NCBI GenBank assembly: GCA_031264185.1 | Contig: JAISEL010000001.1 | Coordinates: forward strand, 1 to 40,157 | Reading direction: 5' to 3' | Length of the DNA: 40,157 bases | DNA from: Deltaproteobacteria bacterium | GTDB lineage: Bacteria; Desulfobacterota; Desulfarculia; Adiutricales; Adiutricaceae | Part shown: piece by piece, positions 1 through 40,157 of the stretch | How positions within the stretch are numbered: the stretch's first letter is position 1 | How the letters are laid out: each line of letters begins with the position of its first letter | Notes under the pieces: generated by a model | Seen by the model: the letters and a program-made list of their open reading frames with translations, nothing else | What the model was told of the DNA's origin: nothing | Database searches by the model: none | Program-made: the position numbers and the translations under genes

Positions 1-342
1 CTTAATTATCAGCCAACCATCATTGGTTAATAATTTGACTGTAACATCAATTCAATAAATTTTTTTAGATTTTAAAAAAAAATTCTGTGGTCACAACTAC
101 TGCGGGAATTACAGATTATAAAATTAAAATCAGGTATTTTTATCTGTCAGCTACTGTTGACAAAAATTATTATGGCTGACAGCATACACAGCGTGAAACT
201 GAGCAGATATTTTTTTTCATCTGTTAGGTATTATTGCGAGCAGGCAGCCTCAGTCCTTTACCAAATCTGGACACTGACTGAACCTTAAAATTATAACGAA
301 ACGTTCAGGAGGTTTTAGTGAGTTAGAAAGGTCGGTGAACTG
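1..342. other. AT-rich stretch without a recognisable gene
   Basis: No convincing gene is visible here. A minus-strand open frame at 250-435 has no start context and lies over the upstream region of a decayed plus-strand gene. The base composition is strongly AT-rich, like the other non-coding gaps of the window. Confidence 0.5.
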
Positions 343-1320
343 ATGGCATAACCTTTCACTTGGACTGATGACAAAATTGACGAGTATTTTAAATCTTTTG
401 GGAAAATAACTTCTGAATATTTTGTCAAAGGTCATTTATTTAAGGGTCTTTTTAGTCTTAATCCTGAGTCTTCTTTAGATTTTTTAAACATTTATTATCA
501 TACCGGAATTGCCGGGAAAGATCCAATAGTAGGGAATAATAAGTTCATATCATCTGATTTTAGAGAATTATCTGTAGATTTTTATATTGAATATAATGAT
601 AATTTTATTATTATATTATAATTCGAATCATAAAAGAAATTAATAATATTTAAAAATAATATATTACGATCTTTAAAATTAAATTTCTATTATATTAAAC
701 GTGCTGTTAACTATAAAATATATTCACTGACAATATATTATACTAAAATTAATAAAAAGGGGATTAGAAAGCAATTTGCAAGCAGTTTGCAATTGACGAT
801 GGTTTTTTGAGTTTAAAACTAACGAAATATTTCTATCTGATCTTAATACGCCTGAAATATTTAAGAAATTTGACTGTTTATTTAAAAAAATGGAAAATTA
901 GCATTACATAACATCATATATTTAGGTGTTTTATTCACATTCGAAAAAAATTTCAATAAATATGAAAGTTTTTCAGAATTTTTTAATACTATTCTAGATG
1001 CTGCCGAAACTATTGACGGAGAAAACAATCGGGCAAAATTTGTCACCTATATAGTTTGTAAGGCAATTTATCCAGTCAATATGGATTTATATTTCCGTTC
1101 CGACAGAGAGAGGTCAATAAAAATGCTGCAGTTTACAGAACCATTTATCGGTCCAATTCTACAGGATCTCGCCAAAAAGGATGAGGTTATCGCCAAAATC
1201 ACTAATGAAAACACTAAAATTACTGAAGATAACGCCAAACTTAGAGAGAAAATTCGGAAGCTGGAGGCCCAACAAAATACTTATATATCTCCGAAAAGAC
1301 AATTTTACTCTGCAAAATAA
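343..1320 (+). pseudogene. Decayed PD-(D/E)XK nuclease / Rpn transposase-like gene
   Basis: A plus-strand gene can be read in pieces. An ATG at 343 is followed by an in-frame TAA at codon 3. The frame then continues (WTDDKIDEYF, SEYFVKGHLFKGLF, LSVDFYIEY) until a stop near 619. After about 160 AT-rich bases, coding resumes near 800 (FEFKTNEIFLSDLN), shifts frame near 898, and runs to the TAA at 1318-1320. The last part has a YFRSDRERSIKML segment and a charged heptad-like tail that could form a coiled coil. The order 'short N-terminal domain, D..I then E.K core, helical tail' resembles the Rpn/PD-(D/E)XK nuclease-transposase group. That family call is from memory of the pattern and is moderate at best. 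Two stops and at least one frameshift show it is dead. Confidence 0.5.
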
Positions 1321-1849
1321 TTCACGAAGTTCATTTAAACTGACACCTTCGCAAACGTCAAGACCGTTCTTCATGGCTGCCTGCGAAAGAGGCATTGTGG
1401 CTTCCGGCGGGATTTTTCAGTACTCACGCAGGTGAGGCATAATTTAGTTTTTTAGAACCCTCTGGATTGACATTGCTGAAACGGAGTCCTCCCAATTGAG
1501 TTCAACGGCTTTGTCAGCCAAAAGGCGGAGTGTCCTCCGGCATTTGCCATCCGTAGGGTCAGTGCATACAGGTCACAGCAGTGAGTTTAGCCTCGACAAA
1601 ACGTTTTGTCAACCGTTCCATCGTACTCTCTGACAGCCCGAGAGACTCGCAGACGGACTTGTTCATCCAGGAGCCGGGGCCGAAAGGCTCCGGCTCCCTT
1701 AACAAAAGAGCTCCGGCGAATATAGCTGTCCTGGAATCAGTCTTCCGGGCGTGTGTCACGGTGTTATGTTCTTCTTTTTCCTCAGCGGCAATATGAGTGT
1801 GTACCTTATTGCACAATAGCAACACCCTCCAATAGCACTGCCCCTTCAT
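1320..1849 (-). pseudogene. IS630-family transposase, N-terminal half, decayed
   Basis: Read on the minus strand from 1849, the frame gives an N-terminal stretch with an HTH typical of IS630 transposases (VCESLGLSESTMERLTKRF, about 1660-1600). After a frameshift near 1560 comes TDGKCRRTLRLLADKAVEL and SIQRVLKN, which match the linker 'GR.RWTLRLLAD..VEL' and '..VRRVLKK' of IS630 proteins. A further shift gives PHLREY, a stop, KIPPEA and MKNGLDVCEG, matching the usual 'PHL..YW.IPP.A' and 'ED.LD.Y'. The fragment ends where the decayed nuclease-like gene ends, near 1320. The C-terminal DDE half is missing here. Several frameshifts and one stop make it inactive. Confidence 0.7.
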
Positions 1850-2060
1850 TATGCATATTAATCGATAAAAAGCAAGTTATCAGCTGCTTACTGCTTATTG
1901 CCCTGATCTGACAACCTGAAAACAAAATTAGGCGGAATATATTTTTACGGTTTACGGTAATTGAGTTGCTAAAATAAAAAATAATATAAAATAAATATAT
2001 AAATAAATTATAAAAAAGATTGAAAATTTATAATAAAAAATATAAATAATTGTTAAAATA
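1850..2060. other. AT-rich gap
   Basis: About 210 bases, nearly pure A+T from 1960 to 2060. It lies downstream of the methyltransferase gene on the minus strand. No gene, hairpin with T-run or other element was recognised. Confidence 0.4.
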
Positions 2061-3215
2061 TTATTTTTCTTCCAAATATGAATAATTAGGATGATTTAGC
2101 TGGCCGCTCTCCAGGGCGTCTAATTTTCGTTGTGTTATCTCAATGGCCATAGGCGACCGGTCAATACCAATCCAGCGGCGGGCCAGAACCCCGGCAGCCA
2201 GGAGAGTGGTGCCAGAACCGCAGAAAAAATCCAGCACAAAACTGCAGTCATTGGAAGAGGCTCGAATAATGGTTTTTAAAAGGTCCATATTTTTCTCAGT
2301 CGGGTAGCAGGGCAGGTGGCAATCTTTAAACTCCCAGATGTCCTGCCTTTTTTTGCCTTTCTGACAGTCGGGATAGATGATCTTCCTGGGATTGCCGGAT
2401 TTTGACCATTCAATCAACCCGTGAGCATCCATTTTTTCCAGTTCGGCCGGATCAGTTCGCCAGTGCCGGCCAGGAGGCGGGGCCAGACCCCGGAAAAGTC
2501 CGCCGGTAGCCGAGTCGCCCGATTCTCCGGGTGCGTGCAAAGGTACCGTGGTGTAGGGCCGACCCAGGCGGTCAGTTTTCTTAAATAAGGTTTTCAGATC
2601 CAGGGGAGTGTAAGGCACCATGGGATCGTTCCAGATGATCTCCCGGGTTTTGGAATAGAAGAGGATCATATCCTTAATGTTGCCGTAGGATTTTTGGTTA
2701 AAATTTTTAGGATTACATTTAATTCTGGAAATATCATTTCTAAAATTCTCAATTCCAAATATTTCATCCATTATTACCTTAATGTAATGCCCAATTTTAT
2801 AGTCAATATGCAAATATATTGAGCCAACCTCGGACAGCAGTTCTCGGGCTAAAATAATTCTTTCCCGGATAAATTCCAAAAATTCTTCCCCTCTTAGAGT
2901 ATCGGCGTAAGCTGCCTCGGCCCCTTTGGGGCAGCTTACGGCCCTGGCCCGATCCGGGGTTAAACTGAACACCCGGTTAGTGGCATAAGGCGGATCAATA
3001 TAGATTAGATCAATTTTATTGGCATAATTGTAAACTTTTAATAATGTCTGCAGGACCTTGAGATTATCGCCTTTAATCAACAGATTGTCAGATATCAGTG
3101 AGCCATTGAGCCGACAAACCGGTGTGTTGGCTAAAATATCTCTTTTGGATTTTTTTTGGGCATAAGATATCTGCATTGATTTATACCAAAGTTGAAAAAA
3201 ATACCTGATACACAT
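2061..3215 (-). CDS. Site-specific DNA methyltransferase (N6-adenine/N4-cytosine, Mod-like)
   Basis: An amino-methylating DNA methyltransferase using S-adenosylmethionine. The catalytic motif IV DPPY is at residues 74-77, inside LIYIDPPYATN. The AdoMet-binding motif FCGSGTT is at about 331-337, near the C-terminus. This order (catalytic motif first) is that of the beta group, which includes type III Mod subunits and several orphan enzymes. Length is 384 residues. The start is uncertain: ATG at 3215 has no clear Shine-Dalgarno site, and an ATG at 3176 (residue 14) is an alternative. No restriction endonuclease, specificity subunit or other defence gene is visible on either side, so it seems to be an orphan. 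Its neighbours are decayed transposons, so it may have arrived by transfer (inference). Confidence 0.85.
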   Translation of the reverse strand: MCIRYFFQLWYKSMQISYAQKKSKRDILANTPVCRLNGSLISDNLLIKGDNLKVLQTLLKVYNYANKIDLIYIDPPYATNRVFSLTPDRARAVSCPKGAEAAYADTLRGEEFLEFIRERIILARELLSEVGSIYLHIDYKIGHYIKVIMDEIFGIENFRNDISRIKCNPKNFNQKSYGNIKDMILFYSKTREIIWNDPMVPYTPLDLKTLFKKTDRLGRPYTTVPLHAPGESGDSATGGLFRGLAPPPGRHWRTDPAELEKMDAHGLIEWSKSGNPRKIIYPDCQKGKKRQDIWEFKDCHLPCYPTEKNMDLLKTIIRASSNDCSFVLDFFCGSGTTLLAAGVLARRWIGIDRSPMAIEITQRKLDALESGQLNHPNYSYLEEK

Positions 3216-3869
3216 TTAAAATTATAAGCTTAAAATGATATGGTCATATATTATGTACTGTGTAACTTTATAATCAGATGACCAGGAAAAATGACGCCTA
3301 CTTTTATCCGGTTTTTATTTTAGCAAGTTTAAAAAAATTTTGTAAGAGTGAATAAATAATTAAATCTTCAAAATCTTAAATCATCAATTGAATTAATAAT
3401 TTTATTGTCACTTGAAAAAAATAATATAATGACAAAACTTACGGCCGTCAGTCTTCCAAAATAGCGAATATTATTAGGTTACTTAGTTTTGTGGTCATAT
3501 TGGCGTTGATATTTTTGAATTCCTGAGATTATCCATAGATTAAATAAAGCCAGTCGCTATTTTTAAGTCTTGTCATTAAACAGTCTGAAGCCGATTGGTC
3601 ATTTGGAGCCAAAAATGTAAAAGTCACGGCTAGGTCGGTATTTATTAACATTAAGTTTTTTTTGTTTCAGGTGTTTGGGGAACATTAAAATCAGCAATAG
3701 ACGCCTCATGAGGTATTTTTGGCCGAAGATTATTTTTAGGTCAGCTGCTGCGGACAGCCTGAAAATGGAGCCTGGCGACTAGGTCAGAGCGAGTATTTTA
3801 CGGCCGTTTGAAGACCATAAATGGAGTTTGACGGTATAATGGGGTAACCTTGGGAAAAGGCTGACTTGG
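3216..3869. other. Non-coding gap, nothing recognised
   Basis: About 650 bases upstream of the methyltransferase gene. The first 250 are AT-rich and could hold its promoter, but no clear -35/-10 pair was found. The rest has higher GC, looks like decayed coding sequence, and gives no frame that I recognise. Confidence 0.35.
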
Positions 3870-4160
3870 CGTAAAAGATACACACCTCAGGAATTGATAG
3901 GCCTTTTGGATCCAGCCTTCAGACTGTCTTGTCCAGAAGGTCCCAGGTATGCGGACCGGATTAACAATTGTCAAAAATTGACGTCAGGAAACATTCGGTT
4001 CCGCTTTCATTTTATTCCAACTTTATCCTCAAGGATGAATTTGGTGTTATGCTGGTTTCGTGAACTCACAGACAAAGTCGTCAAAGGGGATCTTATAATT
4101 CAGCCGAAGAGCTGATTGGCGAAAGGTTAGCAATGTCAAGAGTTTAACAAAAAGTCCAGG
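3870..4160 (+). pseudogene. IS630-family transposase, C-terminal fragment
   Basis: The frame from 3894 reads LIGLLDPAFR and later FRFHFIPTLSSRMN and LVLCWFRELTDK. These match the end of IS630 transposases, where the usual text is 'hFHF.PT..SW.N..E.WF..LT.K'. The residue expected to be Trp before Asn is Met here, and the DDE glutamate position (normally N..E.WF) reads N-L-V-L, so the catalytic glutamate is lost. After 4110 the frame shifts and decays (ELIGERLAMS). The fragment lies opposite in orientation to the N-terminal fragment at 1320-1849 and is not its direct continuation. Confidence 0.6.
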
Positions 4161-4926
4161 GTACGAGATATTTAGGAGTAGGAGTTGTGCCAAGAAAGGG
4201 TACCCGAATCATGTCCAATGCTCAGAAATATGTTTAAATATCTTTAAGCTTTGCATCAAAAGTGTATGCCTTAAATAAGATGAAATTTAGATTGGAGCAT
4301 GCTTTTAGCCCTACTGCATTTTAACACTAAAATTTTCGTTTTATGTTTTCAGCTGTTTTCTTGGTTTTCATAGGTAACGAAGCACCAAGCCTGTGCTTTT
4401 ATGGCGAATAGAACTATGTTACAAGGTACTGCGGCTGGCTCGGGAGCTGGGGATTCAGAGCTTTTGCTGGAGGCGGCGATGCGTCAAAAGGCCGAGGAGC
4501 TGTATTTGGAGGCTGTGGAATTTGGACTGGTTTTTGGCTTGGAGCCAAATCACGGCGATAAGTGGTCAGGCGGAGGGCAACCGGCCAGTCTCCATGAACG
4601 ATGCGTTATATTTTGCCTTTGACCACAGAGTAGCCCGCTTGATGTCAAGTGTGTTCTTCAGCTCTTAACGGTTCGGGATGTTTGAGAGGGCTGGTGTTCA
4701 ACCCAGACGGTCAAGGTATTCGCAAAGGCACTGGGTTCCTCTTGAACGGCTCTTAGATAGGAGACTTGAGGCCCTGGCGGCGTGAACACTTACATCTGCA
4801 GAAATCCTGGATAAGGAGACTAATCGGCCAGTCCTTTATCAACGTGGAAAAGGGCTTAAGGGTCAGAGACTGGCCGTCAGGCTCGCAGACCGCAGATTAA
4901 TGTCTTCAAAAACGTGAGAAAATGTG
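4161..4926. other. Decayed region, possible transposase scrap
   Basis: Plus-strand frames at 4401-4622 (SELLLEAAMRQKAEELYLEA) and 4393-4668 overlap each other. The first has a helical, Glu-rich segment that recalls the N-terminal part of mutator/IS256-type transposases ('LL..A.R..AEELL.EA'). The similarity is short and unproven. Both frames stop quickly and the downstream GC-rich sequence to 4920 gives only broken frames. Treat as degenerate. Confidence 0.3.
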
Positions 4927-5757
4927 CTATTTATTTCTGATTATTACTCTTTCGGCAGATTTGCCAAAAAAATGGTACCCAGAACCGGCCTCACTGATCA
5001 AATCAAGAAGCGCGTCAGGACTGGTTACCATAATACCGGCCAGCACATTCACTCCGCGTTTGAAAAACGCGTCCGGCAACATGCTCGCCGTTGGTCCGCT
5101 GACAATGATTTCCGCCTCAGGCTTGGACATACGCAGCAGATCGGGTAAGGTGTCATTAAGTATGGTTACGCCGGTTATGACCAAAAGGTCGGCTTTGGGT
5201 ACAATTTCGGCCGCCTTTTCAGCAGGAAGAAAATGGGTTAATTCCGTTGGTTTCAAAGTTGAGGGATCCTGCTCCAGAACTCGGAAATCAGCGCCTTTTT
5301 TGAGCAGGCGCTTAAGCATCGGAACCAGAGCCCCAATGACAACAGTCAGCCCGTTTTCCGGGATAGTGGCTTCGTCAAAGGCGTCCTTGCCGGTCACTAT
5401 TTCATACCCAGGAGCAGAGCCAGTCTGCCAGTAAGTTGCGCTTAAAGCGTTCAGGACGGACAAGGCGAGAGCTTTTTTTAAAATATTGGAGCTGAATAAG
5501 TCCTCTAAATATTGGCGAATGGGGCGGTCAGTCAGTTTGCCTGAAAGCGGCATGGCCTGAGCCGAGCTTGGGCAGCAGACAGCCGCCGGTATCTCCTTAA
5601 TTGGCGTGAAGGCCACTCCCCCGAAACCGTTACTGAGTTTGACTCCGCTAAAGAAAAGACCAAAGACCGCTCTTTCCACGGATAACTCATCCAAAAGGCT
5701 GCCTAGTTTCTGTTCGACCAGTTCGACGGTTTCCCGTATGAGTATGTTATTGTTCAA
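4927..5757 (-). CDS. DUF4213/DUF364 protein, putative metal-handling
   Basis: A 276-residue cytosolic protein. Residues about 1-90 (with SNGFGGVAFTP near 45) look like the enolase-N-like DUF4213 domain. Residues about 110-276 form the Rossmann-like DUF364 domain (TVVIGALVPML, ADLLVITGVTILNDTLPDLL, IIVSGPTASMLPDAFF). Structural work on this family suggested a role in heavy-metal chelation; the reaction is not known. The frame is open to a GTG at 5766, but that codon lacks a Shine-Dalgarno site. The TTG at 5757 has AGGTGA five bases upstream, so I use TTG. A possible promoter, TTGACA with a CTTATT 17 bases on, lies just upstream on the minus strand. It is the last gene of the metal-uptake locus. 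Confidence 0.8.
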   Translation of the reverse strand: MNNNILIRETVELVEQKLGSLLDELSVERAVFGLFFSGVKLSNGFGGVAFTPIKEIPAAVCCPSSAQAMPLSGKLTDRPIRQYLEDLFSSNILKKALALSVLNALSATYWQTGSAPGYEIVTGKDAFDEATIPENGLTVVIGALVPMLKRLLKKGADFRVLEQDPSTLKPTELTHFLPAEKAAEIVPKADLLVITGVTILNDTLPDLLRMSKPEAEIIVSGPTASMLPDAFFKRGVNVLAGIMVTSPDALLDLISEAGSGYHFFGKSAERVIIRNK

Positions 5758-5766
5758 GAATTTCAC

Positions 5767-5815
5767 CTTTATTGTTAGAAAATAAGGTAAACATATGACA
5801 TATTGTCAAAATAAA
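5767..5815 (-). promoter_or_regulatory. Candidate promoter of the DUF364 gene
   Basis: On the minus strand a perfect TTGACA is followed after 17 bases by CTTATT, and the TTG start follows about 30 bases later. It suggests the gene can be transcribed separately from the receptor gene 280 bases upstream. The -10 match is weak. Confidence 0.35.
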
Positions 5816-6047
5816 TAATACAAAAAATAAAATGGTGAAGTTTAAATCATTATTGCGTTCAGCCTGATTATGTACAGGGCCTGCCGGACCAGGCCCAAAA
5901 AAGTGAAATAAGCTAAAAAGATTAGAAAGCGTAAAACATTGAGTTTACTAACCACGCTAAAGCAAAACTGAAATATTTACTATACATGCGTTGCAAGTAA
6001 AATGATTTCTGGTACGAGTAATTCTCAAACGTCTCCATTAGACGAAA

Positions 6048-8207
6048 TCAAAAATTGTATGACACGGTGGCGTAGAAATTACGACCTGGATAAGCGTAAG
6101 TATCAGGAATTTTATCTCTATAAGAATAAACTTTGTCAAAAATATTAATAAGATTGACTTTTAGGTTTAGAGAGCTATTATTCGCAAATTCCCAAAGTCG
6201 TTTGGTAAGAATTAGGTTGACAACAGTAGTTTTTCCAAACTCAATGTCATTATAATGCTCATTGGGTCCGGCGTTGCCGCGTCCTGGCAGTCTGAGTCCA
6301 TTGTAGACAAAGTTAAGATTGGCCGTAAAATGCCAATCAAAATGGGCGAATCTCAGGCCGAAATTCATGACAGTGTCCGGCATCCGGGTTATCGGCCACC
6401 ACCATCCGTCCAGACCTGGGCCTCCTTTCTTTATTTGTTCTTCTTTTTTGGTCATGTGAGTCAAATTGAGGTAAGGAGTCAGGGAAAACTTGTCGTAGCC
6501 CATTAATCCGGCGACATTAACGCTTGTTTGGGCCTCGAAACCGGCCTGATAGCGTTTATCCACATTGCGCATGACTCTGCCTGTGCCGTTAGGGTTTTGG
6601 GGAGTTGGATTTGCGTAGTAATAGATATAGATAAAATCGCGGATGTCCTCGAAGAAATAAGTGCCTGACAGATTAAAATGGTCGACTTTTATGTCAAACC
6701 CGATTTCATAGGAATCAGTTTTTTCCGGCTTCAGGCGAGGATCGCCGCCGGCTCCATAGCCTTCGGTGCGGAAGCTGGCAAACAATTGCCGCCCAGACGG
6801 CGCCCGCCAACCTTTAGTGTAATTGGCCCTTAAATTTAACCATTCAACTGGCTGATAACTGACGCCCAGTGACGGCGACAGGCCGCTGAAAGAACGCTTG
6901 GCGGGCAATTGGTCGCGTCTGGTGATGCCCTGGCTGTTAAAATAGGGATATCTGGCCCAGTCTTCATCGCCAACGGATTTGTCTTTCGCTCCGGCTCTTT
7001 CAAATCTTACCCCTCCGCTAATATTTAACTTATCTTCAATTAGTTTAAGTTTACCTGTCAAGTAAGCGCCAAAAATATAGCTTGAGCTGGTATCATGTTT
7101 GGTCATGCGCCAGTTGGTGTTTTGGTAGAATAAGGTATTGGAGTTAGCGGCGTTCTGAACATCGTAGCTAACAAAATCAACGCCTCCGTTCATATCGAAC
7201 GTATCTCCGGAGTAGCTCAAACCGGCTTTGGCCAATTTAGTTTTGACTTCCTGGACTCTTGGATATCGCATAGTGTTGAAAATTTCATGCAGATCGTTGC
7301 TATAACCAACGCTGGAGTTCCAAGACCATTGGCGGTCATCGGTAGAGCCTTCGTAAGTTAAAGTTAGCATTTTTGATTCGCGGTTGGCATAGCTGGCCGC
7401 CTGAACGTCCCCATCATCGTCACGGTAAGACGGCTGATGGGCTTTATCGACCCTGTAGTAAAATGCGTCCAGGCCTATCCGGTGAGTGTTGTTAAAAGTA
7501 TATCCGATGTTCAGGAAAACATTGTCTGTACCTTCGGTCTTAGTGTTGTGCACTTTTCGTCCGTCGCCGTCTTTGTAGTCATCGTCAGTAGCGCTATGCG
7601 TGTATCCTAAATTGTAATCGAAATTATTAGTCAACCCGTTAAGTGAAAGGCCGCTTTTCCAGGCTTTATAACTACCGGCTCCGAACTTGACTGTACCGGA
7701 TAATTGGCTCGGGCCCCCTCGCCTCGTAATAACATTAATGACACCCCCTGGGGAGCCCATAGAATATTTATACATTTCCGGGCCTCGGATGATTTCAACC
7801 CGCTCAACATTATCTAATACGATCTGTCGAGTGCTGGCTATGCCTGAACGGCGTCCGTTAATCAAAATCAGAAGATTGCCGTTTACTTCAGTATTCAGGT
7901 GTTCTGTGCCGAACCCTCGCATAAGGGCTACGTTTTCATCATAGTCAGTTGGTGCAGCCTCGGTGGCGAAGCCTAACTCTGTCAGCAGTTCCGAGAGATT
8001 TTCCGCCATGGATGCCTGAATGATCTTTTGGTCAATGGTGATGTTATTGGTGGTGGCGGATTTCTCTTCTTCAGTGAAATTGGCGGAACGCTCCGCTGCA
8101 ATGACTACGGCTGGTAAATCTTGAGTTGGGCTCTGGGCAAAAGAAGAAACTGAGTTCAACGTACCCAATGCGGCGCTCAAAATTAAGAAAATTGATAATC
8201 GATTCAA
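6048..8207 (-). CDS. TonB-dependent outer-membrane receptor
   Basis: A 719-residue outer-membrane transporter driven by TonB. A signal peptide covers residues 1-24 (cleavage after SSFA), followed by a TonB box-like DLPAVVIAAER. The plug follows, with LMRGFGTEHLN, ILINGRRSG and VERVEIIRGPEMYKY, then GSPGGVINVITRRGG. The rest is beta-barrel with many aromatic turns, ending in YATVSYNF with the terminal Phe expected for barrel assembly. The frame stays open to 8336, but the start is a TTG at 8207: AGGAGG lies seven bases upstream and the signal peptide begins exactly there. It lies between a MoeA-like gene with a FecBCD-type importer and a DUF364 gene, which suggests import of a metal or metal chelate. 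The substrate cannot be read from sequence. Confidence 0.92.
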   Translation of the reverse strand: MNRLSIFLILSAALGTLNSVSSFAQSPTQDLPAVVIAAERSANFTEEEKSATTNNITIDQKIIQASMAENLSELLTELGFATEAAPTDYDENVALMRGFGTEHLNTEVNGNLLILINGRRSGIASTRQIVLDNVERVEIIRGPEMYKYSMGSPGGVINVITRRGGPSQLSGTVKFGAGSYKAWKSGLSLNGLTNNFDYNLGYTHSATDDDYKDGDGRKVHNTKTEGTDNVFLNIGYTFNNTHRIGLDAFYYRVDKAHQPSYRDDDGDVQAASYANRESKMLTLTYEGSTDDRQWSWNSSVGYSNDLHEIFNTMRYPRVQEVKTKLAKAGLSYSGDTFDMNGGVDFVSYDVQNAANSNTLFYQNTNWRMTKHDTSSSYIFGAYLTGKLKLIEDKLNISGGVRFERAGAKDKSVGDEDWARYPYFNSQGITRRDQLPAKRSFSGLSPSLGVSYQPVEWLNLRANYTKGWRAPSGRQLFASFRTEGYGAGGDPRLKPEKTDSYEIGFDIKVDHFNLSGTYFFEDIRDFIYIYYYANPTPQNPNGTGRVMRNVDKRYQAGFEAQTSVNVAGLMGYDKFSLTPYLNLTHMTKKEEQIKKGGPGLDGWWWPITRMPDTVMNFGLRFAHFDWHFTANLNFVYNGLRLPGRGNAGPNEHYNDIEFGKTTVVNLILTKRLWEFANNSSLNLKVNLINIFDKVYSYRDKIPDTYAYPGRNFYATVSYNF

Positions 8208-8436
8208 AATTATACCTCCTAATTCGCGTAAAAATAAAACATCAACTTTAGGACTTGTCAGACATAACTTGGATTCAGGTCTGGTGCCCATGTCCAAAAG
8301 GTAAAGCTCCGGCCGAAAACTGCCCAATCTTGTCATATTCTATGCGGCTCCCTCAGAAGAGGCGGACTCTGCCGCAGCAGGTGTATGGCGGATTTACAGC
8401 ACGATCTTCGCTCATTGAAACCGAAGCGTTAAATTA
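8208..8436 (-). promoter_or_regulatory. 5' leader of the receptor gene
   Basis: About 230 bases between the MITE and the receptor start. On the minus strand it has GC-rich inverted segments (for example GCGGCAGAGTCCGC near 8370) and the AGGAGG site next to the start codon. The length leaves room for a structured regulatory RNA. I could not match it to a cobalamin, molybdenum-cofactor or other known riboswitch. Confidence 0.25.
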
Positions 8437-8525
8437 TTACCTCGGAATTCAGTTCTGAGAATGCTGTAATACTGTTTCTATTACAGGTTTTGAGCTAATT
8501 CTCTTGGAGTTTCGTGCCGTGGTAA
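8437..8525 (+). mobile_element. 89-bp MITE, copy A (IS630/mariner-type)
   Basis: A short non-coding element flanked by TA on both sides (8435-8436 and 8526-8527). Its ends are inverted repeats of the form TTACC(T/A)CGGCAC; the left copy has decayed to TTACCTCGGAATTC. Inside is CTGTAATA-N7-TATTACAG, nested in GAGAAT...ATTCTC, so the whole element can fold into one long hairpin. A second copy of exactly the same length lies inverted at 39701-39789, with about 90% identity (9 differences by my count). TA target duplication is the hallmark of IS630/Tc1-mariner transposition, and IS630 remnants occur in this window. It sits about 230 bases upstream of the receptor start. Confidence 0.85.
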
Positions 8526-8527
8526 TA

Positions 8528-9121
8528 CACCGTTTGGTCGCTGTACGGAGTTTATTGTTATCAAATGCAAATCATTTTATGTTAAAGATTAACACTTCTG
8601 CAGGTTTTATTTATCATCCGTTTGCATGTTTTTCAGGCACTTGTATTTTATTTACAGCGCTTTAATTTTTTCTTCAGTCAGTGGCGATAACTGTACTTGG
8701 CGCTGAGAGACGCCCTCCTTATTGTTTCCGGGCATTCCCCTCGCTATAATAGCTGCTCCTGCCCTAAATCCTGCTGTTCATCGCTCTGCAATCAGGCCAG
8801 CTGAATTGTCAGACTGTTGGCCGTGTGCAGTGTAACAGACTCCTGTGCCCTGAATGATTAAATGTTATGCTTATTCCAATGAGAAGCCCTTAACTCGGAA
8901 TTTGAAGATCTGATGTTTTGCTTTTCCGTCCGGTAAGCAATCAGACAGGACAATATCTCTGTACACCTTCTTATTCGAGCCGCTTTTGGGCTGAATTCCA
9001 AACGGGCCGGAGCGCATGGGGCCAGGAACCATTCATGGCACGTCCATCAGTTATCGCCTGGGCCGATCCTGTCCGGACCCGCCTGAACAGTCAAGTGCCG
9101 AAGTCATCGGTTAAAGCCAGA
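8528..9121. other. Gap between the receptor and MoeA-like genes
   Basis: About 590 bases with no recognised gene. The part from 8900 to 9120 is GC-rich and looks like old coding sequence: minus-strand frames contain protein-like stretches such as KKVYRDIVLSDCLPDGKAK but are interrupted. It may be the remains of a gene that once joined the MoeA-like gene and the receptor gene in one transcript (inference). Confidence 0.35.
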
Positions 9122-10348
9122 TCAGCTTTCTGAATACAAAATTTCCGCTTCAATCACCTCTCCTGCCGGTATCTGCTCACAGCCAATCGGCAAAACAATG
9201 ATGGCGTTGAAACGATTGGTAGCGTCGGCGTACCGCTCATCAAAAGTGATTGGTTCAGCGTAGCAGTTGCTGTTAATGTCACTGAAAAGGCGCAGACGGG
9301 CAAAAAACTCGAATTGCGGTGGTTTTTTTAATGGTTTGGTTAGACTGGCGCGAACGACACGGCGACGGGGACAAGGCAAGCCGTACCAATGGGCCAGTAA
9401 TGGCTTGACAAGCCAATCAACGCCACAGAAGGCCGCGAAGGGTGGCCCCGGGATATTGATGACCGGCTTGCCGTCAATAATAGCCACTGCCATAGGCATG
9501 CCCGGGATCGCTTTAACTCCGTGCTGGAAATAGCTGCCGCGCTTGGCGAGAATTCCGGCCACATGGTCTTCGCTGCCCATGGATGAGCCGCCGTTAATCA
9601 GAACCAAATCACTGGAGTCCAGAGCTTGGATTAGGGTTTGTTCCAATGCTCCTTTATGATCGCCGGTGATGGGAAACGGCACCTGATCCGCCTGCCATGA
9701 AGCGAGGGTGGCGGAAATCATCAGGCTATTTGATTCCACAGTCTGGCCTCTTTGAAGCTTTTGACCAGGCGGAACCAGCTCATTGCCTGTAGGTATGTAA
9801 GCCGCTTTCGGCCTGGAAAGAACCGGAACTTCCGTAACGCCGGCGCTGGCCAGAAGCCCCAAAAGTATCGGGTTAAGCCTGGTTCCCGCAGACATGACCG
9901 TCTCGCTTTCACGGAAAGTTTCGCCGGACTGTTTAACCCTGAGGCCTGCTTTAGCGTCCGGCTCGGATTCCAGGTGAATACGGCCGTCTGCGTCAAAGCT
10001 GACCTTCTCAATATTTATGACCATGTCGAAAGCATCGTCGAAATCGTCGCCCATGTCTGCTGGGGCGTAATCGCGACCCTCCAGCCAATTTGAAGTGTCA
10101 GGCGGACCATTTAAAAAATCAGCCGAACGAACGGCGACACCATCGCCCATCGCCGCCCGGACGATTGGCTGATTAAGCTGGCACGCCAAAGTTTCGGCGC
10201 AAATCCGCCAAATTGCTTCCGGCAGAGCCACGATTTCAGTTCCCGGACTGGGCCTCCATTCTTCGCGCAGAAGTCCCACGATCTCCGATCGTGTAGCGAA
10301 TTTTTCAATGTTAAGATAATCCACGCCCTTACGTTTGTACTCAGTCAA
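9122..10348 (-). CDS. MoeA-like molybdopterin-binding protein
   Basis: A 408-residue protein of the MoeA/gephyrin-E class, which in the classic case inserts molybdate into adenylylated molybdopterin. Visible family features: PTGNELV (186-192), ESNSLM (205-210), ITGD (227-230), INGGSSMGSEDH (251-262), HGVKAIPGMP (276-285) and INIPGPPFAA (297-306). The Asp of the GG.S.G..D loop is kept. The usual 'KPGKP' element reads IPGMP, so both lysines are replaced. The start is the TTG at 10348: GGAGG lies eight bases upstream. The upstream TTG at 10363 has no such site. The start overlaps the end of the binding-protein gene by eight bases (TTGACTGA), so the two are translationally coupled. That ties this protein to the importer rather than to general cofactor synthesis. 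Confidence 0.85.
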   Translation of the reverse strand: MTEYKRKGVDYLNIEKFATRSEIVGLLREEWRPSPGTEIVALPEAIWRICAETLACQLNQPIVRAAMGDGVAVRSADFLNGPPDTSNWLEGRDYAPADMGDDFDDAFDMVINIEKVSFDADGRIHLESEPDAKAGLRVKQSGETFRESETVMSAGTRLNPILLGLLASAGVTEVPVLSRPKAAYIPTGNELVPPGQKLQRGQTVESNSLMISATLASWQADQVPFPITGDHKGALEQTLIQALDSSDLVLINGGSSMGSEDHVAGILAKRGSYFQHGVKAIPGMPMAVAIIDGKPVINIPGPPFAAFCGVDWLVKPLLAHWYGLPCPRRRVVRASLTKPLKKPPQFEFFARLRLFSDINSNCYAEPITFDERYADATNRFNAIIVLPIGCEQIPAGEVIEAEILYSES

Positions 10349-11393
10349 GATATTCCCCTCCAATGATGCCGATCAGTTGAGTATCGTTCATTTCGTATAA
10401 AAAAAAGGTTGAGTAAAAATACCTGATTTCAGCCGCCAGCCTTTCTTTGGGCATTAGCTGCGGATGAAGTTTATGCAAAGCCCACAAGATGGTCAGAGGT
10501 TGCTCCACGGTCCGATTGCCCCAAGTATGTGCCACCGTCGGAATGTAGTGAAAAACGTTGTTTTTGACAGCGGATATGTTTTGAAAATTAACGTTATCCT
10601 TCATTTCCTGGACATCGCGGGGATTCAGGAGAATCATTGCTTCAGGATCCCAGAGCAAAAGATCCTCAATATTGTACCGTAAACTTCCTGTTGTCATGGA
10701 TTGACTGGTGACGCTGCGTCCGCCCGCCTGGGTAATCCACCATTCGGCTATTTGGTGAGGCTGAGTGAATTGAGCCGGATTACCGTAAAGAACCCGCGGT
10801 TTATCGTTTTCGTCCAGGCTGCTGGTCAGGGACTTAGCAAAAGAAATCTTTTGGTCAAAATACGTAAGATATCGTCGGGCTGATTCGGGCTTGTTCAAAA
10901 TCCGGCCCATCAGTTCTACTGCTGCTTTAATGTCATAAACATCCTTCCATTCAAGATAAACGCAGGGTATATTCATTTTTTCCAAACGTTCGGCAATTTC
11001 TCTGGACATTGTCAAACTGATGTCCGGCTTGGCCAGAAGAACATTTTCAATTAAAAGATCCCGGTTCGTCCCTTCAAACAGCGGCCCGTCTTTGATCTGA
11101 GGGGCGAATTCGAGCTGATACCGCCACCTCCCGGTATTGGCAAAAGAGGGCGGCAGACGATTGATTATTTTGGAACCGTCCCCCATCGCTTCCACAAAAG
11201 CGTTTAGAACGCCAACAGCGCCAAATGTTCCGATACTGTTGATCTTTCCGGGCAGGGCAACTTCCCGGCCGGCCATGTCAAATATTTTGCGGGTGGCCTT
11301 TGTTTGGTTATCGCCTGGAGCATTACAATACGTGACCAGAACAAAGATTATGGCCAAATTTATAAACAGAAAATACCGATATTTATTTTTCAT
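10341..11393 (-). CDS. ABC importer periplasmic binding protein (FecB/BtuF/MolA type)
   Basis: A 350-residue periplasmic binding protein of the Fe3+-siderophore/cobalamin/molybdate class (PF01497). Residues 1-25 are a hydrophobic signal (FLFINLAIIFVLV). A Cys follows at TYC, but Tyr before Cys is not a good lipobox, so anchoring is uncertain. The mature part starts with KIFDMAGREVALPGKINSIG, the usual first beta strands. Typical later elements are KPDISLTMSREIAERLEKMNIPCVYLEW, the long linker helix, and IEDLLLWDPEAMILLN. It lies 21 bases downstream of the ATPase gene and overlaps the MoeA-like gene by eight bases. The ligand is not readable from sequence; the neighbour suggests an oxyanion such as molybdate. 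Confidence 0.87.
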   Translation of the reverse strand: MKNKYRYFLFINLAIIFVLVTYCNAPGDNQTKATRKIFDMAGREVALPGKINSIGTFGAVGVLNAFVEAMGDGSKIINRLPPSFANTGRWRYQLEFAPQIKDGPLFEGTNRDLLIENVLLAKPDISLTMSREIAERLEKMNIPCVYLEWKDVYDIKAAVELMGRILNKPESARRYLTYFDQKISFAKSLTSSLDENDKPRVLYGNPAQFTQPHQIAEWWITQAGGRSVTSQSMTTGSLRYNIEDLLLWDPEAMILLNPRDVQEMKDNVNFQNISAVKNNVFHYIPTVAHTWGNRTVEQPLTILWALHKLHPQLMPKERLAAEIRYFYSTFFLYEMNDTQLIGIIGGEYLD

Positions 11394-11414
11394 AAATAAG
11401 TAACATTTATTATG

Positions 11415-12200
11415 TTAATCAATAATTGGAACACAAATTTTAACAGGCTTTCCGGCTGAAATAACCGAGGTTTCAGTAACCACAGCGTTCAATCCGTACA
11501 ACTCAGACAAGCTTTCGCCGGTAATGACGTCTTCTGGACGTCCATCGGCGTATACCTGGCCGTCTTTAATCATTACCAGCCGGTCGGCGACCAGAAGGGC
11601 CTGATCCGGAGAATGGGTAGTCCACAAAACTGTATGGCCTTGACGGGCCAAGGAACGCAAAATCTTTAGTGATCGGGCTTGATTGTAAAAATCCAAATTG
11701 GCCATCGGCTCGTCCAAAACCATCAGACGGGCCTTCTGAGCCAGGGCTCTGGCAATGACCACCAACTGTTTTTCCCCACCGGAAAGACTTTGAAATAAGT
11801 TGCTGGCCAGATGGCCAATCCGCATGATCTCCAGAGCTTTTTCAGCCTCAAAACGATCTTTTCGGCTCGGCGAAGAGCCGAAGCCGAGGTGGGGCAGACG
11901 GCCCATCATAACCACTTCCAAAACGTCATACGGAAAAGTCATGGAAGATGACTGTGGGGCGTAAGCGATCATCCTGGAGCGCTCTTTGGCCGACAGCTTA
12001 AGGATATCTCGTCCAAATAGATCGGTTCGGCCTCCGTCCGGCTTGAGCAGGCCCAGAAGACAGCGCATAAGAGTTGTTTTGCCTGTCCCATTTGGTCCGA
12101 GCAGGGCCAGCACTTCGCCCTGCCGGATATTGAAGGTTATGCCTTTCAATATTTTCCGCAGGGCGGTATAGCCAAAACTGAGATTTTCCACAGCCAGCAT
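11415..12200 (-). CDS. ABC importer ATPase (FecE/BtuD/MolC type)
   Basis: The cytosolic ATP-hydrolysing subunit of a type II importer, about 260 residues. Numbered from the GTG at 12203: Walker A GPNGTGKT at 36-43, Q-loop Gln at 84 (YAPQSS), signature LSGGEKQ at 140-146, Walker B LMVLDEP at 160-166, and the switch His in WTTHSPDQA. The permease stop TGA overlaps the ATG at 12200 by one base (TGATG); a GTG at 12203 would overlap by four. I choose the ATG. The tight coupling to the permease gene and the shared strand mark them as one transporter. Confidence 0.92.
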   Translation of the reverse strand: MLAVENLSFGYTALRKILKGITFNIRQGEVLALLGPNGTGKTTLMRCLLGLLKPDGGRTDLFGRDILKLSAKERSRMIAYAPQSSSMTFPYDVLEVVMMGRLPHLGFGSSPSRKDRFEAEKALEIMRIGHLASNLFQSLSGGEKQLVVIARALAQKARLMVLDEPMANLDFYNQARSLKILRSLARQGHTVLWTTHSPDQALLVADRLVMIKDGQVYADGRPEDVITGESLSELYGLNAVVTETSVISAGKPVKICVPIID

Positions 12201-13243
12201 CACAGCCAGCCTTTTCGGACCCGGGACAGCAGGAACACGAAAATAGGGGCGCCCACCAGACTGGTCAGGACTCCCAACGGCAGCTCGGCCGTCGGAAGTC
12301 CTCGAACAAGGTCATCTATCAGCAATAGGCAAAGGCCGCCAACCCCAAATGATACGGCAAGGAGCCGGGGATAACTGGCCCCCACAATCAGGCGGCATAA
12401 ATGAGGAACTACCAGACCGACCCAGCCAACTATTCCACAGATGGTAACTGAAACAACTGTCATTAATGTCGCTGCCAAAATCACCAGGGATTTTATCAGT
12501 CTGACGTTGACGCCAAGAGTTGCGGCCACGTCCTCGCCAGCTGATAAAGCGTTTATTTGGTAGCGAAACAAAAAAAGTATTCCCAGAGAAACTGAAAGCG
12601 CTGGAAGCATGATAAATACATCCCGGTTGGAGCCACGTGAAAGACTGCCCATTAACCAGAAAACAATTGACGGTAAGGCGCTGTCAGTGTCGGCCAGGAG
12701 TTTTAGAATTGACAGAAGAGCTCCAAAAAGGCTGGAGACAATAACTCCGGCCAGAACCAGGGCGGTCAGTTCCTGACGGCCGAAAATCCAGGCGATCAAA
12801 TAAGCGCCCAAAACGGCGATTAGACCAGAAATGAAAGCCAGCATCTGTATCTGCCACCAGGAAGCGCTGTTAATCATGGCCAGAGCGGCTCCAAACCCGG
12901 CTCCAGCTGATACTCCCAAAATGGCCGGAGAGACCATGGGATTTTTAAACAAAGTTTGATAGGAAACTCCTGATACCGACAAAGCTCCGCCAACTAATAC
13001 TGCCAAAACTACACGCGGCAGCCTGACATTGAGAGCTACTGTTTCCAAAGCAGGATCCCAGTCAGAGACCGCCAGATTCAGCTTGGACAAAAAAATACTG
13101 ACCAGCGTCCCGGAGGGTATAGAAATACGTCCAACACCAAGTGATAAAAATGAGCAAATAATGACTGCTATATATAGTACTGACCAGCGTAATATAAAAC
13201 CGCCATCAGACTTATTGTTTAAAGATGTCGAACGGAAAGTCAC
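12200..13243 (-). CDS. ABC importer permease (FecCD/BtuC/MolB type)
   Basis: A 347-residue inner-membrane permease with about ten hydrophobic helices. Family marks: RLPRVVLAVLVGGALSVSGV, then NPMVSPAILGVSAGAGFGAALA, GWVGLVVPHLCRLIVG in the region that contacts the ATPase, and a C-terminal ELPLGVLTSLVGAPIFVFLL. The start is a GTG at 13243 with no strong Shine-Dalgarno site. It is the first gene of the minus-strand metal locus, with an AT-rich stretch upstream where the operon promoter must lie. FecCD-type importers move iron chelates, haem, cobalamin or, in the MolBCA subtype, molybdate and tungstate. Confidence 0.92.
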   Translation of the reverse strand: MTFRSTSLNNKSDGGFILRWSVLYIAVIICSFLSLGVGRISIPSGTLVSIFLSKLNLAVSDWDPALETVALNVRLPRVVLAVLVGGALSVSGVSYQTLFKNPMVSPAILGVSAGAGFGAALAMINSASWWQIQMLAFISGLIAVLGAYLIAWIFGRQELTALVLAGVIVSSLFGALLSILKLLADTDSALPSIVFWLMGSLSRGSNRDVFIMLPALSVSLGILFLFRYQINALSAGEDVAATLGVNVRLIKSLVILAATLMTVVSVTICGIVGWVGLVVPHLCRLIVGASYPRLLAVSFGVGGLCLLLIDDLVRGLPTAELPLGVLTSLVGAPIFVFLLSRVRKGWL

Positions 13244-13900
13244 AGCTTAAAAACCCGCACTAATAAAGAATCATATTTACACAAAAATTGATCTATTAAG
13301 TTATTTTACTAATTTAAAAATTTTTATTTACTTTATTATAGCTAAAAAATTTTGTATTAGATATTTAAGTCATTTTTTAAAATAGTAAAATTAAAATATT
13401 AGTTTTAATTTTCATTATTTACTAAAATATTCCTAAATTTGAGAGTGTCAGCCTTACCCTCAGACCAACGCAAGGTAATTCCCGGGTAAATATATTGTTT
13501 ATTTTAATTACGATGATAACAGTATTGACAATTTTTTTAAATGAATAATTTAGAATATGCCATATTTGGCATCATGATAATTAACCAAAATGATCCTAAA
13601 CGGTCATCCAGCCAGCTGAATTTCTGTTTTTTTTAGTTTATTATGGTTCTAGAAATTTGTCAATGGGGAATATAACAATAATTGTAAATTTCTTACGATT
13701 TTAGTTGAAAAAACAACTAAAATCCTTCTGGTGCTCCTTTTGTTCGTTGTTTTTACAACATATTTTATGTGTTTGCCTGTTTTACTGATTTAGGTTGAGC
13801 TCTAAGTTGCCGAAAACCCGTCTTTTGCCTGATGAGGCTGTGAGGGCCTTGGAAAAAATGTCTTTTTATCATGATTTTCTGCAGACAAAGGTCTAATATT
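13244..13900. other. AT-rich gap with hairpin
   Basis: Upstream of the permease gene and strongly AT-rich between 13260 and 13440. At 13697-13724 there is a perfect 11-bp inverted repeat, GATTTTAGTTG and its complement, around six A residues. No T-run follows, so it is not a typical terminator. No gene was recognised. Confidence 0.4.
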
Positions 13901-13939
13901 GCCTCGCCTGCTGGCGGCGCCGCTTAACGGAGTCAAAGG

Positions 13940-14078
13940 TGGAAAATGGTGCAGCCATTGACGGTAAGGCGCATCTGAGGAACATGCTGCCTCCGGCGCG
14001 GGTGACGTACGGCAATAAGGGTTTTGCTGGTGTAGACAATGTCAGCCCGGCAAATCTGCGGGAAACACTGGCTCCCTA
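13940..14078 (+). pseudogene. Possible reverse-transcriptase (group II intron) N-terminal scrap
   Basis: The plus-strand frame reads LRNMLPPARVTYGNKGFAGVD and then NVSPANLRETLAP before a TAA at 14077-14079. This recalls the conserved opening of group II intron reverse transcriptases, 'A...V..NKG..GVDG.S...L...L'. Only about 40 residues are left, and nothing of the polymerase core (YADD) is found. The match is by eye and could be chance. Confidence 0.3.
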
Positions 14079-14302
14079 AGTTATAAAGGTTTTTTATAGT
14101 TTCCCGGCTATTTGTGTCCTTTTTGAAGCCAAATCCGGCTTTTAATGGTTTAAAACTTTTGAGAGGCCTTGATTTTTAGGCTTCCAGCCATTATTATATT
14201 TTTGAGAGCTAAATGGTTTAGCCTAAAAACTCTAATGTTTTCTTCCGGGGCCGGTACTAAAAAGTTTTCTTAACTTATTAGTTGGCCGTTTTTTTTCCCT
14301 GT

Positions 14303-14319
14303 CCGGACTAAAAGTCCGG
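14303..14319 (+). promoter_or_regulatory. Hairpin in the nfu leader
   Basis: CCGGACT-AAA-AGTCCGG forms a seven-base-pair stem, and outer CCC/GGG pairs can lengthen it. It ends about 35 bases before the nfu start. No T-run follows, so it may stabilise the mRNA rather than stop transcription. Confidence 0.4.
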
Positions 14320-14354
14320 GAGGGGATATATTTAAGACTTTAAGGAGTTAACTG

Positions 14355-14582
14355 ATGACCAAAGAACAAGTCGAGGCTGTTCTGGGTAAAGTTCGGCCGG
14401 CCCTGGTGGCTGACGGCGGTGATATTCAGCTGGTAGATGTTAAAGACGGAGTCGTTTCCGTGCGCTTGGTCGGGGCTTGCTGCGGCTGCCCCATGGCTCA
14501 GGAGACCTTAAAGCACGGGGTGGAGCGGGTTCTCCGAGACGAGATTCCCGGTATTAAGGAAGTTGTGTCGGTTCCGGCATAA
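14355..14582 (+). CDS. nfu: Nfu-type iron-sulfur cluster scaffold (NifU C-terminal domain)
   Basis: A 75-residue protein that is only the NifU C-terminal domain. Such proteins bind a [4Fe-4S] cluster at a dimer interface and pass it to target enzymes. The sequence has RPALVADGGDIQLVDV and then GACCGCPMAQ, where Cys42 and Cys45 give the CxxC motif. The length is usual for stand-alone Nfu proteins. AAGGAG lies seven bases before the ATG. It stands alone on the plus strand; the trp promoter follows about 60 bases after its stop. Confidence 0.92.
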   Translation: MTKEQVEAVLGKVRPALVADGGDIQLVDVKDGVVSVRLVGACCGCPMAQETLKHGVERVLRDEIPGIKEVVSVPA

Positions 14583-14645
14583 GAAGCTCCATTTTGTAAA
14601 GAGAGAGGCGGTTGTTTTTGGGGGCTGATTTTTTCCCAAAAATAC

Positions 14646-14674
14646 TTGACTTGCCCTTTTTTTAGGTTTACTAT
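14646..14674 (+). promoter_or_regulatory. trp operon promoter
   Basis: TTGACT (14646-14651), a 17-base spacer and TACTAT (14669-14674) form a good sigma-70-type promoter. Transcription would start near 14681, about 80 bases before the leader peptide. A TTTTTGGG...CCCAAAAA inverted repeat sits just upstream and may close off the nfu transcript. Confidence 0.65.
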
Positions 14675-14759
14675 TTGACCGCTTTAAAGGCCATTATTTA
14701 AACGAAATACTGACGGCAGCCTTCTCAAGGATATTTTTTTCTTTTGACTCTAAGGTACC

Positions 14760-14864
14760 ATGTTATTTTCCTGTACTGACATAGCCGGGAGCCGGTTTTT
14801 TGCTCTGGAAGGGTTCTGGTGGTGGTCGGACTTTAACTGTGGTGGCGTGGACGGCCGGCCTTAG
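14760..14864 (+). CDS. trpL: trp leader peptide with three consecutive Trp codons
   Basis: A 34-residue frame starting at ATG 14760 and ending at TAG 14862-14864. Residues 20-22 are Trp-Trp-Trp (TGG codons at 14817-14825), in the context EGFWWWSDF. It lies between the trp promoter and the attenuator hairpin, ahead of trpE. A ribosome waiting at these codons when charged tRNA-Trp is scarce would alter folding downstream and let transcription continue. The Shine-Dalgarno match before the ATG is weak (AAGG), and a later start could be used. Confidence 0.75.
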   Translation: MLFSCTDIAGSRFFALEGFWWWSDFNCGGVDGRP

Positions 14865-14887
14865 ATTTTTTATCGGCAAGTCAGATG

Positions 14888-14916
14888 AAACCACGGTTAT
14901 TAGCCGTGGTTTTTTG
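14888..14916 (+). terminator. trp attenuator (rho-independent terminator)
   Basis: AAACCACGG (14888-14896), a seven-base loop and CCGTGGTTT (14904-14912) form a nine-pair stem, with a T-run from 14910 to 14915. It ends 30 bases before trpE. A CGTGG stretch at 14846-14850, inside the leader-peptide end, can pair with the CCACG of the left arm and could act as the antiterminator. Confidence 0.8.
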
Positions 14917-14945
14917 TTGCCCAATTTCCCCCTTTAGGAGCCAAA

Positions 14946-16316
14946 ATGATCATACTTAAACAAAAATCCCACCTTTTGGAAAGTGATGTGGCTACCCCGG
15001 TCAGTATCTTTTTGGAAAAGATCGGCAGCCAGAGGTCAGGACTTTTACTGGAAAGCGCCGAGGTGGGCGGACGTTGGGGCCGTTACAGTCTGGTCGGGGA
15101 AGGGGCCCTTTTGACCTTAACCTGCCGGAAGGGCTTATTGGAACTGGAAACAGTTGATCCCCGGCTGGTCCCTCTTCTGGTTTTCCAGGGTCAACCCTTT
15201 CTGGAGGGACTTAGGGCTGTCATGAAGGAAGTCAGTATCGAACCAGATTCTTCGCACGGAGATTTACCGCCCATTACCAGAGCTTTGTACGGCTATCTGG
15301 GTTACGGTCTGGCCGGGCTTATGGAACCTTGTCTGGAACGGAGACTGCCGCCGGAATCGGCCGAGGCCTCTTTGGTTCTGCCGGGTACGGTTTATTTATT
15401 TGACCACGTCTATAATCGGCTGACTGAACTTTCTCTGGGCGGACCGCCCCTGGAACTTCAGGTCCGGCCGCAGTTTCCGGTGGGACCAGACGTTATTACC
15501 AATAATCCCTCCAGAGATGAATTTATAAAAACCGCCCGTCTGGCCCGGGATCTCATAGCCCAGGGGGAACTTATCCAGGTTGTTTTATCGGTCGGTTTTG
15601 AAAAGCCTATGGCCGGCAATGTCTTTGATGTCTACCGAAGACTCAGACGCTTAAATCCCTCTCCTTACATGTTCTACCTTCAGTTACCGGAAATCTGTCT
15701 GGCAGTCTCCTCTCCGGAAGTCTTAATAAGCTGCCAGGAAAACCGGCTGCGTCTGTGTCCCATTGCCGGCACCAGACCCCGGGGCCAGGACAAAGGCGAA
15801 GACGATCTTTTTGAAATGGAACTGGCAGCCGATCCCAAAGAGCAGGCCGAGCACGTCATGCTGGTTGATTTGGGCCGCAACGATTTAGGCCGTATCGCCA
15901 CCCCCGGTTCAGTGGAAGTTCAAAGGTTTATGGAAGTGGAGAGGTTTTCCCACGTTATGCATTTAACTTCCCACTTGGGGGCCGATCTGGCTCCGGGCAA
16001 TGACGCTTTAGAAGTCATTAAGGCCGCTTTTCCGGCCGGAACTCTTTCCGGGGCACCTAAAATCAGAGCCATGGAACTTATTTCCGACCTGGAAAGAGCC
16101 GACCGGGGGCCTTACGGCGGCGCTATCGGCTGGCTGGGGTTGGACCGGGTCGAGGTTAATTTAGATCTTGGTATCACCATCCGGGGTCTGTGGGTCCGGC
16201 AGGGCAGAGCTTACTGGCGGGCCGGAGCCGGAATTGTCTACGATTCTGAGCCGGTTCGGGAGTGGACGGAATGCCTGAGTAAGGCCGCTGCGGTTAAATC
16301 TGCCCTGACTAATTAA
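14946..16316 (+). CDS. trpE: Anthranilate synthase component I
   Basis: The chorismate-binding subunit, which makes anthranilate with the glutaminase subunit. It has 456 residues, slightly short for the family. The N-terminal LLESAEVGGRWGRYSLVG region carries the LLES element that binds tryptophan for feedback inhibition. Catalytic-domain marks: ELIQVVLS, SPSPYMFYLQL-like NPSPYMFYLQ, SSPEVL, CPIAGTRPRG, LVDLGRNDLGR, AGTLSGAPKIRAMELI and GGAIGW. The ATG at 14946 follows TTAGGAG. It is the first structural gene after the attenuator, with trpGD 15 bases downstream. Confidence 0.96.
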   Translation: MIILKQKSHLLESDVATPVSIFLEKIGSQRSGLLLESAEVGGRWGRYSLVGEGALLTLTCRKGLLELETVDPRLVPLLVFQGQPFLEGLRAVMKEVSIEPDSSHGDLPPITRALYGYLGYGLAGLMEPCLERRLPPESAEASLVLPGTVYLFDHVYNRLTELSLGGPPLELQVRPQFPVGPDVITNNPSRDEFIKTARLARDLIAQGELIQVVLSVGFEKPMAGNVFDVYRRLRRLNPSPYMFYLQLPEICLAVSSPEVLISCQENRLRLCPIAGTRPRGQDKGEDDLFEMELAADPKEQAEHVMLVDLGRNDLGRIATPGSVEVQRFMEVERFSHVMHLTSHLGADLAPGNDALEVIKAAFPAGTLSGAPKIRAMELISDLERADRGPYGGAIGWLGLDRVEVNLDLGITIRGLWVRQGRAYWRAGAGIVYDSEPVREWTECLSKAAAVKSALTN

Positions 16317-16331
16317 AAAGGAGAGACGGCC

Positions 16332-17936
16332 GTGTTACTTATAATTGATAATTACGATTCTTTTACCTACAATCTGGCTCAGGCCTTTCAGGGTCTGGGT
16401 CAAAATCCGACTGTGGTCCGAAACGATGCCTGCAACCTTTTGGATTTGGCTGAAAGTCAGGAATTGGACAAAGTCTGTCTTTCTCCGGGCCCCGGACACC
16501 CCAAAGGAGCCGGGCTGAGCCTGGAGTTTCTGGAAAGACTGGCTAAAAGAGCCAAACCGGTGCCGGTTTTGGGAGTCTGTTTAGGTCATCAGATCTTAGG
16601 GGAATTTGCCGGAGTTCAGGTCATCGTGGCCGACCGGGTCATGCACGGCCGCACTTCGCCCATTACCCATGAAGCCGAAGGTCTTTTTGCCGGACTGCCC
16701 CAGAACATGACTGTGGGCCGTTACCATTCTTTATTGGTGACCGAACCTCAGCCCGGCCAGAGATACGGTTTTAAGGTTACGGCCCGGACCCCGGAAAACG
16801 AGATCATGGCTTTAGCCTACAATGATCTGCCCTGGTCCGGGGTCCAGTTTCATCCGGAATCGGTCTTAACGCCCCAGGGCCGGAACCTTTTGGGTAATTT
16901 TTTAGTTGGACCGGGCGCACCCCAGACTCCGGCTGCCGAGACTCCAAGACCTATTTCGGAGATCTTTGAGGCTTTAGGCTTAGGTGCGGATCTGACCGAG
17001 GAGCAGGCGGCCCAGGTTTTTGAACGGCTCATGAGTGGGGAAATGACAATGGCTCAGGCCGGAGCTCTTCTTCTGGCTCTCCGGACAAAAGGGGAGACAC
17101 CTTTGGAAGTGGCCGCAGCAGCAGAGGCTGTCCTAAACCGGGCTCAGATGGTTCCTCCGGTTGAGGGAACCGTTTTGGATGTGGTGGGCACAGGAGGCGA
17201 CAACCGCTTTTCCTTTAACTGCTCCACGGCTACAGCCATTACCTGTGCGGCTATGGGTTATCAGGTCTTAAAACACGGTAACCGTTCGGTTTCGTCCAGG
17301 TCCGGCAGCGCTGATGTCCTGGAAAGACTGGGCTTTAATATAGAACTGCCGGTTACGGAAATTCCGGACACTTTAGCCAAAAGTAATTTTGTCTTTCTTT
17401 TCGCTCCCCAGTATCATCCGGCTTTTAAGCATATAATGCCTGTCAGAAGGGAACTGGGGGTCAGAACTTTATTCAATATTTTAGGGCCACTCGTCAATCC
17501 GGCCCGGCCTACCCACCGCTTGATAGGTGTCTACCGGCCGGAACTTTTGGATCTCATGGCCGGAGCTTTAGCCCGTTTAGGTTCAGTTACGGCGGCCGTG
17601 GTCCACGGGGCCGGCGGCTACGACGAACTGACCACCATAGGTCCGGCTCAGGTCAGGCTTGTTTATAATAATAAAATCGAAAAAGCTGTCTTTGATCCAA
17701 GAGATTACGGTTTGGCTGAAGCCAAACCGTCTGACCTGACTATTAAAGATCCCACAGACGGGGCCAGGGTTTTAAGGTTGCTTCTGACCGGTAAAGGATC
17801 TGAACCCATGCGGGATATGCTGATATTTAACGTGGCTGCGGCCTTTTTCCTTCTGGACGGCGGGACGATGGAGGCGGCGGTAAAAAAAGCCCGAGCAGCT
17901 GTCGAATCTGGCGTTGGCCGGAAACTGCTGCCCTAG
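16332..17936 (+). CDS. trpGD: Fused anthranilate synthase glutaminase / anthranilate phosphoribosyltransferase
   Basis: One 534-residue protein for two steps. Residues 1 to about 193 are TrpG, a class I glutamine amidotransferase: DNYDSFTYNL, Cys83 in GVCLGHQ, and His174/Glu176 in VQFHPES. Residues about 208-534 are TrpD, which adds phosphoribose to anthranilate: GTGGD at 286-290, KHGNR at 314-318, and SSRSGSADVLE. The linker is short and Pro-rich. The start is GTG 16332 with AGGAG eight bases upstream. The GD fusion is known from enteric and other bacteria. All expected catalytic residues are present. Confidence 0.95.
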   Translation: MLLIIDNYDSFTYNLAQAFQGLGQNPTVVRNDACNLLDLAESQELDKVCLSPGPGHPKGAGLSLEFLERLAKRAKPVPVLGVCLGHQILGEFAGVQVIVADRVMHGRTSPITHEAEGLFAGLPQNMTVGRYHSLLVTEPQPGQRYGFKVTARTPENEIMALAYNDLPWSGVQFHPESVLTPQGRNLLGNFLVGPGAPQTPAAETPRPISEIFEALGLGADLTEEQAAQVFERLMSGEMTMAQAGALLLALRTKGETPLEVAAAAEAVLNRAQMVPPVEGTVLDVVGTGGDNRFSFNCSTATAITCAAMGYQVLKHGNRSVSSRSGSADVLERLGFNIELPVTEIPDTLAKSNFVFLFAPQYHPAFKHIMPVRRELGVRTLFNILGPLVNPARPTHRLIGVYRPELLDLMAGALARLGSVTAAVVHGAGGYDELTTIGPAQVRLVYNNKIEKAVFDPRDYGLAEAKPSDLTIKDPTDGARVLRLLLTGKGSEPMRDMLIFNVAAAFFLLDGGTMEAAVKKARAAVESGVGRKLLP

Positions 17937-18080
17937 GGAATGTTTTTAAGATTTTTGGCTTTTACTTGAGTGACTTTTGCAATCACCCTAGCAAAGGCCG
18001 GGCCTGACAGCAGCCCTGGAAGAATACCGGGCGGCCTGCTTTTAAGAGCACCGGCGGACCGGCCAAGTTCAGCAGGTCAA

Positions 18081-18098
18081 GATTCGGTGTCCCGAATC
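18081..18098 (+). repeat. Hairpin between trpGD and trpC
   Basis: GATTCGG and CCGAATC form a seven-pair stem with a four-base loop. No T-run follows. It lies within the 573-base gap between trpGD and trpC and upstream of the duplicated leader block. Confidence 0.35.
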
Positions 18099-18229
18099 GC
18101 AGGCATTGGATGATGTCTGCATCGGTCAGGCAGTCAGCGCATCAGTTCGGAAAAGTCGACTTTGATGAACGTCTGCTGCGGGCGGGAAATATCAGCGGAC
18201 CGGACTTTAAAGTTACGGCCGGCCAGGAG

Positions 18230-18509
18230 GCTGTCTGCCTGGATTCAAAAGAGTATTTTGGTTCCGAACCGGAGACCTGGTTCTGGCTGCCGGACCGGAA
18301 TGCCGGCAGGCCGGAATTCACCCCGAACAGGTGACCGCCCGGCATTCCTGGTCATTTAACTGGTCAAAGGCGCACGGCCCGCCGTTTTTTATAAATACGG
18401 CCGCCTGATTTAGAGAGCGGAAAGACGGACAATTTGTTTCTAAAATAAACTTCAGGAGGCGGTGTCGCTTCCCCGGCCTTTCGGCTGCGGGGGTACGCCG
18501 AAGAGCCGG
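18230..18509 (+). promoter_or_regulatory. Duplicated leader block A, before trpC
   Basis: This block and block B (19500-19789) share patches in the same order: GGTTCCGAAC(C/A)GGAGACC (18260 and 19529), (A/G)CGGCCGCCTGATT (18397 and 19670), TTGTTTCTAAA (18433 and 19708), TTCAGGAGGCGG (18451 and 19730), a GC hairpin, then ACGCCGAAGAG.CGGATGA running into the ATG. AGGAGG lies 50 bases before the ATG, with the hairpin in between. A frame at 18110-18334 is not convincing as a gene. The block may control trpC expression or be the trace of a duplication. Confidence 0.6.
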
Positions 18510-19316
18510 ATGAATAAACCTTCAGGCGATTTAGTTAAATTTTTTGAGGCCAAGAGAGAAGAAATTGAGGCCCTTACGGCCAATCCGCCTGCCGGAAGAT
18601 TACCTGGCCCGGTCCCGTCCGTACGGCCTGATTTTCTGGCAAGTTTAAAAAACGGCCGGCAGACAAGAGGTCTGGGGCTGATTGCGGAGTATAAGAGAGC
18701 TTCCCCCAGTTTAGGCGATATAGATCTGACTTTGGAACCATTGGGAGCGGCCCGGGCTTACCGGGCGGCCGACGCCATATCGGTTTTAACTGAGGAGAAG
18801 TATTTTAAAGGGCACCTCAGTTATTTGGAAATAATGGCTGAAGCTGAAATACCTCTTCTCCGGAAAGATTTTATTTTTCACCCCCTGCAGATTGTCCAGA
18901 CTTCGATTACAATGGCTTCAGCCGTGCTGTTGATTGTCAGGTTGACCCCGGAGGCTGGCTTATTGCAGGAACTCATTTCCCTGGCTTCATCCTTTGGCCT
19001 CCGAGCGGTAGTGGAAATTTTTGAACCTGATGAGCTGAAATTGGCCAGACAGGCCGGGGCAGAGATAATTCAGGTCAACAGACGGGATCTGAAAACTTTA
19101 AAAATTGACCCGGACAGGTCGGCAGAGATTATAAAAAAATATCCGCCTTTAGATAACGAGTTCTGGATTGCGGCCAGCGGCTTGTCGAAGCCTGAGGAAC
19201 TGGTCCGGGTCCGGGACTTAGGTTTCGGGGCGGTCTTAGTGGGGACGGCTTTAATGAAGTCAGGTCAGCCCCAAGAGGCCCTTCGAAAATTAACACAAGA
19301 CATGGCTGTCCATTAA
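18510..19316 (+). CDS. trpC: Indole-3-glycerol-phosphate synthase
   Basis: It closes the indole ring from CdRP. It has 268 residues from ATG 18510; the frame is open to a GTG at 18462, which sits only two bases after AGGAGG and is a poor start. TIM-barrel marks: IAEYKRASPS (Glu60, Lys62), ISVLTEEKYFKG, LLRKDFI (Lys119), VVEIF (Glu169) and VNRRDL (Asn190). The last strand reads AASGL where the family has AESG(I/V), so the glutamate equivalent to Glu210 of the Sulfolobus enzyme is Ala222. The GAD before VLLI is also changed to MAS. The protein is otherwise whole. It is preceded by leader block A and separated from trpFB by 473 bases. Confidence 0.92.
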   Translation: MNKPSGDLVKFFEAKREEIEALTANPPAGRLPGPVPSVRPDFLASLKNGRQTRGLGLIAEYKRASPSLGDIDLTLEPLGAARAYRAADAISVLTEEKYFKGHLSYLEIMAEAEIPLLRKDFIFHPLQIVQTSITMASAVLLIVRLTPEAGLLQELISLASSFGLRAVVEIFEPDELKLARQAGAEIIQVNRRDLKTLKIDPDRSAEIIKKYPPLDNEFWIAASGLSKPEELVRVRDLGFGAVLVGTALMKSGQPQEALRKLTQDMAVH

Positions 19317-19499
19317 GTGTTAAAATGCTCTTCATTGGGATTTTGATTTGGGATTTTAGGTTTTTTCCTAAGCTTTCTGGGGCAATTAATTTGCCCACTC
19401 GGGATAAGTATTTAACTTTTTCCCCAAGAAAGTAAAATAAGGGTCAATGTCGATCACTCCCAGCTAAAGCAGGTGGGTTGCAAAAGTCCTGGGCTGACC

Positions 19500-19789
19500 G
19501 CAGAAGGCGGCAGCCGAAAATGGCTTTGGGTTCCGAACAGGAGACCCGGCTCGGTCTTGCGTACCGAAAGGCCAGCAGGCCTGGAGTAGTCCCGGACGGG
19601 AGGCTGTTCGGACTTCCAGTTCATCTGGCCGGCCACAGGCACTCCGGCCGGTCACCGCTGCCATTGAATGCGGCCGCCTGATTCAGAGGCCGGCCGGATC
19701 GGATACTTTGTTTCTAAATCAAACTAAATTTCAGGAGGCGGCGGATCCTTCCCGGCCATTCGGCCGGGGTTTTTACGCCGAAGAGTCGG
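19500..19789 (+). promoter_or_regulatory. Duplicated leader block B, before trpFB
   Basis: Homologous to block A before trpC, with the shared patches given there. Here the hairpin between AGGAGG (19733-19738) and the ATG is perfect: CCCGGCC-ATTC-GGCCGGG (19751-19768), followed by TTTTT (19770-19774). It therefore looks like an intrinsic terminator placed just before the start codon. In both blocks the bases before the ATG read in frame as TPKSR, so the blocks are alike right into the coding start. Confidence 0.6.
19751..19774 (+). terminator. Terminator-like hairpin directly before trpFB
   Basis: A seven-pair GC stem with a four-base loop and a run of five T. It lies between an AGGAGG site and the trpFB start, so transcription stopping here would prevent trpFB and trpA expression. 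It may be a second attenuation point. The block A counterpart has a weaker stem and no T-run. Confidence 0.5.
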
Positions 19790-21646
19790 ATGAAAACAAA
19801 AAAATTTTCGCCTGAGTCTATGGTCAAACCGGTCATTAAGATTTGCGGTCTGACCGGACGCCTGGACGCAGCCAGCTGTACCCGGTTAGGGGCCGACTTA
19901 GTCGGGTTTATTTTTCATCCCCCGAGTCCCCGCTCGGTCGAACCGCTCCAGGTCAAGCACTTAAAGACTCCGGGCTGTTTTCGGGTCGGGGTTTTTATCA
20001 GCCAGAAGGCTCCGGAGATTCTGGCCGTTATGGACCAAGCCCAGCTGGATTTAGCCCAGTTGCACGGGGAGCAGGATTTAGAGGATGCCAGGGCCGTCGG
20101 ACCGGAACGGGTCATTAAAGTCTTCTGGCCGGAACGCTACGAAGATAAGGCCGAACTGGCTGCCGAAATGGAAAAATGGGCCCCTGCGGCCAGTCTGTTT
20201 TTATTTGATTCCGGTACCTCCGGCGGCGGACACAATCGGAAAATCGGTTCTCTGGCCGGTCTTAGCCGGTCGCCTAAGCCGTACCTTTTGGCCGGGGGGC
20301 TGACCCCGGAAGATTTGAGCCGGTACTGGCCCAACAAAGATCCCATGTTTTTAGGTCTGGATTTTAATTCTGGAGTGGAAATAAGGCCAGGAGTCAAAAG
20401 CCGGGAGGCTATCCAAAATTTGATGGCAGCTCTCGTCAGGGTGTCAGACAAGGATGCGGGCTCAATGAAAAAAAGTCCTATGGCCGGTTATTTCGGCGAG
20501 TTCGGCGGACAGTACGTGCCGGAAGTTTTGATGCCGCCTCTGGAGGAACTTGAAGAGGCCATGTCGGTTATCAGGCCCACCCCCGGGTTTCAGGCTGAAC
20601 TGACTTACCTTCTGACGCAGTATGCCGGCCGGCCGACTCCTTTGACCCGCTGCCCGAAGCTGTCCGAGGAACTGGGTTTATCTATCCGCTTAAAGAGAGA
20701 AGACCTGCTCCATACCGGCGCTCACAAGATAAATAATACTCTGGGCCAAGCTTTGCTGGCCAAAAAAATGGGCAAAACCGAACTGGTGGCCGAAACAGGA
20801 GCCGGACAGCACGGAGTGGCCACAGCTACGGCCGCAGCCCGGCTTGGACTTAATGCGGTCATCTTTATGGGCGAAGTGGACGTGGTCCGCCAGAAGATGA
20901 ATGTTGAACGCATGAAACTTTTGGGCGCCAGGGTTATAGCTGTTAAAGACGGCACCAGGACTTTAAAGGACGCCATTAATGAAGCCCTCCGCTACTGGCT
21001 GACAAATCAGAAGACGACCCACTATTGTTTCGGTACTTCGGCCGGTCCTCATCCTTTTCCTACTTTAGTCAGGGATTTTCAGGCTATTATAAGCAAAGAG
21101 GCCAAAGAGCAGTACTCCAATGTGGTGGGCCGGCTGCCGGATGTGGTTGTGGCTGCAGTCGGCGGAGGTTCCAACTCAATCGGGGCTTTTGCAAACTTTA
21201 TTTCCTCTAAAGTCAGGCTGGTCGGGGTGGAAGCGGCCGGTTCCGGTGAAATCGGTTGCTACAATTCCGCTCCCATCAATCTGGGCCGGTTAGGCATTCT
21301 GCACGGCCAGAGGTCAATGCTCCTTCAGACCCGCGACGGTCAGGTTCTGCCTTCCCATTCTATTTCAGCCGGTCTGGATTATCCGTCTGTAGGTCCAGAG
21401 CACGCTTATTTACATTCCATCGGCCGGGTGGAGTACGGTCTGGCCAACGATCGGGAAGCTTTGGAGGCCTTTATGACCTTAACCAGGACCGAGGGGATTA
21501 TCCCGGCTTTGGAATCCAGCCACGCTTTAGCCTGGGTCATAAAAAATAAAGACCGGCTCTCTTTGGGGGCGGAAGTTATGATCTGTCTTTCCGGCCGTGG
21601 TGACAAAGATTTAGAAATTGTTCTGGAAAATCTTAAAGTTGACTGA
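19790..21646 (+). CDS. trpFB: Fused phosphoribosylanthranilate isomerase / tryptophan synthase beta
   Basis: A 618-residue bifunctional protein. Residues about 13-215 are TrpF: the general base Cys19 in KICGLT, the general acid Asp140 in [10 protein letters not shown], and LAGGLTPED. Residues about 226-618 are Trp[14 protein letters not shown], the PLP lysine Lys313 in [25 protein letters not shown] for the PLP phosphate, and SGRGDKD near the end. The junction is a short linker with a Met at 226 that may mark the old TrpB start. Start: ATG 19790; a Met at residue 11 is an alternative. No frame break was found between the halves. trpA follows 35 bases downstream. Confidence 0.95.
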
Positions 21647-21681
21647 TTGATTTTTAGTTTTTCAATAAGGATGCCCATATT

Positions 21682-22515
21682 ATGCGTTCCCAATCCCGAC
21701 TGACTCAGGCCATTTCCAAAGCTAACCGGGTTAAGCGTCCGGCCAGAATCCCTTTTTTGACCGCCGGCTGCCCCGATCCGGACAAGTTTTGGGACTGTTT
21801 AAAGGAACTGGACGATAACGGTGCCGATATTCTCGAAATTGGGGTGCCTTTCTCCGATCCGGTAGCCGACGGTCCGGTGATAGCCGCAGCCAGCCAGAAA
21901 GCTTTGGCCGACGGGGTTAACCTGGAGTGGATCTTAAACGGCCTGGCCCGCCATAGCTTTAGGTCTCCGATTGTTCTGATGAGTTACGCCAACCCCCTTC
22001 TGCAGTACGCCTGGGCAGAAGCAGCCGGACAGACTTTATCGGAAAAGGTGTTGGTCAGTCTCGAACTTCTGGCGCGAGCCATGCAGCCTTTGGTCAGCGG
22101 CGTGATTGTGCCCGATGTTCCTTTGGAAGAGTCGGAAAATTTCAGGGCGGCTTTTGAGGTGGCCGGTATAGATCTTATCGTTTTGGTCGGCCCCAATACC
22201 ACCAGTGAGCGGATGGGCAAGTATGCCCAGGTGGCTCAAGGCTATGTTTATGTGGTTTCGGTTTTGGGGACGACCGGAGTCAGAGAAGGACTGCCGCTGG
22301 AAGTTAAGGCCACTTTGGCCCGAGCCAGGGCAGCCTTTGATCTGCCTTTGGCTTTAGGTTTTGGTGTCAAAGAACCCAGTCAGTTGAGCGGCTTGGCCAG
22401 ACTGCCGGAAGCGGTAATCTTTGGCAGCGCTTTAGTCAGGCATCTTACGGACGGCGGCTGCTGCCGTGATTTTATGGCTCCCTGGCTGGAGGCGGCCGGT
22501 CAGCCGGCCGTTTGA
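21682..22515 (+). CDS. trpA: Tryptophan synthase alpha subunit
   Basis: It cleaves indole-3-glycerol phosphate and passes indole through the tunnel to TrpB. It has 277 residues. Catalytic Glu52 is in LEIGVPFSDP and Asp63 in ADGPVI. Other marks are PFLTAGCPDPD, VLMSYANPLLQYA, VIVPDVPLEES, VLVGPNTTSERM, VSVLGTTGVRE, and GFGVKEPSQL with the phosphate-binding loop. It is the last gene of the operon. A hairpin without T-run (GCTGCG...CGCAGC, about 22550) lies downstream. Confidence 0.96.
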   Translation: MRSQSRLTQAISKANRVKRPARIPFLTAGCPDPDKFWDCLKELDDNGADILEIGVPFSDPVADGPVIAAASQKALADGVNLEWILNGLARHSFRSPIVLMSYANPLLQYAWAEAAGQTLSEKVLVSLELLARAMQPLVSGVIVPDVPLEESENFRAAFEVAGIDLIVLVGPNTTSERMGKYAQVAQGYVYVVSVLGTTGVREGLPLEVKATLARARAAFDLPLALGFGVKEPSQLSGLARLPEAVIFGSALVRHLTDGGCCRDFMAPWLEAAGQPAV

Positions 22516-22732
22516 TTAGCAGCAGAAAAGAATGCTCCGGCCAGCAGGGCGGCTGCGATATTCCGCAGCAGCAGTATAAAAGAAATTTTCGGCGAAAAGT
22601 TTATAAATTATTAGGAAATAATCATCTGACTTGCTGGAATAATCAAGTTTTTATTAATCGGGCTGTAGATAAAAACATATATGAAGGCGGATTTTTATAG
22701 GCTGACCTCAGAGAATTAAGTCATCTGACTGA
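22516..22732. other. Gap after the trp operon
   Basis: About 215 bases. A GCTGCG...CGCAGC hairpin near 22550 may protect the mRNA end. A short plus frame at 22512-22700 overlaps the trpA end and shows no protein-like features. Confidence 0.35.
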
Positions 22733-22734
22733 CT

Positions 22735-23140
22735 AATGAGGTTGAATGTTTTGGCTCCCGGCAGGCCTGAGAGGTCCTGTTTCTTTGAAGGCCACGTATC
22801 CGTTCAAAGGTCTGTACTGGCCTGAGTTTTTACGTACTGGAAAATTGTCAATAGCATAGTTAAGATCATCATCAATTACTATTTCGGGTTTTCTTGGCCT
22901 ACCGCGTTCACCAGTAATGGGAATACCGACTTTGGTATGATAAGCTTCGGCTGACGCAGAGGTGTAGTGAGCCAATTTATCCGGCACAGACAAAGGCTTT
23001 TCGGCCAGCCGACTAGTAACATCTTTCATCACTGACACGGCGTCTTCAATCTTACCTCACCCCATGGAAACTTTTTATGCACGAGAAGAGGCGTCTATGA
23101 TGATCCAGATCCATCTTCTTCCTATATCAAATTTTTTATG
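22735..23140 (-). pseudogene. IS1-like DDE transposase remnant
   Basis: On the minus strand the pieces read WIWIIIDASSR (near 23120), then after a shift IEDAVSVMKDVTSRLAEKPL, and AYHTKVGIPITGERGRPRKPE followed by LNYA. This matches the DDE region of IS1-like transposases: 'W.W..iDA.SR', a helix with RL, then 'SDG...Y' (decayed to VPDKLAHY), and the 'GRPRKP....DL.YA' segment. The frame is broken at about 23040 and the end has drifted. The exact IS group is not settled. Confidence 0.55.
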
Positions 23141-23460
23141 TAAATTCTTTATATTAAAATGTTTATAGACAGTAAATTTTTAAAAAAATAGTAAATTAAA
23201 ATAATTAACAACTTTTTAAGTAATTATAGTTTAATATAGTTTTTTAAACTATTTTATTATATCAATAGACTAATAAATTGATAGATTATTGATATTTATT
23301 ATAAAATAATATAGTTAATTAAAATAATAAAATTAGCTATTCACATTTTTTTATAAACTAAGATCTAATTAAAAGCCGAAAAATTTCTTGCTTTACCCAT
23401 TCCAAGTGTTAAAATCAAATATATCGCTGGCTTGTATCAGGATATCTGTCTTATTTGTCA
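23141..23460. other. AT-rich gap
   Basis: About 320 bases of nearly pure A+T with no gene. It may hold the promoter of the structured RNA just downstream, but no clear -35/-10 pair stands out. Confidence 0.35.
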
Positions 23461-23524
23461 AGCTCTGACTTCAGATCTTTTCTGAGATAATCTTGCAAAA
23501 GGCAGCCGGCAGCCGCGCGAGTTC

Positions 23525-23593
23525 GGGGCCAAATCCCTTAAAGTAATTGGAGCGACGGTTCCAGAAAAAGAGAGCGTTTGGCCCCTCTTTTTT
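23525..23593 (+). terminator. Structured RNA ending in a terminator, upstream of the C45 gene
   Basis: GGGGCCAAA (23525-23533) and TTTGGCCCC (23577-23585) pair perfectly over nine bases and are followed by TCTTTTTT. The loop holds a smaller hairpin (TGGA...TCCA). A TCAGA...TCTGA hairpin lies about 50 bases upstream. The terminator ends 63 bases before the acyltransferase start, so it is either the end of a small RNA or an attenuator for that gene. Confidence 0.6.
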
Positions 23594-23656
23594 CTATCAA
23601 GATATTTTAGTCTAAATCCAGACAGCTTTTTTAAAAATACAGCCGTTGGTGAAATT

Positions 23657-24751
23657 ATGTCCTCTATGCCTGTTTTGGAACTGACCGGAGAAGGCCGCAG
23701 TCTTGGCCGGGCCCACGGCGAGGCCTTAAAAGAGCGGATTCGGGAATTTTATCAAAAGGCTTTTGAGATCCACGCCCAAAATATGGCCTTTAAAGCCACC
23801 CGCCAGGATCTTCTGGATTTTACCCGCAGAAATTTGGCCGCTTTAAACCGCTACTCACCGCTTTTGTGTCAGGAGATGGCGGGTATAGCTGAAGGGTCAG
23901 GGCTGGAATTTGATGATATTTTGTTTTTGAACTCATTTTTAGAGTTTGAGGATCTAAGGCCTCCGGCTTTGGGAGGCGAGCTTCTGGCCAAACCACTATG
24001 GGGGTGTACAAGTTTTAATATTCTTCCAGAAGCTGCGAAAGACGGTCAGACGTATTTGGCTCAGACTTATGATATGGAACCTTTTTACGGTAAGTATAAC
24101 GTTGTCTTAAAAATCAAAAGGCCGGGCGGGTCGGAAATTGTTTACACAATGGCCGGGATTTTGGGCTTAAACGGCTTAAACGACCGGGGAGTGGGTTTAG
24201 TCATCAATAAGCTGGTGGCCAAAGATGCCAGGCCAGGAGTCATTTATCCTTTCATTGTCCGTCAGGCTTTAGCTCAGGACAGACTTGGGGATGCTTTTGG
24301 CGTCATTGTTTTTACCTCCCGAGCCGCAGGTATGAATTATCAGCTGGCCAGCCGGGACGGACTTGGTTTTTGCCTTGAGCTTTCGGCCGGGCAGTATTTT
24401 TTAATTCCCATTGACGGGGCGGTAGCCCACACGAACCATTATTTGGAACCGTTTATGAGGAATTTTGAGGCCCCCAACTGGCTGTGCCATGGCGGCTCTT
24501 ATGTCCGGCGGGAAGTGGCATCTAGGTTCTTAAAACAAAATCACGGCCGTATAGATCTGGAAATGATTAAAAGTATAACCAGAGATCATACTAATCACCC
24601 CAGATCCATCTGCGCCCATTACTTTAAAGGAGAAAAAGAGACCTCAGCCGGGTCCACAGTGGCCGGGATTATTCTGGATTTAAATAGATGTGTTATGCTG
24701 GTCTGTCAAGGTAATCCCTGCCAGAATCATTACCATGAGATCTCATTTTAG
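23657..24751 (+). CDS. C45-family autoproteolytic acyltransferase/hydrolase
   Basis: A 364-residue Ntn-hydrolase of the penicillin acyltransferase (C45) family. These proteins cut themselves before a Cys, which then becomes the N-terminal nucleophile of the beta chain. The cleavage site is visible as WGCTSF with Cys117. Other family marks are RSLGRAHGEALKERI, MAGIAEGSG, QTYDMEP, AGILGLNGLNDRGVGL and AHTNHYLEP. No signal peptide is seen. Members act on amide bonds of varied small molecules; the substrate here is unknown. ATG 23657 has no clear Shine-Dalgarno site; ATG at residue 4 is an alternative. The gene stands alone between decayed regions, after a terminator-like RNA. Confidence 0.88.
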   Translation: MSSMPVLELTGEGRSLGRAHGEALKERIREFYQKAFEIHAQNMAFKATRQDLLDFTRRNLAALNRYSPLLCQEMAGIAEGSGLEFDDILFLNSFLEFEDLRPPALGGELLAKPLWGCTSFNILPEAAKDGQTYLAQTYDMEPFYGKYNVVLKIKRPGGSEIVYTMAGILGLNGLNDRGVGLVINKLVAKDARPGVIYPFIVRQALAQDRLGDAFGVIVFTSRAAGMNYQLASRDGLGFCLELSAGQYFLIPIDGAVAHTNHYLEPFMRNFEAPNWLCHGGSYVRREVASRFLKQNHGRIDLEMIKSITRDHTNHPRSICAHYFKGEKETSAGSTVAGIILDLNRCVMLVCQGNPCQNHYHEISF

Positions 24752-24836
24752 ATCTTGTGGCGGTTAATTTAGGCTGAAATGCCTATTCTTAAATATAATG
24801 CTGCTTACGGACAGAATAGCCGCATAAATTTGAGGC

Positions 24837-25592
24837 TCATTCTTCGGGGTGCTGAATTGCAGTTGCAATTAACGCAAGACAACGATTGAAGAAATAATCA
24901 TAATGCCGTTGATCGTTAATCTCTATTATACCGATTTCAGAGTGACGGATTGTAAATTTGTTGCCAATTTTTGTTAATTTATCAAATTCATCAGTAAAAA
25001 TCGTTTTGATTTCTTCTTGAGAACAGCTCATATCGTTTATAATTTTATCGCTTGATTCTTTTTTATCTAACGGGGCGTAGTAAGTTTTAAGGCGTTCAAA
25101 GGCATGCCAAAGATATTTTACGGCAAATTTGGTGTTTTTTGGTTCACGGCTTTTGAACAGATTACAGGCATCATTCAGTAAATCATTAAGTCCTTGTTCT
25201 TTGATTGACTTAATGTTAGATTCAACCGAAGGTGAAAAAGTGCTGTGCTGAATGACACGTCCAACTTTCTTAGTGTCTGTAAGTTCATACAGCAAACCAG
25301 TGACAGTAAATTTTGTGTTAATAGCCTCACGGAAATCTTTAAAAATATTCCTTGTATCCAATAGTTTTAAATGGTGATGCCCGCAAAAACTATGGTAATA
25401 AATCTTTTCATTACCCTTACAGTTTTCGCCAATGATTTCAATTAAATCCAGTATGGAGTGAGGATCAAATGTTGTCAAATCGTCAGGTGAATCATCCGGC
25501 AGTTTTGCAATGATACCTTCTGAATTCCGATACAGCGCCGGAAGAGAATTTTTTGTAGCTTTGCTGAAATCAGCCAGGTTAAATCCACAGCA
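24837..25592 (-). pseudogene. Truncated gene of unknown function (HEPN-like C-terminus)
   Basis: The frame is open from 25592 to the stop at 24837 but has no ATG at its start: an in-frame TAG lies at 25593-25595, and the only early start-like codon is a TTG at 25478 with protein-like sequence continuing upstream of it (SLPALYRNSEGIIAKLPDD). Upstream of the TAG the same frame is again open and protein-like (FNYSQYVQYIARLFKYQ). So the gene was probably longer and is now broken. The C-terminal half has KYLWHAFERLKTYY, IINDMS and FTIRHSE..IIEI, a pattern seen in HEPN/abortive-infection-type proteins. I hold that assignment loosely. Confidence 0.45.
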
Positions 25593-25759
25593 CTAAGTTT
25601 CATATTCTGGGCATTGGTATTTGAACAAGCGGGCAATGTATTGTACGTATTGACTGTAATTAAATCGGTCATAGGAGATTTTCTCACACCAGCCCTGACT
25701 GTAAAAAATTCCATAAATTTTCTTTCCAAGGTAATTCAGCTGAAATTTATTGTCTGCAG

Positions 25760-26040
25760 TCTTGATATACGTTAAGAGATGTAATGTATAAATATTGGCA
25801 GAAACATTTTAAATTGCATTAATGCAGGCTTGGTTTCCATCAGCAAAGTTCGTTTATTCCTCTGATGTCGGTCATAATTTGTTTTTAATGCAATATTTTT
25901 TAAAGCCGGTGGCATGCCGTAAGAAAAGTGTGCCTTTAGAAACGTAGCGACGCAGCATACAGATGTTGCCAGGTTACCTTTTTTATTTCCAGCGGATTTC
26001 AGGACTCCCATTAACTAACTCAAAACGAATATTGGTTTTC
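25760..26040 (-). pseudogene. Possible transposase N-terminal scrap
   Basis: The minus frame 25772-26011 (KSAGNKKGNLATSVCCVATFLKA) can be read, with small shifts, as the zinc-finger opening of IS1-like transposases ('GkkkGnQRY.C..C..tF'). What remains is short and without a usable end. It may come from the same kind of element as the remnant at 22735-23140. Confidence 0.3.
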
Positions 26041-26095
26041 ATCGCCAGTAAGTGTACGTTTTGCGGTTTCTGAGATTTTCGGGTTCCGGCAGGTT

Positions 26096-26133
26096 TAAAA
26101 AAATGAACCGGAATTTTTGAAATTTCCGGTTCA
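26096..26133 (-). terminator. Rho-independent terminator of the 180-residue gene
   Basis: TGAACCGGAA (26104-26113) pairs perfectly with TTCCGGTTCA (26124-26133). On the minus strand the stem is followed by at least seven T residues. It lies about 60 bases after the stop of the gene at 26196-26738. Next to it, at 26148-26195, are three CCCGGG-type palindromes. Confidence 0.75.
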
Positions 26134-26195
26134 AGATGACGGACATTAAGTCCCGGGTGTTCTTCCCGGGATTAACCATGGATCAACCCCGGGAT

Positions 26196-26738
26196 TTACA
26201 GCGGGAAAAATTCCCCGTTATCATCAATGCCCATGGGATATTTGCAGGAATCAACCCACTCTTCAGCAGTCAGTTCGGGGATCGGCGGCTTTTCCGCCAT
26301 GACGTTTAGCCAATCCAGGCAGCTTTTGACCATATCCTGATCCACCGGTGATTCGTAGTCCTGAAAATATTTCCAGTAATCTTCGTCAGGCAGGTGAAGA
26401 AGGATTATAAAGCTGCGGCCGTCCGAATCATGGCGGCCAAGAACTTTGAAGACCGCGCCTTTACCGGCCAGACAAAGGCCGTAATTCTCGGGATCAGGGT
26501 ACTTTTTGATCAGATGGTTGGAGAATATGACATAACGGACATTGGCCGTCTGTCCGCCGACCCGAAAACTTGAGTAAGTCAGGCCTTTTTCCCGAAAAAT
26601 AAGTCCGGGTTGGTATTTGGCGGAAAGTTCAGGGGCCACCTCGGTATCCCGAACAAAAACCCCCACGTTAGTGTAGGTAGCCTCAATTAGTCTCTCTACC
26701 TGGTCGGCTGTTAATTCAGCCTTCTGAGCCTCAGACAC
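26196..26738 (-). CDS. Unknown protein, 180 residues
   Basis: I do not recognise this protein. It is acidic and soluble, has no signal peptide or membrane segment, and looks like a compact alpha/beta fold: GLIFREKGLTYSSFRVGG, NVRYVIFSNHLI, FKVLGRHDSDGRSFIILLHLPDEDYWKYF, then a helical, Pro-rich end (EKPPIPELTAEEWVDSCKYP). Codon use and GC are like the housekeeping genes around it, so it appears to be under selection. It has a good terminator downstream and an extended -10 promoter about 220 bases upstream, so it is probably a single-gene transcript. It may be specific to the lineage. Confidence 0.75.
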   Translation of the reverse strand: MSEAQKAELTADQVERLIEATYTNVGVFVRDTEVAPELSAKYQPGLIFREKGLTYSSFRVGGQTANVRYVIFSNHLIKKYPDPENYGLCLAGKGAVFKVLGRHDSDGRSFIILLHLPDEDYWKYFQDYESPVDQDMVKSCLDWLNVMAEKPPIPELTAEEWVDSCKYPMGIDDNGEFFPL

Positions 26739-26883
26739 AGTAAAAACCTCTTAGCGCGGTTATGGCCACAGGACAACCTAAATAGCCTAAATTAAAAATA
26801 ATCATTAATGGTAAATAATTAGATATTATAAATAAAAAATATCTATTTACAATATTTAATATGGCAACTAACTTTCGGACATA

Positions 26884-26954
26884 GAAAAGCCTGATTAAAT
26901 CTGTCCGGGTCGTTTTTGATTTTAGCCCGGCCAGGACGATATTCAGGCTATTTT
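26884..26954 (-). ncRNA. Candidate small RNA or structured leader
   Basis: Directly after an extended -10 promoter on the minus strand comes a segment of about 70 bases. It begins GGGGCAAAAAT and is closed by AGCCTGA (26949-26943) pairing with TCAGGCT (26894-26888), with a short run of T after it. An inner CCGGG/CCCGG pair is possible. It could be a small RNA with a weak terminator, or the structured 5' end of the mRNA for the unknown gene at 26196-26738. Confidence 0.3.
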
Positions 26955-26960
26955 TGCCCC

Positions 26961-26969
26961 AGTATAGCA
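26961..26969 (-). promoter_or_regulatory. Extended -10 promoter
   Basis: The minus strand reads TGCTATACT, an extended -10 (TGnTATACT). No good -35 is seen, which is usual for this class. Transcription would start near 26954 and run towards the unknown gene at 26738. Confidence 0.5.
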
Positions 26970-27194
26970 CGGTCTGGATTTTTTTTGGATTTAGTTTTTT
27001 TGGGGCCGGACTAAAAAATCTTTTGGTTTTTTGCTCATCGCCCATGTTCGAAAATTGGGCAGGGAGGCTGAAATCGCCCGGGCATCTTGGTTCCGGGCAA
27101 AACATATTTACTTATGAAGACGCCTGGCCCTTGGAACGCTCTGAGGCCAAAACCGAGTTTCAACTAAAAGCCCTAAACAGATCTTTTGGCGAAA

Positions 27195-28019
27195 TTATGC
27201 TCCCCCTGGCTCATTATCTAAAATTTTGGCCAGTTCAGCAAAGATTTCCGGGGACAGTCTTTCGGCTCTGATGCCCGGGTCAATAGCCAGAGCGGCCAGA
27301 GCGGCCCTGGTTTTTTCCGGACCGTAGACCGGGCCCAGGTTGTTGAACAAAGTTTTCCGGCGGCTGTGAAAAGAGGCGGCCGTCAGACGGCCAAGAGCAG
27401 CCAGGCTTATGTCCGGGGGAGTTTTAGGCTTTAAGGCAACGGCCGCGCTTTGGACCTTAGGCCGGGGCTGGAAAGAGGCGGCAGGAATATCTAAGACCAG
27501 TCGGGTTTCCAGCCACAGATTCATGGCCACGGCCAGACGGCCGTAATGTTCCTGTCCGGCTTGGGCCGTAAGTCTTAAGGCCATTTCTTTTTGCAAAGTA
27601 AAAACCCCGGATTGGGCTTTGGGGATTTGACCTAAAAACCAGAAGAGAATAGGGGTGGAGATATTGTAGGGCACATTACCTGCCACAGTCCGGGGGCCAG
27701 GGCCGGTTTCCTCTAAGTCAGTCTCTAAGATGTCTTTTTGAAAAACTTTCAGGCGCCCCGTCCGGCTTTCCGGCCAGCCGTTTAAGGATTCAGCCAGGCC
27801 TCTGTCCAGTTCCACGGCCCAGATATTAGCTCCCAGGTCCAGAAGAGGTCTGGTCAGAGCGCCCAGGCCGGGCCCGATTTCCAGAATATTTTCCTGACCC
27901 TGATCCATGATAAGTTTTGCCAGATTTCTGGCCGTATTGGGGTCTTTTAAAAAGTTCTGGCCTCTGTAGCGGCTGGGAGCCAGCCCCAGATCTTTTAAGG
28001 TCTGCCTAGGCGAGGGCAC
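27195..28019 (-). CDS. rsmA: 16S rRNA dimethyladenosine transferase
   Basis: RsmA/KsgA dimethylates two adjacent adenines in the 3' terminal hairpin of 16S rRNA, late in 30S assembly. It has 274 residues. Marks: QNFL at 21-24, AdoMet motif EIGPGLG at 47-53, acidic loop AVELD, KDIL, the catalytic NVPYNIS at 115-121, and a C-terminal domain with FHSRRKTLFNNL. The start overlaps the end of tsaD by 14 bases. The overlap shows the two are co-transcribed. Confidence 0.95.
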   Translation of the reverse strand: MPSPRQTLKDLGLAPSRYRGQNFLKDPNTARNLAKLIMDQGQENILEIGPGLGALTRPLLDLGANIWAVELDRGLAESLNGWPESRTGRLKVFQKDILETDLEETGPGPRTVAGNVPYNISTPILFWFLGQIPKAQSGVFTLQKEMALRLTAQAGQEHYGRLAVAMNLWLETRLVLDIPAASFQPRPKVQSAAVALKPKTPPDISLAALGRLTAASFHSRRKTLFNNLGPVYGPEKTRAALAALAIDPGIRAERLSPEIFAELAKILDNEPGGA

Positions 28020-29043
28020 TGTCCACCGGCCAGCGGGGCAGAGCTTCGGCCGAAAGAGGCAGAAGAAGGTGTTTTTTCTCCAATTGCTTCTGGCCTAAAA
28101 AAGAAATCATGGCCCCGTTGTCGGCGCACCAGACCGGTTTGGGAGCCCACAGAGGACAGCCTATCTTGTCCAGAGCCGTCTGAGCTTCTTTTCTTAAGAC
28201 CCTGTTGCAGGCAACCCCGCCTGAGATAACCGCCCCGCAGGCTCCGGTCTTTTTTACAGCCGATACCAGTTTGGTCACCAAAACTTCTGCGGCCGCCGCC
28301 TGAAAAGAGGCCGCCAGATCTTTTAAGGCCTGACTTGAGGCCGGCTCATTTTCCAGATTATGCTCTTTATAAAGGCCCATGACCTGGGTTTTCAGGCCGC
28401 TGAAGGAAAAATTAAGTCCGTCTTTGAGCATTGGCCGGGTTAAGCTGAAAGCGCCCGGATTGCCTCCTAAGGCCAGTTCTTCCGTGACCGCCCCGCCCGG
28501 GTAGCCTAAACCCAGCAGTTTGGCAAACTTATCAAAAGCCTCCCCGGCCGCATCGTCTAAGGTTTGGCCTAAAAGCTTAAATTGCAGGTAATTTTCGGCA
28601 AAAAACAAGCTGGTGTGTCCGCCTGAGGCCACTAAAGCCGCCAGCGGAAACTGTAGGTTTGGAGGCGGAGGTTCCTGGGTATACAGAAACGGGGCCAGAG
28701 CGTGGGCCTGAACATGGTTGACCCCGGTGAGAGGCAGGCCCGTAGCCAGTGCCAGACCTTTGGCAAAACTGACGGCCACTAAAAGAGCGCCGACCAGACC
28801 AGGACCCTGGGTTACGGCCAGGCCGTCCAACTCCGTAAGTTTTAATCGGGCCTCACTTAAGACATCCCTGGTCAAAGCCGCGACCGCTTCCAGGTGAGCC
28901 CGGCTGGCAATCTCCGGCACCACTCCGCCGTACTTTTGGTGGAGATCTATCTGGCTGCGGACTTTTTCGGCCAGCACCCTGCCTCCGCAGGTTACGGCCG
29001 CCGCTGTTTCGTCGCAGCTGCTTTCCAAGCCTAAAACCAGCAA
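28006..29043 (-). CDS. tsaD: tRNA N6-adenosine threonylcarbamoyltransferase
   Basis: It transfers the threonylcarbamoyl group to A37 of ANN-decoding tRNAs, with TsaB and TsaE. It has 345 residues. Marks: GLESSCDETAAAV at the start, GGVVPEIASRAH, TQGPGLVGALLV, metal ligands His110 and His114 in NHVQAHALAP, ALVASGGHTSL, and CADNGAMISFLG near the C-terminus with the metal-binding Asp. Complete and typical in length. No partner tsa gene lies nearby. Confidence 0.96.
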   Translation of the reverse strand: MLVLGLESSCDETAAAVTCGGRVLAEKVRSQIDLHQKYGGVVPEIASRAHLEAVAALTRDVLSEARLKLTELDGLAVTQGPGLVGALLVAVSFAKGLALATGLPLTGVNHVQAHALAPFLYTQEPPPPNLQFPLAALVASGGHTSLFFAENYLQFKLLGQTLDDAAGEAFDKFAKLLGLGYPGGAVTEELALGGNPGAFSLTRPMLKDGLNFSFSGLKTQVMGLYKEHNLENEPASSQALKDLAASFQAAAAEVLVTKLVSAVKKTGACGAVISGGVACNRVLRKEAQTALDKIGCPLWAPKPVWCADNGAMISFLGQKQLEKKHLLLPLSAEALPRWPVDSALA

Positions 29044-29144
29044 AACAGGCCCTTTGAGCCCGGTTGGCCCATAAAAATGTCAGATGTGTTCGGCAAAATG
29101 AAATCTTCTTATATGAAACCGGAGTCCCGGGTAAAATGCATCTT

Positions 29145-30062
29145 TTAAGTTGTTTCTGCGGGCGTCTTAGCCGGTTTGACCGGTTCGAGGTGGAAGGTGA
29201 CATCGGTCTGGGGAAAATGGGACCTGATGCTTAAGGCCAGTCTGACGCCCAGTTCATGGGCCTCTCCGACCGAGAGATGTTCATCCACCAGAATATCCAC
29301 CAGAACCTGGCGGTAAGGTCCGGAACGGCGGGTTCTTAAGCGTCTGAACCCAAGTATAGCCGGGTACGAGTCCTGAATATGCTCCACTATGAGCTTTATT
29401 TCTTCGGGCGGCAGACTGTGGTCGACCAGACCTTTCATAGAGTCCCAGCCCAAAGTCAGACCTGTTTTAATGATCATTAAAGAGACCAGGCCGGCCACGC
29501 CGGAATCGACAAAGGACAGATCCCAGGCCGGATTAATGAGGCGTCCTGCTTCAATGGTCAAAAGGGCCAGCAGAATGCCCATGGATGTATAGACATCGGT
29601 CCGCAGATGCCAGGCGTCAGCCGTCAGAGCCTCGGAACCGCTTTTTTTCCCGATTTTAAAAAGATGCCGGGATATTAAGAAATTAATAATTGTGGAAAAA
29701 AGCATGACCGCCACGCCTGCGTGGAGACTGGGCAGCTGCCGTCCCTCAATGATACCTAAAATAGATTCCCGGAGGATAAAAATCCCGCCGACTATAATCA
29801 ATATCGCCTCAAACAGAGCCGAGATATTTTCGGCTTTGCCGTGACCGAAGGGGTGTTCGTAGTCAGGCGGGCTGTCCGAGACCTGGACCGCTCCCCAGGC
29901 CATCATAGCGGCCATAAGGTCTAAAAAAGAGTGAACGGCCTCAGAAATAATAGCCACCGAGCCGGTCAGAAATCCGGCCGCCAGCTTAATGGCTATCAAA
30001 ACGGCGTTGGAAATGATGGATAATGAGGCGCTGCTTTTCTTGTCCTGAAAAAAACCGTCCAT
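29145..30062 (-). CDS. Cation diffusion facilitator (divalent metal exporter)
   Basis: A 305-residue inner-membrane metal/proton antiporter. Six hydrophobic segments cover about residues 12-215, followed by a cytosolic ferredoxin-like domain. Transport-site residues are His44 and Asp48 (HSFLD) in helix 2 and His152 and Asp156 (HLRTD) in helix 5. HPFGHGKAENIS is the usual loop after helix 2. H-D/H-D sites occur in zinc, iron and manganese exporters; the metal cannot be fixed from this alone. The ATG overlaps the stop of the SPOR gene by one base (TAATG), so the two are translationally coupled. Confidence 0.93.
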   Translation of the reverse strand: MDGFFQDKKSSASLSIISNAVLIAIKLAAGFLTGSVAIISEAVHSFLDLMAAMMAWGAVQVSDSPPDYEHPFGHGKAENISALFEAILIIVGGIFILRESILGIIEGRQLPSLHAGVAVMLFSTIINFLISRHLFKIGKKSGSEALTADAWHLRTDVYTSMGILLALLTIEAGRLINPAWDLSFVDSGVAGLVSLMIIKTGLTLGWDSMKGLVDHSLPPEEIKLIVEHIQDSYPAILGFRRLRTRRSGPYRQVLVDILVDEHLSVGEAHELGVRLALSIRSHFPQTDVTFHLEPVKPAKTPAETT

Positions 30063-30688
30063 TATAAGCCCCGGCGGACCATTAAATCTTTGACTTTGGG
30101 TTTCAGGCTTAAAGCGGCGGCCTCAGCCTCTTTTTTGCTGTCAAAAGGTCCCTGGGCTAAAGTCCACATGCCGCTTTTGAGTTTAGGATAAGCGTCTGTG
30201 TCCAGAAGGTCGAGCTCCACCCCGCGCATTTTGTGTCTGGCCTGGGCTTTTTCCGCTTCCGACCGGGCAGACTTGGGAATGGACTCCACAATGACCAACC
30301 AAATTTCCGGAGGGGAGAGGGGAGTGGCTTCCGGCGGGCTGACCGCAGTCTGGGGGGAAGCCGAAACCGCCGCCGGTGTCAATGAGGCCGTTAAATTGTT
30401 ATTGCCTGTTCCGGCCCGCTCGGCCGGAACAGGAGCCGAAGCAGGAGGCGGCTCAGTTTCCGCTTCCCTGGGCCGGGGCGGAGCGGGCGGATCCACATTT
30501 GAGTTCAGGGTAGTCAGTAAGACCCCCCCGGTAATGACCATGGCCCAGAAAAAGACCGAAATAACCAGAACCGTCACCTGGCCCGGATTTCGGTAAAACG
30601 GCAGACGGAAACGGGGATTGCGGCTGTTCTCCGAAACGGAACGCCCGCACAGGACCCGGCCGGGTCCGAAGAAGATGGTTTTTAACAT
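30062..30688 (-). CDS. SPOR-domain membrane protein
   Basis: A 208-residue single-pass inner-membrane protein. The membrane segment is about 38-60 (VTVLVISVFFWAMVITGGVL). A Pro/Glu/Ala-rich linker follows, and residues about 128-205 look like a SPOR domain, which binds glycan strands lacking stem peptides at the division site. The frame stays open upstream to 30790, but AGAGGAG lies six bases before the ATG at 30688, so I start there. It is coupled to the CDF gene. A division role is inferred from the domain. Confidence 0.8.
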   Translation of the reverse strand: MLKTIFFGPGRVLCGRSVSENSRNPRFRLPFYRNPGQVTVLVISVFFWAMVITGGVLLTTLNSNVDPPAPPRPREAETEPPPASAPVPAERAGTGNNNLTASLTPAAVSASPQTAVSPPEATPLSPPEIWLVIVESIPKSARSEAEKAQARHKMRGVELDLLDTDAYPKLKSGMWTLAQGPFDSKKEAEAAALSLKPKVKDLMVRRGL

Positions 30689-31043
30689 CAGGAACTCCTC
30701 TGCTGACCGAGGGGTTCGAGATCCGCTCCCGGCGCAGGGCCGGTAATAAAAAGGACCTCTTAAGTAAGTAATTCCGCCTCTTGGGGTCATTTATAGACGT
30801 ATTGGAAAACTAGCGGCTGACCGATTCGCCAAGAGAATATTTTGCTAAAATATAACATTTAATTTTTAATTCTTCAAGCTAGACATTCAAATTCGGTTCA
30901 TCAGCTTATAAGCTATTAAGTATTATTAAGCATTAATATAATAGAATATATATTAAAATTTAATATCTAAAAATTTTTACCGGGACCAGAAAAAACCGGA
31001 AATTTTTCAGGGCCTGCTGTCAGGTTTCAGCCGGAATTAAAAA
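30689..31043. other. Gap between cbiH and the SPOR gene
   Basis: About 350 bases. The middle (30840-30980) is AT-rich and probably holds the promoter for the SPOR-CDF pair. The part next to cbiH has short GC repeats but no clear terminator. No gene seen. Confidence 0.4.
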
Positions 31044-31904
31044 TCACTCTCCGGACCAGTATTTATCCATATAGCCTCGGGGCGTTATGAGGTAGTTCCG
31101 GTAAACAAAGGTGGACGGGCTGCCTACAATAACCAGGGTCTGCATGTCCACATCCTTTTCGGCCAGCTTATCTAAGGTTGTGACTTGGGTTTTTTCTCCC
31201 TCCCGGCCGACCCGGCCGGCCAGACCGACCGGAGTTTTGGGAGGTAAATGCCGACTTAAGATCTCGGCCGCTTTAGCCAGCTGCCAGGATCGGCCGTGAC
31301 TTTTGGGATTGTACAGAGCTATGACGAATCCGCCCTGGCCGGCCAAAGACAGCCTTTTCTCAATCACTTCCCAGGGGGTCAGGCGATCGGAAAGGGAGAT
31401 GGCGCAAAAATCGTGGGTTAAAGGAGCCCCCAGCAGAGCCGCTCCGCTAATGACAGCCGGAATTCCGGCAATGACTTTAATATAAAGTTCCCCGGGCTTC
31501 TGACCCAGAGGCAGCTTTTGGGCGGCGGCCAGCTCAAAGACAGCTCCGGCCATGGCATACACTCCCGAGTCGCCCCCAGAGATGACCGCCGTGTTTAAGC
31601 CTTCTCTGGCCAGGTCAATGGCTTTTTGGGCCCGGTCCATTTCCCGGGTCATACCGCTGGCTATAATTCGGCAGTCTGGGTTTAAATGCGGCCGGGCCTG
31701 GTCTATGTAAAGACCGTAGCCGACCGCCGCCTCAGTCCGGTTTAATGCCTCCCGGGCCTCAAAAGTCAGGCCTTGGGGGCTGCCTGGGCCCAGGCCGATG
31801 ATTTCCAGTCTGTCAGGGCCACAGCGCAGGTGGCCTTCAGGGATTTCTGTTTGGGGACAAGAAGGCGGCCCGTCCGGGCCGCCAAAATAGCGGCGGCTTC
31901 GCAT
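31044..31904 (-). CDS. cbiH: Cobalt-precorrin-3B C17-methyltransferase (ring contraction)
   Basis: It methylates C17 and drives ring contraction in the anaerobic corrin pathway. Family homology begins at Leu33 (LEIIGLGPGSPQGLTFEA). Other marks are AVGYGLYIDQ, ISGGDSGVYAMAG (108-120), VIAGIPAVISGAALLGAPLTHDFCAISLSD and FVIALYNPKS. The only ATG in frame is at 31904, giving a 32-residue extension encoded inside cbiG and a 139-base overlap. The normal start would lie near 31808, where only CTG is available. The coordinates follow the ATG; the true start may be later. Last gene of the cbi operon. Confidence 0.88.
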   Translation of the reverse strand: MRSRRYFGGPDGPPSCPQTEIPEGHLRCGPDRLEIIGLGPGSPQGLTFEAREALNRTEAAVGYGLYIDQARPHLNPDCRIIASGMTREMDRAQKAIDLAREGLNTAVISGGDSGVYAMAGAVFELAAAQKLPLGQKPGELYIKVIAGIPAVISGAALLGAPLTHDFCAISLSDRLTPWEVIEKRLSLAGQGGFVIALYNPKSHGRSWQLAKAAEILSRHLPPKTPVGLAGRVGREGEKTQVTTLDKLAEKDVDMQTLVIVGSPSTFVYRNYLITPRGYMDKYWSGE

Positions 31905-32860
31905 ACCGAGGCAACTCCAATATTTTTTTTGACCGTCTCCGAGGGATTAGGAGCGGGCACAGGGCTAAGTTCCTGAGGGGTATAGCTTATTAAAGGCACA
32001 TCTAATTTTTCGGCCAGATCGAGCAGAGCTTTTTCTTCGGCTCTTCTGTCCACGGTTGCCAAAACCCTGACCGAACCGGGAGCCAGAGAAAACTCCTCAA
32101 AAGTCCGGTCAAAAAGTTCGGCCACTTCCCTAATATCTGTGTCCCGGTGACAGCCCAGACCGACCGTCAAGCCCAGAGGCCTTAAGACCAGAAAGGTCTC
32201 CGGGCAGTCCGGACTTGTCCTGTAATCGACCCACAGACCGGGTCCGGCTCTGCCCCGCTCTGGACAGTTCAGGTCTGTAAAATTTTCCGGCCAGCGGCTT
32301 AAGAGAGGTTTAAACAAATTAAAGGGATCAAAGACGGGCACCTCTTCGTCTTCGGTCAGGGCCGAAGCCACAGGGGCCAGACTGGCCCAGTGTTCGACTT
32401 TGAAGCCATTATCCCGGGCTAAAACTTCCAGAGCCGGTTTGCCCGAGAGATCGGTGGCTGTGGTTATGACCGCCTGACCGCAGGCCAGAGAGGCTGTTTT
32501 TTTGGCCAGCTCGTTGGCGCCGCCTAAATGACCGGACAAAAGACTGACCGCAAACCGGCCGTCCTGCCCCAGACCAACGACGGCCGGATCGGTTATTTTG
32601 CTTTTTAGAAGAGGAGCTATGAGCCGGACGGTCAGACCTACGGCCCCGATGATCACGTGGCCGTCATAATGGGCAAAATTCTCGGCCAGACATTGGCCCA
32701 GACCGTCAAAAGGCCGGAACTCGTTATTTTTAAGCAAGCGCCGAGGACCAAATAGATCCGGTTTCAGGTAATAACTGTCTGAAAATCCGGCCGTAATCTT
32801 TTGGCCCAAAGTAAGTCCCCGGACAGTCAGGGCGTAGACGGCTGTCTTCCGGCGTGTCAC
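31766..32860 (-). CDS. cbiG: Cobalt-precorrin-5A hydrolase
   Basis: It opens the delta-lactone of cobalt-precorrin-5A and releases acetaldehyde. It has 364 residues. Marks: HVIIGAVGLTVRLIAPLL, then LLSGHLGGAN at 107-116, a middle region, and the C-terminal domain with LTVGLGCHRDT, VRVLATVDRRAEE and RLLVPKQKS. The last 15 or so residues lie beyond the usual end of the family. The start is a GTG that overlaps the stop of cbiF by four bases (GTGA). Confidence 0.93.
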   Translation of the reverse strand: MTRRKTAVYALTVRGLTLGQKITAGFSDSYYLKPDLFGPRRLLKNNEFRPFDGLGQCLAENFAHYDGHVIIGAVGLTVRLIAPLLKSKITDPAVVGLGQDGRFAVSLLSGHLGGANELAKKTASLACGQAVITTATDLSGKPALEVLARDNGFKVEHWASLAPVASALTEDEEVPVFDPFNLFKPLLSRWPENFTDLNCPERGRAGPGLWVDYRTSPDCPETFLVLRPLGLTVGLGCHRDTDIREVAELFDRTFEEFSLAPGSVRVLATVDRRAEEKALLDLAEKLDVPLISYTPQELSPVPAPNPSETVKKNIGVASVCEAAAILAARTGRLLVPKQKSLKATCAVALTDWKSSAWAQAAPKA

Positions 32861-33636
32861 TTTTGACGGCCTGTCCGGAAGTTATGGGAGAAGGCGGAAT
32901 CGTAAAGGCGCGATTTAGGTACAGGCTGGCCGGATTTTAAAGCCAAAATCGCCGGGCCGGCCAGCATGAGTGTATGTCGGTCCAGTTTTTCCTCGTTTAA
33001 AGTCTCGGCTAACCCGGCGGCCGTAGTCCAGACGATCCTCTCATCCGGCCAGGTGATCCGGTAGCAGAGAATGACCGGCGAATCGGGGCCGTAAGCTTGG
33101 GAGAGGATCCGGCCGACTTCCGGGCCGCGGGCTGCCGAAAGATAGAGGGCCAAAGAGGCCCGGTGGGCGCATAAAGAGGCCAGATCCTCGGCCGGGGGAA
33201 CTTCGGTCCGCCCCGAAGCCCGGGATAAGATAAGAGTCTGGGTCACTTCCGGAACGGTCCATTCCAGGCCCAAAGCGGCCGAGGCGGCTAAAGCGCTCGT
33301 TACACCGGGAATGATCCGGTATGGCACCTCGGCTTTTTTCAAAATGGCCATCTGCTCGAAAATGGCCCCGTACAGACCGGGATCCCCGGTGTGGAGCCTG
33401 ACCACTTTTTGGCCGTCCCGGTAGCCTTGGATCATTATTTCGCAAATTTCATCTAAAGCCAGGGGAGCCGAGTCCACGACCTGCGCCAAACGCCTGCGTT
33501 CCTGGTAGACAGCCGGATTAACCAGAGAACCGGCCACGACCAGAATGTCGGCCGCACGGACGGCTTTAAGACCGGCCACGGTAATTAGATCAGGGTCGCC
33601 GGGACCGGCGCCTACAAAAAGCACTTCATTTGTCAT
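32857..33636 (-). CDS. cbiF: Cobalt-precorrin-4 C11-methyltransferase
   Basis: It methylates C11 of the corrin intermediate using AdoMet. It has 259 residues. Marks: VLFVGAGPGDPDLITV at the N-terminus, LHTGDPGLYGAI at 81-92, YRIIPGVTSALAASAALG, TLILSRASGRTEVP, and LCYRITWPDERIVW near the end. It starts seven bases after the cbiET stop. It overlaps cbiG at its end. Confidence 0.95.
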   Translation of the reverse strand: MTNEVLFVGAGPGDPDLITVAGLKAVRAADILVVAGSLVNPAVYQERRRLAQVVDSAPLALDEICEIMIQGYRDGQKVVRLHTGDPGLYGAIFEQMAILKKAEVPYRIIPGVTSALAASAALGLEWTVPEVTQTLILSRASGRTEVPPAEDLASLCAHRASLALYLSAARGPEVGRILSQAYGPDSPVILCYRITWPDERIVWTTAAGLAETLNEEKLDRHTLMLAGPAILALKSGQPVPKSRLYDSAFSHNFRTGRQK

Positions 33637-33643
33637 AAGAAAA

Positions 33644-34873
33644 TCACCGGGCTAAAGGTTTTTGGCCTTTAATAAGCCAGAGCGGGGTCAGGGGCTTAAA
33701 GTAATAACCGTGGGCCAGCTCCTGGGATCTGGCCACCGACAGCTGGACGGTCCGGGCCGGACTGCTCCGGGAGAGAACTTGGACGGCCTGAGTCAGGCGG
33801 ACCGGATCAACGGCTGCTGCCACGATTAGGCCGCCAGGACGGAGTCTTCGGTACGTCTCTTCCAGGACGGCCGGAAGATCGTCACCTCCGCCGCCGACAT
33901 AAACCCGGTCCGGGTCGGGTAAAAGTTTCAGGGCCCCTGGCGCCCGGCCCTGGATAATATTTAAGTGGGCCAGTCCGAATTTAGATAAGTTTTTAGCAAT
34001 AGTCAAAACCCTTTGGGGATTTTTTTCTATTGCCCACAGCTCTCCGTACTCCAAAAGGCGGCCGGCCTCTATTGAGACCGAACCTGTTCCGGCCCCCAAA
34101 TCCCAAAATGTCTCCTGGCCGGTAAGTTCCATAAGGCCTAAAGCCACCGAACGGATCTCTTTTTTGGTAATGAGACCGTTTTCCGGTTCGTATATCTCTT
34201 CCTGTCCGCCTAGGGTGACTGGGGCAGGTCTTTGGGTTACTTCCAAGACCAGAAGATTCAGGGGAGAAAAACAGCGGCCGGCTGCCTCGTCCAAAGACAG
34301 ATGGCTTATTTTTTCTTCCTGGGTGCCCAGCTCTTCAAAAACATGGACTGCAAAGTTAGTAAGGCCTTTAGTAAGTAAAGCTTTAGCTATTTTAGCCGGC
34401 GTATTGTCCGGATCGGTAAATACACATAGCAATTCGCCCCATTGGGCCAGCCGGAAAACAGCTGACCAGAAAATCCGCCAGCTGTCCCGGCCGTGGAGAG
34501 AGACGGTTTCGGTATCGGCCCATGATTTGCGCCAAAGGGCAAAGGCTTTTTGGACAGTTGTTAGTCCGGGCAGGATAACGACCGATTCCGGTTCCACCCT
34601 TGTAAGTAATTTTTTGGCCAGACCGAAAAAATTGGGATCGCCCGAGGCCAGAACAACTGTCTTGGCCCCGGGATAAATTTGGGCGATCCGCTCCAGCCAG
34701 TCGGCTAATGAGCCGGTTAAGGGCAATTTTAGGCCGGGGAAATCAGGAAAAAAGCTTAAAAGCCTGGCCGGGGCCGCCAGAACTTCGGCCTCTTTGAGGA
34801 TGTTTTTTTGTTCTTCCGTCAGATCTTTAGGGGACGAAATACCAATTAAATGGAGAGTTTTTGTTTGGTTCAA
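33644..34873 (-). CDS. cbiET: Fused cobalt-precorrin-7 C5- and C15-methyltransferase
   Basis: One 409-residue protein carrying the CbiE (C5 methylation) and CbiT (C15 methylation and decarboxylation) activities, like aerobic CobL. CbiE covers about 1-212, with ASGDPNFFGL at 76-85 and VSLHGRD. CbiT covers about 220-409, with DLGAGTGSVSIE at 258-269 for AdoMet and YVGGGGDDL. The start is a TTG at 34873; GAGGT lies five bases upstream. It follows cbiD by 16 bases. Confidence 0.94.
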   Translation of the reverse strand: MNQTKTLHLIGISSPKDLTEEQKNILKEAEVLAAPARLLSFFPDFPGLKLPLTGSLADWLERIAQIYPGAKTVVLASGDPNFFGLAKKLLTRVEPESVVILPGLTTVQKAFALWRKSWADTETVSLHGRDSWRIFWSAVFRLAQWGELLCVFTDPDNTPAKIAKALLTKGLTNFAVHVFEELGTQEEKISHLSLDEAAGRCFSPLNLLVLEVTQRPAPVTLGGQEEIYEPENGLITKKEIRSVALGLMELTGQETFWDLGAGTGSVSIEAGRLLEYGELWAIEKNPQRVLTIAKNLSKFGLAHLNIIQGRAPGALKLLPDPDRVYVGGGGDDLPAVLEETYRRLRPGGLIVAAAVDPVRLTQAVQVLSRSSPARTVQLSVARSQELAHGYYFKPLTPLWLIKGQKPLAR

Positions 34874-34889
34874 AAAGACCTCTGTTTTT

Positions 34890-36005
34890 TCAGTTAGCCA
34901 TGGCTAAAACGGTGCCGTCAAAATCCATAACTTGCGCCCAGATGTCCGGTTCAGGACCGGCCAGATTCCGGGCCGACTGGACCATTTTTTGAGCCACCAG
35001 CCGGATGGAGGCTGTCTGCCTGTAAGTTTTCAGGATATCCAGAGCAGCCAGAGCCGTTGGAGCCCTGGCTATGTCGGCCCGGACATTTTCCGGGACAGAT
35101 GAAAGCCACCCGGCTAAGGCTTGTAAATCCATATCACTTTTGTGAGCGTGGGTGCAAGAAAAACCGGCCGCCTGCTTGACGGCTTTGCCGAAGAAAACGG
35201 CTAAACCGATCCGCTCGAAGCCTTTTTTGACCGCCAGATCTAAAGCGGCCTGGAAATAGTCCGCCATCTGAACAAAAGCTTCCGGCGGCAGATCAGGCCT
35301 TAAATCACGGGCCAGGCGTTCGCTTCGGCCGCCGGTCGTTAGGACAATTTCGGATAACCCCATGGCTCTGGCTACGGACAAAGCGCTGTCAATGGTGGCC
35401 ACGTAAGCGCTGTGGGAAAAGGGCTTGACCAGACCGGTCGTGCCTAAAACGGAAAGGCCTCCCACTATGCCAAGACGGGGATTTAAAGTCTTTTGAGCCA
35501 GTTTTTCGCCGTCCCGGATAAAGACGGTTACTTTAAGACCGACCTCAGGCAAAAAAGGAGCCAGGTTATCCCTGATCATCTGGCGGGGCACTGGATTAAT
35601 GGCCCACTCGCCCGGAGGCAGGACTAAGCCGGGCTTGGTGACCAGACCGACCCCGGAGCCGCCGACCACGGACAGTTCCCCTGGTCTCTCTTCCAGAATA
35701 ACCCCGATGTGGGCTTTGTTGGTAACATCGGGATCGTCGCCGGCGTCTTTAACGACCACCGTCCGGACGGGTCCGTTGATTTGGCCTTCAAAAACTGGAA
35801 TGGTCAGTTTTTTTCCTCCGGGCAGACTGACTGTTACCCGGTCCGGAATCCGGCCGTCCCGGAGAGCCAGAGCAGCGGCCAACGCAGCCGCTGCGGCTGC
35901 CGTGCCGGTGGAAAAGCCGGTGCGGAGTTTTTTATCCGGCCGCGGCTTATCAGGTTCTGGCTGCTTAGAGGGCGTCATGATTGGCTGGACCAGGGACGCC
36001 GTCAT
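34890..36005 (-). CDS. cbiD: Cobalt-precorrin-5B C1-methyltransferase
   Basis: It methylates C1 in the anaerobic pathway, a step specific to the early-cobalt route. It has 371 residues. Marks: LRTGFSTGTAAAAAALAA (28-45), VVKDAGDDPDVTNKAHIG, GSGVGLVTKPGLVLPPGEWAINPVPR, NPRLGIVGGLSVLGTTG, VLTTGGRSE and GKAVKQAAG. The start at 36005 overlaps the upstream gene by 41 bases; an ATG at 35978 (residue 10) overlaps by 14. Neither has a clear Shine-Dalgarno site. Confidence 0.94.
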   Translation of the reverse strand: MTASLVQPIMTPSKQPEPDKPRPDKKLRTGFSTGTAAAAAALAAALALRDGRIPDRVTVSLPGGKKLTIPVFEGQINGPVRTVVVKDAGDDPDVTNKAHIGVILEERPGELSVVGGSGVGLVTKPGLVLPPGEWAINPVPRQMIRDNLAPFLPEVGLKVTVFIRDGEKLAQKTLNPRLGIVGGLSVLGTTGLVKPFSHSAYVATIDSALSVARAMGLSEIVLTTGGRSERLARDLRPDLPPEAFVQMADYFQAALDLAVKKGFERIGLAVFFGKAVKQAAGFSCTHAHKSDMDLQALAGWLSSVPENVRADIARAPTALAALDILKTYRQTASIRLVAQKMVQSARNLAGPEPDIWAQVMDFDGTVLAMAN

Positions 36006-36639
36006 TCTGGCTTAAACGCCAGAGTTTAAGGCGGGACGTAAAATCTCCCGTTTTAGGATTCAAGTCCCGTAAATCATCCCTGAAGGCGTCTTTGGAATTT
36101 GAGTCTTCAGTATCCCTCAGTTTTTGCAAAAAGCTTTTTAGTTCAGGGCCGGTTTTGCCGGAAAGCTCCTCGGCCAGTTCCCGGCGGAGACTTTGGGCCC
36201 AGGAATCAAAACTAAGAGCGTGACATGGCTTTATAAGGTCCCTGGGATGGACGGGAAAAGGCCAGGCAGAGCTGCTGGCGCCAAGAGCCAGCCGGGTCGG
36301 CCAGGCCAGTAAATTGGGTTCGGCGGTAACTACAGTCGGGACAGTCCGGAGCGCCCCTAAGGCCAGGAGCCTTAAAAGCTGTGGTTCTAAATAGGTTAAA
36401 CCGGGCAAAGTTTCGGCCAGAGAATTAATGTCTTCCAAGGGAGCATCTAAGATATCAATCTCCAGTTCCCAGATCAGTTTTCGGGCTGGTTCCATTCCCA
36501 TTACAGCCTGAAGTTCGGCTTCTCCCTCCCCGGACAGAAAAAGTTCGGTTAAAGCCAGAGCCTTTTTAGTTTTCAACCAGAATTCCCGGTCAAAAGGCTC
36601 CCCCAAAGCCCCGGTTTCCAATAATATTTTGAAATCCAT
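35965..36639 (-). CDS. Unknown protein in the cobalamin operon
   Basis: A 224-residue protein that I do not recognise. It is soluble and helical, rich in Leu, Ala and Glu, with no signal peptide or membrane segment. A central block has VPTVVTAEPNLLAWPTRLALG and then AWPFPVHPRDLIKPCHALSFD, and the C-terminal third is charged. It starts three bases after the ABC-2 permease and overlaps the start of cbiD. Its placement argues for co-expression with the corrin genes. It is not cbiC, cbiJ, cbiK or cbiL by any motif that I can see. Confidence 0.7.
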   Translation of the reverse strand: MDFKILLETGALGEPFDREFWLKTKKALALTELFLSGEGEAELQAVMGMEPARKLIWELEIDILDAPLEDINSLAETLPGLTYLEPQLLRLLALGALRTVPTVVTAEPNLLAWPTRLALGASSSAWPFPVHPRDLIKPCHALSFDSWAQSLRRELAEELSGKTGPELKSFLQKLRDTEDSNSKDAFRDDLRDLNPKTGDFTSRLKLWRLSQNDGVPGPANHDAL

Positions 36640-36642
36640 TTT

Positions 36643-37377
36643 TTAAGCTTTGGCCTTGGAAATGGTCCACATGGCCAGAGCAAAGAAAAATATCAAACAT
36701 CCGGTCAGAATAACGTAGCTGCCCCAGAAGGGAGTCTGGCCGAAAGCCGCAGCTCGGGCGGCCATTGAGGCGTGGGACAGGGGCAGAAGGTAGAGAGCGT
36801 CCTGAGCCCAGCCAGGCAGACGATCCAGAGGAAAGAATGTGCCGCCCAAAAAGGACATGGGGGTGATGATAAAGGTGGTCAGAAGGCTTTGATCGGCGTG
36901 GGATTTAACGAGCATAGCCATGGCTACCCCCAGAGCGGCAAAAGCCAGACCGTTCAGAATCAGTGCGAGAAAAAAAAGAGGACCGTAGTTTAAGCGGACT
37001 CCGAAGAAAAATCCGAAAATTATAACCAGTAAAACTGCCATCATAACCCTGGTCAGACCGGCTAAAGATTCTCCTAACACATAAGCTAAACGGCTGACCG
37101 GCGCGGATTGGATTTCGTCAAAGACCTGGTAGTAAAACCTGGCTACATTGATGTCGCCGGCCAGAGAAAAGCCCTGAACCATGCTGGCCATGGCCGCAAG
37201 CCCAGGGATCAAAAATTCCAGGTATGTGTGTCCGTCCAAAGTCATGGAACCGCCTAAAGCCAGGCCGAACGTCAGCATGAATAGAAGAGGGGATATGGCC
37301 TGTCCGGCCAGCTGGCGCTTGAAGCGGTGTTTTAAGATAAGGATTTCCCGAAGATAGACAGCAGTGAAAGCGGACAT
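36643..37377 (-). CDS. ABC-2 type permease
   Basis: A 244-residue inner-membrane protein with six hydrophobic helices and the ABC-2 pattern: YLREILILKHRFKRQLAGQAISPLLFM at the start, then FDEIQSAPVSRLAYVLGESLAGL and TPMSFLGGTFFPLDRLPGWAQ. This class usually exports drugs, lipids or polysaccharides, with a separate ATPase. No ATPase gene lies in the visible operon. AGG lies six bases before the ATG. Its place between an outer-membrane barrel and the cbi genes suggests a role linked to corrinoid or cobalt traffic, but this is inference. Confidence 0.88.
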   Translation of the reverse strand: MSAFTAVYLREILILKHRFKRQLAGQAISPLLFMLTFGLALGGSMTLDGHTYLEFLIPGLAAMASMVQGFSLAGDINVARFYYQVFDEIQSAPVSRLAYVLGESLAGLTRVMMAVLLVIIFGFFFGVRLNYGPLFFLALILNGLAFAALGVAMAMLVKSHADQSLLTTFIITPMSFLGGTFFPLDRLPGWAQDALYLLPLSHASMAARAAAFGQTPFWGSYVILTGCLIFFFALAMWTISKAKA

Positions 37378-37468
37378 GTTATACCTAAAGGGTGATGATT
37401 TGGCCGGGCAAAAAACCTGGCCGAATCCAAGTTTTAGCCGGGAGGAGTTCAGGCCGAAAGGCCGAAGG

Positions 37469-38473
37469 TCAGTACTCGTAGCGCAGACCTGTTTTGAAAG
37501 TCCGGCCTTCTTCGTTTTTGTTCCGCCGGTTGTCCGAGGGAGTGTCGCCTATGTTTGTTACATCGGCTTTCAAAAGAAGCCTGCCGTTGTCTTTCCAGTC
37601 AAAAAGTCTTTTAGCCAGATGGAAGTCGTAGACTGTGGAATCGGAGAAACCTGTTCCGTCAAACCCGTAGAAGAAGAAAGGCGTCCGCCGGCCTCGGTTG
37701 GCTTCCAGACTCATAGACAGCCCCAATTTCTCATGGTTGAAGACCAGACCATAAGAAAAGCGCAAATCAGAATCATTGTGGGAAAAAGCGGTCCGGGGAG
37801 TCCACTTTTCAAACAGGCGGATCAGGGTAAAATAAGGTCTCAGTTCAAAATCCCAGTCAAATGTCTCGTCCATCTGCCATTCCACGGAAAATTCCAGGCC
37901 ACGATATCTGGCCGTATCTTCGGGTACATTAAACTTCCGGCCCGATGGGGAAGTATCGTAGAGCTGGCGGCGGTAGTCAAAGTCAAAGTATTTGAGACCT
38001 GTATCAAGATCACCAAAATCAAATTCATAACCTAAAGAAAAGCCTGTCCCTAAAGCCTGATTCTGGGTGGGATTAATGTTTAAAGAGCCGGACTGAGTCT
38101 GGATTAAACCGGAATACTCGGCATGGAGATTTAAATAATCAGTGGGACTATAGCTGAGACCTGCTGACTGACCTGCTGACTGAGCGGGGGTATTTAAAAT
38201 CTGGCTGTCAAATACGGCATGGGATTGGTCTCCATGGAAGTCATAGGTCTGGGCATATGAACGGACCACAAATTTGAGCCTTTCTTCGGTTAAAGGCTGC
38301 TGATTGAAATGGTCCTGAGTCGGGGAATTGTTTTCCGGTGCCTGAAGAGAGACAGGGGCATGTTCCGGCTGAACTTCCTTTTTTTGGCCAAAAAACGGCC
38401 ATTCCCATGCCGCAGCGGTCTGGCTTACCAGAAGTCCTAAAAGGACCAGTATGGAGACCGTAAATTTCTTCAT
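37469..38473 (-). CDS. Short outer-membrane beta-barrel, TonB-receptor-like without plug
   Basis: A 334-residue exported protein. Residues 1-22 form a clear signal peptide (MKKFTVSILVLLGLL, cleavage after TAAA). After a Pro/Gln-rich stretch there are alternating beta strands with aromatic girdles (LNLHAEYSGLIQ, FSLGYEFDFGDLDTGLKYF, RYRGLEFSVEWQ). The end, LLLKADVTNIGDTPSDN then FKTGLRYEY, is that of TonB-dependent receptors. A normal receptor has 600-750 residues, with a plug carrying 'RG' and 'VEVLRGP' motifs; none is found here. It is therefore either an internally deleted receptor or a distinct small barrel. AGG lies five bases before the ATG. It is the first gene of the cbi operon. Confidence 0.75.
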   Translation of the reverse strand: MKKFTVSILVLLGLLVSQTAAAWEWPFFGQKKEVQPEHAPVSLQAPENNSPTQDHFNQQPLTEERLKFVVRSYAQTYDFHGDQSHAVFDSQILNTPAQSAGQSAGLSYSPTDYLNLHAEYSGLIQTQSGSLNINPTQNQALGTGFSLGYEFDFGDLDTGLKYFDFDYRRQLYDTSPSGRKFNVPEDTARYRGLEFSVEWQMDETFDWDFELRPYFTLIRLFEKWTPRTAFSHNDSDLRFSYGLVFNHEKLGLSMSLEANRGRRTPFFFYGFDGTGFSDSTVYDFHLAKRLFDWKDNGRLLLKADVTNIGDTPSDNRRNKNEEGRTFKTGLRYEY

Positions 38474-39424
38474 AAGAACCTGGATAAGATGAAAGCCACT
38501 GATACTAAAAAACTAAAAAAACGGACTGAAAGGTCAGTGTTATTTACTAATTTTATAATGACCGGCAAAGAAGGCGGCCAGTATGAAATTAAATTTAATT
38601 CGTTGATAACAGCCTCATTGACCACCGATCCCAGGCTAGGTTCGGTTCCAAATTTTATAGGTCCAGTCTGACTTAAATTCATGCGCCTAGTCGTTTGAGC
38701 GTTGTTGTTAATATACTCTATTTTAGAGAGTATGGCTACAACAGCAGATAGGGAAAATAAGACCCCATAAGGCGTACTCCCTCAATTTTACTCTTCCTGA
38801 ATGTGGAATAAATTGAAATTTTCTTAAATAAAACGATTAAAAGCTATCTTTGTCTATAAAAAATAATTTAAAATTAATAAACGATGTATTAGTGGTAAAA
38901 TATATCTATCGATATATTATAAATAAATAAATCAGCTACATTAGATATATATTAAAAAGCAAATATATTTACTTAAGGTCAGTAGATTTTTATAATAATA
39001 AAATTACTTTAATGTAGCTTTAATTTTTCTCCGAATAATATTCTAATAAATAATAATTGTTTCAATTTAAAACAATTTGGTGAGGCCATCCTAATTCCAT
39101 AACTAATCAAAACTCAATATTAGACGCCACATTTTGAATTTTAATCTGAGTCGAATTCAAAAGTCAACCCGTATACCCGACCCGTGTCTTTTTTTGCATT
39201 CATTTTTTGGTAAGTGGTATCTGGGGGCGGGGTGGTTTATGAGGTTATTTTTTATATATCATTTAATGTATTAATAATATATATGATAAAGTATATTAAT
39301 AAGAATCAAAATAAAAAAATATATATGAATAATTTATTAAAATTTAATATATAGTTTCACTAAAAATATGACACTAAATATATATCAAAAATATAAAAAA
39401 TGAGAATCCATATTTAATAGTGTC
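38474..39424. other. Upstream region of the cbi operon, AT-rich
   Basis: About 950 bases. Near 38719-38739 is ATACTCT-N7-AGAGTAT, a seven-pair inverted repeat that could be an operator or hairpin. I found no complete cobalamin riboswitch: the B12-box pattern is absent on the minus strand. From 38830 to 39060 and 39240 to 39420 the sequence is almost pure A+T. No gene seen. Confidence 0.35.
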
Positions 39425-39698
39425 TCGCGCTCAGGACCCTCTGAATTGAGGATAACCATATTATGCAGTAAAGTGTGATTTTACAGCCAAGTATTCAAAA
39501 TATAAAGAGGAACAATTCGGCGGACCTCTGCTTGCAGTCCTAACCCGAGTTTACAAGTTATTTTAGCATATCCTTAAACGCGCAGTCAGTTGATCCTCAA
39601 TGGCAGTGATCTGTCCTTGATCAAGTTCAATCATATGATTCCAAAAGCTTTGGCTGGGCAAGGAATGCTAGGTCGGCGGTCGGCATCCGTATCCAAAG
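39425..39698 (-). other. Decayed coding scrap, unassigned
   Basis: Higher GC than the flanks. Minus-strand frames give pieces such as IELDQGQITAIEDQLTARLR, which look protein-like and helical, but stops follow within 30 codons. At about 39430-39450 the minus strand reads SIQRVL, as in the IS630 remnant near 1460; this may be chance. I cannot assign a family. Confidence 0.25.
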
Positions 39699-39700
39699 TA

Positions 39701-39789
39701 TTACCACGGCACAAAGCTCTAAGAGAGTTAGCTCAAAACCTGTAATAGAAACGGTATTACAGCATTCTCAGAATTAAGTGCCGAGGTAA
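39701..39789 (-). mobile_element. 89-bp MITE, copy B (IS630/mariner-type)
   Basis: The inverted partner of the element at 8437-8525: same length, about 90% identity on the opposite strand, TA on both sides (39699-39700 and 39790-39791). Its ends are better kept: TTACCACGGCAC and GTGCCGAGGTAA pair at 11 of 12 positions. The inner CTGTAATA...TATTACAG stem is intact. It lies in a gene-free region. Confidence 0.85.
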
Positions 39790-39900
39790 TAGTTTATCTA
39801 TCAATTTTAACTCGAATATTTATCAAGAGCCTGTAGAGAAAAATATTTACTATGGTAATTCCTCGCAAGGCTGTTTTATAGAATGTAATTTGATTATCCT

Positions 39901-39964
39901 GGCTATTTACATGACGGGAGTAAGAGGTCTTTTGCCTCCCTGGGTATTTACTTGACAGGATTAA
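39901..39964 (+). repeat. Two imperfect 23-base direct repeats
   Basis: 39901-39923 and 39942-39964 agree at 19 of 23 positions (GG(C/G)TATTTAC(A/T)TGAC.GGA.TAA) and start 41 bases apart. A GGGAG...CTCCC inverted repeat overlaps the gap between them. A related TATTTAC occurs at 39845. Function unknown; a binding site array or a small repeat is possible. Confidence 0.4.
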
Positions 39965-40157
39965 ATTTTTTTTACTGTTTTTTCAATGTTGTCCCACTCC
40001 AAGAAGTAAGCAAGTCGAGGAGTTTTTTAAGTTATGAGACACTATCCGTTGCCTATGGAAAGATTTCTAAAAGGATATATACGCATTGAGGAAAAAAGAG
40101 AGAACTGCCATCTCCCGACGACAACCTTTAACAATTAGGATCTATTAAATTTAATAC

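Follow-up and report, generated by a model that had tools for sequence, protein, structure and literature searches.

Among the described systems closest to the locus presented here, MolBCA of Haemophilus influenzae (HI1470-1472) includes the binding protein MolA, which binds molybdate and tungstate (PMC4031551). A MoeA-PBP fusion co-occurring with the tungstate-binding TupA is also known (PMC11733289). As regards DUF364 proteins, their association with Mo, W, V and Fe transporters was noted in 2010 (PMC2954201), and no link to MoeA-like proteins or riboswitches was found in the part of that paper accessible to us. In one survey, Mo-using bacteria devoid of a known Mo transporter numbered 278 (out of 3,683), and its conclusion was that further uptake systems may exist (PMC6147048). 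With respect to the outer membrane, a search of the open-access literature retrieved no case of TonB-driven Mo or W uptake.

In this work, we analysed a locus from an uncultured anaerobe, present in a window of 40,157 nucleotides (the whole stretch of DNA under study). This locus probably encodes a molybdenum/tungsten acquisition and delivery system, of which the cargo, the direction of metal transfer and the role of the DUF364 protein are inferred. Most likely, the bacterium uses it to take up Mo or W, free or carrier-bound, across both membranes and to hand the metal to an unusual MoeA relative, a route of which we found no description.

Gene content and organisation of the locus

The locus comprises six genes, all on the minus strand and in the order permease, ATPase, binding protein, moeA-like, TonB receptor and DUF364. 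The FecCD-type permease (12200..13243; PF01032 FecCD, 275 bits), the importer ATPase (11415..12203; PF00005 ABC_tran, 110 bits) and a periplasmic MolA/YiuA-like binding protein (10341..11393; PF01497 Peripla_BP_2, 49 bits) are encoded together and constitute a type II (FecCD/BtuC) ABC importer. They are followed by a divergent MoeA-like protein, which we named MoeAx (9122..10348, frame to 10363), by a TonB-dependent outer-membrane receptor (6048..8207, open frame to 8336; PF00593 and PF07715, 131 and 45 bits), and by a DUF4213-DUF364 protein (4927..5757, open frame to 5766; PF04016 (DUF364), 144 bits, and PF13938 (DUF4213), 65 bits). A preliminary description had placed a TonB receptor, a FecBCD importer, a MoeA-like protein and a DUF364 protein in one locus, and all six reading frames were confirmed at these coordinates, with Pfam matches for each.

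The first four genes form a single coupled operon, their junctions consisting of overlaps of 4 nt and 8 nt and one 21-nt gap. The ATPase probably starts at ATG 12200, which overlaps the permease stop. The eight-base overlap of the moeA-like and binding-protein genes, also reported in the preliminary description, is real provided that the former starts at TTG 10348, which is preceded by a GGAGGGG site. The likelier starts of the receptor and DUF364 genes are TTG 8207, preceded by AGGAGG, and TTG 5757, respectively. The operon end is separated from the receptor start by 915 nt, and the receptor end from the DUF364 start by 291 nt, so that both genes may be separate transcripts. A search for operators, based on inverted repeats upstream of the operon, the receptor and DUF364, returned repeats that were for the most part AT-rich and located in the long upstream region, none of them convincing as an operator.

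In G005, a genome of the same genus, a 5.7-kb contig carries ATPase, binding-protein and MoeA-like genes facing DUF364 and the same receptor, and in G011 a window-type DUF364 gene adjoins tonB at a contig end. Given these arrangements, the association of the genes is more than chance. In G005, nfaDK-like genes adjoin the FecCD gene. An apparent FecCD-ATPase fusion in G011 was rejected as an artefact of open-frame calling. In four family genomes (G014, G016, G021 and G022), MoeA-like relatives adjoin alr/argS-like genes and not a transporter. Farther afield, ExbB, TonB, MOSC, MoeA-like and DUF364 genes are grouped together in a Burkholderiales MAG.

Mo/W use is evident from the rest of the genome, which encodes other MoeA proteins, ModA/ModB and two enzymes that bind molybdopterin. 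Since ModA/ModB and a second ModAB-like set are present, the locus would be an additional route. Phylogenetic profiling with ModB was uninformative because all family genomes have ModB-like genes.

The importer and its binding protein

The binding protein shows the conserved motifs QPHxIxEWW and AHxWGNRTxEQPLT in alignments, and matches MolA in profile searches (E 1e-20). When its AlphaFold model (pLDDT 81) was compared with known structures, MolA (3psa) ranked first among those whose ligand is known, with Z 26.3 across 296 residues, before YiuA (25.5) and CeuE (24.2); haem proteins reached about 19. The predicted MolA fold is thus not exclusive, and the lead over the iron-siderophore protein YiuA, as judged from this model, is small. 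BtuF and FhuD, with which a comparison had also been proposed, were not within the top 50 matches, which alone proves nothing. A literature search for a paper naming PDB 9HRJ yielded nothing useful.

In the permease tree, the window FecCD falls inside a nine-row clade of MoeA-like-linked systems (support 100/100), with L116, L117, L119, L121, L122 and L149 as its named partners, all of them MoeA-like-linked. Three systems of this clade sit directly behind a Moco/tungsten riboswitch (RF01055). In total, RF01055 was observed immediately upstream of the MoeA-like operon in six loci (L117, L119, L120, L121, L169 and L180), that is, for six of the seven riboswitches found in MoeA-like loci; a riboswitch in L138 is not upstream of such an operon and was excluded. 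Five of these six genomes harbour just one to three RF01055 copies. Such a control ties the operons to the state of the cofactor but does not identify the cargo. No riboswitch was found in the window, Rfam searches, including a permissive one, giving only a chance match. This absence says little, as RF01055 was not detected in any of the 37 family genomes searched.

The MoeA-like protein

The MoeA-like protein possesses MoCF_biosynth and MoeA_N domains (66 and 63 bits), while MoeA_C scores 21.5 bits, slightly below the 22.1 cut-off, and none of the NCBIfam MoeA equivalog cut-offs (440-560) is reached, with scores of at most 229 bits. According to the alignment, it keeps the residues corresponding to E. 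coli D59, E188, D228 and D259. These four acidic active-site residues are retained in 80 out of 80 MoeA-like sequences, but the active-site set is incomplete, D142 and the PGK lysine being replaced. The proteins form a clade separate from MoeA1/MoeA2 (support 100/100) and outside the canonical MoeA clades, which spans at least five phyla.

A survey of co-occurrence revealed a FecCD gene within 5 kb of the MoeA-like gene in 21 out of 31 fully visible loci from several phyla, and none in about a third of them; DUF364 was observed within six genes in 15 out of 79 loci. Other Mo genes near relatives code for a MobA-like protein fused to a LysR-type HTH, XdhC, a molybdenum hydroxylase and FmdE, and in L146 a MOSC protein is encoded with ExbB and TonB. 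The Pfam tally of unlabelled neighbours was diffuse, with MobA-like, XdhC and TOBE as the sole recurring Mo-related families. No haem, siderophore or corrin family was present among the commonest neighbours.

The TonB receptor and DUF364

The receptor harbours Plug and beta-barrel domains, and a signal peptide was read from the sequence. Its best NCBIfam subfamily corresponds to haem receptors (TIGR01785), at 180 bits against a cut-off of 317. Relatives of this receptor stand directly before other FecBCD sets, and were observed in TBDR-(WtpA-like)-FecCD-ATPase-SBP clusters, in which the WtpA-like protein is leaderless and of the tungstate/molybdate-binding type.

The window DUF364 protein, with 3npg and 3l5o as PDB relatives, represents a distinct subfamily, sharing 42-76% identity with its close kin and less than 30% with the other DUF364 proteins of the genome. 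NifH/D/K-like genes are located in or adjoin the operon in L116, L117, L119, L120, L121, L149 and L172, and several Gram-positive relatives have them in place of DUF364. Among the closest relatives, window-type DUF364 (Adiutrix, Synergistaceae, Burkholderiales) and NifHDK-like genes (Eggerthellaceae, Bacillota) tend to substitute for one another.

Proposed function and alternatives

We propose that the TonB receptor would bring the cargo into the periplasm at the expense of the proton gradient. This cargo may be molybdate or tungstate, a thio-form or, as we infer to be more likely, a small Mo/W chelate. The MolA-like protein would pick it up for the FecCD-type importer to carry into the cytosol, where the MoeA-like protein may channel the metal to molybdopterin or to a related acceptor, the direction of this transfer being inferred, and where the DUF364 protein probably serves to bind or degrade the carrier. 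A joint role of the receptor and DUF364 with the operon is likewise an inference. A TonB-driven molybdate/tungstate or metal-chelate system had been suggested in the preliminary description, and gains support from the co-occurrence with FecBCD, the MolA fold and the sister operons under Moco/W riboswitches; the choice between oxyanion and chelate and between Mo and W, as well as the membership of the receptor and DUF364, remain unproven. Partner genes for haem, siderophores or cobalamin, whose presence would have refuted this suggestion, were not seen.

Iron chelates are the commonest cargo of FecBCD importers and TonB receptors, and an ordinary locus for ferric siderophore or haem uptake, with the MoeA-like and DUF364 genes as accessory or chance neighbours, would agree with the fold matches to YiuA and CeuE and with the sub-threshold resemblance to haem receptors. 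It is nevertheless very unlikely, given the sister operons behind Moco/W riboswitches, the recurrence of the MoeA-like linkage across phyla, the WtpA-like proteins paired with receptor relatives, and siderophore or haem genes missing among common neighbours. The import of cobalamin or another corrinoid or tetrapyrrole seems scarcely tenable, even if the best NCBIfam match of the permease is BtuC (206 bits against a cut-off of 461) and some relatives adjoin nitrogenase-like proteins, a group including tetrapyrrole reductases. The window does contain a corrin synthesis cluster (cbiD, cbiG and methylases) at 31-36 kb, but an inference from these genes was rejected because they lie more than 17 kb from the locus, beyond the trp operon. 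Moreover, E. coli BtuC is distant from the window permease in the tree, and no cobalamin riboswitch was detected in 36 relative loci, a set where Moco riboswitches occur.

The NifH/D/K-like genes of the seven loci and the nfaDK-like genes of G005 could mean that the locus supplies the substrate or cofactor of a nitrogenase-like enzyme made in a Mo-dependent manner, the riboswitch then reporting cofactor demand and not cargo. We consider this highly doubtful, as such genes are absent near the window, L122 and most MoeA-like/FecBCD loci, and as MoeA homologues are known molybdopterin metal-insertion proteins. Alternatively, only the operon would be a Mo/W importer, the receptor and DUF364 being separate neighbours with another task. 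The two intergenic gaps, and the Gram-positive relatives functioning without a receptor, are compatible with this unlikely arrangement, against which stand the persistence of both genes beside the operon in the rearranged G005 locus, the Burkholderiales grouping, and the position of receptor relatives before other FecBCD sets. Returning to the Mo/W acquisition system that we favour, its extension to a whole class among anaerobes is tentative and, at present, rather unlikely to hold: chelated or thiolated metal would enter by a TonB receptor (in Gram-negatives) and FecBCD, DUF364 or a NifHDK-like ATP-dependent reductase would free it, and a special MoeA paralogue would insert it in place of molybdate.

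Comparison with known systems

The window family occurs in anaerobes of the gut and the termite gut, among them Eggerthellaceae and Clostridia, and represents a concrete candidate for a further Mo uptake system. The locus also offers a genetic entry point to DUF364 and to a group of nitrogenase-like proteins whose function is unknown, both now tied to Mo/W via riboswitch control or neighbourhood. Like Dhaf4260 (PDB 3l5o), the window DUF364 is a two-domain protein, but its subfamily is distinct and adjoins TonB parts. The NifH/D/K-like genes of sister operons, absent from the window and of unknown function, recall the nitrogenase-like enzymes of group IV (Cfb, Mar, Isr). ModABC, WtpABC and TupABC are presumed to transport the same metals, and WtpA-like proteins stand beside relatives of the window receptor; these systems nonetheless lack an outer-membrane receptor and rely on other families, namely, ModB-type permeases and SBP_bac_11-type binding proteins, whereas the window has FecCD and Peripla_BP_2. 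MoeA, MoeA1-PBP and Glp (gephyrin family) share their domains and four acidic active-site residues with the window MoeA-like protein, which differs by its separate clade and its coupling to a type II importer and, compared with MoeA, has lost D142 and the PGK lysine together with a portion of the N-terminal region. The MoeA-PBP/TupA co-occurrence represents a parallel on another scaffold. Finally, MolBCA shares with the window system a type II importer of the FecCD/BtuC fold and the fold of the binding protein, but the two binding proteins are only about 18% identical, and the window system is associated with a TonB receptor and with MoeA-like and DUF364 proteins.

Gene organisation

Six genes, running from 13243 down to 4927 on the minus strand, encode in this order a FecCD permease, an ATPase, a binding protein of the Peripla_BP_2 family, a divergent MoeA-like protein (9122-10348), a TonB-dependent receptor and a protein with DUF4213 and DUF364 domains. 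Genes one to four are closely coupled: the start ATG of the ATPase gene sits at the permease stop, 21 nt separate this pair from the binding-protein gene, and the MoeA-like gene starts at TTG 10348 with an eight-base overlap with the binding-protein stop. The most likely starts of the receptor and DUF364 genes are TTG 8207, preceded by AGGAGG, and TTG 5757, respectively. Since gaps of 915 and 291 nt set these two genes apart, they are possibly on other transcripts than the operon. On the plus strand, a gene for a small NifU-like domain protein (14352-14579) lies between the importer operon and a trp operon (14946-22515) with fused trpG-trpD and trpF-trpB genes. The window also contains a minus-strand corrin (vitamin B12) synthesis cluster (31044-36005) with cbiD, cbiG and three tetrapyrrole methylase genes.

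The MoeA-like protein and its neighbourhood

The window MoeA-like protein scores far under every MoeA equivalog cut-off and fails two of the membership features of MoeA, for which reason membership is not claimed. When named bacterial genomes were scanned with the family alignment, 157 relatives came up, and 80 of the loci were retained; in the tree, these form a group apart from canonical MoeA1 and MoeA2 (support 100/100). With regard to E. coli positions 59, 142, 188, 228, 259 and 282, which we take to be active-site positions of MoeA, all 80 sequences carry Asp, Glu, Asp and Asp at 59, 188, 228 and 259, as in MoeA. In the same set, Asp is rare at 142, and most sequences have Arg in place of the PGK lysine (282), those of Adiutrix Met or Leu. 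Judged from residues alone, this pattern fits a protein that may still bind the pterin substrate and receive the metal differently. The host genome encodes two more MoeA proteins side by side on contig 110, one having the length of a MoeA-PBP fusion.

Within the class, only two other genomes out of 63 possess the full protein (67-70% identity), one from the same family (G011) and one from the same genus (G005), and a partial copy ends a contig in a third (G003). Because of this patchiness, and because the nearest kin outside the class belong to Bacillota, Eggerthellaceae and Synergistota, we infer that the distribution suggests horizontal transfer. In G005, a single 5.7-kb contig carries the ATPase, binding protein and MoeA-like genes facing DUF364 and the same receptor, and the window-type permease (492 bits) ends another contig, adjoining nfaDK-like genes. 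In G011, the window-type DUF364 gene adjoins tonB at a contig end. By eye only, cysteine desulfurase-, selD- and yedF-like selenium-metabolism genes precede the operon on contig 123 of this genome (L071:2583-5439).

A FecCD permease lies within 5 kb of the MoeA-like gene in 21 of the 31 loci showing at least 5 kb on both sides, against a chance expectation of about 5%, derived from the 18 full FecCD matches in the 4.4-Mb host genome (the window being its contig 147). DUF364 and a particular SAM methyltransferase are found within six genes in 15 and 12 of 79 loci, respectively. A Synergistaceae MAG (L122) has DUF364, FecCD, ATPase, binding protein and MoeA-like genes in a single row. In a Burkholderiales MAG (L146), the MoeA-like gene is flanked by MOSC, ExbB and TonB genes and, on the other side, by a window-type DUF364 (192 bits); this is an independent Gram-negative case tying TonB energy to the gene set. 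Four relatives with 36-38% identity in the alignment (L075, L076, L077 and L078) adjoin alanine racemase- and argS-like genes, without a transporter. Three further DUF364 genes occur on contigs 40, 60 and 81 of genome G000 (L081, L083, L082): one adjoins fmdE, one a methyltransferase-like gene and a TonB-ATPase-FecCD-SBP-receptor set, and one is near selB-, selD- and yedF-like genes.

Link to molybdenum and tungsten

The Rfam Moco/W riboswitch RF01055 matched seven times in the MoeA-like loci, six times directly ahead of an operon. It precedes FecCD in L117 (740-879, gene at 923), L169 (6742-6888, gene at 6908) and L180 (170-387, gene at 520), the MoeA-like gene in L119 (8569-8700, gene at 8828), a nifH-like gene in L121 (1270-1444, gene at 1492), and a methyltransferase-FecCD-ATPase-SBP series in L120 (9611-9762, minus strand). 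In five of these six genomes, RF01055 occurs just one to three times, so that this placement is not due to chance. A search of 36 loci gave no cobalamin riboswitch. The FecCD tree places the window in a nine-row clade (100/100) with L114 (Candidatus Adiutrix sp.), G005, L116, L117, L119, L121, L122 and L149, which includes three of the riboswitch cases (L117, L119 and L121) and none of the 11 other host FecCD proteins analysed. RF01055 is absent from all 37 genomes of the window's family; its absence at the window is therefore uninformative. RF01055 regulates genes for the metabolism of the molybdenum and tungsten cofactors (PMC2408646); the references of that paper include FhuD and nitrogenase structures, which suggests that downstream genes of these types are listed in its supplement.

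Seven loci (L116, L117, L119, L120, L121, L149 and L172) have genes similar to nifH, nifD and nifK, either within the operon or next to it; these include L117:4025-7159, L121:1492-5906 and L119:13046-16173, where the operon stands behind the riboswitch, and L120:11231-14467. The L117 NifH-like protein matches CfbC (329 bits) and NifH (325 bits), both under cut-off, and its D/K-like partners match NifE weakly. All loci in which window-type DUF364 (at least 190 bits) was seen lack this set; our guess is that the two are alternative ways of freeing metal from its carrier.

Most of the receptor's closest relatives (37-40% identity, same genus and family) are encoded immediately ahead of other FecCD-ATPase-SBP sets, and two of these clusters include a TonB or ExbB gene. 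In four genomes, including the host (contig 160), an apparently leaderless WtpA/ModA-like protein of 263-270 residues, with no visible N-terminal signal peptide, is encoded between receptor and permease (L246:3402-4214, L247:6497-7294, L252:8133-8924 and L253:7705-8499). Among NCBIfam models, it fits tungstate-binding WtpA best (107-108 bits, below the cut-off of 243; two scanned), and in Pfam it matches SBP_bac_11 (three scanned). The receptor family is therefore tied to Mo/W handling by a second, different cytosolic protein.

Proposed function and comparison with known systems

We can propose that the receptor, energised by TonB, would carry a Mo/W species over the outer membrane, that the binding protein and FecCD importer would take it into the cell, and that the MoeA-like and DUF364 proteins would process it for cofactor use. 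A scarce or bulky form would require a TonB receptor, as porins probably admit bare oxyanions; by inference, we thus favour a chelate or thio-complex over the bare oxyanion as cargo. The AlphaFold model of the binding protein (mean pLDDT 81) best matches 4hn9 and 4ovk, structural-genomics entries listed without ligand, followed by MolA (Z 26.3), only slightly ahead of YiuA (25.5), then CeuE (24.2) and haem proteins (near 19). The residues strictly conserved in the alignment (H213, E217, W218, W219, H289, W291, R294 and E297) might line a cleft that takes an anion or a chelate, the ligand not being deducible from these data. The host, which has two molybdopterin-binding enzymes, also encodes ModA/ModB (contig 13) and a ModA-like/ModB-like pair (contig 135), so the window locus would be an extra Mo/W route.

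In the open-access literature, we found neither a described TonB-dependent Mo/W system nor an earlier description of this MoeA paralogue family. MolBCA demonstrates that FecCD-type importers are able to carry molybdate (PMC4031551), and the window locus may be placed with MolBCA on the predicted fold of its binding protein alone. A connection of DUF364 to metal transporters was reported in 2010 (PMC2954201), and earlier work describes a MoeA-PBP fusion with a link to TupA (PMC11733289).
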